Below the pieces are notes generated by a model. The model was not told the DNA's origin. It was given only the letters and a program-made list of their open reading frames with translations, and made no database searches. A DNA stretch of 59,072 nucleotides from Streptomyces sp. RPT161 (GTDB lineage Bacteria > Actinomycetota > Actinomycetes > Streptomycetales > Streptomycetaceae). The translations under genes were made by a program, and so were the position numbers. Location: NCBI RefSeq assembly GCF_027533845.1, contig NZ_JAPZVN010000032.1, positions 1 to 59,072 of the forward strand, in the 5' to 3' direction. This document shows, piece after piece, positions 1 to 59,072 of this stretch. How positions within the stretch are numbered: position 1 is the first letter of the stretch; each line of letters starts with the position of its first letter.

Positions 1-1
1 C

Positions 2-100
2 CCGGCCGAGACCCGCGAGGTGCTCATCCGCTCCCTGGCGATGCTGCGCACCAAGCACGCCGACCTCCCGTCCCGCAAGCACGGCAACCCGCCCACGTAA
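2..100 (+). CDS. C-terminal fragment of an unidentified protein
   Basis: An open frame enters from the left edge and ends at TAA (98-100), 38 bases before the agmatinase start. Only 32 residues are visible, ending RKHGNPPT. The fragment is charged ([16 protein letters not shown]) with no recognisable motif. The orientation and short spacing suggest it could be co-transcribed with the agmatinase gene. I cannot assign a function. Confidence 0.6.
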
Positions 101-138
101 ACCGCCCCCTCCTCCCGAAGAAAGGCACCGCTACGACC

Positions 139-1137
139 ATGGCCCCGCTCAACAACGGCGTGATCCCACCCCGTGGACCGGAAGTGACCGAACGGACCCT
201 GACGTACGCGGGGTTGGCGACGTTCGGCCGGGTGCCCCGGCTGGACGAGGTGGGGGAGACGGACATCGCGGTGGTCGGGGTGCCCTTCGACTCCGGCGTC
301 TCCTACCGGCCCGGCGCACGGTTCGGCGGCAACGCGATACGTGAGGCGTCGCGCCAACTGCGCCCGTACAACCCGGCGCAGCAGGTCTACCCCTTCCATT
401 TCGCCCAGGTCGCGGACGCGGGGGATATCACCGCCAACCCCCACAACCTCAACGAGGCGGTGGAGACCATCGAGTCGGCCGCCGGTGAACTCATCGACAC
501 CGGGGCCCGTTTGATGACCCTCGGCGGTGACCACACCATCGCGCTGCCGCTGCTGCGCGCGGTGGCCCGCAAGCACGGCCCCGTGGCGCTGCTGCACTTC
601 GACGCTCATCTCGACACCTGGGACACGCACTTCGGTGAGAAGTACACCCACGGTACGCCGTTCCGGCGGGCGGTCGAGGAGGGCATCCTGGACACCTCCG
701 CCCTGTCCCACGTGGGTACCCGAGGCCCGATCTACCACCAGGACGACCTGGACGAGGACGCCAAGCTGGGCTTCGGCATCGTGACGTCCGCCGATGTGAT
801 GCGGCGCGGTGTGGACGAGGTGGTGCAGCAGCTGCGCGAACGCATCGGTGAGCGCCCGCTCTACATCTCCGTCGACATCGACGTCCTGGACCCCTCCCAC
901 GCCCCCGGCACCGGAACCCCCGAGGCGGGCGGCCTGACCTCCCGTGAACTGCTGGAAATCATCCGGGGCCTGTCCTCCTGCCACCTGGTCTCCGCCGACC
1001 TGGTGGAGGTGGCCCCCGCCTACGACCACGCCGAGATCACCGCGGTAGCCGCCTCCCACACGGCGTACGAACTCATCACCATCATGTCCCGCCAGATGGG
1101 CCCGGCCCGCTGGTCGGGCGAGCGCGGCGGCAAGTAG
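139..1137 (+). CDS. speB: Agmatinase / ureohydrolase family protein
   Basis: This 332-aa protein has the length and motifs of the arginase/agmatinase (ureohydrolase) family, cytosolic enzymes that hydrolyse a guanidino group to urea and an amine using two Mn(II) ions. The metal-binding motifs are visible in order: [17 protein letters not shown] and [17 protein letters not shown]. The C-terminal [16 protein letters not shown] stretch is also typical. The ATG at 139 follows a purine-rich GAAGAAAGG site. Agmatinase is the most common annotation, but guanidinobutyrase or another guanidino substrate cannot be excluded from sequence. A strong hairpin follows the stop. It looks like ordinary chromosomal backbone. 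Confidence 0.88.
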
Positions 1138-1152
1138 CCCACCGCTACGGGC

Positions 1153-1180
1153 AGTCCGGGGCACCGCCGTGCCCCGGGCT
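1153..1180. terminator. Hairpin terminator between speB and the PAP2-like gene
   Basis: CCGGGGCA (1156-1163) pairs perfectly with TGCCCCGG (1170-1177) over a 6-base loop, with three further outer pairs (one G-T). It lies just past the speB stop and past the convergent PAP2-like gene (ends 1236), so it can serve both strands. There is no clear U-tract, as is common in Streptomyces. Confidence 0.6.
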
Positions 1181-1235
1181 GTTCGGTCTTGGCCAGCGTG
1201 GACGACTGACGGGGGTTCGGTCCGGCTGCTCCGGC

Positions 1236-1826
1236 TTATCCCCACACCCCGAAAACCGCTCCCGCCACCGTCGCGCCCAGGGCCGTGCCCGCGATGACCT
1301 GGGCGAGGGTGTGGTCGCGCAGGGCCACACGGGACCAGCCGATGACGGCGACCAGGGGGAACAGGGCGAGCAGCCAGGGGCCGTAGGCGAGCGCGAGCAT
1401 GACCACCGAGCCAGCGGACACCGCGGTGTGGACGGAGATCTTCCACACCGTGGTGATGGCCAGGATCGCCAGCAGTGTGGAAAGCATCGACGCGACGAGG
1501 GCGAGCATTTCCCGGGGCGAGCCCAGAAACGCCATCAGCACGATGCCGAGCACCACGGAGACCACCACGCCCGGAATCAGGATCAGCCGGTCCTGACGGC
1601 GGCGGGCGTGGCGGTCTCCCCAATATCCCATTCGCTGCCCGAACTTGATCCACAGCGTGGGAATGCCGCCCGCGAACACCGCGGCGAACACGCCCCAACC
1701 GACCCCGGCGAGGCGGTCCGCGTGCCAGCCGATGAGCAGCGACACCGCGATGATCCAGTTCTTGGGCTCAAGACCGTCGGTTATCAGGCGAGCCGGTCGG
1801 GATTCCGTCTCGGTCAGAAGGGTCAC
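1236..1826 (-). CDS. PAP2-superfamily-like membrane protein
   Basis: This 196-aa protein starts at GTG 1826, which overlaps the stop of the upstream gene (GTGA), indicating translational coupling. A longer in-frame start would overlap that gene by 165 bases and is rejected. It has about five to six hydrophobic segments. KISVHTAVSAGSVV followed by SRVALRDHTLAQVIAG resembles the lipid phosphatase pattern of PAP2 proteins (SGH and SR-H-x3-D blocks), though the first conserved block is weak. If active it would dephosphorylate a lipid phosphate in the membrane. It is the last gene of a four-gene unit with a HTH regulator, a zinc peptidase and a MAB_1171c-type protein. Confidence 0.7.
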   Translation of the reverse strand: MTLLTETESRPARLITDGLEPKNWIIAVSLLIGWHADRLAGVGWGVFAAVFAGGIPTLWIKFGQRMGYWGDRHARRRQDRLILIPGVVVSVVLGIVLMAFLGSPREMLALVASMLSTLLAILAITTVWKISVHTAVSAGSVVMLALAYGPWLLALFPLVAVIGWSRVALRDHTLAQVIAGTALGATVAGAVFGVWG

Positions 1827-2977
1827 GCTTGTTCCTTCGCATGGGTGCGGGCCGCGGGGGAGTGGTAGGCCTCGCTGAGGATCAGCAGCCGGGCCACTTC
1901 CGCGTCGAAGTCGAGGGCCATGGTGGCCGACGCGGTCGCCTGACGTTCCGACTCGCCGACGATGTCGGCGCCGTCGAGCTTCGCCGCGCACGCGGTGCGC
2001 AGCCAGATCGCCTCGGACAGGGCGGTGCGCCGGTCCCCCTGGACACCGGAGAGACCCGCGGTGTGCTCCGCCTGCCTGCGCACGTGTTCCGGTACGTACG
2101 ACGAGAGCACCAGCACCGCGTCGCGGATCTCGATGACCGTACGGTGCAGTCGCACCCGGGGAGTCAGGCGGGAGCGGGCGTCCAGCACGATGTCAGGTAC
2201 CGCGCTGGTCAGTTCGGCCCACAGCGGCTGGATGCGGCGCAGCGCCCACCAGTCGCGTACGGAGCGCCACAGCACTCCGACGGCGGGCAGTGAACTGCCC
2301 ACGATGATCAGGGAGATGGCGGCGTTCTCCACCGCGTCCGCCACCGTGGTGGCCGGGGCGTTGATGACGCCCGGATGCAGGAAGCCCAGCAGCATCAGGG
2401 CGGTGCGCAGCAGGCTGTACAGGGCGCCGAGGGCGGTTCCGGCGCCCAGCAGACGTAGCCCGGTACGCAGCCAGGCGGCCCCGGCGTGCCGGCTGTACGC
2501 CCAGAACAGCCAGGTGGCGACCGTCATGGCGATGCCGAGGCAGCCGGTGAAGACCATGCAGTAGGCAGTGCCCGCCAGGGAGCCGACGTTGGCCTGGTAG
2601 AAGTCGCTGACCTCGGACGGCCGCGGGGTGAGCGCGAACAGCACGCTCATCGCGGTCATGGACACCGTCGCCAGCACGGTCAGCGCGCGGCGGGCCCTGG
2701 GCAGCGCCCTCGGCCGGGCGATGGCGACGACGAAGTCCAGGATGGCCGCGGAGCCGACGATGCCCAGCAGGTTCTTGCCGAGGGTGGAGAGGTTGTGGAC
2801 CCCGGCCAGTTGGTCGACGTGGTCGACCACGCCGGGCTCGCCCAGCGTCGAGGCGGCGGCGATGGACGCGAACGCGGTCCACAGCGCGCGTTGCCGCGGT
2901 ACGCGCACCGCGGCGGGCAGTCGCCAGAGGGTGACCGCCCACAACAGGGCGAGGACGATTTCCTTGACGGTGTTCAT
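1823..2977 (-). CDS. MAB_1171c-type (DUF6545) integral membrane protein
   Basis: This 384-aa protein has about seven hydrophobic segments in residues 5-240, then a soluble tail of about 140 residues rich in Arg, Ala and Glu. The pattern, including WWALRRIQPLWAELTSAVPDIVLD and RLHRTVIEIRDAVLVLSSY after the last helix, matches actinobacterial proteins usually named MAB_1171c family putative transporters. The biochemical role is unknown. The ATG overlaps the stop of the upstream metallopeptidase gene (ATGA), and its own stop overlaps the next start (GTGA), so three genes are translationally chained. The tail may face the cytoplasm and contact the regulator or peptidase; that is inference. Confidence 0.72.
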   Translation of the reverse strand: MNTVKEIVLALLWAVTLWRLPAAVRVPRQRALWTAFASIAAASTLGEPGVVDHVDQLAGVHNLSTLGKNLLGIVGSAAILDFVVAIARPRALPRARRALTVLATVSMTAMSVLFALTPRPSEVSDFYQANVGSLAGTAYCMVFTGCLGIAMTVATWLFWAYSRHAGAAWLRTGLRLLGAGTALGALYSLLRTALMLLGFLHPGVINAPATTVADAVENAAISLIIVGSSLPAVGVLWRSVRDWWALRRIQPLWAELTSAVPDIVLDARSRLTPRVRLHRTVIEIRDAVLVLSSYVPEHVRRQAEHTAGLSGVQGDRRTALSEAIWLRTACAAKLDGADIVGESERQATASATMALDFDAEVARLLILSEAYHSPAARTHAKEQA

Positions 2978-3678
2978 AGCCCCCGTGCCGGGTGTCCGAA
3001 GGCGTCGTTGAGGCGGGAGAGCACATCCGCGGCCTCGTCCGACGTGGAGCCTGTCTCGTTGCGGCTGGCGCGTTCGAGGATCAGCGTGGCCAGTGTCTCC
3101 GCGTCCTTTTCCTGACGGTTTGCGAACTTGGTGCGGCCGAGGAGATGGACGATGCGGTCGGCCGACAGGCCCAGTTCGCTGTCCCGCTCGGTGGCCGCCG
3201 CGGCGCTGGTCCGGATCCGCGCGGCTTCCGCCCGGATGATGTCCGCGATGGGCAGCGACGGGCTGCTGGCATCATGCACCGCCTGGCTGGTACGGGACAG
3301 CAGGTTCTCGAAGTGCTCGGTGGCCGTGTGGAGTTCGGCCTCGGTGGCGTCACCGGTGATGTCCAGCTCGGGGGCGACATGGCCGAGCAGCATGTGCGCG
3401 ATCTCGTGCAGCACGATGTGCACCTTGAGGATGTCGGCCGCGCTCGCCTCGTAGAACACGATGTCCGCGGAGTCCAGGCCGAGCCAGATGCCGCAGGGCA
3501 GGTTCGGGTCCATCGGGCCGTCGAGCGGCAGCAGGTGCAGCGGACGGCCGCGCTGCTCCGCGATGCTCGCGCAGAAATCCTCCAGGCTGAACGGCTGGGG
3601 GATGGTGAGCCGTTCGGTGAGATCGGCGAACGGCTGTCTATGTGGACGTCTCCACCACTTCATCCGCTCCCGCCTCAT
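2974..3678 (-). CDS. ImmA/IrrE-like zinc metallopeptidase (toxin-type component)
   Basis: This 234-aa protein carries the zincin motif HEIAH within VHIVLHEIAHMLLGH near the middle, as in ImmA/IrrE-type peptidases that cleave or regulate partner HTH repressors. The N-terminal part (SLEDFCASIAEQRGRPLHLLPL) is typical of the actinobacterial version found beside MAB_1171c-type proteins. The ATG at 3678 is preceded by GGTGG five bases upstream; an in-frame ATG at 3663 is an alternative, and the upstream extension to 3783 is unlikely. The gene lies 123 bases downstream of an XRE regulator, its probable partner or substrate. Its stop overlaps the next start. Confidence 0.75.
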   Translation of the reverse strand: MRRERMKWWRRPHRQPFADLTERLTIPQPFSLEDFCASIAEQRGRPLHLLPLDGPMDPNLPCGIWLGLDSADIVFYEASAADILKVHIVLHEIAHMLLGHVAPELDITGDATEAELHTATEHFENLLSRTSQAVHDASSPSLPIADIIRAEAARIRTSAAAATERDSELGLSADRIVHLLGRTKFANRQEKDAETLATLILERASRNETGSTSDEAADVLSRLNDAFGHPARGL

Positions 3679-3801
3679 TTCAGCCACCCGACACCAGAAC
3701 CGGCCGGGCGGACCGCAGAACGTTTCGGAGCGCACCCAAACCACTCGCGACCAGTACTGTAAGCGGAATGTGCCGGTCGGCACGAGGCGGGGCGCGGTGG
3801 G

Positions 3802-4323
3802 TCAGCCTCTGCGGCGTCTGGTCCGCTGCGGCTTCACCTCCGGCAACCCCTCCGCCTGCCGGAAGCCCTCCACGATGCCCTTGATGCCACGCAGCGACTT
3901 GGCCGACAGGCCGCTCAACCGGAACGCGACGGCGCGGACCTCCCGGTCCTGTAGCGCGTCGGCCAGCTCGTCGCCGGCGTCGGCCTGCTCCGCGCTCTGC
4001 TTGATCTCCCGGATCCGGGCCTCCACCGCGCCGGAGACGGTGTCGTCCAGGAAGTAGGCGGTGGGCACCCCGAAGAACGCGGCCAGCGCCCGCAGCGAGT
4101 CCACTCCGGGGTTGGTGACCTTGCCGGTGCGGATGGCCTGAACCGTGCCGTGCGACACCGTCGGGTCGCCCTCGTTGGCCCGCTGCCGGATCTGGTCGGC
4201 GATCTCCTGGTACGTGAACGGGCCGCGCCCCTTGGGATGGATCTCCCGGATCAGGTAGTCGAGCTTCTGCGCGATCGTACGCGGCTCGGTAGTCGGAGCC
4301 TGGTCACCCATCGCCTTGATCAC
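3802..4323 (-). CDS. XRE-family HTH transcriptional regulator
   Basis: This 173-aa protein has an N-terminal helix-turn-helix (TYQEIADQIRQRANEGDPTVSHGTVQAIRTGKVTNP is the core region, residues about 39-75), then VPTAYFLDD, a signature of a Streptomyces regulator group, and an Arg-rich end (RTRRRRG). It heads the four-gene minus-strand unit and probably represses or activates it. Repeated TCTAGTT heptamers upstream (4392-4499) are candidate operators. A second regulator of the same build lies at 13566-14069. The start may be ATG 4323 or ATG 4311. Confidence 0.8.
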   Translation of the reverse strand: MIKAMGDQAPTTEPRTIAQKLDYLIREIHPKGRGPFTYQEIADQIRQRANEGDPTVSHGTVQAIRTGKVTNPGVDSLRALAAFFGVPTAYFLDDTVSGAVEARIREIKQSAEQADAGDELADALQDREVRAVAFRLSGLSAKSLRGIKGIVEGFRQAEGLPEVKPQRTRRRRG

Positions 4324-4391
4324 TACTCCCCACCCCGCGCCCGTGCTGTCCGTGCCGTCTGTCTACAGGCTCTCATTATCCCCATCCTTTC

Positions 4392-4499
4392 AACTAGAGA
4401 GAATCTGTCACCTGACAGCCCATCACTCAGGCCGTTTCATCTAGTTGACTTGACAGAGGCGTTGGTGTCGAAGGTATGTTCCTGGCACCGCATCTAGTT
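4392..4499. promoter_or_regulatory. Candidate XRE operators and plus-strand promoter
   Basis: The heptamer TCTAGTT occurs at 4440-4446 and 4493-4499 on the plus strand and inverted (AACTAGA) at 4392-4398. Between the two direct copies lies a promoter-like pair: TTGACA at 4450-4455 and TATGTT at 4475-4480, spacing 19. The second copy extends into CTAGttcgCTAG. The block sits upstream of the XRE gene and reads away from it toward a tiny ORF at 4524. Operator function is inferred from repetition and position. Confidence 0.4.
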
Positions 4500-4523
4500 C
4501 GCTAGACGCACCGGGGGGAGTCA

Positions 4524-4658
4524 GTGACGGGGGAACATCTAACTGGCTTGCGCGTCGACGTCGACTGGAACGCGGTGCACGGAAAGCGGTCCGAGGCCGT
4601 GGCCTCGGACCGCGAACCGCGCTTCAGCGGCCCACGATGCGGCTCATCAGGCCGGTGA
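4524..4658 (+). CDS. Possible 44-aa leader peptide ORF
   Basis: GTG at 4524 follows GGGGGGAG by three bases and opens 44 codons to TGA. It lies directly downstream of a promoter-like TTGACA/TATGTT pair and the last TCTAGTT repeat, which is the only support. The second half of the ORF runs through a perfect 13-bp hairpin (4586-4613). It may be a regulated leader or simply chance. I recognise no family. Confidence 0.22.
   Translation: MTGEHLTGLRVDVDWNAVHGKRSEAVASDREPRFSGPRCGSSGR
4586..4613. terminator. Perfect 13-bp hairpin downstream of the CHAT gene
   Basis: GCGGTCCGAGGCC (4586-4598) and GGCCTCGGACCGC (4601-4613) form a perfect stem separated by two bases. It lies about 170 bases past the stop of the minus-strand CHAT gene, so it is probably that gene's terminator. 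It would also stop any plus-strand transcript from the 4450-4480 promoter. Confidence 0.6.
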
Positions 4659-4779
4659 GCCACCCGGCGTACCCCACGGCGAAGGCGGGCAACTCCCGTG
4701 TCCTGGCCCGGCGTCGGACGTCCAGACGGTTGTCCACCGGACGAGGGCGCTGCCCGCGAGGGGCGGGCGCGCCGCTGGC

Positions 4780-7700
4780 TCACGTCCCCGCGTGCACGTA
4801 GGCGGCCCAGATGTGGGGGCGGTCGGGGATCCGACGGCGGAGGTCTCGGACGGTGTGGTGCAGGGCGTGGGCGGAGGCGTCGGTGCCGTCGCCCGTCATA
4901 CGGCGGTAGAAGGCGCGGGTCACCTGGTCAGCGTGGGTGCTGTCGATCTCCCAGAGGGTTCCGACCGCGGTGGGGAAACCGGCGAGAAGGAACGCGCTGG
5001 TGATGTGGATGGCCTCGTCGGACAGCCGCTCGGAGGTGCGCGCGGTGCCGCAGGCCGCGAGGAAGGCGAGCCGCGCCGACCGCGGCCGGGCCCGGCAGAT
5101 CTCCAGGACGGACAGCGGCTCACCGCTGGGCAGATGGAGCAGCGCGCCGGACGGTTCCATCGGGTCGCCGGCCGCATGGCAGCCGAAGTGCGCCCAGGGG
5201 GTGCTGCCGAGCGCGGCCAGGACGGCCGCGCGGGTGGCGGCGGCGCCGACCAGTGGCTCAGGCGCGCCGAGCAGTCCGGCCGCGTAGTCGGCCGCCGCCG
5301 CGACACCGGGCAGCTCGTCCTCCGGCGCCGCGACCAGCAGGGCGCTGCCGCTGCGGGCGGTGTCGCGGTGCTCGGTCCGGGCGCGCGCGTACGCCAGGAT
5401 CTGGAAACCGGGCACGTACGAGGACACCACGGTGTCCAACGCCGCGCCGCAGCCGTCGAGTTCGCAGTCGAGCAGAGTGCACTGCGCCGCGTGGAGCGGA
5501 AGGGCGTTGAACGGCCCCGTGGGCACCCACCAGATCCGCGGCCACGGGCCTTCGTCGGATACGCGCTCGCACGTCCCGACGAGACCGAGGACCGGACGCA
5601 CGATCTTGTGCCAGCTCCACGCCAACGTCTCGCGGACGGTGGCACCGGCGGCGATGAGTTCCGCCGGGGACGGCCGCACCGGACCATGGGCGTTGATGGC
5701 GTCGACGGCGTCACACAGCCGCCGGGCCGCGTCGGCGATCTCGTCCGCCTCGGCATCGAGACGAAGCGCCGTGATCTCGTCGGCGGTCACGACGAGGGCA
5801 TGGCAGTAGCGTCGCGCGTGGTTGAGCACCACGATCGGGCCCTCGGCCGCGAGAGAGCGCAACTGCTCGGCGGAGAGCGGACGCAGGAAGCCGTGGAACC
5901 CGGGGTGGGAGCGGATCCGCTTCACCAGTTCGTCGAGCTCCCGCGACGCGCGGAACTTGGCCAGCCGCGACCACTCGGCGTGCCCTGCTGGTGCCGTGAC
6001 GGGCGCATCGGGCTCGGCACCGAGCTGGTCGGCCAGCCGCTCGAAGTCATCGGCCAGCGCGGGGTGTGCCGACCGCAGTTCGCTGAGATCCGCGCGGGCC
6101 TCGATCCGCCGGGACAGCAGCAGCCCGCGCCCACGTTCGAGCAGTTCGGTGGCGCGGTCGACGTAGGGCCCCGCCACCACCCGCGACAGGGGCTCCAACT
6201 CGGGCAAGGCATCCGGCGGACGCCGTTCCTCAAGGGCCGCCCTGAGGTTCCGCACGAGGTCGTGCGCCACGGTGGCGGCCTGCTGGCCGAGGGCCCGCAA
6301 CAGGACCAGCTCGATGATCGAGCGGATGTCCCCCTCGAACGTCGTCAGACCGTGCTCCGCGGACCGCTGGTCGCTACCCCGGTCGGTGACGTCGGCCATG
6401 GCCTCGACAGCCGCTTCGAGGTGCTCCAGGCCCACATCGATGCTCGGCGCCCTCGCCAACGCACCGGCCGCGGCCCCGAGTTCATCGTGTGCCCGGAACC
6501 ACGCCGGAATCCTGGGGTCGCGCCTCGCGGTGGGGTCGTCGATGCCGGACAGGCGGTTCCGCAGACTCGTCAGCATGGCCTCCACGGCGTTCGCGGGGGC
6601 ATGCCGCGGGGTCTCGGGTGACCGGTTCGTCGCCGAGACCGGAGACGGGCTGCCTTGGCCGACGCCACCGATGTACGCCCGCATCACGTCGGTCCAGCCG
6701 TCGGTTGCCCGCTCATCCACGGTGCCGCTCAGTTCCTCGGCTTCGGCCGCGAGGCGCGCCGCACGATCCGGATCGGCGGCGCGCACCGCGAGGGCACGCT
6801 GGACGAGCGCCCGCATGAGCGTGGACGCGGCCACTATCCGCGTCGGGTGACCGGGAGGACACGCCGCGAACGTCCGTCTGCACTGGTCGACATGGGCGTC
6901 GGTGATGCCCGGGTTCGGACCGCCGCCGGGCCCGACGGTTTCGACCAGGTTGAGCAGGGCGTCGCCCGCCACAGCGAGCCCTGGATAGCGGTCCCCGTGC
7001 TGGAGCGCCGCTTCGCCGACAAGCTCCTTGAACCGTCCCGCGAGCTCCCGGGCACGTGCGAGCTGGCCGGGTTCATGGCCGACCAGATAGATCTGCAGGG
7101 CGTTGAAGAACTCGGTACGGGCCGACAACAACGCCAGATCTCCGCCGGTGGCGGTCCCGTTCGCCGCCGCGGTGGCGAGCAGTGCCGACGCCTCTCGCGC
7201 CGCTTCCACGTCGAAGAGCCCGACGGGCGAGATGGTGAGCGCGTACGCGAGTATCGAATCGAGCTCCGCGGGGTGGTCGGACGCGTGCGAGCGCGCGTGG
7301 CGCAGCAGCGTGACGGCCTCGTCGAGAGGGGTGGGATCGCCGTGTGCGGTGGCATGGGCGGAGAGCGCGATGCCGAGCATCCCGGACAACGACGCGCGCA
7401 AGGGGTCCTCCTCGCCGATGTCCGCGAGCATTCCCCGTATCACCGCGATGTCGGATTCGAGGTGTTCGCTCCCGTCGAACTGGACGTCGGACAGGCGGGA
7501 CATCAAGGAGACCGTCCTGGCCAACTCACCGCTCACCGTGCCGTCCTCCGGTCCGACCGAGGGGACCGTTGACAGGGCGACGGGCAGCGCGGCGTCGAAC
7601 ATGCCGCGGCGCAGCAGGCCGAGCGGCAGGAAGTCGGCCGGGGCGACGGCCGCCACCTCCTCTGTCAACGCACCTGCCTCGGCGGCGAGTTGGGCGGCTC

Positions 7701-9108
7701 TGTCCGGTTCGGTCCCGCTCAGTTCCTGCCCGCGCGCCCCGATGAGGGCGGCCAGGACGGCGACATAGGCGTAACGCCTCGGCTGTTCGGCGGGAAGCGC
7801 GGCCAGGGCGGCGCGATACCGGGCGATCCGCTCGTCGGACACCGCGCCCGAGGTGATCGCGGTGGCCGTGTCGAGGACTTCGAGGTCGATGTCCGCAATG
7901 GACTCACCGTCCGGCGTGGAACTCGCCCTGAGCCGTTCGATGATCCGGCCGATCGCCGGGCGGGCGGCCTGGAAGAGACGCGGATCGTCGCCGTCCGCCA
8001 GTTTCGTCAATGTCCGCAGGTCGGTGAGGAGTTCCCTGTCCATGTCGCTCATCGCGCCCGTCGCGCCGACGGTGGCCAGCAGTTCGAGCGCCTCATATGC
8101 CGCCGCGTTGTCGTCGCGTTCCCGTGCGAAGGCCCCGAGCGCCTGGCCCAGGGCGGCGGCGACGAGGGGATGGGCCGGATGGCCGGTGGGGGTCTGCGCG
8201 AGTGCGGCGCGCAGGCGTCGTACGCCGCAGGCGACCCGGCCCGCGTCGTGCTCCCGCGCGCCCGCTTCGGCGATGGCCGAGCCGACGCGCAGGTCCCGTT
8301 CACCCGGCCAGCTGGTGGGTGCGGCGTGGAGCTCGCGCAAGAAGCGCAGCCCGTCGGCGGCCTTCGGGGTGAGCGCGTCCTCGGGGGCCGCCTCGACCAG
8401 CCGCTCGACCTCGGCGAGTGACGGTTCACCGAGTAATCGCGCGGCGTCCAGCAGGGTCCCGATGGCGACGTCGGCAGCCTCGGCCGCCGCCGGGCCGAGG
8501 GACGGCAACCGCTCGCACACCGCTCCCGCGTGCCGGGCCGCGGAGGCGAGGGCGTCCGGGTCCGCCGCGAGCTGGAAGCGCATCACATCGAGCCCGAGGG
8601 CGTGGAACGCCAACTCGGCGTAACCCTCGTGGCCTTCCGGCAGTGACTGGCGCGCCGTCTCGGACCAGGCAAGGGCACGGTCCAGCGCGGCCAGCCGGTC
8701 GGGTTCCGTGAGGTCCGGCGCGTTGCCGACGGCATCGCCGTACGCCGAGCTGACGAGGTACGCGAACCGTGCGTCATGCGCCGGATCCGCTGGATCGAAG
8801 GCGTCCCGCAGCGGCTGCGGAAGCTGTGCGTCCGCGGGTACCCGTGGACACAGGAACCCGAAGGCACTCAACGTGATCGTCATGTTCTGCTGCGCGTCCG
8901 GGTCCTCGGGGCCAAGGTGGCGGAGCCAGAAGGTCCAGCAGACGGCGGCGACCGCGGCGAGATCAATCGTTTCCTCGGGCGATGGCGCCGCCTCGCGCAG
9001 CAGGGCCAACGCATCACCGACCGGGTCCGGTTCGCGTAACGCCGCGGCATCCCCGGCGTTCTGAGCTGCTAAGAGGCGTGCGACAACCCGGTCCTGAAGC
9101 TCAGTCAC
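4780..9108 (-). CDS. Large CHAT-domain (caspase-like) protein with helical repeats
   Basis: This 1442-aa protein has a C-terminal CHAT peptidase domain. The catalytic pair is visible as His1311 in WAHFGCHAAG and Cys1353 in LAFLAACGTA, followed by the typical SAFLLAGFPTAVGTLWEI and the end HIWAAYVHAG. The first 1100 residues are Ala/Leu/Glu-rich helical repeats of TPR type (for example AARLAAEAGALTEEVAAVAPADFLPLG), as in CHAT proteins that act as effectors or sensors in bacterial conflict systems. It diverges from a 128-aa protein and a membrane protein, suggesting a functional group. The natural substrate is unknown. Start at ATG 9108. Confidence 0.85.
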   Translation of the reverse strand: MTELQDRVVARLLAAQNAGDAAALREPDPVGDALALLREAAPSPEETIDLAAVAAVCWTFWLRHLGPEDPDAQQNMTITLSAFGFLCPRVPADAQLPQPLRDAFDPADPAHDARFAYLVSSAYGDAVGNAPDLTEPDRLAALDRALAWSETARQSLPEGHEGYAELAFHALGLDVMRFQLAADPDALASAARHAGAVCERLPSLGPAAAEAADVAIGTLLDAARLLGEPSLAEVERLVEAAPEDALTPKAADGLRFLRELHAAPTSWPGERDLRVGSAIAEAGAREHDAGRVACGVRRLRAALAQTPTGHPAHPLVAAALGQALGAFARERDDNAAAYEALELLATVGATGAMSDMDRELLTDLRTLTKLADGDDPRLFQAARPAIGRIIERLRASSTPDGESIADIDLEVLDTATAITSGAVSDERIARYRAALAALPAEQPRRYAYVAVLAALIGARGQELSGTEPDRAAQLAAEAGALTEEVAAVAPADFLPLGLLRRGMFDAALPVALSTVPSVGPEDGTVSGELARTVSLMSRLSDVQFDGSEHLESDIAVIRGMLADIGEEDPLRASLSGMLGIALSAHATAHGDPTPLDEAVTLLRHARSHASDHPAELDSILAYALTISPVGLFDVEAAREASALLATAAANGTATGGDLALLSARTEFFNALQIYLVGHEPGQLARARELAGRFKELVGEAALQHGDRYPGLAVAGDALLNLVETVGPGGGPNPGITDAHVDQCRRTFAACPPGHPTRIVAASTLMRALVQRALAVRAADPDRAARLAAEAEELSGTVDERATDGWTDVMRAYIGGVGQGSPSPVSATNRSPETPRHAPANAVEAMLTSLRNRLSGIDDPTARRDPRIPAWFRAHDELGAAAGALARAPSIDVGLEHLEAAVEAMADVTDRGSDQRSAEHGLTTFEGDIRSIIELVLLRALGQQAATVAHDLVRNLRAALEERRPPDALPELEPLSRVVAGPYVDRATELLERGRGLLLSRRIEARADLSELRSAHPALADDFERLADQLGAEPDAPVTAPAGHAEWSRLAKFRASRELDELVKRIRSHPGFHGFLRPLSAEQLRSLAAEGPIVVLNHARRYCHALVVTADEITALRLDAEADEIADAARRLCDAVDAINAHGPVRPSPAELIAAGATVRETLAWSWHKIVRPVLGLVGTCERVSDEGPWPRIWWVPTGPFNALPLHAAQCTLLDCELDGCGAALDTVVSSYVPGFQILAYARARTEHRDTARSGSALLVAAPEDELPGVAAAADYAAGLLGAPEPLVGAAATRAAVLAALGSTPWAHFGCHAAGDPMEPSGALLHLPSGEPLSVLEICRARPRSARLAFLAACGTARTSERLSDEAIHITSAFLLAGFPTAVGTLWEIDSTHADQVTRAFYRRMTGDGTDASAHALHHTVRDLRRRIPDRPHIWAAYVHAGT

Positions 9109-9175
9109 CGCTCGTACACTAGTCTGATCCGCGCATCAGGGGGCAGTGTTTCTCCGGACTTTCAGGGAGTCTGCG
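9109..9175. promoter_or_regulatory. Divergent promoter region of the CHAT locus
   Basis: These 67 bases hold the 5' ends of the CHAT gene (minus) and the 128-aa gene (plus). They include TACACTAGT (9114-9122), a plausible -10-like element, and the ribosome site AGGGAG before GTG 9176. No clear palindrome is seen. Confidence 0.35.
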
Positions 9176-9562
9176 GTGGGGGACGGGGCGAAGGCGCACA
9201 GGGTGTACGAGGACGCCGTCGAGTACCTCTGCCGCAACATCGACGCGTTACGCGAACTGATCGGCCCGGAACTGTGGGAGCCGTCCTTCGCGGTCGTCCG
9301 GGACGGTGACCCCTCCGCCGGTGAATGGCGGGACGCCGTCCGCGAGTTGCACGACGCGGCCGAGGCGGCCGGGATCCCCGGCGGGATCGGCCTGCGTACC
9401 ACGATGGGCGCGGGCGGCTGGCCGTCCGGCCCACCGCCGCGGTCCGTCGGCTGGATCTGTCCCACGGGCCGCTGCGCCCGGGTTGACCTGCGCGAGGGAG
9501 CGGAGGCGCAGACGCCGGTGTGCGCCCTGGCCAGTCAGCCGATGCGACTGGTGGACGGCTGA
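9176..9562 (+). CDS. Small protein beside CHAT gene, with clustered cysteines
   Basis: This 128-aa protein starts at GTG 9176 with AGGGAG seven bases upstream; the in-frame upstream start at 9146 is rejected because it lacks such a site. The N-terminal half is acidic and helical (RVYEDAVEYLCRNIDALREL). The C-terminal part has GWICPTGRCARV followed by TPVCALASQPMRL, a cysteine pattern that could bind zinc or form a redox site. It is divergent from the CHAT gene and 5 bases upstream of a membrane protein gene. Likely a partner of the CHAT protein; function unknown. Confidence 0.7.
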   Translation: MGDGAKAHRVYEDAVEYLCRNIDALRELIGPELWEPSFAVVRDGDPSAGEWRDAVRELHDAAEAAGIPGGIGLRTTMGAGGWPSGPPPRSVGWICPTGRCARVDLREGAEAQTPVCALASQPMRLVDG

Positions 9563-9567
9563 GCCCG

Positions 9568-10368
9568 GTGGGACTGCTCGTCGAACTCCAAAAGCGCATA
9601 CCCGACGGGTGGTTCCTGCGACGGTTGCTGCCCGCCGCTTTCTTCGTCGTGATCGCGGCCGTGGGCGGCGGGCAGCTCGGCCAGCGCCACTGGGACGACC
9701 TCGGTCTCGCCCGCGAACGGATCGCCGGTGCGCTGCGGGTGAGCGGTGGCACGTCCACCCGTGCCGTCGCGTCGCTCGTGCTCTACGCGGTGGCGGTGGT
9801 GGCGGCCGCGTTCGCGGTACCGGTCGTCGCGCGGGCGATCGGTACGCTGGCGTCGGGGGCCTGGCCCTGGTGGCTGATGCCACTGGGGCGGCGACTGACC
9901 GCGTGGCGCGAACGGTGCTGGACACATCCCGAGGACATCGGGAAGGAGGCGGTCCGGGCACGAGCCGCGGGGAGGACACTCCGCGCCGATCGGCTCGACG
10001 CTCGCCGCGCCCGTACCGCGTCGACCAGGCCCAGCTCCCCCACCTGGTCGGGAGACCGGCTCCGCGCCACCGAGGCGCACGTCAAAGCGGGGACGGGACT
10101 CGACGTCGCGAGTGAGTGGCCCAAGCTGCTGCTGGTGGTGCCGGACACCTCCCGCACCGCCCTGAGCGACGCCCGCGACGCCTACGACGCGGCCTGCGAG
10201 GCCCTGGCGTGGAGCACCGCCCTCACCCTCCTCGGCACCTGCTGGTGGCCGGCGGCCCCGGCCGGGGCGCTGGTCGGGCTGCACTCCTGGCAGTCACTGC
10301 GGGAGGCGGTAGGGCGGTTGTGCAGGACCACGGAGGCGGTTTTCATGACGCAACACGGCGAGGGATGA
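9568..10368 (+). CDS. Membrane protein of the CHAT locus
   Basis: This 266-aa protein starts at GTG 9568, five bases after the preceding stop, so the two genes are co-transcribed. It has hydrophobic segments near residues 15-30 (LLPAAFFVVIAAVGGG), 65-90 (LVLYAVAVVAAAFAVPVVA) and about 220-245 (ALTLLGTCWWPAAPAGALVGL), with a basic cytoplasmic-looking middle. I recognise no named family. A membrane partner beside a CHAT protein would suit a membrane-acting effector, but that is inference. Confidence 0.7.
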   Translation: MGLLVELQKRIPDGWFLRRLLPAAFFVVIAAVGGGQLGQRHWDDLGLARERIAGALRVSGGTSTRAVASLVLYAVAVVAAAFAVPVVARAIGTLASGAWPWWLMPLGRRLTAWRERCWTHPEDIGKEAVRARAAGRTLRADRLDARRARTASTRPSSPTWSGDRLRATEAHVKAGTGLDVASEWPKLLLVVPDTSRTALSDARDAYDAACEALAWSTALTLLGTCWWPAAPAGALVGLHSWQSLREAVGRLCRTTEAVFMTQHGEG

Positions 10369-10481
10369 GGGCCGGGCACTCCCGGTTCGCGTCAACCGGC
10401 CGGGGGCGGAGGCATGACGTCGGGCTGCGCCGCCGCCTCCGTCCAGGTCACGCGGCATGTTCGCACTTGTGACGCCGGGTG

Positions 10482-10499
10482 GCGGTGCGGCCGCACCGC
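10482..10499. terminator. Perfect 18-bp palindrome between convergent genes
   Basis: GCGGTGCGG directly followed by CCGCACCGC forms an 18-base perfect palindrome in the short gap between the plus-strand membrane protein gene and the minus-strand SWIM remnant. Its position between converging genes suggests a terminator, although the absent loop would cost the innermost pairs. Confidence 0.35.
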
Positions 10500-10546
10500 T
10501 GCGGACAACACCATCTGGCGGCGCCGGTTCCCGGCGGCCTCAGGTG

Positions 10547-11248
10547 TCAACTGCCTGCGGATTCCCGGCGTTTCTCCCAGGCCGCGGCGAGGGCAGCGAC
10601 CGGGTCCGGGTCGGCTGCGGCGCATGGCCACCACTCGGAGTCCTCACGCTCGTACGGATGCCAGCGCATGTCCGGGCCGAGACGGAGTTGCAGTCCGGCT
10701 CCTTCCAGGGTGAGGCGGTTGCGCCACGCGCGCAGTCGCGGCTGGGCCTTGCTGTCATCCACGTCCTGTAGGGCCCGGGTCAGCGCGGTCCGGGCCGCGG
10801 CCATCGTTGCGGGCTCCGGGGTGAACGGCTTCTCGGCCGCGGTCACACCGGCGGGACCACCGTTCCGCCAGGCCCTTGTGAGGCGGGCGAGTTCGGTTGG
10901 GCGGATGCCCGTTCTGGCCTGGATGTTGTGGAACCACTCGGCGTCCCTGTGGGCGGCGGCCAGGCGCAACGCGTCCTGGTGCTGGGTGAGTTCCAGGGAT
11001 GTGGTGTCGCCGGCCAGCAGCCGGGCGGCGCGGGCGGCGGCGTCGGCGGCCAGGCGCCGCAGTCCGATGGCGGTCAGGCCGGAAGCCCGGGGCGGCTCTG
11101 GCGGAAGGGCTGGTGTCCGGGCGGCGGTGAGGGCGGGCGGTTCGGGTAGTTCGGGTCGGTCCGCGGCCCAGCGGGCGTACGCGGCGGCCGCGGGCAGACC
11201 GGGCGGTCCCCGAGGGTGCCACCCACTGGTCGAAGCGGGAGCTAGTCA
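10547..11248 (-). pseudogene. 5'-truncated SWIM zinc-finger family protein
   Basis: The frame from 11245 down to TAG 10547 is open and reads like the C-terminal half of Streptomyces SWIM zinc-finger proteins: LPAAAAYARWAAD, LRLAAAHRDAEWFHNIQART, LARAWRNGG-like LTRAWRNGGPAG, then LRAWRNRLTLEGAGLQLRLG and WWPCAAADPDPVAALAAA. The N-terminal half with the CxC...CxH zinc motif is absent: the frame meets a TGA at 11246-11248 and upstream DNA is non-coding. So the gene is beheaded near 11.22 kb. This is a plausible left junction of the accessory region. The family call is from memory of the family pattern. Confidence 0.6.
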
Positions 11249-11723
11249 AGCGGCCCTCACCCTCACGTGACCCGCACAGCGCACCATTCCCGGCATCGCC
11301 ACGCAGGCCTGACACACCCCCAGGCCCACGTCAACTGATCACCCGGCGTCTCCCGAGGAGTTGCACCCGTGCAGCCGCAATCCCATGCCCGTGCCTGGTG
11401 TTTGATCGCGCGCCCCGCTACCTCCGGGCCCCAGTACGTCCGCCACGCAGCGCGTGGTGGACCCGAGTTGCATGGTCGAGGGGGAGGCTGGTGCTGTCGG
11501 CGGTGCACCAATCGCACACGGTGGCGACTCAGGATGCCGTGCTGGTCGCCGAGGAGGCGTGGGTGATCGTGTACGCCGCACGCCTCACAGATCTGTTACA
11601 GGCGAGAGCCGCGCGGCCGCCAGCAGGATCGCGTCACAGCACGTTGAGCACGTTACTTTCATAGGCCTTTGTGCATTTGATGCTGTTTCGTCTTACCGAC
11701 GACGGAGCTATCTCCTTGCGCGC
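11249..11723. other. Non-coding stretch before the exporter
   Basis: No convincing gene on either strand. Short open frames here lack ribosome sites, have poor codon bias and no family resemblance. It holds the junction between the truncated SWIM gene and the LAP-cluster exporter promoter, so it is a candidate integration scar. Confidence 0.45.
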
Positions 11724-11757
11724 CCTAACAGCGATAGGGTTCACTAACACCATTAGA
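11724..11757. promoter_or_regulatory. Tandem TetR-type operators before the MFS gene
   Basis: ACTAACACCATTAGA (11743-11757) is a near copy of the palindrome TCTAACACCGTTAGA found upstream of the TetR gene (16256-16270): 13 of 15 positions are identical. A weaker copy, CCTAACAGCGATAGG (11724-11738), lies 19 bases to the left. The pair sits 50 bases before the exporter start, the usual position for repression by a TetR protein. Confidence 0.7.
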
Positions 11758-11806
11758 GGTGTGGGGGCGCGCCCCTGCTCCGACACGTATGAAGGGGGAG
11801 GGTGCC

Positions 11807-13537
11807 ATGGCCCACGCCGGTACCCGGGCGGTTCCAACGCACCGGCCACACGCCAGGAGTCCCCGCACAGGGCTTGTTATCGCTCTCGTGCTGGTCGCCG
11901 CGTTCATGCAGTTGGTGGACGTCAGCATCGTCAACGTCGCTGTTGCTGCGATCCAGAGGGGATTAGGGACCACATACAGCCAGCTCCAATGGGTGCTTGC
12001 CGGGTACACGCTGGCGTTCGCCGTGCTCTTGGTCGCTGGTGGACGACTCGGTGACCGGTGTGGACGCAAGCGTATGTTCCTACTTGGCATGACCGGTTTC
12101 ACCATTGCATCTCTGCTGTGTGGTGCTGCTCAAACACCGGGCATGCTGGTCGGTTCGCGGTTAGCGCAGGGACTGACTGCCGCTTTGATGTACCCGCAGG
12201 TCTACTCCGTCATCCAGGTCACCGTGCCGCGCAAGCAACGGGGCGCCGCTCTGGGAGCGTTGGGCGGTGTTATCGGGCTGGCGGCGATTACCGGACCTCT
12301 CGTTGGCGGGCTACTCATCCAAGCCGACTTGTTTCACTGGGGGTGGCGGCCGATCTTCCTTGTCAACGTCCCCATTGGCGTCATCACCGTTCTGCTGGCG
12401 ATGCGCTACATGCCTGAGTCACGCGCCGAGGAGCCGGACCCGATCGATTGGGTCGGCGTCGCGCTGGTCTCCATCAGCATCGGCGCGCTGGTATATCCCC
12501 TTGTCCAAGGACGCGACATGGGCTGGCCGCAGTGGTTGATCGGCATGCTGGGCGCGGGGGTCTGCGGGCTGCTCATGTTCGCCGTCTACGAGCACTACAG
12601 AGAACGTGTCGGTCGCGCCCCCCTCATCCGCATGAGCCTGTTCAAGAACCGGGGTTTCACTGGCGGACTGGTGCTCATTCTCCTCTTCTATGGTGCCTTC
12701 CTCCCGTTCTTCTTGATCTTCAGCGTGTACATGCAGGCCGGCCTCGGCTACTCCGCGCTGTACACCGGTGTCGCCCTCGTCCCCTACGCTCTTGGCTCCG
12801 GCCTGGGTTCTGGGGTATCGATCGCGCTCGCGCCACGCCTTGGCCGAAACATCCTGCACATCGGGCTGGGTCTGCTCATCGCTGGCACGTGCTGGATCAT
12901 GTGGACTGTGCGGCAGCATGGAACAGACCTTCGCACCCTGCAACTGCTGCCGTCGTTGCTTGTCGCCGGCCTCGGGTTCGGGCTGACGGTCACCCCGCTG
13001 GTGACACTTATCCTCGCGAAGGTGCCTGCCTACCACGCAGGGTCAGCTTCGGGGACGCTCACCACGGTCCAGCAGTTCGGCAGTGCCGTCGGTATCGCCG
13101 TCCTTGGCACCCTCTTTTTCGGGATGCTTGGTTGGCACTCCAACACTGTCACTGCACACCAGGCACCCGCCATCTCCCGACAACTGTCGACGGCAGGGCT
13201 TTCTGCCTCTGATGCCGCAATCAGCGTCCGGGAATATGGGAAGTGTTTCCGCGACCGGGCCAGTGAAAAAGACACCTCCGTGACACCGGCCAGTTGCCGA
13301 TTGGCGGAAGCGGACACTCGAAAATTTGGTCACGCGGAAGGAGCCAGCCACGTTCTCGCCACATCCGCGCAACAGGCAAATCGAGTCAATTTCGCGTGGT
13401 CGGTACAGCACACATTAATTCTGCAAATCGCCTTGTTCGCCACTTGCTTCCTGATCGCGTTTGCGCTACCAAACGTGCGAGGCAAGGAACTGGCGGAGTT
13501 TGAGCAGCAAAGCCAAGACGCAGTCATTATTGGCTGA
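11807..13537 (+). CDS. DHA2-type MFS drug/peptide exporter
   Basis: This 576-aa protein is a 14-helix major facilitator of the EmrB/QacA group. Visible hallmarks are LVDVSIVNVAVAAIQRGLG in helix 1, GGRLGDRCGRKRMFLLG in loop 2-3, GGVIGLAAITGPLVGGLL in helix 5 and WRPIFLVNVPIG. A hydrophilic stretch of about 90 residues before the last helix (about 470-550) contains two Cys. ATG 11807 has GGGGGAG six bases upstream; the longer frame from 11759 is rejected. Operators shared with the TetR gene at 16217 imply TetR control. It probably exports, and gives resistance to, the peptide made by the LAP cluster. Confidence 0.88.
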   Translation: MAHAGTRAVPTHRPHARSPRTGLVIALVLVAAFMQLVDVSIVNVAVAAIQRGLGTTYSQLQWVLAGYTLAFAVLLVAGGRLGDRCGRKRMFLLGMTGFTIASLLCGAAQTPGMLVGSRLAQGLTAALMYPQVYSVIQVTVPRKQRGAALGALGGVIGLAAITGPLVGGLLIQADLFHWGWRPIFLVNVPIGVITVLLAMRYMPESRAEEPDPIDWVGVALVSISIGALVYPLVQGRDMGWPQWLIGMLGAGVCGLLMFAVYEHYRERVGRAPLIRMSLFKNRGFTGGLVLILLFYGAFLPFFLIFSVYMQAGLGYSALYTGVALVPYALGSGLGSGVSIALAPRLGRNILHIGLGLLIAGTCWIMWTVRQHGTDLRTLQLLPSLLVAGLGFGLTVTPLVTLILAKVPAYHAGSASGTLTTVQQFGSAVGIAVLGTLFFGMLGWHSNTVTAHQAPAISRQLSTAGLSASDAAISVREYGKCFRDRASEKDTSVTPASCRLAEADTRKFGHAEGASHVLATSAQQANRVNFAWSVQHTLILQIALFATCFLIAFALPNVRGKELAEFEQQSQDAVIIG

Positions 13538-13565
13538 TCGGAATTCGCGAAAATGGCTCCATCAT

Positions 13566-14069
13566 CTAGATGGGGCCATTTCGCATTTCCTCGCCATTCT
13601 GCATCTCCGGGCGTCCAGCCTCCGACGCTAGGCCACGGCGTTCCGCGAGCTCCAGTCGATAAACAACCTCCAACAGGTCCATGACCTGCTGGCGCCGAGC
13701 TTGCGATAACTGGGCGGCGCGCATCGCAATCAGCTGTACCTGGCCATCCCCCATGATCCTGTCGAAACGACTTATCTCCGCTTCCAGTAACGCCAGCTTC
13801 TTGGTGACCCGATCGGCTGTTTGGTCGTCGAAGAAGTAGGCAACTGGAACGCTAAAGAAGTCAGCAAGAGCCTGCAGGTGACTGAGGGTGGGATTCGTCT
13901 TCTTGCTCTTCCGCAGCTGCCAAATGTAGCTCTGCGAGATCATGACCCCTGTGTTGCGGATGGCCGCCGCGACGTGCTCGTTGCTGTACTCGCGCCCTGC
14001 GGGTGACTTGGTTGCCGCGAAGAGATAATTGAGTTTGTCGGCCAAGGTCTGGCCTGCCAGTTCCATCAT
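13566..14069 (-). CDS. XRE-family regulator of the LAP region
   Basis: This 167-aa protein has a helix-turn-helix region at about residues 25-65 (EHVAAAIRNTGVMISQSYIWQLRKSKK), then LADFFSVPVAYFFDDQ, and a helical C-terminal half. It has the same build as the regulator at 3802-4323 (both have the V-P-x-A-Y-F-x-D-D signature), though overall similarity is modest. GGAGG lies about nine bases before ATG 14069; the upstream in-frame extension to 14174 is unlikely. It is convergent with the MFS gene and likely a cluster-situated regulator. Confidence 0.8.
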   Translation of the reverse strand: MMELAGQTLADKLNYLFAATKSPAGREYSNEHVAAAIRNTGVMISQSYIWQLRKSKKTNPTLSHLQALADFFSVPVAYFFDDQTADRVTKKLALLEAEISRFDRIMGDGQVQLIAMRAAQLSQARRQQVMDLLEVVYRLELAERRGLASEAGRPEMQNGEEMRNGPI

Positions 14070-14174
14070 GCGCAGCCCCTCCGCCCGAGCAACTATTAGT
14101 TCCCCGTGTAAGCAATATACCATGCGCAACCGATTAGTCCCCCCGTCTTTTCTGCCCGTTAGAACCTTGCGCAT

Positions 14175-14721
14175 CGATATTGCTTAGCCGGCATTGCCCT
14201 GGCACCCATGTCAAAGGAGCCCCATGGTGAGCTAGCGGGCAGTAAGTTGGGGTCTTGATCATCTGCAAGAGCAAAACTAGCCATTTGTTGAGACGTGGGC
14301 ACCCACTGTAACTATGTTGAGTGAATTTCACTCGTGTGATTAACTGGATGTCGAGGGTTCCACCGAGGTGAACAGCCAGAGGGACGTACCTTGTTCGCCA
14401 GTGGACACCGCGAGTAGTCCGCGAGCCGCCGGGGGAGCTACGGATGCAAGGGCCACGAGACCGCAGAGAATCGTTTCTGCTTGCCGTCGCCATGCCTCCT
14501 CATCGTAAGTTGGGACACACCCGACTGCCTGTCCATGCTTCCCCGCGTTAAGTGGCCGAGACTCCCGCGTCCAAGGGTGCGCACTCGGCCAACAGGGCGC
14601 CGGATGTAGATATTTCAGTGGTGGCGACGGGGCTGACCGTCGAATTTACACCCACAAGAAGGCACAGGTGTGTATCCCGGACCTGCAACGGTTAAGGCAT
14701 ACACGGCTCCAAGGGGGGTTG
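14175..14721. promoter_or_regulatory. Regulatory gap with a perfect palindrome
   Basis: This gap of about 550 bases separates the divergent XRE (minus) and MmyB-type (plus) regulators and has no convincing gene. GAGTGAA-T-TTCACTC at 14319-14333 is a perfect 7-bp-arm palindrome typical of a repressor site. The DNA here is less GC-rich than the surrounding genes. Which regulator binds is not known. Confidence 0.4.
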
Positions 14722-15495
14722 ATGATCACGGCAACCATGCCGAGGCACCGAGAACTCCAGACATTCCTGCAGCGATGTCGCGACCGTGTTGGTATCTCGC
14801 AAAAGACCATGGCGGAACGATTACACTTATCGCCCCGCGGATATTGGAACCTTGAACAAGGGCGTATCCGCAACCCCAGCACTGAGATCCTGGACGAGCT
14901 CGCTGTCATCCTAAAATTGGGTGCGCGTGAACGCTGGACGCTCTACATGCTCGCCGTGCGCCATGATCCGCCACCGCTGCGTAGCGCCCCGCTGGAGGAT
15001 GCATCCGCGTTCGCGGAGCTGTTGGCGGTACAACGATGCCCAGCCGTCGTCGTGGATCCCGCCTGGCAGATCGTCGCTTCCAACGGGGCCTACCGCAAGC
15101 TCCCTTTAGCGGATGTCGGCCAAGACAGCTTCATGCGCCAGGTGCTGCTCACTCCACAGGTCCGCGACACGCTTCTCGGCGACTGGGACGATGCATGGGC
15201 AGCGCCTCTGCTCGGTGAGTTGCGCACCGCGTCCGAGGTGCATCCTGACGCGGACTGGCCCAAGTACCTGCTGCGTGCCATCACCCGTGACGAGCGGCTA
15301 CGGCGGGTGTGGCGGCGCATGGATGCCCACCCCCTGGCGGATGCTGTCATCACGCGCCCGTTCTGCCATCCGGCGTGGGGGCCGCGCGTGACCGTGGTGG
15401 AGACCGTTCCCCGGTACCTGACCGGGCACAAGATCATCTCGCTGGTTCCCTTGGAGCCGCAGCAGGCTACTCCACCGACGGTCGATCACCCGTAA
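14722..15495 (+). CDS. MmyB-like XRE transcriptional regulator
   Basis: This 257-aa protein has an N-terminal XRE domain (LQTFLQRCRDRVGISQKTMAERLHLS; then RGYWNLEQGRIRNPSTEILDELA) and a C-terminal MmyB-type ligand-binding domain, marked by CPAVVVDPAWQIVASNGAYR, LLGDWDDAW, and the repeated Arg-rich helix ITRDERLRRVWRRMDAHP. Such regulators in actinomycetes often sit in natural-product clusters and are thought to bind a small ligand. ATG 14722 follows GGGGGG; the in-frame upstream start at 14668 is rejected. Confidence 0.83.
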   Translation: MITATMPRHRELQTFLQRCRDRVGISQKTMAERLHLSPRGYWNLEQGRIRNPSTEILDELAVILKLGARERWTLYMLAVRHDPPPLRSAPLEDASAFAELLAVQRCPAVVVDPAWQIVASNGAYRKLPLADVGQDSFMRQVLLTPQVRDTLLGDWDDAWAAPLLGELRTASEVHPDADWPKYLLRAITRDERLRRVWRRMDAHPLADAVITRPFCHPAWGPRVTVVETVPRYLTGHKIISLVPLEPQQATPPTVDHP

Positions 15496-15497
15496 GG

Positions 15498-16217
15498 CTA
15501 CGACCGGGTCTGGGCCGTGATGCCGTCGAGTAGGCAGGCTAGACCGAACGCGAACCGTTCGTCGTTTCCGGCCCTGGTGAGTTGGTCGGCGAGTGCCACG
15601 GTGTGAGGGAATGTCTCCCGCGACAACGCCTGGAGGCCCTCACGGACTTCCTTGAGGTAGTCGCGGGGGGCCTCACCCCTGGCGACGGGACCGGACATCG
15701 GCGTGGTCTCCCACAGCACGAACCCGTGGATGTACACCAGGCACATGATCAGTGCGTCAGCACTTTCGCGGTCCGCTAGGCCGGCGTTCCGGAGCCACCC
15801 CAGTAGCCGTTCGAGGTGGTTCAGCATGTGGGGGCCGAGCACGAACCGGTTGGCGAGGATCTGTGCCGCATCTCGCTTGGACAGCAGGTAGCGACGGAAG
15901 GCGTGCCCGAACGTACTCAGGCCATCCCTCCAATCCCCAGTGACGGGCAGTTGATCGAAGGGGAAGTCAGCGAACAGGGCCTCGGCCAGCAAGTCGATCA
16001 GGTCATGCTTGTCCTTGACATGCCAATACAGGGTCGGGGCCTGGATGCCCAGCCGCTCGGCGAGTTTCCGCATGCTCAGCCGGTCCAGCCCGTCGGCTTC
16101 AACAAGCTCGAATGCCGCGGAGACGATGCGGTCGACGGTCACCGGATCCCGTTCGAGGCGTGGCTCGGTGCGGCGCCTGATCACTGCTCGTCTGCGGGCA
16201 CCCGCGTCCGCCACCAC
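15498..16217 (-). CDS. TetR-family repressor of the LAP exporter
   Basis: This 239-aa protein has a TetR DNA-binding domain (RIVSAAFELVEADGLDRLSMRKLAERLG, then APTLYWHVKDKHDLIDLLAEA) and a TetR_C-like ligand domain (YIHGFVLWE). GTG 16217 is preceded by AGGAGG; GTG 16214 is equally possible. A perfect palindrome lies 39 bases upstream (16256-16270), so it is probably autoregulated. The same motif at the MFS promoter indicates that it controls the exporter, likely releasing DNA when the peptide product binds. Confidence 0.87.
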   Translation of the reverse strand: MVADAGARRRAVIRRRTEPRLERDPVTVDRIVSAAFELVEADGLDRLSMRKLAERLGIQAPTLYWHVKDKHDLIDLLAEALFADFPFDQLPVTGDWRDGLSTFGHAFRRYLLSKRDAAQILANRFVLGPHMLNHLERLLGWLRNAGLADRESADALIMCLVYIHGFVLWETTPMSGPVARGEAPRDYLKEVREGLQALSRETFPHTVALADQLTRAGNDERFAFGLACLLDGITAQTRS

Positions 16218-16255
16218 TCGTCCTCCTCATCCACGCAAACTGCGGCCACCCGCCA

Positions 16256-16270
16256 TCTAACACCGTTAGA
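16256..16270. promoter_or_regulatory. TetR operator (autoregulation)
   Basis: TCTAAC-ACC-GTTAGA is a palindrome with 6-bp arms and a 3-bp centre, between the TetR start (16217) and the LLM stop (16305). It matches the general TAAC-n3-GTTA pattern of TetR operators and recurs at the MFS promoter. Confidence 0.72.
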
Positions 16271-16304
16271 CGAGCGGGTGGCTAGTTGTCTCGCCTGGCA
16301 GTAC

Positions 16305-17369
16305 TCAGCCGACCTTCGGCATGACCTCCTGCGCGAAGAGCCGCACGTTCCGTTCCATCGACGCCGCCTCCTGCCCTCCGTAGTCAATCTGCCACAGCAT
16401 CATGTCCAGATACAGCTGCTCGCGCAGCCACTCGATCTTCTCCAGCACAGTTTCGGGGCTGCCCACCACGCCAGTCGCGTTGCTGCGTAGATCTTCCTCG
16501 GACGCGCCCACAAACGTCTTCCCGGGGGTCGAGTAGCCGGGATAGGCGGTCGATTTCACTCCGGTCCACGAGTTCGCAGCTTCACCCCACACCTGGAGGT
16601 ATTCCCGTAAGTACGGCGCCGCCACACGGTAGGCCTCTTCGTCCGACTCCGCGACGTACAGCGGCACGCTCAGTCCAACCCGCGGCTTAAGGCCCGCACT
16701 CCCGTGTTGGTCCTCGAACGTCTCCCGGTACACCTCGACCATCTCGCGCATGCGCGGCAGTTCATCCTCCTTCGGCGGGGAGGCGATCAGCAAGGAGAAG
16801 CCCTTCTCCCCGATCCACGCGAAGCTCTCCCGTGAGCGGACCGCGGCGACCCACACTGGCGGATGGGGCGCCTGAGTGACTGGAGGCAGCGAGGTGGCAT
16901 CGGTGTAGCGGAAGAACGGCGTATCTTCCGATGCCTTCTCCTCAGCCCACAACCGTCGGACGGCCTCGATGGTCGCGGTGAACTTGGCGCGGCTGTCGTC
17001 CAAGTCGATGCCAAACACGTCGAACTCGTAAGGCAACCAGGCTCGTGCGAAGCCGACTTCAAGGCGGCCACCGCTGATCGCGTCCAACTGGGCTGTATCA
17101 GCGGCGAGTTGTACGGGGTGGTGGAATGATGCCTGGATCCCTCCCGTCATTAGGCGGATCTGGCTGGTCTGAGCGGCCACGGCCGAGAGGAAGGCCAGCG
17201 GGCTGGGGCAGTAGCCGCCGTAATCACGCAGGTAGTGCTCGGTCATCTTCACATAATCGAAGCCGAGTTGGTCTGCCAACCGCGATACACGCAGGGCATC
17301 GGCGAAGTAGTCTCTCGCTGACCTGTGGTGAGGTCGGCAGTCTGGAAGTAGCGATATCCCGTGCTTCAC
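16305..17369 (-). CDS. Luciferase-like (LLM) flavin-dependent monooxygenase
   Basis: This 354-aa protein has the bacterial luciferase fold signature: SRLADQLGFDYVKMTEHY near residue 35, LMTGGIQASFHHPVQLA, LDAISGGRLEVGFARAW and HPPVWVAAVRSRESFAW. It would use FMNH2 or F420H2 and O2. GTG 17369 has AGGAGG six bases upstream and overlaps the stop of the preceding CPBP-like gene (GTGA); the longer frame is rejected. It is the last enzyme of the precursor-led minus operon, so it likely oxidises the LAP peptide, for example by N-hydroxylation or oxime formation; the reaction is inference. Confidence 0.82.
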   Translation of the reverse strand: MKHGISLLPDCRPHHRSARDYFADALRVSRLADQLGFDYVKMTEHYLRDYGGYCPSPLAFLSAVAAQTSQIRLMTGGIQASFHHPVQLAADTAQLDAISGGRLEVGFARAWLPYEFDVFGIDLDDSRAKFTATIEAVRRLWAEEKASEDTPFFRYTDATSLPPVTQAPHPPVWVAAVRSRESFAWIGEKGFSLLIASPPKEDELPRMREMVEVYRETFEDQHGSAGLKPRVGLSVPLYVAESDEEAYRVAAPYLREYLQVWGEAANSWTGVKSTAYPGYSTPGKTFVGASEEDLRSNATGVVGSPETVLEKIEWLREQLYLDMMLWQIDYGGQEAASMERNVRLFAQEVMPKVG

Positions 17370-17878
17370 GAAGGTCCTCCTGAAAGTGATTGGTTGGGCG
17401 GTTGCAGGGAAGTGAGGGAGACGAAAGCGGCATTGGCCACGGCGAGTGGAAGGACGGTGTGCGTCTTGCTGTACAGCAGGGCGTGCACGCATCCGGTCAC
17501 CGTCCCGACGACGGCAGCGAGACATCTCGCCTCCGTTCCACGTGCGGGTACCGTCATGACCAGCAGCGACACCATCACCGACACAGCCACCGCCAGCTCT
17601 GTCCGGCCTCCGGTAACCGCGATGGCGCCAGCCCGCAACATGAGCTCCTGGACGAGACCGATGAGGACGAACGCGGCGACGGTCGCCATGGTCGGGAGCC
17701 TGCGGGCAAGAGCGCGGTAGGGGCGGACCGCGTCGCTACCGACGATGGCCATCCAGTTGTCCTCGCCAATCGGCTCGTACCGCACCGCGCTGGCCACGAT
17801 GGTGGACAGCAGGCCGCATATGGCGAACTCGCCCGTTCCGAGAAGCACACCCAGTGCCAGTAACGCCGCCGCGGTCAT
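17366..17878 (-). CDS. CPBP-like membrane protein with degenerate active site
   Basis: This 170-aa protein has four to five hydrophobic segments. The motif VQELMLRAGAIAV sits where CPBP/CAAX-type proteases have EExxxR; the first Glu is Gln and later His motifs are not evident. It directly follows, and overlaps by ATGA, a normal CPBP gene. ATG 17878 has AAGGAGG. It may be a non-catalytic partner of the true CPBP protease, an immunity protein or an unrelated membrane protein. Similar CPBP proteins (SagE, PznE) occur in other LAP clusters. Confidence 0.6.
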   Translation of the reverse strand: MTAAALLALGVLLGTGEFAICGLLSTIVASAVRYEPIGEDNWMAIVGSDAVRPYRALARRLPTMATVAAFVLIGLVQELMLRAGAIAVTGGRTELAVAVSVMVSLLVMTVPARGTEARCLAAVVGTVTGCVHALLYSKTHTVLPLAVANAAFVSLTSLQPPNQSLSGGPS

Positions 17879-18645
17879 CGTGGCCTCCTTCCTGCCGTCT
17901 TACTGCCGAAGGCGGTCTGGTAGTGCACAAACACGCGGACGTTGAACCAGGTATGGCCGATGACGGCGGCCAGCACGCTGCCGGTGGCCAAGGTGGCGGC
18001 GAGGGTGAACACTGATAGCGGCAATTTCGCTATGGCCTGGCCCCACCCGAACGGCAAGTGCGATAGGGCAAACGTCACCGACACGGCCGCTAACGCCATT
18101 GCCCCCAGGGGCCACGGCACTATCCGGAGGGCGATGTGGCCGAGTGCGCCGCGATACACCATCTCTTCAAGCACCGCCCCAACCACCAGCCACCAAAGGC
18201 CAACGCGTGTTTCTCGGGCCTGCTCGGTTCGGCTCCAGCGGTTCGAGGGCACCGCCTCTCGCACCTCGCGGGAGTCTTTTCCGTCTGCAGCGATGCCCAC
18301 TGGTCGCCCAGGGCCGCTGGCGCGGTGGGCGCGGGGCCGGCCCGCCGCCCCCCAGCGCCCGGCTAGGCGTGCTGTGATCCTTCGGTCGGTGTGCCACGCA
18401 AGGCGGCCGATCAGATAGCCGAGCGGAACCGAGGCGACCAAGCCGGGCCACCACCCATCGGTAAGCATGCCCGGTCCCTCCAGCCGCAGCCCCAGAACCA
18501 CTAACCCCGACATGATCACGAAGTAGGGTGCGAGGGCCGGGACCTGCGGGGCTTTGGGTTCTATCCACCGGCCGTGCAGGTGGGAGGCGAGCGCCATCGG
18601 CGCCAGCCCCCACAACACCAGCACGGCGACCAGATAGGCGTGCAT
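17875..18645 (-). CDS. CPBP (CAAX-type) intramembrane protease, probable leader peptidase
   Basis: This 256-aa protein has about seven membrane segments and the CPBP motifs: EEMVYRG at about residue 160, SHLPFGWG and the last-helix motif GHTWFNV. These glutamic-type intramembrane proteases include SagE of streptolysin S and PznE of plantazolicin, which are proposed to remove the leader or give immunity. The gene begins two bases after the YcaO stop and overlaps the next start. It is the best candidate for cleaving the precursor leader. Confidence 0.78.
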   Translation of the reverse strand: MHAYLVAVLVLWGLAPMALASHLHGRWIEPKAPQVPALAPYFVIMSGLVVLGLRLEGPGMLTDGWWPGLVASVPLGYLIGRLAWHTDRRITARLAGRWGAAGRPRAHRASGPGRPVGIAADGKDSREVREAVPSNRWSRTEQARETRVGLWWLVVGAVLEEMVYRGALGHIALRIVPWPLGAMALAAVSVTFALSHLPFGWGQAIAKLPLSVFTLAATLATGSVLAAVIGHTWFNVRVFVHYQTAFGSKTAGRRPR

Positions 18646-18647
18646 GA

Positions 18648-20003
18648 TCAGGGGTACGGATGCGGCAGGGGATTGACGAACCCGCCGTAGTCAGCGAACC
18701 GCGGGTGCGCAGCCGGCGGGGCACTCGGCAGCGGCAGACTTAGGGTGTCCGGAGACCACACGCGCATCACTGTGAATCCCAGCTGGCGGATATCGGCGGT
18801 TGTCAGATCCGCCCAAAACAGGTGCTTCCCCGTGGAGCGGAATGCGTCCACCACTGATCGCACGATCTCGCGGGGCTGGCGCGTATCGTCTGCGGGCAGG
18901 TCGCTCGCCGGTTTGCGAACATGCTGGGCGAACCGCCTCTCCACCAGCTGCGCGCCGTCCCGGCTGGCGTAGTAGCCGACGTTGGACTCCAAGTCGAACA
19001 TGCCCGCCAGCTGGTCCTCGACCGGCCCAGCGGCCGGATCCGTGGCGTGTTCGAGCAGGCTCCACCCCGCGAGAGCGTGGACACCGACCGTCTCCAGCAA
19101 CGCCCGGTACATCGCCCGCTCCAAGCTCGCCCCCGATCCCAGCCCGCAACTGAGGGCCGGAACAGCGTTGTTCGGCGAACGCAGGAGGCAAGCCACGGTG
19201 AAGCCGGGGAGATCCGGGTTCGGAAGGTAATGGAATTCCGGCGCGACAGTGCTGGCGTAGTGCCGGTCCAAGAACCCCTTGAGAGCGGCCAGCCGCTCGT
19301 CCGCCTCAATCAGCACGCTTTCGGTGTTGCCGTACCAGTGGCCCATGGCGGTGTCGAGTTGGATCAGCTCATACAGTCCCCCGCGTAGCGCAGCGTCAGG
19401 AACGGTGTGGGCCGCTGTGCCCGTCGTCACCGCCGAGACCAGCCAGGGCTCAGTGTCAGCAGGCACGTATCCGAGGAGGAACTGCTGTGCCGGGACCAAG
19501 GATTCGGTGTGGTCGAGGAGGGAGGGCACTCGGACCCAGCCCATCGCGGCGTTGGGGTCGAACGGCTGGTAAGGAAAGTTCTCCCGGTTGAGCTGGGCGC
19601 TATCGAAGAGATTGAGGGCGGCGGAGTCGATGACCGGCTCTCCGCAGTCAACCAGTTCCGCGTGGCTGGCCATCACGACGGGTAGGCGGCCCTCTCGCAC
19701 CACAGAGTGCCCCGCGTAGCGTTCCAGCGTCTCGCCGAGGACCCGGATACGGGATTCGAACGGCAGGAAGCCAAAGCCGCCGATGTGGTAGAAGCCGGCC
19801 TTGGGCGCCGGGCGGTTCTGCCACAGGTGGACCCCCGTGAGATCAGCGCCTTCGACGAACATGCGCGGGGAGCGCAGCGGCTTGTTCAACCCTCCGATGG
19901 AGGTGATCAGCCCGCACAACCTGCCCTGCATCTGGCTCTGCAGCGATGCGGCGCGTTCGTCCTCATCCCGCCAGACCCTCAGCGCCAGTTGCGTGTCACT
20001 CAC
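18648..20003 (-). CDS. YcaO cyclodehydratase (azoline formation)
   Basis: This 451-aa protein is a YcaO enzyme, which uses ATP to activate backbone amides so that Cys, Ser and Thr cyclise to thiazolines and oxazolines. Family features are RIRVLGETLERYAGHS at about residue 90, GLGSGASLERAMYRALLETV at about residue 300, and a proline-rich C terminus PLPHPYP typical of azoline-forming members. GTG 20003 overlaps the end of the E1-like gene by eight bases; the in-frame extension to 20072 lies inside that gene and is rejected. It works with the E1-like protein encoded just upstream. Confidence 0.9.
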   Translation of the reverse strand: MSDTQLALRVWRDEDERAASLQSQMQGRLCGLITSIGGLNKPLRSPRMFVEGADLTGVHLWQNRPAPKAGFYHIGGFGFLPFESRIRVLGETLERYAGHSVVREGRLPVVMASHAELVDCGEPVIDSAALNLFDSAQLNRENFPYQPFDPNAAMGWVRVPSLLDHTESLVPAQQFLLGYVPADTEPWLVSAVTTGTAAHTVPDAALRGGLYELIQLDTAMGHWYGNTESVLIEADERLAALKGFLDRHYASTVAPEFHYLPNPDLPGFTVACLLRSPNNAVPALSCGLGSGASLERAMYRALLETVGVHALAGWSLLEHATDPAAGPVEDQLAGMFDLESNVGYYASRDGAQLVERRFAQHVRKPASDLPADDTRQPREIVRSVVDAFRSTGKHLFWADLTTADIRQLGFTVMRVWSPDTLSLPLPSAPPAAHPRFADYGGFVNPLPHPYP

Positions 20004-21033
20004 TGGCCCACACCCTCGCGTCGAAGTACAAGCTCGCGTCGTCCCGGCCCCGCACCGATCCGCAGGCAGCACACCCTGGCAACCGCAGCACGTCCTGGTA
20101 GGCGATTTCCATGGTGGGCAGGTAAATGCCCAGGACCTTGCCGATGGTGAACGTCGACCCTGTGCTCAGGTAGTTGACCGCCTCCAGGGCGGCGTGCCCC
20201 GCGAGGATCTGTCGGACGGCCGCGAGCATGGGTGGCTTGCCATGCTTTACGGCGCTGGCGGCGAGGGCCTGTTTGTAGGCCACGTAGCTGGCGGATTCAC
20301 GCAGGTTCATCACCACCCGCGTCTCGAAGCACTCGTAGCACGGTGAGCTGCCGGGAACGATAGTGGGGCCTACGAGCAGGAACGGCCCGTCGAGGGCCAC
20401 ATGCGTCCACGGGATGTCCAGCTCGATCGCTATTCGGTTGAACGCGCGGGACCGGATCGGGTTGACGACCCCTTGCGACCACAGCATGTAGGCGCCGCGC
20501 AGTTCGGCGAACGACTCGGCGAGGTGCGCCAGCCTCAGCCCGTCATGTGTGGCGGTCTCATCCAAGGTCGCTATGCGCTCGGCCAGCCGGTTACCGGCAC
20601 AAAGCCGCTCGACCTTGGTTGTGTTCGCGTCCTGGACGAGGTCGGCAATGGCTCCCGCGAGCGGCTCGTCGCCCATCACCACGCACCGCTCGGATCGGCT
20701 GGTGGCTGCACCGTCTTCTACGCGAAGCGCCGACATCTGGTCCAGGTAGGAGTCCAGCGCACTACCAGGACTCCATTCGACAGCGTCCAGCGTCCGTAGG
20801 TGATCCACAACGGCTTCCACCGTGGCGCGGGACACCCCGTGCGCCTTGGCGAGTTCCTTGTGACTTTGGGCGCCGTCCAGGCCACGGATCAGGTCGAACA
20901 GCTTGCCCTTGCCCGACTCATCAGTGACCGTGTACGAGCGAGGGTTCCACACTCCCGTGCGCAACTCGACGACATCGGGACTGTGCCCGACCACCGTGAA
21001 GGAACGCTTCACACGGGCTTCTGTTCCTGCCAT
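19996..21033 (-). CDS. E1-like leader-binding protein of the azoline synthetase
   Basis: This 345-aa protein has an N-terminal winged-helix RiPP recognition element (SFTVVGHSPDVVELRTG through VSRATVEAVVDHLRTLDAVEW, residues 11-90) and a ThiF/E1-like C-terminal domain with two zinc pairs, CYECFETR and CAACG. These are the marks of the C-protein (TOMM leader-peptide-binding protein) that delivers the precursor to YcaO. It lies between SagB and YcaO, overlapping the latter. No ATP-binding activity is needed in this class. Confidence 0.87.
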   Translation of the reverse strand: MAGTEARVKRSFTVVGHSPDVVELRTGVWNPRSYTVTDESGKGKLFDLIRGLDGAQSHKELAKAHGVSRATVEAVVDHLRTLDAVEWSPGSALDSYLDQMSALRVEDGAATSRSERCVVMGDEPLAGAIADLVQDANTTKVERLCAGNRLAERIATLDETATHDGLRLAHLAESFAELRGAYMLWSQGVVNPIRSRAFNRIAIELDIPWTHVALDGPFLLVGPTIVPGSSPCYECFETRVVMNLRESASYVAYKQALAASAVKHGKPPMLAAVRQILAGHAALEAVNYLSTGSTFTIGKVLGIYLPTMEIAYQDVLRLPGCAACGSVRGRDDASLYFDARVWASE

Positions 21034-21072
21034 GCGTCAACTCCGAGGAAGTAATCGAAGGGAGAGGGGCCG

Positions 21073-21990
21073 TCAACGACGAGCGCCGAGCAGCACCATG
21101 TGCACGACCGCCCGGTACACCCCGTCGATGCCAAGCGCCCGATGAGTCTCGTCATCGAAAAAGCCCGAGTAGTCCAGGCTGCCCAAGCCAAGCGCGGTCG
21201 CTGTCAGGTGGATGTTCTGCGCGATCGAGCCGGTCTCATGCAGCACGAAACGCAGTCCCCGCGGTCCGTACTTGCGCATCGAGCGCCATGGGGAAGCAAC
21301 GAACAGCAGCAGGGCCCCGCATGTTCCGGCCAGATCGTCTCCGGCAACGTCCGCGCACGAGGACAACAGCCTGGTCAGCTCTTGCTCCCCTGCCCATGTC
21401 TCCAACGCGTCGGCATCCGGCAGGTACCGGTAGATGCCGCGCTCCAGCTCCGTGATGTTGCGGGCGACGACCCACACTTCGACTGGGAACAGACCCCCTG
21501 CACTTGGCGCGGTGCGCAGCCGAAGCGCCGCCTCACCGCCGGACTCCAACCGGGACTGAACCTCGATTGTCTCCGAATCGCCGTACCTGAGCACGCTCGC
21601 CAACGATCCGAAGGGCAGCGGGGCGGAGGCGAAATCACGGGCACTGCGACGGCCTGCGAGCACCTGGGCCAAGGAGACATCAGACAGCCTGGATTCGGGC
21701 AGCTGGATTCTTTTGGCTCCATCAAGCGGACTGCGCGTTGCCTGGGCCAAGGCGATGGTGACCGGGTCGGTGAAATAGTGGGCGACCGACAGCTGGGTTT
21801 CCCGGTCGTGCCGTGTGTTGCGGCTAGCGACCAGGAACTCCTCAGCGACGCGCGGCAGAGCATCGGACGCGTTGTGGTTGTCAAACCTGAGCGGGTGAGT
21901 GCGCAGCCCCACGCCCAGGGCCTGCGGGCTGACTTCGCGGGCCTCCGTGGTGACCAGCGCATCCCGCACATCGGTCGGGCTATAGGTCAA
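21073..21990 (-). CDS. SagB-type FMN-dependent azoline dehydrogenase
   Basis: This 305-aa protein belongs to the SagB/ThcOx nitroreductase-fold group that oxidises azolines to aromatic azoles. Visible features are GRRSARDFASAPLPFGSLASVL, RTAPSAGGLFPVEVWVV, RGIYRYLPDAD, KYGPRGLRFVLHETGSIAQNI and YSGFFDDETHRALGIDG. The start is uncertain: TTG 21990 keeps the longest frame, GTG 21969 is an alternative. It follows the precursor after 102 bases containing a strong hairpin. Its presence predicts fully aromatic oxazoles and thiazoles in the product. Confidence 0.88.
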   Translation of the reverse strand: MTYSPTDVRDALVTTEAREVSPQALGVGLRTHPLRFDNHNASDALPRVAEEFLVASRNTRHDRETQLSVAHYFTDPVTIALAQATRSPLDGAKRIQLPESRLSDVSLAQVLAGRRSARDFASAPLPFGSLASVLRYGDSETIEVQSRLESGGEAALRLRTAPSAGGLFPVEVWVVARNITELERGIYRYLPDADALETWAGEQELTRLLSSCADVAGDDLAGTCGALLLFVASPWRSMRKYGPRGLRFVLHETGSIAQNIHLTATALGLGSLDYSGFFDDETHRALGIDGVYRAVVHMVLLGARR

Positions 21991-22039
21991 GGTGCATCAT
22001 CCATTCGTGAACCGCCGGAACGGGCCTGGACAGCAATGC

Positions 22040-22071
22040 GCCGGGCAGGCAACAGGTGCTGCCTGCCCGGC
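22040..22071 (-). terminator. Hairpin between precursor and enzymes (attenuator)
   Basis: GCCGGGCAGGCA (22040-22051) and TGCCTGCCCGGC (22060-22071) form a perfect 12-bp stem with an 8-base loop. It lies 21 bases past the precursor stop and 49 bases before the SagB start. A partial terminator here would give much more precursor than enzyme mRNA, a common RiPP arrangement. Confidence 0.7.
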
Positions 22072-22092
22072 ATCCCTGAATCAGGGGTTCAT

Positions 22093-22221
22093 TCAGCGGG
22101 TGACCGCCGCCGAGCAGCACGACGTGCCCGGGATCACGATCGCCTCGTCACGCTCATCGCTGAGGGTGACCTGCGCCGTGGTGTTGCGGTGCTCAACCGT
22201 GGCCTCAGAACGCAGCTTCAT
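22093..22221 (-). CDS. LAP precursor peptide (42 aa)
   Basis: ATG 22221 is preceded by a near-ideal AAGGAGGT six bases upstream and opens 42 codons to TGA. The peptide begins MKLRSEATVEHRNTTAQ, continues with an acidic stretch (SDERDEAIVIPG) and ends TSCCSAAVTR. The C-terminal T-S-C-C-S run can give up to five adjacent azoles, as in the polyazole tracts of plantazolicin or azolemycin; a further Thr41 is also present. It is the first gene of the operon containing SagB, E1-like, YcaO and CPBP genes. The cleavage site is not known; after IPG (residue 32) is one guess. Too short for standard ORF cut-offs. Confidence 0.85.
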   Translation of the reverse strand: MKLRSEATVEHRNTTAQVTLSDERDEAIVIPGTSCCSAAVTR

Positions 22222-22455
22222 GGGGTTACACCTCCTTATCTTGGGTAGAAACGACATGCCTCGACAGGCGGGCGACTACCGCGTGAGGAAGAGGTCGCAC
22301 TCGACTCCTCACGTGGTGGTACGGCCCAGGCGCTCCAGATCTTCTGGAGACCACCCACGGCGAGCGTCCCCCCAGCCCCGGTACGGCCTCAAGAGATCAG
22401 AACAACTTGTGCGACTCCTGAGGCGCCTGAGGAAGCACGTGATAGACGAACGGGC
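22222..22455. promoter_or_regulatory. Divergent promoter of the LAP cluster with inverted repeats
   Basis: This 234-base gap lies between the precursor (minus) and the P450 (plus). Two inverted repeats are visible: CGTGAGGA (22282-22289) with TCCTCACG (22306-22313), and CTCCAG (22333-22338) with CTGGAG (22344-22349). They may bind the XRE or MmyB-type regulators. The TetR motif is not present here, so exporter and biosynthesis seem to be controlled separately. Confidence 0.5.
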
Positions 22456-23673
22456 ATGACACAGCCCGCCACTCAGCCGCAACCGTTCGCCCAGTCGAAC
22501 GCTGCTCTGCCGTACCAGGCCTACCGTCACCTGTTGCAGGGCGGCCCCATCCATCACATGGAAGTCGCTCCCAAGGTGATGGCATGGCTGGTGTGTGACT
22601 ACAGCACCTCTCGCACTTTGATGTCCGATGCCCGCCTCAGCATTGACCCAGTCTCCACAACACCCGAAGTTCGAAGCGCGCTCCTTGGGCTAGCGACAGA
22701 GGAGAAACAATCCCTCTACGGCCGCCACCTTCTGGCCACAGACTCGCCCGACCACACGCGCATGCGGCGAATCATGTCCCGTACGCTCACCGCACGTCGC
22801 ATACTCGCGATGGAACCAAAAGTCCTACAGATCACCGAGTCGCTCCTGGACAGCCTCGAAGAGCACGACGAGGCTGATCTGCTCGCCGAGTTCGCCCTGC
22901 CGTTGACCATCCGTGTCCTTGCCGACTTGATCGGGCTGCCAGACGATGGCACCGAACTGTTCCACCGGCTGGGACTGCTGGTGCTGCGCGGGGAAGCGGC
23001 CGAGGACGAGGTGTTTGGGCAGGTTATCGCCACCCTAGCGGCCTACCTCAACGGCCTCACGGCTCATCCCGACGCGATCGCTGACGGCGGGCTAATGAGA
23101 CTGCTACTTGATGCCCACGCTCACCAAGAAATCACCGACGAGGAGCGGAACTCACTGCTGTTCCAGCTGTTCTTCGCCGGACATGAAAGCACCGCGTACT
23201 TCATCACGAACGCCGTCGCCACTCTCCTCGCCCACCCTGACCAGTTCGCACTCCTCCACGATGCCCCTGGCCTAGTCGATAATGCGATCGAGGAACTTCT
23301 CCGCTACGAGGGTTCGGTCAAGTCGGCCACGTGGCGGTTCCCTACCGAGCCAATCGAGATCGACGGGGTGCGCATACCCGCAGGAGATCCCGTCCTGATC
23401 CTTTTCGCCGCTGCGAACCGTGACTCAGACTTCGTGCAGGACCCGGACCGACTCGACATCACCCGACCGCCCTCAGCGCACCTGTCGTTCGGGCACGGCG
23501 TCCACCACTGTCTCGGGCATGCGCTGGGCCGCATGGAGGCCAAGGCCGCCATTACCTCACTGATCACCCGCTACCCCGCTGTGCGTCTCAGCGTCCCGCA
23601 CCACGCCCTGCCCTGGCGGGCCAACATCGTGATGCGCGGCATGAGCCACCTACCCGTCAACCTTACGCACTGA
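22456..23673 (+). CDS. Cytochrome P450 of the LAP cluster
   Basis: This 405-aa protein is a soluble bacterial P450. It has the I-helix oxygen-activation motif AGHEST, the K-helix ELLR, and the haem loop SFGHGVHHCLGHALG with Cys at about residue 352. It is transcribed away from the precursor, 29 bases ahead of a methyltransferase gene. Likely role: hydroxylation or other oxidation of the azole peptide. The redox partner is not encoded nearby. Confidence 0.9.
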   Translation: MTQPATQPQPFAQSNAALPYQAYRHLLQGGPIHHMEVAPKVMAWLVCDYSTSRTLMSDARLSIDPVSTTPEVRSALLGLATEEKQSLYGRHLLATDSPDHTRMRRIMSRTLTARRILAMEPKVLQITESLLDSLEEHDEADLLAEFALPLTIRVLADLIGLPDDGTELFHRLGLLVLRGEAAEDEVFGQVIATLAAYLNGLTAHPDAIADGGLMRLLLDAHAHQEITDEERNSLLFQLFFAGHESTAYFITNAVATLLAHPDQFALLHDAPGLVDNAIEELLRYEGSVKSATWRFPTEPIEIDGVRIPAGDPVLILFAAANRDSDFVQDPDRLDITRPPSAHLSFGHGVHHCLGHALGRMEAKAAITSLITRYPAVRLSVPHHALPWRANIVMRGMSHLPVNLTH

Positions 23674-23702
23674 TCCGCCCACACCAACAGAGAAGAGAAC
23701 CC

Positions 23703-24746
23703 ATGAACGACACCGGCCCAGAGGTCTTCCCCGAGTGGATGCCACCGCACCTACGCCTCATGCAACTCGTGGCCGCCAAATGGATCACTCAACCACTGAT
23801 CGCATTAACCCGGCTCAACATAGCCGACCTACTCATAAGCGGTCCTCGCACCGTCGAAGACCTCGCTGATGCCTGCGGAGTCAAGTCCGGCCCCCTGCAC
23901 CGCTGCCTGCGCGCCACCGCTGCCGTAGGCGTGTTCGCCGAGCTGGGCGACGGCCGCTACTCGTTGACGCCCATGGGCCGTCACCTCACTTCGGGCACCG
24001 AGCTCTCACTGCGCGACTTCACTCTCTTCCTGGCCGACGAGTCCACCACACAGTCGTTTGACCGCATCCTGGACGTGCTCCGTACCGGTCGGCCAAGCTT
24101 CGAAGACGCCAACGGCAAGGCCCTGTTCCAGTACCTGGATGATGAACCTGAACTACGCGCCGTCTACCAAGGCGCGTGGGCCCCACTCACAGCCGGTGTC
24201 GCCAAAGCCCTGATGAACACCTTCGACTTCACTGACACCAAGGTCGTTGCCGACCTCGGTGGGGGAACCGGCACACTGCTACGTACCATCCTGGACACAC
24301 ATCCACATATCACGGGCATCCTGATGGACCGGCCGGAAGTTGTCCGCCAGGCGCACCCCGACCTCACCACCGGCTCTCTAGCGAATCGCGTGGAGTTGGC
24401 TGCTGGTTCCCTCCCTTCAGACGTACCGCCCGACGCGGACATCTACATCATCAAGAACGCCCTGCACTGCCTGGACGCTGAAACCGTCACCGCAACTCTC
24501 CGAGCTGTGCGCGCAACGATCGGCGACCGCCGCGACGCACGGTTACTCCTCATCGAATCGGTGATCACGCCAGGCAACGGGTACGACTGGGGACGCTTCG
24601 TCGACATCGAAGTGATGATCAACTGTGGTGGCCGTATCCACACTCGCGACGAATGGGACTCCCTTCTCGCCTCGTGCGACTTCACTCTCACCGAGGCCAG
24701 CGAACTCCTGCCGCCTCAGTGGCTATTGAGCGCCCGTCCCAGCTGA
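23703..24746 (+). CDS. SAM-dependent O-methyltransferase
   Basis: This 347-aa protein resembles small-molecule O-methyltransferases of antibiotic pathways: an N-terminal winged-helix dimerisation part (LIALTRLNIADLLISGPRTVEDLADACGV), then the SAM motif VVADLGGGTGTLL at about residue 180, and ALHCLDAETVTATLRAV with the later HTRDEWDSLLASCDFTL. It follows the P450 by 29 bases and probably methylates a hydroxyl introduced by it, or a peptide terminus. Start at ATG 23703 after a purine-rich AGAGAAGAG. Confidence 0.87.
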   Translation: MNDTGPEVFPEWMPPHLRLMQLVAAKWITQPLIALTRLNIADLLISGPRTVEDLADACGVKSGPLHRCLRATAAVGVFAELGDGRYSLTPMGRHLTSGTELSLRDFTLFLADESTTQSFDRILDVLRTGRPSFEDANGKALFQYLDDEPELRAVYQGAWAPLTAGVAKALMNTFDFTDTKVVADLGGGTGTLLRTILDTHPHITGILMDRPEVVRQAHPDLTTGSLANRVELAAGSLPSDVPPDADIYIIKNALHCLDAETVTATLRAVRATIGDRRDARLLLIESVITPGNGYDWGRFVDIEVMINCGGRIHTRDEWDSLLASCDFTLTEASELLPPQWLLSARPS

Positions 24747-25365
24747 CAACTCGCATGGCCTCTGCCGGGTGTGGCGACTGTCAGCGGCCGCGAGCCCCCA
24801 ATCGCGCGGGGAAGGCAGACCGGCTCACGTTTGGCGCGCCGAGATCCAATGTCGTTTTCCCTCTCTTCAGCGGGTGCGCTGGTGGCTGCAGGGGCTGGAC
24901 TGCGGTATGGCGGAGGCGGCAGCGCACGAGGCCGGCCTCCCTGATCTCGGAGGGATTGCTCGCGTGGTTCGAAACTCATGGCAGTTGGTGTGTGGGTGAT
25001 CCCATGGGCGGCGCCTGCGAGAGCCGCGGAGCCGCTTGTGACCGCGCGGCCGCCTCCAGTTGGGGTGCCATTGTGTGAGGTAACGGCTCGTGGCTTTTCG
25101 GACCCAGCCGCAACCGCACGCGAGCGCCATGGGTGTGGCTCACCGTCGTGGTCAGTGCTCCCGCCTCGACGTGGCCGACAGTAAGGCCGGGTGCTGGAAG
25201 AAGATCAAGGTTCGGGTAGTGGCGTGGTGGGCTGGGTCTGCCATGACCACATGCAAGCAGCCCGAGACAATCTGCCCGCATGCACCGATCAGGCGGCCGA
25301 ACCCATCTGCCCCTTCCGGGCCGGGGCCTGAAGCTTCCCCGGCCCGGGGTTGTCACGGGGGTGCG
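24747..25365. other. Decayed DNA, no gene recognised
   Basis: No frame in these roughly 620 bases has a convincing start, codon pattern or family motif. It marks the end of the LAP cluster and the start of a run of broken mobile-element genes. Confidence 0.45.
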
Positions 25366-25660
25366 CTACAGCTTGCGCACGTGGTCTCCTTCGTCGAGCA
25401 GCATCGCGAGATTCGATCCCCGAGTCCCAGGCGATGGCCAAGCGATTCCGCCACTGCTCGCCCGGCTGATGAGCCGTCACCGTACCTTCATCGCCCGGTG
25501 GTAGGTGGGTGTGCGGATCGGTGGTGTGGACCAAGGCGACCCTGTCTCCGGGACGAAACATCGCGCCGGGGCTCTTGCCGATGACGCGGCTGAGAGCGGT
25601 GGCAGTGAACTGCGTATCGGGGTGAACTTGTAGGTGGTCGAGGATCATCTGCGCAGCGCG
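25366..25660 (-). pseudogene. Broken winged-helix / DUF4314 fusion with frameshift
   Basis: The frame begins with MILDHLQVHPDTQFTATALSRVIGKSPGA, resembling the winged-helix tail of plasmid/phage-type proteins, and runs straight into FRPGDRVALVHTTDPHTHLPPGDEGTV, the start of a DUF4314 protein. At the C4 run 25418-25421 the frame is lost: removing one base restores AMLLDEGDHVRKL and a stop at 25366, the expected DUF4314 ending. So either one base was gained or the assembly has a homopolymer error. An upstream stop in the same frame separates it from a basic segment ending KLTVVTGR. Confidence 0.55.
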
Positions 25661-25829
25661 CCGGGTGCGAGCCGCTGATTGCTACCGCCCGGTCACCACG
25701 GTCAGTTTCGGCGTTGGGGGCTTCCCCTTGGGTGGCCGAGGCGGTTTCTGTCGGCGCGCAAGGCGCGTCTTTCGCGGCCGCGCTGCTCCACTCGCAGCCA
25801 CCCTGCCCGCAGCAGACCAAGAGGAGTCG

Positions 25830-26411
25830 CGCCGCCACACAGAGCGTGAACAAGCACTACGCATAGCAGCGGCAGACGTCACCGCCCGACGGGAACGCCA
25901 TTTCCACGCACTGGAAGTGGCGGACGGACTGGATCAGAGCTTCATCCGGGGTGTGCAGATGCGCGTCGCGGACCTGGACGAGCAGATCCGCGCCAAGCAA
26001 GCCGAGATCAAGACACTTCGGCAGAGGGCCCCAGCTCACAGGGCCCCGCGCTCGTCGACTCCTCGCCGACTGGAACCCGCGAGATCACCGCGCCCGAGAT
26101 TCCCTCCGCCGGAGAATGATCGAGGCCTTCCGGCTGCAAATGCACTATGACAAGCGCGCCAACCGCGTCCGCTGCCGTGTAGTGCTGGCCGGTGACACCG
26201 TCGACGCAACGGCCCGCATCGCCAGTGAGGCCCTGCGGGCGGGGCGGTCGGACGGGTCTTCTGTCCCCATCTGTGTTGTGCACCCAACGAGCCACAACGC
26301 GAAAACCGATGTGCTGATCGAGGGCCCGCCGATCAGTCTCTTGCCGGTGCACGCGAAAGCGCGGCGCGCGGGTTACTGTGCGGCCCCGGAGTCGCCGCCG
26401 AGCGGATCGTA
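25830..26411 (+). pseudogene. Recombinase C-terminal remnant (copy 1)
   Basis: Fragments in shifting frames read like the C-terminal part of a large serine recombinase: RVADLDEQIRAKQAEIKTLR (about 25965-26025), then in another frame LRRRMIEAFRLQMHYDKRANR and RCRVVLAGDTVDATARIA. At least two frame changes separate them, and no N-terminal catalytic domain is present. The same segments occur rearranged near 56.88-57.23 kb. The recombinase label is by resemblance and moderately sure. Confidence 0.5.
26182..26375 (+). repeat. Direct repeat, copy 1 (partner at 57.09 kb)
   Basis: From GTGCTGGCCGGTGACACCG to about 26375 the sequence matches 57088-57280 in the same orientation at roughly 80-85 per cent by eye. 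It includes the nearly identical core TCTGTGTTGTGCACCCAACG. It encodes the tail of the recombinase remnant and flanking DNA. Confidence 0.65.
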
Positions 26412-26456
26412 GTTCGATGGTGGTCTGGGTATCCGGGTCCGGGCTGAGTGCCCTGT

Positions 26457-28538
26457 CTAGCGGCGGCGGTCTCGCCTCCGCTTCTTCTCGCTGTGTCTGG
26501 TCCGGGCTGACTTGCTGCTCGTGTGCTGTCCGCCGCGCGGTGAGAGGGGACGGGGCAATCGCGCCGCGGACTCCTGCAGCTTGGAAAGTGCCGTCTGGTC
26601 GGGGTGGGGTGCGGCCAAGGCGGCTTCGACGGCTGTTTGGAAGTCGGGCCCCTGCGCGAGCATCGCTTCTGCGAAGCCGTCGGGTCCGGTGGCCTCCAGT
26701 AGTTGGAGCATGCCTTCAGCGACCATGACCAGGGCTTCGGTGTCAGTCAGGTCGGCGAGGGAGAGCAGACCGCGTTGGACGAGGGTGCCGATGGCGTACG
26801 GAGCCAGGCGGGGGTCGGTGCGCAGGGAGCGGACGAGGCGTTTGCCCTCCGGTTCGGGGAGCGCCGTCAGGAGGGTGTTGAGCATGGCTTGGGCGCGGCT
26901 GCGGAAAGGCATGTTCCGTACCGCGTCGAGGAGGTGGGGGTAGGCGGAGTCTTCGCCGCCGTGGGCTTGGAGCCAGGTGGTCAGCTCGGCGCGGGCGGAG
27001 TCGGTGTCGTAGTGCTCGGCCAGGACGCCGAGCAGACCGGCCGCGGGGGCGTCGGCGAGTTCTCCGACCAGGGGTGCGTCGCGGCCCTCGGCCAGCAGCC
27101 GGGCGCGCATGGCCCATGTGCCCAGGGCGGTCAGGCTGATCAACTCCGTGGGTGCGTCGGTGAGTTCGTCGGAGGTGAAGACCGGGGCCGGTGGCTGGTC
27201 CCCGAGCAAGGCGGCGAGTTCGGCGGGCATGCCGGGCGGTAGCGCGGGGGCGCGGCTGGGGACCGGCATGTCCAGGTACTCGTGGGCGGCTGTGCCACGG
27301 GTACGGTCGATGGCGCCGAAATCCTCCAGTACGTCCAGGACATGGCGCAGGTCGCGATGCGCGTGGTCGAACCAGGTCTGGTGGGCTTCATCGCCGAGCT
27401 GGAAGCGGACGCGGTGGCTGTGGTCGACGCTGTCGCGCAGCCGGGGCCAGGGCATGGGGTGGGGCAGGCTGTAGAGGGTGGCCAGGATGTCGGGAAGCAC
27501 GTCCTCGTACGTATCGAAGAGCATCGATTCGACATGCCAGCCGCTCTTCGCCCCGAGCAGCGGCCGACGCATGGCGAACAGCGCGTCGAAGGTGCGCCGC
27601 CACAGGGCGAGAGGGTCCTTCAGGTCCCTGGTGGCCTTGGCGACTGCGTACAGGCGGCCCTTGGTGACCCGGACCACCCTCGCGGCCTTGGCCAGTTCGA
27701 AGACCAGGGACAGGCGCGGCAGGTCATCGCCGGAACGCAGGGCCTTGGGCAGAGCGTCACCGGTGGCCAGAAGGTCCACGAGTTCGCGCGCGTCGGCGGT
27801 CTTCAGTCGGCCCGTCGCTGTGACAGCTCGCCCCTGCTTGCCCGCCCACTCGGCGAGCTGCCTGACCTGAGTGAGCAGTGCGATGTGCCTGGCTTGGGCG
27901 CGTAGGGTCTGTGCGGACGGCAGGATGACGGGCAGTTGCGGCTCGGAGCGTTGGCCGTCGGCCGGGCCCTCGGTGATGTGCCGCTGGGCGATGACACGTA
28001 GCGCGTCCTCGTCGTGCGGCTGCTCTCCGGCGTGGACGCGCTCGACGAACCCGTCCAGCGCCGACTGGTTGCTCAGGTCGATGCCGTGTTCGGCGGCGAG
28101 CGTTATCCAGAACTTGGCCGGTCCGAAGAGGGAGCGGTCGGCCATCGCTGCCGGGTATTCGTGCGCGGCCGCATCCACGGAGACGAGCTGTTCCTCGAGG
28201 CCGGGCCCACGCGGATCGGCGAGCTGCGTGGCGTGTAGGAAGCGCAGCAGCCACCGCACGGCTCCCGGCGCGTCGGGCAGCTGTTCGCCGGGCAGCACGG
28301 TCACCGCGCGCGGCGCCCAGTTCAGCAGGAATTCTTCGATGTGGCGTGGCTCCCACAGGCCTAGGCGCCCGTCCCGGGTCCCGGAGTGCCGGTAGTCCAA
28401 AGCCACCGCCACCGCGAACGCGTCCAGCTCCTCCCGCGGCCCGCCCTGCAGCGCGGCCCATCGCTCCAGCCGCTCCACGAGCAGGTCGCGCCCTGCCTCG
28501 TACTCGTCGTCATCGGCGAAGTTGTAGAACATACGCAT
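26457..28538 (-). CDS. Large protein of unknown function (693 aa)
   Basis: A 693-aa soluble protein with excellent codon bias, so certainly a gene. It begins MRMFYNFADDDEYEAGRDLL and ends in a strongly basic tail (KSARTRHSEKKRRRDRRR) that could bind nucleic acid. The middle is helical and Leu/Ala/Arg-rich, with LADLTDTEALVMVAEGMLQLLEA near the C terminus. I recognise no catalytic motif, transmembrane segment or named family. It stands alone between remnants, so the role is open; location in a mobile-gene-rich region makes defence or stress possible but unproven. Confidence 0.8.
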   Translation of the reverse strand: MRMFYNFADDDEYEAGRDLLVERLERWAALQGGPREELDAFAVAVALDYRHSGTRDGRLGLWEPRHIEEFLLNWAPRAVTVLPGEQLPDAPGAVRWLLRFLHATQLADPRGPGLEEQLVSVDAAAHEYPAAMADRSLFGPAKFWITLAAEHGIDLSNQSALDGFVERVHAGEQPHDEDALRVIAQRHITEGPADGQRSEPQLPVILPSAQTLRAQARHIALLTQVRQLAEWAGKQGRAVTATGRLKTADARELVDLLATGDALPKALRSGDDLPRLSLVFELAKAARVVRVTKGRLYAVAKATRDLKDPLALWRRTFDALFAMRRPLLGAKSGWHVESMLFDTYEDVLPDILATLYSLPHPMPWPRLRDSVDHSHRVRFQLGDEAHQTWFDHAHRDLRHVLDVLEDFGAIDRTRGTAAHEYLDMPVPSRAPALPPGMPAELAALLGDQPPAPVFTSDELTDAPTELISLTALGTWAMRARLLAEGRDAPLVGELADAPAAGLLGVLAEHYDTDSARAELTTWLQAHGGEDSAYPHLLDAVRNMPFRSRAQAMLNTLLTALPEPEGKRLVRSLRTDPRLAPYAIGTLVQRGLLSLADLTDTEALVMVAEGMLQLLEATGPDGFAEAMLAQGPDFQTAVEAALAAPHPDQTALSKLQESAARLPRPLSPRGGQHTSSKSARTRHSEKKRRRDRRR

Positions 28539-28854
28539 CGGGATACTGCGGCTCCTTCGGCGGCTACCTCTTCACCGTACCGGTCCGTCGGCCCCGTGAA
28601 CCCGGCGGCTGAGCCGGCTGGTTCGAGGCCGGCTCAGCCCGCCGGGGCCGTGGCGGACCTGCGCGGGTTGCGCTACGGGCGGCGACAGGCGGTGAATCGT
28701 GTGTCGCACGGTGAAGACCGAGGTGCTGACCGAGCAGCAGCTGGAGGGGGCTGTCACCGATTCCGTGGCAGCGGAACCCGGCGCTCCCGCTTGATGGCGC
28801 AAGCCTCCTCCCGGCTACTCGGGCGCTGGTGCTTGCTTCTCGGTCGTACTCGGT
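28539..28854. other. Intergenic, no gene seen
   Basis: About 315 bases between two minus-strand genes. It should hold the promoter of the 693-aa gene. No palindrome or small gene stands out. Confidence 0.4.
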
Positions 28855-29574
28855 TCAGATCTGGGCGTAGTAGTGGTACTGCCCCGGGCCGCAGGTCTCC
28901 TCCAGTTTTCGGACGATCGCCGGCGCGTCGTCGTACGGGCCAGCGATGTAGAACGGTGTGCCTTCCCGGCCGTAGCTGATCGCGGGCAGTCCGGGTGGGG
29001 GGGTTCCGAGGTGGGTGGCGGCCTCGTCGAAGCCCGGGGCGGGTCCGAAGCCCACAGCACGTGCGTAGGCGACGGCTCCGTGGACGATCTGCTGTGCCTG
29101 CTGTATCCCGATCGTCAGGGGCGGGTGGTCGAAGGCGGAGTAATAGGTACGGACATGGGCGTCCACCGAGCCGGAGCCCATGACCTCGGGGCCGATGACA
29201 TTTTTGACACCCAGGCAGTACACATCCACCAGGAACCCGCATACGGTCACCTTGCTGGCTCGTTCCTGACGGGCGATGAGGATCTGTGCGAAGCCGCCCG
29301 TGCCCGGCTGGTCCTGGGCGCCGAGCGGATCGGCGGCCACCCACTGCGGGGCGGCGGACATGCCAAGACCACTGGTCCACCCCGCATTGACCCAGCACCC
29401 CACCACGGCTCGACGGTCCGGCGCGAGGTCTGCCTGCTCGGCCTGGGCCACCTGCCGTACCAACGCGCCCGCCCGGGAAGAGGACACACCGAGCGCACGG
29501 GCGATCTGCTTTGGTCCACTGCCTCGCTGCCGCAACTCCCGCACCCTGGCGAGCAGCTCGTGGTCTTCACGCAT
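28855..29574 (-). CDS. Conserved HTH-containing protein of unknown function
   Basis: This 239-aa protein starts with a resolvase-like helix-turn-helix (MREDHELLARVRELRQRGSG, then KQIARALGVSSSRAGALV, residues 1-42). The rest has GGFAQILIARQERASKVTVCGFLVDVYCLGVKN, a conserved-looking block, then SAFDHPPLTIGIQQAQQIVHGAVAYARAVGFGPAPGF and IAGPYDD. I recall similar actinobacterial proteins annotated only as HTH domain-containing. The ATG at 29574 is the only likely start. Function unknown; it may be a regulator with a sensor domain. Confidence 0.75.
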   Translation of the reverse strand: MREDHELLARVRELRQRGSGPKQIARALGVSSSRAGALVRQVAQAEQADLAPDRRAVVGCWVNAGWTSGLGMSAAPQWVAADPLGAQDQPGTGGFAQILIARQERASKVTVCGFLVDVYCLGVKNVIGPEVMGSGSVDAHVRTYYSAFDHPPLTIGIQQAQQIVHGAVAYARAVGFGPAPGFDEAATHLGTPPPGLPAISYGREGTPFYIAGPYDDAPAIVRKLEETCGPGQYHYYAQI

Positions 29575-29595
29575 CCCGCCATTGTGCCCGGCGCT

Positions 29596-30130
29596 TCACG
29601 TATCGGGCCGCCACACACTCGCAGGGCGTACTGGAAACTGCCGCGGCACCACGTCACCCTCAGTGATCGCGCTCACGTGGCCGGGGCGCCGAGAACAGCG
29701 CTCTACGGACAATCGAGGGTGTTCCGGTGCCGTGACGTAGACGTGGGAGATGTACTTCATCTCGACGAACAGGTGGCAGGACGGCGGACCCGTGGCGACG
29801 CAGCTCGAAGGTGTTCCCCTGACCGTGATCGTGCCGCCCGTGAAGCCGAGCAGGGCGAAACGGTTGGCTCCCTGGCCCCCGTAGCGAACTCCGCTGGCTG
29901 ACGGCGCCGCAGCCTGAGCCTGCTGCTTGCCCCGCATTCCTGGCTTGCTGCCCTGGGTGGCCACGGAGCGCACGCCCGTCCCTGGGACGCTCAGCGTCGT
30001 CTGGGTGCGGCCGTCCGCCCGCTTGGTGATCCTCACCCCTCGGCACGCCGACCGAGGTGCTGATGCCGCTCTTAGGAGCTGTTGTCCGGAACAGTCCGAT
30101 CTTCTTCGACTCCCTGAACTGGAGGCCCAT
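29596..30130 (-). pseudogene. DUF4236 protein with a frameshift
   Basis: ATG 30130 follows GAGAGGAG and opens MGLQFRESKKIGLFRTTAPK, SGISTSVGV, the typical start of DUF4236 proteins. At the C4 run 30036-30039 the match jumps one frame and continues RITKRADGRTQTTLSVPGTGVR, the second half of the domain. The shifted frame then stays open to TGA 29596, but the later part is not DUF4236-like. A single-base insertion in the G-run (minus strand) explains it, or a sequencing error. Confidence 0.65.
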
Positions 30131-30202
30131 AATCGCTCCTCTCTCGCAGGTGCTTGATGGTTTAACGAACCCCGGCTCGGCCCCCAGGGGGGTTCGCGTG
30201 GT

Positions 30203-30520
30203 TCATGCCGACTGATTCCGAGCCTCGGCGAGGCGGTCGCGCGCCGTGGACTTCGGCAGCTTGAACCGGTCCCTGACCGCGGTGAGCGTGGTCCGCTCGT
30301 ACCCAAGCTCGTTGAACAGGTTCAGAACCTGTTCAACGAGAAATGCGCGGTCCACGGGTGTGAAGCGGGGGTCCCGTCGAGTTGGCGCTCCAGCATGGCG
30401 AGTTGGTGCCGCAGCACCAGGATCTCTACGTCCTTCTCCCGACACTCACCGGCAGCAGTCGCAGCGCGGCGAAGGCGTTCGTCATCGCCGGATAAGCCAA
30501 GCGGAGCAGCGCAGTCGATC
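30203..30520 (-). pseudogene. IS3/rve-type transposase N-terminal scrap fused to a HTH tail
   Basis: One frame reads CREKDVEILVLRHQLAMLERQLDGT and the neighbouring frame continues RDPRFTPVDRAFL, together matching the start of integrase-core transposases (EILVLRHQLAVLERQ...FTPADRAFLA). After that it changes abruptly to NLFNELGYERTTLTAVRDRF, a HTH-like tail ending at 30203. The transposase catalytic core is missing, so it is a dead fragment joined to another gene's end. Confidence 0.5.
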
Positions 30521-30644
30521 ATCAGGCCTGGCCGTGCCGACCGCCGGTGAATTGCCCGCCGATCCGCCCTCTCGCATGCATGGATGGATGGCCTTCTCGG
30601 CTCCCACAACGGCGCATCGGCGCACTTCGGTGCCTAATGAGGAC

Positions 30645-30896
30645 ATGAAGAACACATGGACTGAAGTACAGCAATTCCGACGCGGCAAGGGCTCGCGCAC
30701 CCAGCCTGTCGTGCTCGCCGCTCCGGACTTCGTGCCGCTGAGCGCCGAACAGGAACGGCAGGCGGTCGCCGCTCTAGCGGACCTGTTGGCTGGCTGGTCG
30801 GCCAAGCGCCCGGCTCCGCCGGAACAAGATCGCGCTGCGACGCGGCCTGGATCACGCGCTGAGCAGCCGCCGGAGGGAGGGAATTTCGCTTACTGA
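30645..30896 (+). CDS. Small ORF of the recombinase-leader type
   Basis: ATG 30645 opens 83 codons: KNTWTEVQQFRRGKG, then PVVLAAPDFVPLSAEQERQA and VAALADLLAGW. It resembles the short proteins that Streptomyces site-specific recombinase genes carry just upstream. No recombinase follows here, so it may be a stranded remnant. AGGAC lies close before the ATG. The last 30 residues are low-complexity and may reflect loss of the original end. Confidence 0.5.
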   Translation: MKNTWTEVQQFRRGKGSRTQPVVLAAPDFVPLSAEQERQAVAALADLLAGWSAKRPAPPEQDRAATRPGSRAEQPPEGGNFAY

Positions 30897-31690
30897 CAAG
30901 TAAAGAAGTGGGCCGGGAAGATCAGAAACCTTGACTTCCTGCAGGTCAGGGCAGCGATTGCGGCCCTGCCTCAGGAAGGGTGCCCCCGGCGGGAGCAGCA
31001 GAACATGGGAAGTCGGGTCGGTGCGGACGCGGGGCGGGATGTTGGTGGTGACGGCGGCCGTCTCGTTCTGAACCCGGCGTACAGCTCGGCTTGTCTGCCG
31101 CTTGGGCCCTGACCTGGGCGTTTGGCCTGGTCAGGGCCCTTGGGCTGTCTGCCGGACTTCCCGGGATTTGCTGCGGGTTCTCGGGCGTGCCGACGGGAGT
31201 GTGCACGGGGTGTACGGGACGGGGCGCCGTCGGGGGGCACGGTAGGGGCGGACGGGCGCCTTGCTGGCTGGGGCCGCCTGCCCGGAGCGGCTGTGTCCGA
31301 AGGAGCAGTGGATGGGCTGGCCCAACACAACAAAGCCGGATCATCGCGTGGTAGAGCGGGGTCGCTGGCCGCTACTGCGACGGTGTCGTTCTGAATTTGG
31401 AGTCCGTCGGGTGGTCGGGGACTCTGTGCAGGTTCGAGCCCCTTGGTCCGGCCAGGGCCTTGGTCGGCGGAGTTCGAGTGGGTGTTGGGTGACGGCGCAC
31501 GCCTCGTGTCTGGGACCATGGCGCATCCGCCGTTCGCCTGGGAACTAGACTCTGGGCTTCATATTCGGTCGTGTGGTCCCTGGCTCACCCGTTGCGGCGA
31601 CGCTTCTGTGGTGCTGGTGGATCTCTCGGTGAGGTCCTGGCACGATCGGCGATGCATGTTGATCGTTCTCCTGTTCGATCAAATTGGTTC
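30897..31690. other. Non-coding, low-complexity gap
   Basis: About 800 bases without a convincing gene. The longest frames are Pro/Arg/Gly-rich shadows. The piece ending CAGGTTCGAGCCCC near 31442 looks vaguely like a tRNA T-arm but no tRNA folds around it. Confidence 0.45.
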
Positions 31691-31742
31691 GGCGGTTGCA
31701 CCGCCAGAGGTGCACGCGCCAGCGCAATGCGCTGGCGCGTGC
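31691..31742. promoter_or_regulatory. Two hairpins before the methyltransferase
   Basis: GGCGGT-TGC-ACCGCC (31691-31705) is followed by GCACGCGCCAGCGC (31712-31725) paired perfectly with GCGCTGGCGCGTGC (31729-31742) over three bases. The second ends 15 bases before the GTG start, overlapping the space before the ribosome site GAGGAGGGG. It could be an operator or mRNA structure that limits methyltransferase synthesis, or a terminator for upstream transcription. Confidence 0.55.
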
Positions 31743-31757
31743 TGAGGAGGGGTTGCT

Positions 31758-32936
31758 GTGACGGTGCAGGACCGCGTATACACCTCGGTCGAGATCTGCG
31801 CCGGCGCGGGAGGGCAGGCGGTCGGGCTCGACGCAGCAGGCTTCCGGCACCTGGCTCTGATTGAGATCGACCCGGATGCGTGCCAGACCCTCCGGGACAA
31901 CATCGGGAAGCTGGGTGGACGCGAAGGGGACGTACACCAGCGGGACCTCAAGCTGTTCACCAGGAAGCGTAAGGGCAAGCGGCCCGAGCAGTTCACTATC
32001 GCCGACCTCGGCTTGAAGCGGGGGGAAGTGGACCTCCTGGCTGGTGGCGTTCCCTGTCCGCCTTTCTCTGTGGCCGGGCAGCAGCTCGGGCAGGACGACG
32101 AGCGTGATCTGTTCCCTGTGATGCTTGAAATGGTCGACGCTCTCGACCCCAAGGCTGTGATGATCGAGAACGTCCGCGGCCTTCTGGAGCCCAAGCACAA
32201 GTTCGCCGCCTACAGGGCGAAAATCGAGGCCAAGCTATCGCGAATGGGATACACCAAGCGTGATTGGAAGGTCCTGGAAGCCAAGAATTTCGGGGTCCCT
32301 CAGCTGCGCCCTAGGGCCATCCTCGTGGCTGTGAAAGGGCGGTACGCTCCCTATTTCGACGAACTTCCTGAAAGTAATGGGGCTGCCTTTCCCACGGTGG
32401 CCGACGCGCTCCGGGATTCAATGAAGGAACGCTACGACGCTCTTCGTGGGACCGAGTTTGCAGAGAGAGCCGCAGAATGCTACGAGCGGTGGTTGGAGTA
32501 CGAGGGAGCTCGCAAGGCTGCCGCTCCCACGCTGGTTGGCGGCTCTAAGAAGCACGGCGGTGCGGATCTCGGCCCGACCAGGGCCAAGCGAGCGTGGAAA
32601 GACTTGGGAGTCAACGCTCTCGGCGTGGCCGACGAGGACCCCATGGTGAAACCCGGCCGACACCTCTTGAGTGAAGACGGCCCGATGCTTACCGTGCCGC
32701 AGGCTGCGATAATCCAGGGATTCCCCGAGGATTGGAAATTCTCCGGGCGTAAGACGGCCGCCTACCGGCAGGTCGGGAACGCCTTCCCGCCCCCCGTGGC
32801 CGAAGCAGTCGGTAAGATGATCATCGATGTTCTTAAGCAGGCCGACAAGGGCGCTGCACCCCCGGCCCCGCGCTGTGAAAGCGATGAGCCCGTCTCAGCC
32901 CCGGTGTACGAGCAGCCCGCACTCCTTGCGCTTTGA
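31758..32936 (+). CDS. dcm: DNA (cytosine-5) methyltransferase of a NaeI-like system
   Basis: This 392-aa protein is a C5-cytosine methyltransferase that transfers methyl from SAM to DNA. Motif I is EICAGAGGQAVGL (residue 12 on), motif IV GGVPCPPFSVAG with catalytic Cys100, motif VI MIENVRG, motif VIII QLRPRAI and motif X GNAFPPPVAEAVG. GTG 31758 has GAGGAGGGG six bases upstream. It converges with, and overlaps by 42 bases, the Vsr gene. Together with the NaeI-type endonuclease it should protect the host. If the pair follows NaeI, the site is GCCGGC; that is inference. Confidence 0.92.
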   Translation: MTVQDRVYTSVEICAGAGGQAVGLDAAGFRHLALIEIDPDACQTLRDNIGKLGGREGDVHQRDLKLFTRKRKGKRPEQFTIADLGLKRGEVDLLAGGVPCPPFSVAGQQLGQDDERDLFPVMLEMVDALDPKAVMIENVRGLLEPKHKFAAYRAKIEAKLSRMGYTKRDWKVLEAKNFGVPQLRPRAILVAVKGRYAPYFDELPESNGAAFPTVADALRDSMKERYDALRGTEFAERAAECYERWLEYEGARKAAAPTLVGGSKKHGGADLGPTRAKRAWKDLGVNALGVADEDPMVKPGRHLLSEDGPMLTVPQAAIIQGFPEDWKFSGRKTAAYRQVGNAFPPPVAEAVGKMIIDVLKQADKGAAPPAPRCESDEPVSAPVYEQPALLAL

Positions 32937-33365
32937 GACCGCGTCCTTGACCGCTTCAGCACATTCCTCTGCTGGCTGGTGCTCCCAGAAGCGCAGCACC
33001 AGCCAGCCTGCCTCGGCAAGTCGAATATCGGTGTCCTTGTCGCGCTGCATGTTCCGGCCGATCTTCTGGCGCCAGTAGTCCGGATTCGTCTTGGGAGGCA
33101 CGAAGTGCTGCGGGCATCCGTGCCAGAAGCACCCGTCCACGAACACGGCAACACGCACTCGGCGGAAGACGAGATCTGCGGTGCGGCGCATACCGGGCAG
33201 AGGCTTCGCAGCGACCCGGTAGCGGAGGCCCGACGCGTGGACGAGCGAACGCAGGGCAAGCTCCGGGGATGTGTCGCGGTTGCGATTGCCGAGCATACTG
33301 CGGCGGTTGGCGGCTGAGGAGGCCCAAGAGCCGACGGGTGGTTCCCAGTCAGAAGAGTGCACCAT
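32895..33365 (-). CDS. vsr: Vsr-type very short patch repair endonuclease
   Basis: This 156-aa protein nicks at T-G mismatches that arise when 5-methylcytosine deaminates, so it accompanies C5 methyltransferases. Family blocks are GNRNRDTSPELALRSLVHASGLRYRV, TADLVFRRVRVAVFVDGCFWHGCP and DYWRQKIGRNMQRDKD, then WLVLRFWEH. The Cys/His pair in CFWHGCP fits the zinc site. ATG 33365 follows GGGAGG. It overlaps the NaeI-type gene by 17 bases (same operon) and the methyltransferase gene tail to tail. Confidence 0.9.
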   Translation of the reverse strand: MVHSSDWEPPVGSWASSAANRRSMLGNRNRDTSPELALRSLVHASGLRYRVAAKPLPGMRRTADLVFRRVRVAVFVDGCFWHGCPQHFVPPKTNPDYWRQKIGRNMQRDKDTDIRLAEAGWLVLRFWEHQPAEECAEAVKDAVSKRKECGLLVHRG

Positions 33366-34323
33366 CGCTAGCCTCCCGTGTTCCACTCCACTGTTCCCCT
33401 CCCGCCTGGCCTGGGCGGGCCTCCGGGATGGCGGGGCGCGCGCCTCGGTCTGCGGCAGGAAGGGCGACCCAGTCGCCAGGCCCGAGATCGTATCCATGCG
33501 CAGCTGCTGTTACGCGCTGGTCCTGCCACTTCCCGCAGAGCAGGAGCAGCCCCTGGGCCTCCGCCCTCTCGCGGATGGCGCGGGCCCTTCGTATCGGGTC
33601 CTGCCGGCCGGCGCATACGGTCAGTATTACGCTGCGAGGGATGACGATTCCCGGAAGGTAGCCGAACAGCATCAGGAGGCGCGCCTCCTGGCCCCGATCC
33701 TCGGCGAGCACGGCGTTGGCTTGCTCCTCTGTGAGGAGCGAGAGCGGATTCACGGGGAGCGGCGTCCACTCGTAGAGCGGGACTGCCCATTGCTCACGGG
33801 CGTCGGCAGCAATCCCTCGTTTGCCGTCGTTGTTACTCCCGCGGTAGAGCCACGAGGTATGGGTGCGGACCAGCCAACTGCGGTGGCGGTTCTTCTTCAG
33901 CTGGATCTGAGTGCAGATACAGAGGTGGCAGTGCGCCTCCGCAGGGATTGCCCAATTGTCCCCGACAGTGGCCTTCAGGTCCACGGGGGTATCGTTGATC
34001 AAGATGTCGAGCGGCTTGGCCTTCTTCCAACCGAATACCCTCTGGACTTCGTACTCGAGCTTGGCTCCCACCGAGGCTCGCTCGCCCGGGTGGACCTTCG
34101 GCGACAGGAGGTTGAAGCGCGAGGTTCGGGCCCCGTCCAGGACGTAGTCCACCGATGATCTGATCGCCTCCGTGAAGCCGTCGGCCAGGCATGGAGTGGC
34201 GATCGCGCGCAGGACGCCTTGGAGGTCCTCGTCGTCGGTCGGAGCCTGCAAGATTCGGCCCGGCGACTTGCACGCAGGGTTCTCACAGACGGTGCCAAGT
34301 GGCTGTAGTACGAGTCTGCCCAC
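33349..34323 (-). CDS. NaeI-type type II restriction endonuclease
   Basis: This 324-aa protein matches R.NaeI in length (about 317) and in catalytic spacing. R.NaeI uses Glu70, Asp86, Asp95 and Lys97; here Glu90, Asp106, Asp115 and Lys117 (KLEYEVQ, LDILIND, VDLKAT) keep exactly the same spacing. GDNWAIPAEAHCHLCICTQI is another NaeI-family block. NaeI binds two copies of GCCGGC and has a topoisomerase-like C-terminal domain. The start GTG 34323 is the longest choice. It pairs with the methyltransferase at 31758 and the Vsr gene. Confidence 0.85.
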   Translation of the reverse strand: MGRLVLQPLGTVCENPACKSPGRILQAPTDDEDLQGVLRAIATPCLADGFTEAIRSSVDYVLDGARTSRFNLLSPKVHPGERASVGAKLEYEVQRVFGWKKAKPLDILINDTPVDLKATVGDNWAIPAEAHCHLCICTQIQLKKNRHRSWLVRTHTSWLYRGSNNDGKRGIAADAREQWAVPLYEWTPLPVNPLSLLTEEQANAVLAEDRGQEARLLMLFGYLPGIVIPRSVILTVCAGRQDPIRRARAIRERAEAQGLLLLCGKWQDQRVTAAAHGYDLGPGDWVALPAADRGARPAIPEARPGQAGGEQWSGTREASDGALF

Positions 34324-34705
34324 GACGGGGGGCTCCGCATCTCTCGACTTTTGGACTGGAAGGCAACGCTAGCTGTGACGGACGATGCAAAGAGCCGAGT
34401 TGCGGCAACGGCTCGCGCCTGAACGGCCGCGCAGGCCGGAACGGAAAGGGGGCTCAGAAACGGATCAGGTCTCCTCCCTGCCACGTTGGCAGAGATGCGC
34501 ATGCTCCGGGTGGCACGTCATCCCTGGACCCCACACCGCCAGCGACGTGACCGGTCAGGCACCGTCCGAACGGCGCCGCCGATACTGAGCGAGCGCCAGG
34601 AGCTACCACTTCAGGCGACGTTCCATCAGCTAAGGCTCTCATCGCATGGCAGACAGTCAGCTCCCTGCACTCAAAACGCGACCTGACCTTGAGGTCTCGT
34701 AGAGA

Positions 34706-34734
34706 TGTGTCAGAACTAGGGGTGGCCTGACACA
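34706..34734. terminator. Inverted repeat in the gap after the regulator
   Basis: TGTGTCAG (34706-34713) and CTGACACA (34727-34734) form an 8-bp inverted repeat with a 13-base spacer, 48 bases past the stop of the minus-strand regulator and upstream of the NaeI-type gene. It may be a terminator or an operator for the restriction gene. The remaining gap 34324-34781 has no gene. Confidence 0.4.
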
Positions 34735-34781
34735 GATTCTGATGGTTCCTGGACCCGGGTGAGCACGGATCAGGCCCGTCC

Positions 34782-35564
34782 TCATGCCTGGTTCGCGGAC
34801 ATGCCGAGCGCCAACCCCAGCAGCAATTCCGCCTCGGCGTGCCTTCGCAGCACGTTGAGCTCGTAGAGTACCCGCAGGACATCGCGGTCAGAGCGGTTGG
34901 CTGCGCTTTTGGCGATCATGCCGACGGCCTCGAATAGGCTTCGGTCTGCGCAGGCCGCGATCGCGGCGGCCGTCTCGTCCGGAGGTGCTTCTGCGCCGGC
35001 ATGGTGAAGAAGGCCAACCGCTCCTTCCAAGTCGCCGGCAGCGAGACAAGCCTCCACGACGGCGATGGACGGCGACCGAACATCGGCGAGCTGTTGCCGG
35101 TCCCCCCTCGGAGGGGGGACCGGCAATGACGGCACGTCCGCCGCGCGCGGATTCCGAACGGAGGTGCTGGTCGGCTCCTTCCCTGCCTGCGCCCGCTCGT
35201 AAGGCGCAGCAGCCCCACAAGCCGGGCAGGTCGGAGGCTTGATCGGCGGTGGCGGCGTGAGTGCTTCCCAGATCTTGTTCAGCTCGTCCCAGGGGAGGAC
35301 CGCAATGCCCGCGGCCTCTGCCTTTACAGATGCGAGGCCGTGAAGTGCCTGCAGCAGGCCGATGCTGGGCGGGCGCTTCCGCTTGCCATTGGCGAGGTCG
35401 GAGAGCACGGACTTGCTCCGAAAGACCTGCCTATCCAAGCGGTCGCTGATCTTCCCGTAGGACTCGCCAATGGCCATGACCAGGTTCCGGACGGCCTCAG
35501 CCAGAGCACGCCACTCCGCAGGGAGGAGCGGGGGGAGCGGCTTGAACTGGTGCAGCTGGGGCAA
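34782..35564 (-). CDS. HTH regulator-like protein of the defence block
   Basis: This 260-aa protein starts at TTG 35564, six bases after GGGGAGG; the longer frame to 35765 has no such site. Residues 30-75 form a HTH (SYGKISDRLDRQVFRSKSVL, then LANGKRKRPPS). A single zinc pair CPACG follows near residue 160. The C-terminal half is helical with LAAGDLEGAVGLLHHAG, a repeat-like pattern. It diverges from the HNH-ParB-SNF2 set and may regulate it. No named family is recognised. Confidence 0.65.
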   Translation of the reverse strand: MPQLHQFKPLPPLLPAEWRALAEAVRNLVMAIGESYGKISDRLDRQVFRSKSVLSDLANGKRKRPPSIGLLQALHGLASVKAEAAGIAVLPWDELNKIWEALTPPPPIKPPTCPACGAAAPYERAQAGKEPTSTSVRNPRAADVPSLPVPPPRGDRQQLADVRSPSIAVVEACLAAGDLEGAVGLLHHAGAEAPPDETAAAIAACADRSLFEAVGMIAKSAANRSDRDVLRVLYELNVLRRHAEAELLLGLALGMSANQA

Positions 35565-35801
35565 GTTGACCTCCCCATCGGCTAGTTGACAGGTATAGAG
35601 ACGATTCTGGCGCCTTCCTAGCGGAGTTGGAGGCTCATTACCTGTTCCGAGTTTCCCGGTACCACAAGTGGGACACCATTGCCCTTCCGTCTTCTCAAGC
35701 GATTGCGGTTTGGTTGTTGCTGGACAGAAGGCCCGCTCCCGGTGAGACCAGACCGGGGTTGGCACTCGTCTGGGGCCCGTTGCCGATGAGAGAGGTGGAC
35801 C

Positions 35802-36479
35802 GTGCGCATGGACATGCCGTCCTGGAGGGATCCGAAGCTAGGCACTATGAAGCGTGCTGCACTGTGGCTGGTGCAGGAGGTGGGTGTCGGGGGACTGTTC
35901 ACCAAGGGGCAACTGCGCGAAGCCTTCCTGGGGACGTCGCAGATCGACCGACGGATGCGCGACCTGCGTGACTTCGGTTGGCGTATCGACACCAACCGCG
36001 AGGATCCGACTCTCGAGGCTCACGAGCAGCGCTTCGTGGAACAGGGCGCACCGGTCTGGGAGCCAGGCAAGGCAACCAAGTCCACTCAGACGTTCACGGC
36101 CGCACAGAGGCATGCGCTACTCACTCGCGACGGGCACAAGTGCCGCTCGTGCGGGATTGGTCCCGGCGAGCAGTACCCCGGCACCTACATTGCATCCCAG
36201 CTCGACATCGCCCGTCGCGAGGTGCGGCTCCCCTCCGGCGCGACCGAGGTGCAGGCAGTAATTGAGTGCAACCGCTGTCGGGTGGGCGGCCGCAATCTGA
36301 CCGCCGATCTTGGCGACGTGCTTTCCCGCATCGGAAGGCTGTCGGCGATCGAGCGAAAGATGCTGTACGCGTGGGTCGAGCAGGACGCTCGTGGTTTCAG
36401 TGAAGTCGAGGATATCTGGGCGGCTTACAGGACGCTGCCGGCGGACGCCCGCGACCAAGTCCGGGCCGTACTTAGGTGA
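35802..36479 (+). CDS. HNH-like zinc nuclease of the candidate defence set
   Basis: This 225-aa protein has an N-terminal winged-helix-like part (LFTKGQLREAFLGTSQIDRR, then MRDLRDFGWRIDT) and a C-terminal HNH-like module: RHALLTRDGHKCRSCGIG with CxxC, IASQLDIARREV, and IECNRCRVGGRN with a second CxxC. The canonical N and second H are not obvious, so nuclease activity is probable but not certain. GTG 35802 follows AGAGGTGG; ATG 35808 is possible. It leads a plus-strand set with the ParB-like and SNF2 genes. Confidence 0.72.
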   Translation: MRMDMPSWRDPKLGTMKRAALWLVQEVGVGGLFTKGQLREAFLGTSQIDRRMRDLRDFGWRIDTNREDPTLEAHEQRFVEQGAPVWEPGKATKSTQTFTAAQRHALLTRDGHKCRSCGIGPGEQYPGTYIASQLDIARREVRLPSGATEVQAVIECNRCRVGGRNLTADLGDVLSRIGRLSAIERKMLYAWVEQDARGFSEVEDIWAAYRTLPADARDQVRAVLR

Positions 36480-36571
36480 CCCATTCGCGACCATCGTCCT
36501 ACGGGGAGAGGCCCGGCTCGGCCGTCTCCGCCCACGCTCGCACTCGTCGGCCTGTCTAGGAGATTGCGCAG

Positions 36572-37990
36572 ATGTTCACTGATTTCGGCCTACCGCCGAC
36601 CGCCGTTGAGAACCGGAGGCTCGTCGAACAGCGTTTGAAGGAGCTCAAGGAGGCCGAGGGCGTGACGGAGACGCTGAGAGTCGAATGGCGGGGGGCTCCG
36701 CTCCACATAGAGGTCATCGACATGCCCGTGGATGCCCTGCTCTACAACCCGGGCACCCACCGTATCCGCGCACAGCGCAGCTACGACTCGGCACGAGATC
36801 TGTGCCTCCAGCAGGATGCCTGGAGCGTCGAGAGCCAGGATTACCTGCACTATCTGCTCCAGGCCCGGCCTTCCGAACCGGAGCGGCGTGACCCGGACTT
36901 CGACACCCTCAAGGAGAGCTTGCGTGAGCACCGCCAGAGCGAACCGGGCCTGATCACCCGTGAGGGGATCCTGGTCAACGGCAACACTCGGCGTGCGGCG
37001 CTGAAAGAGCTCGGGGTCACGAGCATGCGGGTAGGCGTGCTCCCCACGTCCTGCACCTGGGACGATGTCAACGCAGTTGAGTTGTCCCTCCAATTGCGTC
37101 CGGACAAGCGGCGGGACTACTCGTACATCAACCAGTTGATGGCCGTAGAGGAGCAGGTCCAGATCGGCCGCGAACTCTCCGAGATCGCGAAGGTCTTTCA
37201 CACCACGGTTCCCGCGCTGGAGCGCGACATGTGGATTCTGGCGCAGCTGCGGGAACTGATCTCACGCAGCCGGAACAGCAACTTCGAACTCCGGCTTATG
37301 GACTTGGAGAGGTCGCAGGAGAAGCTGGCCGAGCTCTACCGCGCCTACAAAAAAGAGAGGAACAGGGAGCGAGCGGATCTCCTCAAGGAGGCGCGGCTGG
37401 CCGCCATTGTGCTCGACTTCGCCAAGACGGACGTCCGGTTCATCGAACCGGACTTCCATGCCCAGTACTTGGAGCGACTGCTCCCCGAGTCGCTAAAGCC
37501 AAGTGGAGGCGCAGCACCCGCGGCGGTCGTAATCCCTGGCCTTAACCGGACTGTGCAGACCGCTGGTGCCAAGGTCTCCGCTGCCCGTTCGCTGACTGAC
37601 ACGCTGCTCAAAGCCAAGGCTGTCGAGGTTGCCGGCGGCAAGGCAGCGCCTGCCGATTTGAACGCCGCTTCCAAGGTCATCGGTTCGCTTCAGGAAGCCT
37701 TCAACGAGGCCATCACTGTGGCCGGCCGCGACGTCCGTCTGAAGAAGAAGCGCCAGGCAGCTCCGGACCGAGTCAGCGACGCGTGCAAGGCATTGGAGCA
37801 AGCCATCACAGACCTGGTACTAGCGCGCAGCACCAGCAGTCTGGACGAGGGCGCATTCGACGATGCACTCATCCAGCTCCGCACCGTTATGGGGAAGCTC
37901 GCCATTGAAGCGCAGCGGAGCATCGAGCCTCCAGGCGACGGCCTGGCCTGGATGATCGAGGCGGCTTCCGCAGAGCAGGTGCGGGCATGA
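36572..37990 (+). CDS. ParB-like nuclease-domain protein
   Basis: This 472-aa protein has a ParB/sulfiredoxin-type domain: DMPVDALLYNPGTHRIRAQ (about residue 50), then LITREGILVNGNTRRAALKE and LGVTSMRVGVLP, which are the typical NGNRR-like block (here NGNTRR). The rest is helical and charged with several coiled-coil-like stretches (LRELISRSRNSNFELRLMDL). ParB-like domains bind nucleotide or act as nucleases in plasmid and defence systems. ATG 36572 follows AGGAG. Its stop overlaps the SNF2 start (ATGA). Confidence 0.75.
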   Translation: MFTDFGLPPTAVENRRLVEQRLKELKEAEGVTETLRVEWRGAPLHIEVIDMPVDALLYNPGTHRIRAQRSYDSARDLCLQQDAWSVESQDYLHYLLQARPSEPERRDPDFDTLKESLREHRQSEPGLITREGILVNGNTRRAALKELGVTSMRVGVLPTSCTWDDVNAVELSLQLRPDKRRDYSYINQLMAVEEQVQIGRELSEIAKVFHTTVPALERDMWILAQLRELISRSRNSNFELRLMDLERSQEKLAELYRAYKKERNRERADLLKEARLAAIVLDFAKTDVRFIEPDFHAQYLERLLPESLKPSGGAAPAAVVIPGLNRTVQTAGAKVSAARSLTDTLLKAKAVEVAGGKAAPADLNAASKVIGSLQEAFNEAITVAGRDVRLKKKRQAAPDRVSDACKALEQAITDLVLARSTSSLDEGAFDDALIQLRTVMGKLAIEAQRSIEPPGDGLAWMIEAASAEQVRA

Positions 37991-39846
37991 CGGCCACCAC
38001 GGAGCGCCCGTCTCTCCAGCTCGGCTTCGATGTAACGCGCACAAGGGTGGTGCTGCGGACACAGTCGGCCTTCCAGAGTGACTTCGCCCAGTTGGCTGCC
38101 CGCATTGCCACGGGCAGCCAACGCGGCTCTCTGATGGCCGAGATCGACCTCGATGACTTCCTGGTCGGCTTGGGTGAGTTGGGCAGCTGGCAGCACCCCG
38201 GGGTCCAATGGGAGGAAGCGCTCGTGGCGCTGGTCAACGGTGTTCTGGATGACGCCGACGCCGCGCAGCGCAGCCTCGATGGTTACGTGTCCGCGCTGCC
38301 CGACGGTGCCGATCACCAAGACGTCGTCAGTCTTTTCGGCGACGACTGGACGGCAGACCTCACCTCGTTCCAGCTGCGGGATATCGCCCGGTTGCTCTCG
38401 CTCCGGCACGGCGCGAACTTCAGCGTGCCCGGTGCCGGCAAGACGCGGGTGGGCCTCGCGGTGTTCGCTGCATCGCGCGTGCGTGGGGAAGCCCGGCGCC
38501 TGTTGGTAGTGGGTCCGAAGTCCGCCTATGAGTCGTGGCTGTACGAGAGCACCGCCTGCTTCAAGGCGCCCTTGCGCGCAGTAGTGATGGGGCCTTCCCC
38601 CGAGCCGGGCGCCGAGGTGCTCATTGTGAACTACGAACGACTGGATCGATCGCTGACGGGGCTTGCCTCATGGCTCCGCGCGGCGCCTTCGATGGTGATT
38701 CTGGACGAGGCTCACCGGATGAAGCTCGGGGCCAATGGAACCTACGGTTCGGCGTGCCTAGCCCTGGGCCCACTGGCTGCGCGTCGGTTGATCCTGACCG
38801 GCACTCCGGCCCCCAACGGGGCACGGGACCTTGAGAACTTGCTGTCCTTCGTGTGGCCCGGCCACGGGAAGCGGGTGGTCACGGACGCGGTGGCAGGCGG
38901 CGATCTCGCCTACGCCAGCGAGGTGTTGCGTCCGCTATTCACGCGAACGACGAAGAAGGAGCTCGGACTGCCGCCGTTTGAGCCTAAGGTTCGTCACGTG
39001 GAAATGCCGCCGATCCACCGGGAGATCTATGAGACTCTGAAGGGTAACTTTTCTGCACGTGCCGAGGCGTCGCGGGGGGATTTCGAGGCGTTCGGGAAGT
39101 CCATGCTCCGGTTGCTTATGGCGGCCACGAGTCCCGCGCTGCTCGTCGAGGGGACGACCCGGTACGAGCCTTTGTCCTACCGGGTGCCGCCCCTTGAGGC
39201 GTCACCGGACGACTCGCTGTATGCGCTGCTTCGAGACCTACCCAGCTATGAGCTCTCCCCGAAGTACCATGAGACACTGAAGATCGTCTCTGACAACGCC
39301 GCTCTCGGCCGTAAAACGTTGGTGTGGACCACTTTCGTCCGAAGCCTCATCACCCTTCAGCAACTGCTTGCGCCCTATCAGCCAGCTGCGGTCCACGGCG
39401 GCACCGCTGAACGGGAAGAGGAGCTGCGGCGCTTCCGTGAAGACCCCGACTGTCTGGTCCTGCTGTCCAATCCGGCTACCCTCGGCGAGGGAATCAGTCT
39501 CCACCATGTCTGCCATGATGCGGTGTACGTGGACCGCGACTTCATGGCTGGGCGATTCTTGCAGAGCATGGACCGCATCCATCGCCTCGGCCTTGCGCCG
39601 GGTACGCAGACCAGGGTCACAGTCCTGGTAGCAGCCGGGACTGTAGACGAGGTTGTGGCAATGCGACTGGAGCAGAAACTTGAGTTCATGGGCCGTATCT
39701 TGGACGACCCGTCCGTCCAGCAACTCGCTGATCTAGTTGAGGAGCCTTCCGCGGCCGCTGGCATGGATTTGGCAGATGTGCGCGCGCTTCTTAAACATAT
39801 CGATGTTGGCAGCGGCCCGGGGGCTGACGACCTGAACGCCAGATAG
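37987..39846 (+). CDS. SNF2-family helicase/ATPase
   Basis: This 619-aa protein is a superfamily 2 SNF2-type ATPase. Motif I is SVPGAGKT (146-153), motif II DEAH (240-243), motif III LILTGTPAPNG, and the C-terminal lobe has LLSNPATLGEGISLH and SMDRIHRLG. It lacks additional domains, apart from a 130-residue N-terminal extension. ATG 37987 overlaps the ParB-like stop, so they are made together. It probably translocates on DNA to position the nuclease components. The role as part of a defence system is inference from context. Confidence 0.88.
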   Translation: MTATTERPSLQLGFDVTRTRVVLRTQSAFQSDFAQLAARIATGSQRGSLMAEIDLDDFLVGLGELGSWQHPGVQWEEALVALVNGVLDDADAAQRSLDGYVSALPDGADHQDVVSLFGDDWTADLTSFQLRDIARLLSLRHGANFSVPGAGKTRVGLAVFAASRVRGEARRLLVVGPKSAYESWLYESTACFKAPLRAVVMGPSPEPGAEVLIVNYERLDRSLTGLASWLRAAPSMVILDEAHRMKLGANGTYGSACLALGPLAARRLILTGTPAPNGARDLENLLSFVWPGHGKRVVTDAVAGGDLAYASEVLRPLFTRTTKKELGLPPFEPKVRHVEMPPIHREIYETLKGNFSARAEASRGDFEAFGKSMLRLLMAATSPALLVEGTTRYEPLSYRVPPLEASPDDSLYALLRDLPSYELSPKYHETLKIVSDNAALGRKTLVWTTFVRSLITLQQLLAPYQPAAVHGGTAEREEELRRFREDPDCLVLLSNPATLGEGISLHHVCHDAVYVDRDFMAGRFLQSMDRIHRLGLAPGTQTRVTVLVAAGTVDEVVAMRLEQKLEFMGRILDDPSVQQLADLVEEPSAAAGMDLADVRALLKHIDVGSGPGADDLNAR

Positions 39847-40099
39847 CGTCACTTTGAGCCCTTGAGGTAGGCGCCGAGGTTTGTTCACCGCAGGGAAGGC
39901 TTTGTCTTACTCGAGGTCGCCTATACACACGCTATCAAGCCCTGACTGTGCGAGCTGTCCACCGCTCAAGTCCCGCCAGTCGTACTGCTGCAGAGCTACC
40001 CACGCACTGTGTCCGGCAACAAAGTCAGGGCAAGCAAGCAAAGAAAGACGGGCAACGAGGGCCGGTGACGGTCTGTTGCCGAGTCAACTATGGCTCGCC

Positions 40100-40789
40100 T
40101 CAGCCTTCGACACCTATACGCGCTGCTTCGTCAAGCATGACATGTTCGACTGGTAGTCCTGCCCGATGCGCTTCGTCGACAAGCGCGGCCAGCTCGTCAG
40201 GTGTGAACTGGGACTCCCAACTCTTCGCGCCGCTTTTGGTGAGCCCCCCGCCGGTCTCCATCACCTTGATCACCTTCGCCCTGGCCGCCGCATTGTGCTG
40301 CACAAGGCGACGGATCTCTTCCACGCCGTTCACCTCACCGCCGAGGAACCAGCAGTGACCGCCGGGCGGCGTGACAGGCGTGGCCGCCGACATGAGGCGC
40401 GGACCGGCAACCGTACCGGCGGCTATCGCCTCCGACAGGCGCAGCACCAGGTGGTCACGGTCGCCCAAGTCGCGCACAGTCGTGACGCCAATGCTCAGGA
40501 GCTGCTCCGCTCTGGTCGCCATGTCCTGGAGCAGTGCGTCGTTGTCACGGCCCTGAAGAGCGGCGACGGGGTCAGGTCTTCCGTCGCAGTCAAGGTGGAC
40601 ATGCGCGTCGACCAATCCTGGCAGCACGGTCGATTCAGGGAAGGCGAGGCGCTGCCCACCTAACGGTGCCTGCGCTTCGACATCAGAGCGCGGGCCCACG
40701 GCGACAATGGCGGCGCCATCGACAAGGACTGCGCCGTCCTCGAAGACTTCCCCCGCGGTACCCGTGAGGACGCGGCGAGCGTTGATCAA
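40100..40789 (-). pseudogene. Truncated amidohydrolase
   Basis: The 229 codons match the N-terminal half of metal-dependent amidohydrolases of the imidazolonepropionase/prolidase type: VLPGLVDAHVHLDCDG carries the HxH metal site, followed by GVTTVRDLGDRDHLVLRL and GPRLMSAATPVTPPGGH. Family members are about 400 residues; here the sequence turns into unrelated residues and stops after LPVEHVMLDEAARIGVEG, losing the later His/Asp ligands. So it is a 3' truncated gene, probably cut by the rearrangements nearby. Confidence 0.7.
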
Positions 40790-40892
40790 CGTCGCAACTC
40801 CCGTTCTCCGCGAGTCGGTTAGGGCCTAGAGAGTATGGGCGTCCTTGTGGCGAGCCAGGACCCTCCCTCGGTGCCCGTCCAGCTGATCGGGC

Positions 40893-41038
40893 TGTCCCAA
40901 CCACGTGAGCCCGCACAAGTCCACCTCCCCGGCCTGGCTGAGGCACTTGCAGAAGGCGAATGCGGTCCTGCCTGGACGCACTGCCGAGCAGCTAGCCCAA
41001 CTCGGCCCCGGCGAGGCGTACGTCTGGTCGAGCTAGGT
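40893..41038 (+). pseudogene. ATP-binding (HerA/FtsK-like) protein tail, left part
   Basis: The frame reads CPNHVSPHKSTSPAWLRHLQ, KANAVLPGRTAEQLAQLG and PGEAYVWSS, the pattern of the C-terminal region of actinobacterial ATP-binding proteins. It is cut at 41038 by the IS481-type element and continues at 42109. Confidence 0.5.
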
Positions 41039-42116
41039 GTTCTGTCCCGGTAGGTTGTGGACGGGTGATGCAGGTCTCGGTTGAGGGACCTTGAAATGGG
41101 TGAGGGCCTTCTGGCTCGGTGTGGATTGCGACATCTACGCCGGACGACAGAAAGGCCCTCGTGCCCCACCGTAATGCACCCCTGACCGAGACCGGCCGTC
41201 TGCGTCTGGCCCGCTGCGTGGTCGACGACGGCTGGCCCCTGCGCCGGGCCGCGGAACGCTTCCAGGTCTCACCGACAACAGCCCAACGGTGGGTCCACCG
41301 CTATCGCGAACTCGGCGAGGCAGGCATGGCCGACCGCTCCAGCCGCCCTCACGCCAACCCGCGACGCACCCCCACACGAACCGAGCGCCGCATCATCAAG
41401 ATCCGGATCCTGCACCGCTGGGGACCAGCCCGCATCGCAGGCAAGCTCCGCCTGGTGCCCTCTACCGTGCACCGCGTACTGACCCGCTACGGCCTGGCCC
41501 GCCTGACCCACCTCGACCGAGCCACCGGCCGGGCCATACGACGCTACGAACGCGACAGACCAGGCCAGTTGGTGCATGTGGACATCAAGAAGCTCGGCAA
41601 CATCCCCGACGGCGGCGGCCACAAGGCGCTCGGCCGACAGGCAGGCCGCAAGACCCGCTCCAAAACCGGCTACAGCTACATCCACACCGCCGTCGACGAC
41701 CACTCCCGCCTGGCCTACAGCGAAATCCTCGGCAACGAGAAGAAGGAGACCGCCACCGGATTCTGGCAGCGGGCCCAGGCGTTCTTCGCCCAGGCGGGAA
41801 TCACTGTCGAGCGCGTCCTGACCGACAACGGCTCCTGCTACCGCTCACGCGACTGGCGCGACATGCTCGCCACGGCCGGGATCACCCACAAACGCACCCG
41901 GCCCTACCGGCCCCAGACCAACGGCAAGGTCGAACGCCTGAACCGCACCCTGCTGGAGGAATGGGCCTACGCCCGCCCCTACCGCAGCGAACAGGAACGA
42001 CGCGACGCCTTCCCGCAGTGGCTGCACACCTACAATCACCACCGCGGACACACCGCGCTGGGCGGCCAACCACCCGCCAGCCGCGTCCCCAACCTCACAG
42101 GGCAATACAGCTAGGT
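41031..42116 (+). mobile_element. IS481-type insertion sequence with 8-bp target duplication
   Basis: AGCTAGGT occurs at 41031-41038 and again at 42109-42116. The DNA between them (41039-42108, 1070 bp) begins GTTCTGTCCCGGTAGGTTG and its other end, read in reverse, begins GTATTGCCCTGTGAGGTTG, an imperfect inverted repeat. It holds one transposase gene. The target is the dead ATP-binding protein gene whose two parts flank it. Confidence 0.75.
41161..42114 (+). CDS. IS481-family DDE transposase
   Basis: This 317-aa protein has an N-terminal HTH (LRRAAERFQVSPTTAQRWVHRY) and a second one (WGPARIAGKLRLVPSTVHRVL), then the rve core with Asp in LVHVDIKKLG, Asp in VLTDNGSCYRS and Glu in TNGKVERLNRTL. 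The end GQPPASRVPNLTGQYS is typical of IS481 members, where the last codons lie in the terminal repeat. Its stop TAG is supplied by the duplicated target site. It looks intact, so the element may be active. Start GTG 41161. Confidence 0.9.
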   Translation: MPHRNAPLTETGRLRLARCVVDDGWPLRRAAERFQVSPTTAQRWVHRYRELGEAGMADRSSRPHANPRRTPTRTERRIIKIRILHRWGPARIAGKLRLVPSTVHRVLTRYGLARLTHLDRATGRAIRRYERDRPGQLVHVDIKKLGNIPDGGGHKALGRQAGRKTRSKTGYSYIHTAVDDHSRLAYSEILGNEKKETATGFWQRAQAFFAQAGITVERVLTDNGSCYRSRDWRDMLATAGITHKRTRPYRPQTNGKVERLNRTLLEEWAYARPYRSEQERRDAFPQWLHTYNHHRGHTALGGQPPASRVPNLTGQYS

Positions 42117-42261
42117 CACCGATCCGGCATTCACCTACGGCGCCGTACGCATCCGGTGTCGGCCCCGGGTGACCAAGCACGGAGGGGGAACCAAGACCGC
42201 ATCAGGCGGGCACTGGGTTGTGAGGTTGCAGAACTCGGACTCGGCCCCGCCCTGTGACTAG
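42109..42261 (+). pseudogene. ATP-binding protein tail, right part
   Basis: Joined to the left part, the frame continues VTDPAFTYGAVRIRCRPRVT and KHGGGTKTASGGHW to TAG 42259-42261. The joint itself reads TAG, inside the target duplication, where a sense codon (such as AAG) would be expected. So the host gene carries a stop even without the insertion. Confidence 0.5.
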
Positions 42262-42370
42262 CGATGGCGAGTGGAGCAGTACGCGCAGGGATTGATCTCG
42301 GATCGTGGTCGCTAAGCCTACTCTACGTGATGCTCACTCGCCTGCTCAGCTGGCTCCTGCTACTCAGCCC

Positions 42371-42844
42371 TCACGCTGTATTGGTGTCGATCCGGTAAAC
42401 GATCTTTCCCTCGAACTCGGTGAATCCGAGCGATCGGTAGAAGGCCCGTGCGTCTGGGTTGTCGTGGTCGGTCATCCACTCGACGCGGCTGCAGCCGGGT
42501 CGCGCGGCGGCGAGGTCGCGGAGCTCGTTCATGAGTTGGGCGCCGATGCCTTGTCGGCGGAGGGTGTCGCGGACATAGAGCTCTTTGAGGAAGAGGGAGT
42601 GGGAGGCGCCTGCTGCCGGCCAGAGGAATGAGTATGCGGCGAGGCCCACGAGGTCACCGGCTTCGTCCTCGACGAGGAGAGCGGATGCCAGCGGCGGTGA
42701 CCCGAAGAGGGCTTCCTCCACTTGGGACCGGCGTTCTTCGAGCGGCTGGATTTCGGTCGACCCGTAGAACCGTTCGATCTCCTCGATCAGTTCGGCCACA
42801 GCGAGGATGTCCCGCTTGTCGGCGGGGCGGATCGTCACGGTCAT
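42371..42844 (-). CDS. GNAT N-acetyltransferase of the WPWPL locus
   Basis: This 157-aa protein is a GNAT acetyltransferase. The acetyl-CoA motif appears as ELYVRDTLRRQGIGAQLMNELRDLA (RRQGIG is the pyrophosphate loop) and the end motif as NPDARAFYRSLGF. ATG 42844 has a GGAG site; the longer frame lies in the radical SAM gene's end region and is rejected. It follows the radical SAM gene by 76 bases on the same strand. It may acetylate the modified peptide or serve as self-resistance. Confidence 0.85.
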   Translation of the reverse strand: MTVTIRPADKRDILAVAELIEEIERFYGSTEIQPLEERRSQVEEALFGSPPLASALLVEDEAGDLVGLAAYSFLWPAAGASHSLFLKELYVRDTLRRQGIGAQLMNELRDLAAARPGCSRVEWMTDHDNPDARAFYRSLGFTEFEGKIVYRIDTNTA

Positions 42845-42920
42845 CGGCGTCTCCTGTCGTTCTTCAGTCGCTGCACTCGCTTGCTCCAACGCGTGATCCG
42901 ATGCGGGGGGTACGGCATGG

Positions 42921-44081
42921 CTACGGGGACGGTGCAGATGGTGCGTGCGGGTCCCAACCGTGCTGCCGCAGGGAGTTCTGGACGTGGCGTATGAGGTGCT
43001 CCAGGTCCGTGCAGTAGACGGATGGATTCCGGTAGCCATCGGTGGCGCTGAAGCGATGCGGGAGGTAGCCGCCGCCGCACACGTCCACCAGCGCGCAGTT
43101 CTGGCACTTTTCGGCGAGCGCGGTAATGCCGTATTGCCGGTGCTGCAGCTTGGGATGGCGAAGGGCTTGGTCGAAGTTGTGGTTGGCGATGTTGAGCCCT
43201 AGCTGGGAGGCGCCTTCCTCGACGGATCGTAGGGTGTCCACGCCTTCGATTGTTCCGTCGGACTCGATGACGACGCTGGTCGGTGGGGCGAGGCCGAGGG
43301 TTTCCACTGAGCCGTGTACGCCGGAGGTGAGCGCGACGATGTCTTCCAGCATCCGGACGCTGTGCCGGTGGTCGGGCCGGGCGAGCCAGGCGTCGTAGAC
43401 ACGGCTCATCCACAGCCCGTATTCGGGCACGGTCGGGTCGTTGCGGTGGGGCGGCTGATCGTGCGTCGCGTGAGGGAGGTTGAAGTCGATCACCGGGGGA
43501 TCGAATGTTGCCAGGTAGTCGTGGACCTCGACCGGGTCGTTGGCCAGGTCCACGACGGCGAGCAGTCCGGCGAACAAGTGTGGTCGGGAGCGTAGGAGTT
43601 CGATGCCGCGTACGGCCGAGGCGGCGCTCGATCGCGAGGCATGAGTGAGCCGGTGCCGGTCGTTCGCGGCTGGCGGTCCGTCGAGGCTGACGCCCACGGC
43701 CACCTCGTACTGCTCGAAGAGGTTCAGCCACGCCGTCGTCAGGAGCGTCCCGTTGGTCTGCAGCTCGAAGCGGACCGCCGTATCCGCCGGTACCCCAGTC
43801 CGGAGAGCGCTGAGCAGGTCGGCCATGTGACGGGGACCGGCGAGCAGCGGTTCCCCACCGTGCAGCACGATATGCACCGTGCGCAGCCCGTGCGCCGCGA
43901 CGTGTTCACCGATCCGTCGACCCGCTGCTCGGGCCACGTCCAGGCTCATCCGGGCGGGAAGGTGCCGCCACGCCTGGTCCGTGGAGTTGAAGACGTAGCA
44001 GTAGTCGCAATCGATGTTGCAGCGGTTCGCGACCTTGAGAATGAACGTCTGAAAGGGTGCGGTGTCTTCCAGGGGTGTCAT
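42921..44081 (-). CDS. FxsB-like radical SAM/SPASM peptide maturase
   Basis: This 386-aa enzyme has the radical SAM cluster motif C21-x3-C25-x2-C28 (NRCNIDCDYCYVFN) and a SPASM domain for auxiliary clusters: CQNCALVDVCGGGYLPHRFS and NPSVYCTDL. Both match FxsB-type maturases, several of which form side-chain cyclophanes on aromatic residues (triceptides). VHIVLHGGEPLL is another family block. ATG 44081 lies 13 bases after the precursor stop; the longer frame runs through the precursor and is rejected. The likely substrate is the adjacent WPWPL-ending peptide. Confidence 0.88.
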   Translation of the reverse strand: MTPLEDTAPFQTFILKVANRCNIDCDYCYVFNSTDQAWRHLPARMSLDVARAAGRRIGEHVAAHGLRTVHIVLHGGEPLLAGPRHMADLLSALRTGVPADTAVRFELQTNGTLLTTAWLNLFEQYEVAVGVSLDGPPAANDRHRLTHASRSSAASAVRGIELLRSRPHLFAGLLAVVDLANDPVEVHDYLATFDPPVIDFNLPHATHDQPPHRNDPTVPEYGLWMSRVYDAWLARPDHRHSVRMLEDIVALTSGVHGSVETLGLAPPTSVVIESDGTIEGVDTLRSVEEGASQLGLNIANHNFDQALRHPKLQHRQYGITALAEKCQNCALVDVCGGGYLPHRFSATDGYRNPSVYCTDLEHLIRHVQNSLRQHGWDPHAPSAPSP

Positions 44082-44094
44082 CGAGCGGTAGCGC

Positions 44095-44295
44095 TCACAG
44101 TGGCCAGGGCCAGATGATCGAGGCTGCGTGGGCGCCGTCGCCGACGCGGTTCGTCGCGGCCTGCTCGGCCGCCAGCCGCTGCCGGACGCGGGCTGCGACA
44201 CGGTCCAAGACCACCGTGCCCTGTGCCGGCTGAGCGGGCTCGGGGACGACGGGAGCCCAGGCGTGTGGCGCGGGAGCAGACGTGGGTGACGGCAT
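44095..44295 (-). CDS. Candidate RiPP precursor ending IIWPWPL (66 aa)
   Basis: ATG 44295 has GAGGAG seven bases upstream. The 66-aa product has a long Ala/Pro/Val leader (MPSPTSAPAPHAWAPVV; then VLDRVAARVRQRLAAEQAA, an amphipathic helix) and a short C terminus HAASIIWPWPL. It lies directly before the radical SAM/SPASM gene. The usual FxSxx ending is absent; instead the Trp-Pro-Trp-Pro-Leu tail gives two aromatic-x-x motifs, the kind of three-residue motif crosslinked by cyclophane-forming radical SAM enzymes. The structure is a prediction. Confidence 0.75.
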   Translation of the reverse strand: MPSPTSAPAPHAWAPVVPEPAQPAQGTVVLDRVAARVRQRLAAEQAATNRVGDGAHAASIIWPWPL

Positions 44296-44425
44296 TCAGC
44301 GCTCCTCGTGATGGGCGCACCGTGGCAGACCGGCACAGTGCGGCGGCGGTGGAGACGACAGATGAGCTGGCAACGTAACAGTCGTACCGCTCGCGGCGGC
44401 ATACGGAAACCGGTCACATGCCGGG

Positions 44426-47206
44426 CTATCTGGCCTGTGATGCCAGCAGTCGCTCGATGTCGTCAGCCGCCGGGCCCGCGCCCAACTTCCGGTATGTGGC
44501 CAGTGCTTGACGCAGTGAGCCTGCGGCTTGAACGGACCTGTCGACCGCCCAGTCGCAGCGGCCGATGCCTTCCAGCGCCCGTGCTTCCTCCAGCGGGCAG
44601 CGGATGTCGCGGGCCAGAGTCAGCGCTCGCTCGAAGTGTCCGCGGGCGGCGGTCTGGTCACCGCAGGTGCGCAGCAGCGATCCCCAGTGGTTCAACACCT
44701 CAGCCTCGCCGTACCGGTCACCCAGCTCGCTCAGGATCTCCAGGCTGCGCTGGAACGCCTCCACAGCGCCGTCCCGGTTCCCGATGTTCCCGAGAGCCGC
44801 TCCAAGCTCGCTCAGCGAGGCGGCCTCGCCCCCGCGACTGCCCAGATCGCTATACGCGTCCAGGGCTTCTTCCAGCAGCCGGATCGCCTCCGTGGCGTTC
44901 CCGGAAACGCGCTCCAGTACCCCGAGATGACGGATACTGTTCGCCCGCCCGAACCGGTCGCCGAACTCGGTGAAGAGCTCCAGCGCCTGGGCATGAGCGT
45001 CCCGGGCACCGGCGAGATCACCGCTCAGCCGACGCACCACGCCCAACTCGTTGAATGCGTAAGCCTCGTGGTGCCGGTCGTCGAGCTCGCGGTAGATGTC
45101 CAACGCCTCGCGGTGCCGTCGGGCGGCTCGGTCGTACTCGCCCAAGCAGCAGTGCACCACGCCGAGGTCCCGCAGCGAGTTGGCCTCCCCGTACCGGTCG
45201 TTCAGCTCACGGTAGATCAACAGGGCTTCGCCCTGCGCCTCCACGGCTGCGTCGAACTGGCTTGTCTGCCGGCGCACCATGCCCAGGTCCGCGAGCGCGT
45301 TGGCTTGGCCGAGCCGGTCGCCGAGCTCACGGTAGATGGCCAGGGCCTCGCTCTGGGCTCGGGCCGCAGCCTCGTTGTCCGCGGTCAGGTACCAGACAAT
45401 GCCCACCTGGTTCAGGGCATCCGCCTTTCCGCGCCGGTCGCCGACCGTCTCATACTGTGTCACCGCCTCGTTGAGTGCCTCGGTCGCCTCGGGGTAAGCG
45501 GCCATACAGCGTCGTACGACTCCGAGTTCGGCCAGCGCACCGGCGAGCGCGCGCCGGTCGCCGGTGTGCCGAGCGGCTTCGGCTGCCGCCCGATGCAGGC
45601 CGACAGCCTGGTCCCACGGGCCGGCCTGCCGCAGGAAAGGCGCCATGGCCGCAGCCAGGCGAATCACCAGGTCGTGCAGGGCGAGGCTGTTCGCCTGCCG
45701 GATGCAGGCCAAAATGTTGGGCCGCTCGTTCTCCAGCCAACTCAGCGCCGCTGTACGCGTCTTCATGGGTGGGGTCTCCACCCGCGAGGCGGCATCCAGC
45801 GCGGGCGCCGTGACCGCGTCGCCGCGGACGATGTGCGTGTTCGCGGCGGCGAGCGCGGCCAGGTAGTAGGTACACACACGTTGGACGGCCTGAACGTGGT
45901 CCATGCTGTCTCCCTCGTCGGCGAGACCGCGGGCGTAGTCGCGTAAGAGGTCGTGAAGCCGGTAGCGGCCCCCTGGGTGTTCGTCGATCAGGTGGGCGTC
46001 GTAGAGCGCGTCCAGGTGGCGACGGGCCTGCGCCACCGGAACCAAGCAGAGTGCGGCCCCGACATACGCGTCGAGGTCCGTACCAGGGTAGAAGCCGAGG
46101 AACCGGAAGAAGCGCTGACGCTCCGGCGCGAGATCCCGACAGGACAGATCGAACGTCGCGGTGACCGTACCCTCCCCGGCGCGCAGTTCCCCCAGCCGAT
46201 CCCGGGCCGCCACCAGCCGCTCCCGCAGGTCCTCGGCACTCCAGGACGGATGGTGCCGCAGCCGCGCTGCCAGCAGCGACACCCCCAGCGGCAGGTATCC
46301 GCACAGCCGCACCAACTCCTCGAGCACACCCCGGTCGAGCGTGTCCGCCGACCGCCCGCTCAGCCGTACCAGCAGATCCACCGCGTGGTCCGGCGGCAGC
46401 GCATCCACCGGCAAGACCACCTCCTCCTGCGCCGCCAGCCGCCTGCGACTGGTCACCAGCACCAGACAGCCGCCGCCACCCGGAAGCAACGGCTCCAACT
46501 GCCGGTAGCTGACCGCATTGTCGAGGATGAGCAGCGCCTTCTTGTCCGCGAGCCGACTGCGCCACATCGCGGCCCGCGCCTCCGTGACCGCGCCCACGTC
46601 CTCACCGACCGGGATCTGCTGCGTCGGCACACCAGCAGCCGCCAATAACGAGGCCAGAGCCTCGTCAGCCTGCACCGGGCTGCGCCCCGACGTGTGCCCG
46701 TTGAGATTCACAAACAGCTGCCCGTCCGGAAACCGCTCCGAGAGCACATGCCCGGCGTGGACTGCGAAGGTGGTCTTCCCTACCCCCGCCATCCCGTCGA
46801 TCACATGAACAGGCAGCGCCTCACCCCTCTCCTGCGAGGCGGCCACCGACACCACCAGCCGCTCCAGCTCGGCAGACCGATCAGTGAACACCACGGAGTC
46901 GCGCGGCAGCGACCGCAGCACCAGCGCGGCACCCGGAGGGCCCGCGTCAACTTTCGGCCGGGGCGACGGCTCAGCACTCAACGTGGGCCCGCGGCTCTCG
47001 GACAACGCGGTCAGTAAAGCGGTTAAACCGACTGTTGCCACGCCGAGCACGACGAACGAGAACCAGGGGTGTCTTTGGATCCAGCCCAGCCATCCGGGCC
47101 AATGAGACTGGCTGGACACCGCGTTCGTGACGAGCCCCACGAGCATTGTCGTCAGCGCGCCACCACCGGCGACGACGGCGATAGCGATGCCCCGACGAAG
47201 CCTCAT
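44426..47206 (-). CDS. Membrane-anchored NB-ARC/TPR (STAND) protein
   Basis: This 926-aa protein has two N-terminal membrane helices (IAIAVVAGGGALTTMLVGLV; WFSFVVLGVATVGLTALL), a STAND-type ATPase with P-loop GMAGVGKT (138-145) and LLILDN as Walker B, and about eight to ten TPR units of the pattern ALAIYRELGDRLGQANALADLG. FxSxx-COOH peptide systems carry comparable TPR/ATPase proteins. It lies upstream of the WPWPL precursor on the same strand, so it may regulate or sense the peptide. Start chosen at ATG 47206; the extension to 47278 is less likely. Confidence 0.85.
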   Translation of the reverse strand: MRLRRGIAIAVVAGGGALTTMLVGLVTNAVSSQSHWPGWLGWIQRHPWFSFVVLGVATVGLTALLTALSESRGPTLSAEPSPRPKVDAGPPGAALVLRSLPRDSVVFTDRSAELERLVVSVAASQERGEALPVHVIDGMAGVGKTTFAVHAGHVLSERFPDGQLFVNLNGHTSGRSPVQADEALASLLAAAGVPTQQIPVGEDVGAVTEARAAMWRSRLADKKALLILDNAVSYRQLEPLLPGGGGCLVLVTSRRRLAAQEEVVLPVDALPPDHAVDLLVRLSGRSADTLDRGVLEELVRLCGYLPLGVSLLAARLRHHPSWSAEDLRERLVAARDRLGELRAGEGTVTATFDLSCRDLAPERQRFFRFLGFYPGTDLDAYVGAALCLVPVAQARRHLDALYDAHLIDEHPGGRYRLHDLLRDYARGLADEGDSMDHVQAVQRVCTYYLAALAAANTHIVRGDAVTAPALDAASRVETPPMKTRTAALSWLENERPNILACIRQANSLALHDLVIRLAAAMAPFLRQAGPWDQAVGLHRAAAEAARHTGDRRALAGALAELGVVRRCMAAYPEATEALNEAVTQYETVGDRRGKADALNQVGIVWYLTADNEAAARAQSEALAIYRELGDRLGQANALADLGMVRRQTSQFDAAVEAQGEALLIYRELNDRYGEANSLRDLGVVHCCLGEYDRAARRHREALDIYRELDDRHHEAYAFNELGVVRRLSGDLAGARDAHAQALELFTEFGDRFGRANSIRHLGVLERVSGNATEAIRLLEEALDAYSDLGSRGGEAASLSELGAALGNIGNRDGAVEAFQRSLEILSELGDRYGEAEVLNHWGSLLRTCGDQTAARGHFERALTLARDIRCPLEEARALEGIGRCDWAVDRSVQAAGSLRQALATYRKLGAGPAADDIERLLASQAR

Positions 47207-47547
47207 GCGCGCGCCGCCACGTTGGTCACGAGCCTGTTCGTGTCCGCTTGGCCGCCGTCTACCCGAGACAGCGCACATAGATCCGATCTGACCACGAAGG
47301 CCACCCCCCAGTACGACACCTCGTCCTCCAAGCGGACCAGCCTTCGCGGGGCTTGGTCAAGGTCGACGCCGAGGCGGGCCACCCGTCGACACACCATTGC
47401 GCATGAAGGACAACGAAGCCAACCACAGGACGTCGCGCCGGATCAGCAGATCTTCAGCCTTGCCTTTCGCTTGCGGGGCGAAGATGGCGCATGAGCTGTT
47501 GCAGCGCCGCCCAACCGGAGGCAGACGGGCTCTCGCCGAGGGGGTAG
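47207..47547. other. Intergenic, upstream of the NB-ARC gene
   Basis: About 340 bases with no convincing gene; the promoter of the NB-ARC/TPR gene should lie here. No palindrome stands out. Confidence 0.35.
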
Positions 47548-47679
47548 TGGCTTACCCCCGCCACCACCCTGACCCGGTGGTGGCGAGCCTGGACGGACAA
47601 GGACCCGCCTGCCGAACTCCAAGCCCTGCTGGACGCGGTCAGCACCGCGCACGGCCTTGATCTCTACCGCCCGGTTTAA
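47548..47679 (+). pseudogene. Gene-end scrap
   Basis: After an in-frame TAG, 43 codons read WLTPATTLTRWWRAWTDKDP and PAELQALLDAVSTAHGLDLY, RPV, stop at 47679. The composition is gene-like but no start precedes it, so it is probably the 3' end of a lost gene. The family is not recognised. Confidence 0.3.
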
Positions 47680-47835
47680 CGAACTACCGGTAGCCAGTGT
47701 GGGCGGACGATGGCGTGGAGGAGCTCCGAAGCTGTCCGACGCGATGTGTGTGGCCCGTCGAGCTGGTTAAGATCGCTCTCGGAGCCTGCTCCGGCCGCCG
47801 CGAACGACGACCACCTGGCCTCTCAGGAGTTGACA

Positions 47836-48066
47836 ATGGCGCTCTATGCGCGAGTCGAGAAGATGTCTGAGGACGACCAAGAAGTGCGCTATAAGTTCAC
47901 AGATATCCAGGAACGTGAGCGTGTACTTGTTCTCGACAAAGTAGCCGAAGTCACCCGTCCTGAAGACGACAACGAAGATGTCCTTTATCGTGCGGTCGCC
48001 ATGAAGGTGGCCGCTGCTTGGGTACGCGATGGCGTTGCCCCTGAAAGACTGCTCGTGCAGTCGTAG
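47836..48066 (+). CDS. Small acidic protein of unknown function
   Basis: ATG 47836 has AGGAG seven bases upstream and opens 76 codons: MALYARVEKMSEDDQEVRYK, FTDIQERERVLVLDKVAEVT and AAAWVRDGVAPERLLVQS. It is acidic and likely soluble. It precedes the WXG100-type genes by 270 bases; immunity or regulation is possible but unproven. The in-frame extension to 47710 has no ribosome site. Confidence 0.7.
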   Translation: MALYARVEKMSEDDQEVRYKFTDIQERERVLVLDKVAEVTRPEDDNEDVLYRAVAMKVAAAWVRDGVAPERLLVQS

Positions 48067-48339
48067 TTGAGTCGACAGGCCGCGCAGGGGGAGCGCAATG
48101 TGGCACCGAGGCGCAACTGGAGCACCAGGCCCTCTCCCAACCAGCGCGTCATCTTGGTAGCTCCGCGCCCTCCGTCAGGGCCCGGAGTAGCGAGGTTCCG
48201 GCTGACCTCAAGGTTGGCTGAGATGTGCCTCAAGGTGACACTGAGCTGGAATATAGACTTGATCTCTCTTGTGCCTGCGGCGAACTGAGCGCGCAGGTGG
48301 GCGAGTTGAGGCAGCACTCACACGGGGCGGGGAACCAGC

Positions 48340-48672
48340 GTGAAGTTCGACATGGGCAGCTCCACGCTGTCGACTTTGATCAAGGGCACCCAGGGGTCGA
48401 GTGAGGATCTGGGTTCGCTGATCAAGCAGTTGATCGCGGCGGCGCAGCCGTTGGAGGGGAAGTTCAACGGTGCGGGCAAGGCGGCGTTCGATGCGTTCAA
48501 GGCGCAGTCGGACCGGATCACGGCGGATTTGAACGGTTCGCTGGGTTCGATCTTGGGTGGGCAGAGTGGCATGAACAAGTCGTTCACTACGGGTGACACG
48601 CAGATGTCGGATGACGCGCGGTCGGCGATGGGTTCGGCGAACTTCGACGCGGCCCGGTTCTCCGGCCGCTGA
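48340..48672 (+). CDS. WXG100-like secreted small protein (first)
   Basis: This 110-aa protein has the size and helical-hairpin build of WXG100/ESAT-6-like T7SS substrates: two helices around EGKFNGAGKAAFDAFKAQSD, where F-N-G replaces W-x-G. The Gly/Ser-rich N terminus and lack of signal peptide fit. GTG 48340 follows a GGGGCGGGGA-like purine run. It is the first of four ordered genes leading to the polymorphic toxin, whose export or folding it may assist. Confidence 0.75.
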   Translation: MKFDMGSSTLSTLIKGTQGSSEDLGSLIKQLIAAAQPLEGKFNGAGKAAFDAFKAQSDRITADLNGSLGSILGGQSGMNKSFTTGDTQMSDDARSAMGSANFDAARFSGR

Positions 48673-48692
48673 GACACAGGGGGATTGGGTTC

Positions 48693-49001
48693 ATGGGTAA
48701 CGCTGATCGTCGTAGCTATGACACGGGTGCGTCCGCGGAGGCGCAGACGAATCTGGCGGGTGTGATCTCGCAGTTGGAGACGGTGATCAACGCGCGGGAC
48801 CAGCAGGTGAAGGCGGCGATGGCCGACTTTCAGGCTGATGGTGTCTCGGATGAGTACCACGGCAAGGAGCAGCGGTGGCACCGTGCGGCCAACGAGGTGC
48901 GGCAGATCATCCACCTGGTGCGGTCCACGCTGGAGAAGAACGACGGCACCGCGCAGCAGACCCTGCAGCGCGCGAAGGCCTCGGTCGACGCAATCGGCTG
49001 A
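48693..49001 (+). CDS. WXG100-like secreted small protein (second)
   Basis: This 102-aa protein is helical (EAQTNLAGVISQLETVINAR; EVRQIIHLVRSTLEKNDGTA) with a central turn DGVSDEYHGKEQRWH instead of W-x-G. It resembles the partner ESAT-6-like proteins found in pairs. ATG 48693 is the likely start, 20 bases after the previous stop. Together with the first it probably forms a heterodimer linked to a type VII-like secretion route. Confidence 0.72.
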   Translation: MGNADRRSYDTGASAEAQTNLAGVISQLETVINARDQQVKAAMADFQADGVSDEYHGKEQRWHRAANEVRQIIHLVRSTLEKNDGTAQQTLQRAKASVDAIG

Positions 49002-49055
49002 ACCCGAGACGGTACGCGGTTCAGCAGAAACGTTACGGGGAGGGGTGAGCACGGC

Positions 49056-49448
49056 TTGTCGCACGGGGACGGAAAGTGGGACATCGACCCGGCGGGGGTC
49101 AACAGCATCGTCACCAAGACTGCTCAGGCCGCCAAGGGCATGGAGGGCGATGCCAAGTCGTACGCCAAGCACCTGGAAGGCGCCGCGCACGCCGCTGGCA
49201 CTCTGACTGGCGAGGGCATCGATGGCGTCGGCCTGGTGGGCGTGGCGCTCGGCCAGTTCGCCCAATCCACCGAGGCATCGTTGAAGTACCTGTTTCAGCG
49301 CAGCGGCGCGTCACTGCAAGGCGCGGTGGATGCGACGAAGGACTACCTCAACGGCGACCTGGACATGGCTGCCGAAGCCCAGAAGAACGCCGTCCAGAAG
49401 TACCCCTCCCTTCCTCCGTACGTTCCTCCGCAGCAGGACAAGCAGTGA
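49056..49448 (+). CDS. DUF6507-like toxin-leading protein
   Basis: This 130-aa protein (LSHGDGKWDIDPAGVNSIVTK; EGIDGVGLVGVALGQFAQST; KNAVQKYPSLPPYVPPQQDK) resembles the Streptomyces DUF6507 proteins that precede T7SS-linked toxins. It starts at TTG 49056 after GGGGAGGGG. Its stop overlaps the toxin start (GTGA), so they are translated in series. A role as a chaperone or secretion adaptor is inference. Confidence 0.7.
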   Translation: MSHGDGKWDIDPAGVNSIVTKTAQAAKGMEGDAKSYAKHLEGAAHAAGTLTGEGIDGVGLVGVALGQFAQSTEASLKYLFQRSGASLQGAVDATKDYLNGDLDMAAEAQKNAVQKYPSLPPYVPPQQDKQ

Positions 49449-52400
49449 ATCTGATCGATCCCGACAAGATCCCGCAGTTCACCGGCAACCTCGACCAACT
49501 CGAGTCCGAAGCCTCGGGCTTGAAGACTGACGGCGGGAACATCACCAAGTCCGGCGGTGATGTGCACTCCACGTTCCAGGGGCTGTCCGCCTTCTATAGA
49601 GCACCCGAGGCGGAGCAGCTGTTCGCCACCACCAAGCCGGTGGCCGATGGCGCAAAGACCTTCGGCGACGACCTGGCCACCGTCGCCTCCGCACTGTCGG
49701 AGTACGCCAACGAGGTCCGCCCCATTGCGCAGAAGCTGAAGGACCTGCGCAGGCAGGCGGCGGATTTCCGCGCCCGCATCCAGGGCCACCCGCACTGGCG
49801 CTCCAACCAGCACAGCGTCGACGAACACAACAACCTTTGGCATGAAGTCAACGCCACGGTGTCGGCGTTCTGGGATGCCGAGCGCAAGGCAGCTGGCAAG
49901 ATTGAGTCGTTCTTCTGCGGGGTCGGATTCACTGCCAACGATGGATCCAACAAGCCGAACATGTACGGCTACACCGCGAGCCAGCTCAACCAGGCCAAAG
50001 AGCTGCCGTGGGGGCAGGCAGTCGAACAGACCTATCGCTGGAACAGCCTCGGCAGCGTACTGGGTAGTCTCGGCCACTACGCGAAAGTCGGTGTGTGGGA
50101 CGGCTTCATCGTCGACGGCGTCTGGGGTGGTCTCAAGGGCCTCGGCCATCTGGTCAACGTCTTTGACCCGCACACCTTCTGCCAGTCCTGGGCAGGGCTG
50201 GGCGATGTGACGGTCGGCTTCCTGTCCAAGGCCATCCCTAATCTCCCTGCCGCCGCTAACAGCCTCGCCAACGGGATGGCGCCCGGCACCGGAGCGGGCC
50301 TTCCCACCGGCGAGGTCCCGCAGTGGATGCAGCGCGACCAGAAGGCAGCTGACGCCTTCGCCAGGAGCTTCGTCGCCTGGGATGAGTGGAAGACCAACCC
50401 CGTCCGCGCCGCCGGTTCGACCGTCTTCAACGTCGGCACCCTTGCCGCCGGCCCCCTCACCAAGATCGGGGAAGCCGAGGAGGCCGGGCGCTTCGCCGCG
50501 GCTGCCAAGGCCGCTGGCGCCCTCGGTAAGGCTGGACGTCTCGTCGACCCGATGACGTACGTCGCCAAGGCTGTGGGCACAGCGGCCGGCAAGCTGCCGA
50601 AGCTCTCCGACATCGCCGCCGCCCTGGACAGCCTCAAGACCGGCGACATCCATGGCCTCGATGACCTCTCGAAGCTCCACGGTGTCGAACTTCCCGACGG
50701 TGCGACGAAGTTCTCCGACGGCTCCGTCCTCCACAACGGAGAGTGGCACTTCCCCGACGGCACAGTGATCGAGGCGCACGGCGCCAACGAACTCGTCGTC
50801 TCCCACGTGGGACACGACACCCCTCTCACCGTAGAGCACGTCACCACGCACGCGCCCGGGAACGTGAGCCACGATCTGGCGGATCCATCAGCCCACCACT
50901 CCCACGAAGCAGCGCACAGCGCCGGGACCCACGCCGACCACGCGCTTCCTGGCCCGGCTGACCACAGTGGCCACGCCGCCCCTACCGACCCATGGATCGG
51001 CCACGACCACCCGCAAACCGACGGCATCGCCCTCCTGCCAGGACAAACAGGCGGCTCCATCCGCCCTCCGGACGACGGCACCTTCCGCAGTTGGATGAAG
51101 ACGGAGAAGTGGGCCAACGACGCCTACACCTCCATCCGAGGGACCGACGACGTTCCCAGCATGGCCGCAGCGCTCCACGACGTTGAGCGCCTGGACGGCA
51201 CGCACGGCTTCTCGACGGAAGAACTCAATGCCATCAAGCACCACATCTTCGAAGAGGAGCACCCCCTCGAATCAGTCGATGGCGGCATTGTGCATGCGCG
51301 CTATGACGCCAACCCAGACATGGCCGAGGCATGGATCCGGCTGCGCTCCGGACAGCACACACCCGCGGATGTCCTGCTACTGGAGCACGAACTCGCCGAA
51401 CACCGGTACTACGTCGCCCACCCGGGAGCGCCGTACACCGAGGCGCACGCTGCCGCCACCAAGGTGGCGGACTGGAGCACACACCGAGAGCCTCCCGCGC
51501 GGGAGGACTACTCCGCCCCGTTCTCCACGGACGATCTCGGCCACACCGACGCGGGCTCCTCACCGCACGCCCCGCACGCACCTCCACACGCCGTCACACA
51601 CGAGCACATGGAGCCTCCCGGCACCACTGACGGCCACGCTGCGCCGGGTGAAGTCGGCTCGCACGGCGGAAACTACGGCGGCATCCACCTTCCGCCCGAC
51701 GAGCCCCCCCGCAGCAACCTGGTCGACGGCTCCTGGGAAGGGCCCAACGGCCTCACGCTGAGCCCAGAAGCCAATGCCGCAACGCACCAGTTCCTGGACC
51801 GGGCCGTCTCCACCGAGCCTCACATCACTGAGGCGGTGCAGTCGATCGCGCACGACGTGGACCACGCCAAGCTCAACGGGCTCGAATACCGGTTGAAGGG
51901 CGGGGACTCCCTCAAGCGCAAGATCGCCACGGCGATGCTGGAAAACCCCGAGCTCACCCCGGAAGGCGCGCTGGCCCGGATCAAGGACTCGCTGCGCTAC
52001 ACCGTCGAAATCCCCAGCGAAAACTACACGCACGGCGTCCAGCACGCCGTTGACGACCTTCGCTCTCGTGGTTTTGAAAACGTCACCTTCAAGAACACTT
52101 GGGAGAGTTCAGGCTACAAGGGGATCAACTCGACCTGGCGCGACCCGTCTACGGGCCAGATGTTCGAGGTGCAGTTCCACACGCCGGAGAGCTTCACGGC
52201 GAAGATGGACACGCACGTGCTCTACGAGCGGGAACGACTGCCCGGTACCTCGGCTGACGAGATCGCTGCGATCAAGGCACAGCAGCATGAGCTGTTCGGC
52301 CGTGTCCCGGTTCCGCCGCATGCCGACACGATCCATTTGGACCACGCTGGGCATGATGCGGGCACCTCCGCGGCCCATGAGCGCCATAGCACCGCCCTGC

Positions 52401-53182
52401 CGACCCACCGCGAAGATTCAGGACCTCCCCATACCGAGCACACGCCTCACGACGGCCAAGGAGACCACGGCCACACGGGCGGATCTGATCACGCCACTGC
52501 AGATCACCGTCTGTACGGCGACGGCCCTGCAGATCCCCAGCTCAATGCCGCGGAGCTGGAAGGAAAGACGATCGGTGACCGGCACGGCGTCGACATCAAT
52601 TACACAGCGAACGCTATCTCGCCTGAAGTTGCCAGAGATATCAACAAGGCAATGGACGCGCTTTCCTCGGAGTATCCGGCAACCTTCAAAGGCCTAGAAG
52701 TAGTACACACCATCCCCGCTGGCGAGGACTCGGTGTTGGCGTACGCCATCCTGCACGATGGCGGGCCGGAGGTGCGGGGAATCTATCTGGATTCCGGGGA
52801 TTTTGCGGACTACGGTGAGCGGATGAGGCTTGGCGCGGAAGAGGAGGCAGCCAACTGGACCGTGCCCGGCGGAGGGTCCGTACAAGGGATCTTCTACCAT
52901 GAGTTCGGCCACCACTTGGCCCAGCAAATCTTCGACTCGCCAGCCGCGAACCAGGAGCTTGAGCATAGGATTTCGGAGGCTATAGGTCGGCCGTACGACT
53001 CTAGTAGCGAGCCGCACGACCCCATCACCGAGAGTGAAGTCGCCCTGCTGGTCTCTGACTACGGTGCGACAGACCCGCATGAGATGATGGCCGAACTGTT
53101 CACGGAGTACAAACTCGCCCCCAGCCCCCGCCCGCTCGCCGTCAGCATTGGGCAGATGATCGACAAGTACCTCAAACCCTAG
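49445..53182 (+). CDS. Large polymorphic toxin with three catalytic-looking modules
   Basis: This 1245-aa protein starts at GTG 49445; the long upstream extension (to 49076) runs antiparallel to no gene but overlaps DUF6507 out of frame and is rejected. Residues 1-180 are helical as in T7SS-linked toxins. Then, in order: a His-rich linker; a module with EHELAEHRYYVAHPGAPYTEAHA (about 647-670); a RelA/SpoT-synthetase-like module (GGDSLKRKI about 815, SLRYTV, GYKGIN and FEVQFHT about 906); and a zincin module with HEFGHHLAQQ (His1152) and DPHEMMAELFTEY. Such toxins target rivals. Three modules in one chain is unusual. Confidence 0.8.
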   Translation: MNLIDPDKIPQFTGNLDQLESEASGLKTDGGNITKSGGDVHSTFQGLSAFYRAPEAEQLFATTKPVADGAKTFGDDLATVASALSEYANEVRPIAQKLKDLRRQAADFRARIQGHPHWRSNQHSVDEHNNLWHEVNATVSAFWDAERKAAGKIESFFCGVGFTANDGSNKPNMYGYTASQLNQAKELPWGQAVEQTYRWNSLGSVLGSLGHYAKVGVWDGFIVDGVWGGLKGLGHLVNVFDPHTFCQSWAGLGDVTVGFLSKAIPNLPAAANSLANGMAPGTGAGLPTGEVPQWMQRDQKAADAFARSFVAWDEWKTNPVRAAGSTVFNVGTLAAGPLTKIGEAEEAGRFAAAAKAAGALGKAGRLVDPMTYVAKAVGTAAGKLPKLSDIAAALDSLKTGDIHGLDDLSKLHGVELPDGATKFSDGSVLHNGEWHFPDGTVIEAHGANELVVSHVGHDTPLTVEHVTTHAPGNVSHDLADPSAHHSHEAAHSAGTHADHALPGPADHSGHAAPTDPWIGHDHPQTDGIALLPGQTGGSIRPPDDGTFRSWMKTEKWANDAYTSIRGTDDVPSMAAALHDVERLDGTHGFSTEELNAIKHHIFEEEHPLESVDGGIVHARYDANPDMAEAWIRLRSGQHTPADVLLLEHELAEHRYYVAHPGAPYTEAHAAATKVADWSTHREPPAREDYSAPFSTDDLGHTDAGSSPHAPHAPPHAVTHEHMEPPGTTDGHAAPGEVGSHGGNYGGIHLPPDEPPRSNLVDGSWEGPNGLTLSPEANAATHQFLDRAVSTEPHITEAVQSIAHDVDHAKLNGLEYRLKGGDSLKRKIATAMLENPELTPEGALARIKDSLRYTVEIPSENYTHGVQHAVDDLRSRGFENVTFKNTWESSGYKGINSTWRDPSTGQMFEVQFHTPESFTAKMDTHVLYERERLPGTSADEIAAIKAQQHELFGRVPVPPHADTIHLDHAGHDAGTSAAHERHSTALPTHREDSGPPHTEHTPHDGQGDHGHTGGSDHATADHRLYGDGPADPQLNAAELEGKTIGDRHGVDINYTANAISPEVARDINKAMDALSSEYPATFKGLEVVHTIPAGEDSVLAYAILHDGGPEVRGIYLDSGDFADYGERMRLGAEEEAANWTVPGGGSVQGIFYHEFGHHLAQQIFDSPAANQELEHRISEAIGRPYDSSSEPHDPITESEVALLVSDYGATDPHEMMAELFTEYKLAPSPRPLAVSIGQMIDKYLKP

Positions 53183-53198
53183 AAGGACTCCTGCCATA

Positions 53199-53756
53199 AT
53201 GCGCCGCACCCCTACGATTTGTGACGCCTGCTCGCACTTGCAGCGTCGGCTGAATCCAGATTCCCGCACGACAGCCGATCGTTACATCATGTCCTGCGCG
53301 GCATTTCCCGGCGGTATCCCCCGCGACATCCACCCCGGCGGTTACGACCACCGCAACCCCTATCCCGGAGATGGCGGAACGACCTTCGACTTGGCGGAGG
53401 GGAAGGAGAGGGTTCTCGCCGCGTACGAACGCTTGACTCCCGAGGAGCGCAAGCACCGGCAACCCTCCCAGGGGGGATCGGCGGAAGAGCTGACGAAGTA
53501 CTACGCGAGATTTAGCGAGGGCTTTTCTCGCAGCAACCCGAGTGGCGTCGTTCGACGCCGGATCAGTGGCGGCGTCGAACATGACGAGGCCTTCACACGA
53601 AACCTGCGCTGGGAGCCTACGCAGTACCTGAGGTTGTACGAGCTCGGACACAATGACGAAGACGAGCACGAGGAGATCACCGAGGCTGAGGCAAACGCCT
53701 TCGTCGAGAGGGTGACACGCAAGATCAAGGGCCTGCCCCCGGAGCAGACCACCTGA
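53199..53756 (+). CDS. Probable immunity protein of the polymorphic toxin
   Basis: This 185-aa protein lies 16 bases after the toxin stop. It has a CDACSHLQRRL start, then CAAFPGGIPRDIHPGGYDHR and PYPGDGGTTFDLA, a pattern seen in proteins next to toxins and phage genes. The Cys pair plus a later Cys may bind zinc. The C terminus is acidic (ELGHNDEDEHEEITEAEANA), fit to mask a basic toxin domain. Which of the three modules it neutralises is unknown. Confidence 0.65.
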   Translation: MRRTPTICDACSHLQRRLNPDSRTTADRYIMSCAAFPGGIPRDIHPGGYDHRNPYPGDGGTTFDLAEGKERVLAAYERLTPEERKHRQPSQGGSAEELTKYYARFSEGFSRSNPSGVVRRRISGGVEHDEAFTRNLRWEPTQYLRLYELGHNDEDEHEEITEAEANAFVERVTRKIKGLPPEQTT

Positions 53757-53870
53757 GTTCGGGCCGATCTTGCCGGATTCCGACAGTCAGCTGCTGGAGT
53801 CGGTGGCAGTACGCCGTCGACGGTTGTGGTTGCGCCGCCAAACCAGGCCGTACGCAGGTGAGGGGGAGGG

Positions 53871-54755
53871 TTAGTGGATCAGACCACGCAGGGTCCGCGG
53901 CACCCTCAGCCGTCCTGCCAGCCGACCGAAACTCACGCCGTACAGCGCGTCGTCCGCCCACCACAACAGCCGATCCGTGCAGGGGTCGTGAGCTCGCGCG
54001 CGGGTTGCGCTGACGAGATCGGCCAGGGCACGGGCCGCCTGATGGAGACTTTGAGGATGGACCCGGTGCAGGAGTATCTCGCTGTAGCGCGGCAGCGCGA
54101 TCAAGGCGCCGTACGGGCATGGGCCAGGCAGGAAGCGGGTGATGTCCAGCAGGGCGCTGGTGACATACGGGCTGGTCGAATGGCTGATGACACGCACCGG
54201 ATCGCCAGTGGGCAACACCCGGTCAGCGACGGTGAACATCGGCAACTCTTCGCGCAAGGTGTTGGCGAGGGCACGACTGCCGGGATCCGCCACGGCCAGC
54301 CGGTTGACGTCCTCCCGGCTAAGCGCCGAAACGCTGGCCGGGCCGCCGCCAGCGAGGGGTCGATGCGTGACGACAACGTCGAGCAGGTTGCCGTACGGCG
54401 TACACATCAGCAGCCTGCGCTCACCTCGGCGCTTGCGCGGTGTGACCTGGACCCGCAACGCCTCCTCTACCAAGCCGCGTTGCTCCCGCTCTTGGAGCGC
54501 CGCAGCGACCTCTCCCGTCTTCTCGCCGAGCCACGCCTCGACGCGAGTCGGCCAGGCGTGTGGCGGGAGCTTCGCGCAGGCAGCGGTGAGCCTGTCGAGG
54601 GAGACCTCCGCGTGCGCGGTACCGACGAGAAGGACGAGACGACCCGCGTCCTGGTCGAGCATGGCGTGCGGAGCGAGCACCGGCAGCAGATCGGCAACGA
54701 GCGCCCGCACGTCTGCAGCGATCCCATCCCTCGCACGATCGTCGTCACTGCTCAC
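53871..54755 (-). CDS. Conserved protein of unknown function near T7SS genes
   Basis: This 294-aa protein (GIAADVRALVADLLPVLAPH; AEVSLDRLTAACAKLPPHAW; MCTPYGNLLDVVVTHRPLAG; DITRFLPGPCPYGALIALPR) is soluble with no membrane segment and no clear motif. The composition is typical of a real gene. It is opposite in direction to the DUF6177-like gene. No function assigned. Confidence 0.7.
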   Translation of the reverse strand: MSSDDDRARDGIAADVRALVADLLPVLAPHAMLDQDAGRLVLLVGTAHAEVSLDRLTAACAKLPPHAWPTRVEAWLGEKTGEVAAALQEREQRGLVEEALRVQVTPRKRRGERRLLMCTPYGNLLDVVVTHRPLAGGGPASVSALSREDVNRLAVADPGSRALANTLREELPMFTVADRVLPTGDPVRVISHSTSPYVTSALLDITRFLPGPCPYGALIALPRYSEILLHRVHPQSLHQAARALADLVSATRARAHDPCTDRLLWWADDALYGVSFGRLAGRLRVPRTLRGLIH

Positions 54756-55026
54756 CGGTCGTTCATATCAAGTGGGAGGTGCCGGTGACCATGCGACTCG
54801 TGCACCGCCCGGTACGCACGCCCCGGCATCTGGTCGGCACCGCCCCTCGCACGATCGCGGCACCGTTAACCCTGCGCCAAGAGAGGATCGGGAGTGCAGC
54901 GCACACAGTAAGGCCGATCGCTGGCGTCATGACCTCGGTGATCACGATGGCCGTAGTGCGCAGCGCCAGGACGCTGCAGTCGGTCGGGTCGTCCTTACCG
55001 TCTCCGTGGTCTGCAGCATCCGCTGC

Positions 55027-55276
55027 ATTGCTGGCGGCTCCCGTGGCTTGTGTGACCCTTTCCTGGTCGCGCTGCGCGAAGGCGGCAAGACCGGCCTGGT
55101 CCTCTCCGACGACCGTACCGAAGGCCAGCTGATGGGCACCGCCCCTGCGACCATCCAGCCCCCGGGCGGGGAAGCTTCATCCGCCGGGGCGAGACCCCCG
55201 CTTGATCCAGATCGCGCTCGCACCTCGCCCAGCAGGCGAGATGCGGCAACCGGTGCCCCGAGAGGATTCCGCGTGA
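55027..55276 (+). pseudogene. EccC/FtsK-like T7SS ATPase C-terminal remnant
   Basis: One frame reads CDPFLVALREGGKTGLVLSD, DRTEGQLMGTAPATIQPPG, as at the end of EccC-type secretion ATPases; shifting frame gives GSFIRRGETP, and shifting again LIQIALAPRP, ending EDSA at TGA 55274-55276. At least two indels separate these pieces. The final stop overlaps the DUF6177-like start, as if they were once coupled. Confidence 0.5.
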
Positions 55277-56706
55277 CCAAGGACGTCATCGCACTCACAC
55301 CCCGCATGCCCGACAGCCGCAGCATCATTGCCGCACTGCTGTCCGCGGGCCCGGACTTCCATGTGCAATCCGTAGCCGAGGGCGCCGTCCTCCAGCTCTG
55401 CGACGGCGGCGGTCGCCCCTTGATGTCGGTTGAGTCCCCGATCCTCGTGCAAGTTCCGGGCGAGACCGCCCGTCTGCTCGGCGCGGATGCCGATGCAGTC
55501 ACCACGCCCACCTGGTGGGTGGAGGCCCGGGCGTCGACCGCCGCCCTAGAGGGCGAACGCATTGCAGCCGCCTTCGCAAGCAACCTCGCCCGCCAACTCG
55601 ACGGCACGGTCTGGCCCGCCGACGCCGCCCTCCCGCCCCACAACGCAGCGCCGGTCAAAGCGGACACCACGGTCGTCCCCACCCCAGCAGCCGCACAGCC
55701 CGCCGTCGACGTCCTCACCGACCGCGTCGCAGTCGTGATCCAAAACCGCCCGGTCGTGCCCATGACGTCATGGCTCTCCGACACGCTCCGAGCATGCATC
55801 ACCAGTGGCCGCGCCCTGCAGATCGTCACCCCACCTGACGCCCGCCTCAGCCTGCCCACCCGCACAGCGCTGACCGGCTTGCCCAATCGATGGGTCATCC
55901 GCGACCCGAACGGTACCTACTACGACGGGCTCTCAGGTGCCCAACTCCACTGGAACGATGGAGCGTTCACACTGGTACCAGCCCCATCAGGCGAGACACC
56001 CATAGCCCACGCCTTCACCACGCCCGATGCAGCGCATGCAGGCGAAGGACAGCTCCTGCTCTCCTTCACTACCTGCCACCCCGCCACCGACGACCTCCTC
56101 CTCGGCGGCGCCTTGGAGAGCGCCTGGCGCACCCTGACCGGCGCACCCCCCGCCGGCTGGGCCACCGCCGAGCCCGTGAACCTCCCATGGTCCCGGCCGG
56201 ACATCACCCGCCTTGCCCGGCACCGCGCCCCCGACGACACGTGGATCACGACCGTGGGCTCACCCGACTGCCCGGCCATAGCCACGATGCGCGTATCCCG
56301 CACCGAGGATGGCGTGGAAGAAGACATCACGCTCGCGGTCGGCTATCGCAAGGGGCAGGAAATTGCCGAAGGCGAGCTTGCCTCCCTAGCAGGCGAGTTG
56401 GTGACCAACCACAATCTGCGCTCGCTACTTGCGCAACACCGGACGGCTCGCTGTGACCTCACGGTCCCTCCACATGTCGAAGGCATCCCCACTCCGTTCG
56501 CCTTCGCCCTCGGCCCCCAACCAGTCGAAGACGCAGGCCCTGCCCACGCCAGTCGTCCGCCGCTGCCCACTCCTCCGCAACCACTCGGCCCACCCGACCG
56601 CCCCGGCCTGTACTACCGCCTCGACACAGCAGATGCCACCGCGGGGTGGAAGAGCCTCGAACAGCTCACACGACACTTGGGCGAGGCGAACATCATGCGT
56701 ACTTGA
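55273..56706 (+). CDS. DUF6177-like T7SS-associated protein
   Basis: This 477-aa protein starts at GTG 55273 (GAGAGGA six bases upstream) and overlaps the EccC remnant stop. It reads VTKDVIALTPRMPDSRSIIA, AEGAVLQLCDGGGRPLMSVE, PTWWVEARASTAALEGERIA, with a proline-rich C terminus (PPLPTPPQPLGPPDRPG). I recall this as DUF6177 of Streptomyces T7SS loci; its role is unknown. Upstream extension to 54139 is rejected. The gene appears intact although its neighbour is broken. Confidence 0.68.
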   Translation: MTKDVIALTPRMPDSRSIIAALLSAGPDFHVQSVAEGAVLQLCDGGGRPLMSVESPILVQVPGETARLLGADADAVTTPTWWVEARASTAALEGERIAAAFASNLARQLDGTVWPADAALPPHNAAPVKADTTVVPTPAAAQPAVDVLTDRVAVVIQNRPVVPMTSWLSDTLRACITSGRALQIVTPPDARLSLPTRTALTGLPNRWVIRDPNGTYYDGLSGAQLHWNDGAFTLVPAPSGETPIAHAFTTPDAAHAGEGQLLLSFTTCHPATDDLLLGGALESAWRTLTGAPPAGWATAEPVNLPWSRPDITRLARHRAPDDTWITTVGSPDCPAIATMRVSRTEDGVEEDITLAVGYRKGQEIAEGELASLAGELVTNHNLRSLLAQHRTARCDLTVPPHVEGIPTPFAFALGPQPVEDAGPAHASRPPLPTPPQPLGPPDRPGLYYRLDTADATAGWKSLEQLTRHLGEANIMRT

Positions 56707-56880
56707 CGAGCGTAACTAATCGGTATATTTCCCCGAGGTGTCTCCTCGCCGGACTGCGTACTTTGGCCTTGTCTGCTTTGGAGTTCGAGGGGCGACCTGT
56801 TGGAGTCACGGGGGGCACCGTCACGAGGGTGAGAAGTCCCAGGCGTCCTTCCTCCTTCGTCCAACTCACGCATTCGCGGT
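56707..56880. other. Junction DNA after DUF6177
   Basis: Short AT-richer stretch without gene, leading into the rearranged recombinase remnant. Confidence 0.3.
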
Positions 56881-57080
56881 TGACCCGCTTGTCGTAGTGC
56901 ATCTGCCGCTGGAAAGCCTCGAACATCCTCCTTCGGAGGGCATCCGGGAGTGCCGCGATCTCGCAGGTTCCGGCGGGCAAGGCGTCGGCGAGAGCGGGAT
57001 CCTGTCGGACTGGGGTCTTCTGCCGGAGTGCCTTGATCTCGGCCTGCTTGGCACGGATCTGCTCGTCCAAGTCCACGACG
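56880..57080 (-). pseudogene. Recombinase C-terminal remnant (copy 2, inverted part)
   Basis: The minus strand reads VVDLDEQIRAKQAEIKALRQ, DPALADALPAGTCEIAALPD and ALRRRMFEAFQRQMHYDKRV in one unbroken frame, matching the plus-strand remnant at 25.96-26.16 kb. Beyond this the frame runs into unrelated sequence. So this copy preserves the original frame better but is inverted relative to the adjoining repeat. Confidence 0.55.
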
Positions 57081-57089
57081 CGCGTCGTG
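57074..57089. repeat. 16-bp perfect palindrome at the inversion joint
   Basis: CACGACGCGCGTCGTG is a perfect palindrome exactly where the inverted recombinase segment meets the directly repeated segment. It may be the crossover trace of the inversion. Confidence 0.6.
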
Positions 57090-57280
57090 CTGGCTGGCGA
57101 CACCGCCGCAGCCGCAGCCCGCATCGCCGGGGAGGCGCTGCGGACGGGGCGGCCGGATGGGTCTTCTGTTCCCATCTGTGTTGTGCACCCAACGAGCCAC
57201 AAGACGAAAACGGAAGTCCTGGTCGAGGGGCCACGTGTGGCTCTTGACCCGGCGCACACGAAGCATCGCCGTGACGGCTT
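57088..57280 (+). repeat. Direct repeat, copy 2 (partner at 26.18 kb)
   Basis: Same orientation as 26182-26375, with the shared core TCTGTGTTGTGCACCCAACG. Identity is roughly 80-85 per cent by eye, so this is an old duplication or two related insertions. Confidence 0.65.
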
Positions 57281-57432
57281 CGGCGCCATGAGCCCAGGGA
57301 GGGATGAGCGCTCTCGCGACAGAACCCGGACGATCCGGTTCACGGGCCTTCCTCTGCACGGCCGCCAGCCTACGTAGCAGGGGTGTAATCGTGCCCCGAC
57401 GATGCCTTCCACGCCTGGACCCATTCCCGTTG

Positions 57433-57558
57433 CTAGCGGGCGAGGTTGAGCCGGTCGGCGGGCGCGAGGTTGCCCTTTGTGGTGAGGGCGCGTATGCGCT
57501 GCTGGGCGTGGGCCGCGCGCTCGGCGGGCACCGCCGACAAGGTTGCTCGCGGTGGCAT
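57433..57558 (-). CDS. Possible 41-aa basic peptide or scrap
   Basis: ATG 57558 opens MPPRATLSAVPAERAAHAQQ and RIRALTTKGNLAPADRLNLA, R, stop. The codon pattern is gene-like, but there is no clear ribosome site and the sequence may be the start of a longer lost gene. Not recognised. Confidence 0.3.
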   Translation of the reverse strand: MPPRATLSAVPAERAAHAQQRIRALTTKGNLAPADRLNLAR

Positions 57559-57664
57559 GGCACAAGCGTACGGGGAGGCACTGACATCCAGGTCTGGATT
57601 TTGCCAGGGGCCCATGCAACGTCCAGGTGGCGGAACGGCGCGAGGCTCAAGTCCGAGCGTGTGA

Positions 57665-57693
57665 AAGCCTCTTACGCAATCCGTAAGGGGCTT
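57665..57693. promoter_or_regulatory. Palindromic operator before the XRE/TPR regulator
   Basis: AAGCCTCTTACG (57665-57676) and CGTAAGGGGCTT (57682-57693) form a 12-bp inverted repeat (one G-T) around CAATC, 63 bases before the start of the regulator. Position and symmetry suggest autoregulation. Confidence 0.5.
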
Positions 57694-57756
57694 CACCAGT
57701 CACCGGCCGGCGGACGGGGGTACCGTTCCCAGTGGACGCTAGGAATGGAGCACAGT

Positions 57757-59001
57757 ATGCCCCAGTGGAGCGACTACACCACCGGCGAGCGCATCAAAGC
57801 GCTTCGGGGAAAGAACGTTCGGCAGAGCGATCTTGCCGAAATGACCGGCCTGAGCATCGTCACCATCCAGAACGCCGAGCAAGACAAGCGTCTGTCCCTG
57901 CCGACGCTGATGAAGATCGCGGACGCCCTCGGTGCGGATACCTCGGTAATCCTCGGCCAGCAGGCGCCGCGCCGGGCGATGGACCAGGGCGACCGAGCCA
58001 CCATGCGGAAGCTATCGCGGGCCGTACACGACACAGCGGTCGGGATGTTGCCCGACAACGCCGAGGCGAGCCCGCTCGACGAGCTGCGGCAGGCCGTCGA
58101 TCGCTGCTGGGACGTGTACTGGGCTGGCCGGTACACCGAAGTCGGCGCGATCGTGGCGCCGCTGGTCATCGCGGCGTCGGCGCGGCTGCGGGAACAGCCG
58201 GTGGACGAGCAGGCCGACGCCTGGGCAGTGCTGTCCGACGCTTACCGGATCAGCGCCTACGTGGCGAATCTGATGGGCAACCGGGAGCTGGCATACGCGG
58301 CGATCGGGCACGCCCAGGAAGCGGCGCAGAGCGCGGCGGACCCCCTGCGGGGGGCGCTGGTTGCGTCCGGTAGGGCGTGGGTGTACTTGCGGGACGCACG
58401 GCTTCCGGAGGCGTTGGAGCTGGCGGAGCGGTCAGCGGTGGACATCGAGCCGCGGATGTCCCGGGCAACGCCGGATCAACTGGTCGCGTACGGCAGCCAC
58501 GTCAATTTCGCCGCGGTGGTGGCATCGAGGCTAGGGAACAAGGAGCGGGCTGCGGACTACCTGTCGCAGTCGCATGCCACGGGCGCACTGATGGGCCGTG
58601 AAGTGCGCGCCCACGGCACGCTGTTCGGGCCGACAACAGCGACGACGCAGGCCGTCGGCGTGAACGTGGCTCTGGGGAATGTCGGCAAGGCGCTGGAGCT
58701 GATCGGGTCGGTCGATGACGTATCGGACCTGACAGATGCAGCACAGAGCCGGTACGCCATGGACAAGGCTCTGGCCTACGCCGACGCCCAGCAATGGGAC
58801 AACGCGCTGGACACGCTGGAGGACACGCTGACGAACGATCCGGTGTGGGCCCGCCATCAAACCCTGCCGTCAGTCATCTTGCAGAAGGTGGGCACCGGAA
58901 GCACGGACCGGCTCCGCCGGGTCTCCGCGCTGGTCGGCGTGAGCCCCATCGGGGTTGGTGACCACGGCTTCGCTCCCGCGACCGACCGAAGCGCCCTGTA
59001 G
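57757..59001 (+). CDS. XRE regulator with TPR-like sensor domain
   Basis: This 414-aa protein has an N-terminal XRE domain (TGERIKALRGKNVRQSDLAE; MTGLSIVTIQNAEQ; LPTLMKIADALGADTSVILG; residues 5-60) and a long helical part of TPR type (YWAGRYTEVGAIVAPLVIAA; AWAVLSDAYRISAYVANLMG; ARLPEALELAERSAVDIEP). This is a common Streptomyces regulator build, often sensing a peptide or small ligand. ATG 57757 has a GGAG site; ATG 57745 is possible. A palindrome upstream and a strong terminator downstream bound it. Confidence 0.85.
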   Translation: MPQWSDYTTGERIKALRGKNVRQSDLAEMTGLSIVTIQNAEQDKRLSLPTLMKIADALGADTSVILGQQAPRRAMDQGDRATMRKLSRAVHDTAVGMLPDNAEASPLDELRQAVDRCWDVYWAGRYTEVGAIVAPLVIAASARLREQPVDEQADAWAVLSDAYRISAYVANLMGNRELAYAAIGHAQEAAQSAADPLRGALVASGRAWVYLRDARLPEALELAERSAVDIEPRMSRATPDQLVAYGSHVNFAAVVASRLGNKERAADYLSQSHATGALMGREVRAHGTLFGPTTATTQAVGVNVALGNVGKALELIGSVDDVSDLTDAAQSRYAMDKALAYADAQQWDNALDTLEDTLTNDPVWARHQTLPSVILQKVGTGSTDRLRRVSALVGVSPIGVGDHGFAPATDRSAL

Positions 59002-59016
59002 CCGCACCCCCATGAA

Positions 59017-59049
59017 CCGCCCCGTACGACAGGTTGTCGTGCGGGGCGG
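59017..59049 (+). terminator. Strong intrinsic-type terminator
   Basis: CCGCCCCG-T-ACGACA pairs with TGTCGT-G-CGGGGCGG over a GGT loop, a 15-bp stem with one T-G pair. It begins 16 bases after the regulator stop. Confidence 0.8.
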
Positions 59050-59072
59050 ACGAGTTTCTGCGACGCCTACGG

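Follow-up and report, generated by a model that had tools for sequence, protein, structure and literature searches.

The precursor gene

The window, the whole 59,072-nucleotide stretch of Streptomyces sp. RPT161 DNA analysed here, carries on its minus strand a short open reading frame (ORF) at 22093–22221. It encodes 42 amino acids plus a stop, and its translation in the window ORF listing is MKLRSEATVEHRNTTAQVTLSDERDEAIVIPGTSCCSAAVTR. The leader extends up to a Pro-Gly pair (PG, residue 32) and is followed by the core TSCCSAAVTR, in which T-S-C-C-S forms five adjacent heterocyclisable residues. An earlier note on this DNA had pointed to this contiguous core, and the frame does stand out: among the 376 window ORFs of 30–80 amino acids, no other has a Cys/Ser/Thr run of five residues or more together with two or more Cys among the final 12 residues. 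The ideal ribosome site that the note had described is also present, as AAGGAGGTG (22229–22237, minus strand), which ends 7 nt upstream of the ATG and occurs once on the two strands of the 59 kb window. An alternative in-frame ATG at 22257 would give a 54-residue precursor, but the 42-residue start is preferred since both the AAGGAGGTG site and the aligned homologues support it.

The operon and its surroundings

The precursor heads a minus-strand operon, continuing with genes for a SagB dehydrogenase, an E1-like protein, a YcaO protein, two CPBP membrane proteins and a luciferase-like monooxygenase (LLM); a cytochrome P450/O-methyltransferase pair is transcribed divergently from it. The earlier note had placed the SagB, E1-like and YcaO genes in one operon with the precursor, and matches to TIGR03605, TIGR03882 and PF02624 on the same strand support this. 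It was silent on the two CPBP genes, the LLM, the P450/methyltransferase pair, an MFS gene and the regulators described below.

The SagB-type FMN dehydrogenase (21073–21990, minus strand) scores 117.4 bits against TIGR03605 (cut-off 78.4), and is above the cut-off of PF00881. The E1-like (C-type) cyclodehydratase partner (19996–21033, minus strand) scores 59.1 against TIGR03882 (cut-off 36.9), for residues 208–331 only, and the E1 profile recovers TruD, LynD, MusD and MccB; by its family name, this protein is a candidate leader binder. The YcaO cyclodehydratase (18648–20003, minus strand) ends in PHPYP and scores 144.1 against PF02624 (cut-off 25.7). Its start is placed at GTG 20003 because homologues suggest a GTG there, in which case it overlaps the E1 gene by 8 nt. 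Both proteins fall short of the curated cut-offs of two NCBIfam models, with the E1-like protein at 81.6 against the 187.65 cut-off for SagC (TIGR03603), and the YcaO at 190.5 against 219.25 for SagD (TIGR03604).

Downstream lies CPBP1 (17875–18645, minus strand), a CPBP/Rce1-like membrane protein (PF02517) and candidate leader protease, with the motifs EExxxR, FxxxH and HxxxN. The second CPBP-like membrane protein, CPBP2 (17366–17878, minus strand), scores under the PF02517 cut-off and has degenerate motifs (QELMLR). The LLM follows (16305–17369, minus strand; PF00296), its GTG start at 17369 being placed from homologues; its nearest solved chain, 7bip, is labelled merely 'luciferase-like monooxygenase' and implies no substrate. 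From the coordinates, CPBP1/CPBP2 and CPBP2/LLM each overlap by 4 nt. On the other side of the precursor are the P450 (22456–23673, plus strand; PF00067) and the O-methyltransferase (Methyltransf_2; 23703–24746, plus strand; PF00891), with homologues in 8 and 7, respectively, of the 15 loci described in the next section, the window included.

Beyond the LLM, several genes recur in a subset of these loci, designated here by L numbers. A TetR-type regulator (15498–16217, minus strand; PF00440, PF02909) is also found in L013–L016 and L029, and an MmyB-like HTH regulator (14668–15495, plus strand; PF17765, PF13560) has 56–60% counterparts in L013–L016. A second HTH protein (13566–14174, minus strand; weak PF01381 match) is retained at 66–68% in L013–L015 and 34–39% in L016. 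An open frame for an MFS transporter (11738–13534, plus strand; PF07690), a candidate exporter, is retained at 60–68% in L014, L015, L016 and L029, the L015 copy being partial, as it ends at the edge of that stretch. A Pfam scan of 13 window proteins found this MFS protein and no ABC transporter, and the genes scanned in the window yielded no recognisable cyclising enzyme and no further dedicated protease.

Elsewhere in the window, reading the ORF list by eye identified a DNA cytosine methyltransferase-like ORF (31758–32936, plus strand), a Vsr-like ORF (32895–33497, minus strand) and an ORF that could be a restriction gene (33349–34323, minus strand), so that 31758–34323 is likely a restriction-modification locus. 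The high G+C content of the sequence, a genome size of 7.7 Mb and the genes present suggest an actinomycete.

Related loci are few and widely scattered

A search of 394 genomes from the window's family with the window E1 as query (E 1e-10) gave matches in nine, namely the window's own, five close ones (46–68% identity) and three distant ones (28–32%). In the window's genus, E1 was found in one of three genomes, its own; in the genus of genome G052, in 3 of 70 at E 1e-30. An E1 profile used at E 1e-20 matched 1 of 396 genomes across the phylum (the window's only), 7 of 392 in the genus of G085 (five strong matches, G085 among them, and two weak ones) and one of two in the genus of G009. A YcaO scan of genome contigs yielded one relative, the locus L012 of a Gammaproteobacteria MAG, and 5 of the 36 genomes of that MAG's order have the E1.

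This gave 14 related loci whose E1 is close to that of the window, nine from the window's family (L013–L017, L029–L032) and five from the MAG's order (L012, L052–L055). The distant loci L018 and L019 served for comparison only, and L010, L026 and L027, also distant, lie outside the 14-locus set. The precursors of L013–L015 are nearly alike, and these are therefore not three independent cases.

Counting the window, SagB, E1 and YcaO are present in all 15 loci, and the E1 and YcaO genes are adjacent in every one. Every YcaO of the 14 related loci matches that of the window at E 4.4e-77 or better (1-Gb scale), while for L018, L019 and a second cassette in L032 the values are 2.7e-15 to 1.4e-9. 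The window YcaO has a Gln in ELxQxD where TruD, LynD and MusD carry ELVERD or EIVERD. This was considered as a sign of altered chemistry and dropped, since L018 and L019 also have the Gln in their SagB/E1/YcaO cassettes.

The accessory genes are more variable. The LLM is found in 11 of the 15 loci, the window among them, and in L013–L016 it is the most conserved protein, at 80–82% against 66–72% for the three core enzymes. The loci lacking it are L052–L055, and as none of these four genomes (whose completeness is not stated) has an LLM match at E 1e-10, the LLM is not universal and was dropped as a universal core enzyme. Within the stretches examined, the P450 is missing from 7 of the 15 loci and the methyltransferase from 8. 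A MATE-type gene is present in L012 and L052.

Some of these loci have features of their own. In L017, two additional genes lie inside the operon, one of the glyoxalase/VOC fold and one for a radical SAM protein (7004–10016). In L032, a second, distant YcaO/E1/SagB-like cassette (13339–17694; YcaO E 1.4e-9) directly adjoins the family cluster. L012 and L052–L055 belong to the order of genome G1084, where the cluster-bearing genomes measure 1.1–3.5 Mb and four of the five have no LLM. L018 and L019 come from two genomes of the window's family, and upstream of their distant SagB/E1/YcaO cassettes are near-identical short ORFs (8350–8553 and 8655–8807, respectively, both plus strand) ending in VAPGASTTCGGGNCCCSSCCSW; their PG-plus-Cys-run layout resembles that of streptolysin-type precursors.

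Conserved and variable features of the precursor

Directly before sagB, all 14 related loci have a similar short ORF; in L017, the VOC-fold gene sits between the two. The precursors of L017, L030 and L032 were located by motif or by reading beside the enzymes, rather than by blind similarity. In all 15 precursors, PG follows hydrophobic residues, and a [DE]xR motif is present in the leader of 13, the exceptions being L012 (Lys for Arg) and L055 (Cys for Arg). After PG, the longest Cys/Ser/Thr run is of 4–7 residues in 14 precursors and of 2 in L030. The sequence ends in a tail of the form [GA]A[VI]xR, exact in 8 of 15 and looser in 7: the C-termini are AAVTR (window), AAVASKR, AAIVRES (two), AAIVR, AAIARR, GAVVRPRG, GAVVRRRG, AAAVRAR, GAVVRPTA, GMVPVKA, GATTRQ, GAVTK, GTVSQ and GAVTQ. 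Core variants include TSCCS, TCCCS, CCCT, CCCCS, CSSCC and the Cys-less AGST, and the core of L052–L055 is longer, following the pattern GCSxGCCC[ST]SCG. The leader, which the earlier note had called acidic, is weakly so in the window (net -2, residues up to PG); across the 15 precursors its charge ranges from -2 to +3, and acidity was dropped as a family feature.

The L030 precursor (8139–8255) has the Cys-less core AGSTAAAVRAR, and L030 is the only one of the 15 loci with no CPBP match at E 1e-5; its YcaO and LLM genes are about 40 nt apart (11685–11725). From the missing core Cys and CPBP gene it follows that either the rings are not essential or the product is different, or that the locus is decaying.

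A profile built from 11 precursors was run on 297 family genomes, with only 23 first-look candidates scored in each. At E 0.01 it matched 13 genomes, six strongly (2.2e-14 or better) and seven weakly (0.003 or worse). The six are exactly the genomes of this 297-genome draw with a close E1. They are among the profile's own sources, and the informative part is therefore the absence of strong orphan precursors. The seven weak matches lie inside frames of 146–1134 amino acids. A plasmid search with a proteobacterial-type precursor gave no match.

Over the first 40 codons, the synonymous/non-synonymous differences are 6/5 (window and L016), 5/10 (window and L013), 7/12 (L016 and L013), 3/0 (L013 and L014) and 0/1 (L013 and L015); as proof of coding this pattern was dropped, the counts being too small, and weak alone.

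Two intergenic elements were also compared. Between the precursor and sagB is a strong stem-loop (22040–22071, minus strand; 14-bp stem, z -5.5), a putative attenuator or partial terminator. A stem is found at this position in 12 of 15 loci, with a sequence that differs between loci: 11 with z of -1.0 to -5.5 (just -1.0 in L017), plus L052. The L012 hairpin runs into TTTTT. No stem is found in L053–L055, and the hairpin was dropped as a universal feature. The precursor/P450 interval contains TTCGTCTATCA (22440–22450, minus strand), a possible regulatory site. It is found in the window and L013–L016 only, being absent from L017 and L029–L032, and was not retained as a family-wide operator.

A proposed pathway

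Proteins of the E1 and YcaO families have an established role in azoline formation, and SagB proteins in the oxidation of azolines. I consider it likely, with good confidence, that the ORF encodes the precursor of a linear azol(in)e-containing peptide (LAP/TOMM) matured by an E1/YcaO/SagB/CPBP1/MFS pathway. The E1-like protein would bind the conserved [DE]xR region of the leader and present the core to the YcaO, which would cyclodehydrate T-S-C-C-S to azolines, some or all of which SagB would oxidise to azoles. CPBP1 probably cleaves near the invariant PG, and the MFS protein would export the product. In the window's branch, the LLM would add oxygen, and in most members the P450 and O-methyltransferase would add oxygen and methyl; such tailoring by the three enzymes is probable for this branch. 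The stem-loop after the precursor stop may allow more precursor than enzyme to be made. The cluster probably makes a small ring-bearing natural product. Up to five adjacent azoles are predicted from T-S-C-C-S, and the new polyazole peptide suggested in the earlier note is likewise a prediction.

The identity of the precursor, the central claim of that note, is supported by the similar precursor that adjoins SagB/E1/YcaO in 14 of 14 related loci, distant bacteria included, and by the enzyme family matches. The same explanation is weakened by the E1 and YcaO scores under the SagC and SagD cut-offs, by the Cys-less core of L030, and by the loci lacking the LLM (4 of 15, in their whole genomes) or, within the stretches examined, the P450 (7 of 15) or the methyltransferase (8 of 15).

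More tentatively, and with less than even confidence, these loci could represent a distinct LAP family across distant bacteria, combining a short azole run with a conserved [GA]A[VI]xR-type tail that stays in the mature peptide and contributes to activity. In this reading the LLM would carry out an oxidation not yet described for azole peptides, with the P450 and O-methyl tailoring coming after it.

Alternative readings

An unlikely alternative is that the product is a membrane-active, streptolysin-type peptide, from a shortened relative of the cytolysin clusters and acting in the same way, the CPBP proteins being a SagE-like protease or conferring immunity. The window cluster does share with the cytolysin group, as described in the main text of PMC4603692, separate B, C and D proteins, a CAAX-like protease and a Gly before the ring segment (here PG before a Cys-rich run), and distant E1 matches on plasmids include genes annotated SagC. 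However, that text gives cytolysins ABC transporters and a Gly with at least 10 contiguous heterocyclisable residues after it, whereas the run is of five residues in the window and at most seven among the 15 loci, and the 13 window proteins scanned include an MFS protein and no ABC transporter. The YcaO also appears distant, with plasmid matches of 1e-17 or weaker among those listed (15 of 30 records), Borrelia included, and the LLM, P450 and methyltransferase are additional in the window cluster.

YM-216391-type polyazole peptides are cyclic, with contiguous azoles, as predicted here, and a P450 in the cluster. On this analogy, the AAVTR tail would be a removed follower and the azole segment would be macrocyclised, in keeping with the conservation of a tail without rings, the nearby P450 and methyltransferase, and the hydrophobic residues kept ahead of PG. 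This is quite unlikely, as the scan of window genes revealed neither a cyclising enzyme nor another dedicated protease. Conservation of the ring-free tail suggests that it either acts within the mature peptide or serves as a follower, and the former is favoured because the same scan revealed no second intact protease candidate.

That the ORF is a chance frame, with the true precursor elsewhere, is most improbable: short precursors are easily over-called, and weak profile matches do occur in 7 of 297 genomes, but the precursor recurs in distant bacteria with its gene-order position unchanged and is linked to the enzyme set, its ribosome site is unique in the window, and it is the sole such frame of 376.

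Significance and comparison with known systems

Judged from its sequence, the ORF is a genuine precursor of LAP type. The conserved cluster family to which it belongs should interest RiPP specialists, though the kind of molecule is already known. The family is bounded and sparsely distributed, with natural core variants and with members that have or lack the LLM, P450 and methyltransferase. These variants make two questions testable by comparison: the role of the LLM in an azole-peptide pathway, and what has preserved the ring-free tail over such large distances among bacteria. In searches of the open PMC literature, no paper returned had a title or opening lines on this precursor or gene set (RiPP databases and most subscription journals lay outside the search), and searching with peptide strings returned unrelated papers only.

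As in LAP/TOMM clusters, an E1-like C protein and a YcaO D protein are encoded together, with a Cys/Ser/Thr-rich core near the D protein, L030 (AGST) being the family exception. The main text of Cox et al. (2015; PMC4603692) takes D proteins within a BLAST E of 1e-54 as an isofunctional group; by this sequence threshold, the 15 loci are one YcaO group. It is best read as a group of its own, near the streptolysin-type families and apparently outside them. The words 'luciferase' and 'monooxygenase' are absent from that main text.

Two further systems described in the same text are close to the window cluster. Plantazolicin, compared by description, shares a precursor of about 45 amino acids and an uninterrupted block of five heterocyclisable residues, but has a second such block, and its N-terminal Arg is dimethylated by its own methyltransferase (PMC4603692). 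The propionisin TOMM clusters differ in their ABC transporters and in the two or three precursors of most strains, and the LLM, P450 and methyltransferase of the window cluster go unmentioned for them in that text. They share a separate cyclodehydratase, more than one CAAX-like protein, and a contiguous Cys/Ser/Thr segment followed by a tail free of these residues (PMC4603692); in layout, they are the nearest known system.
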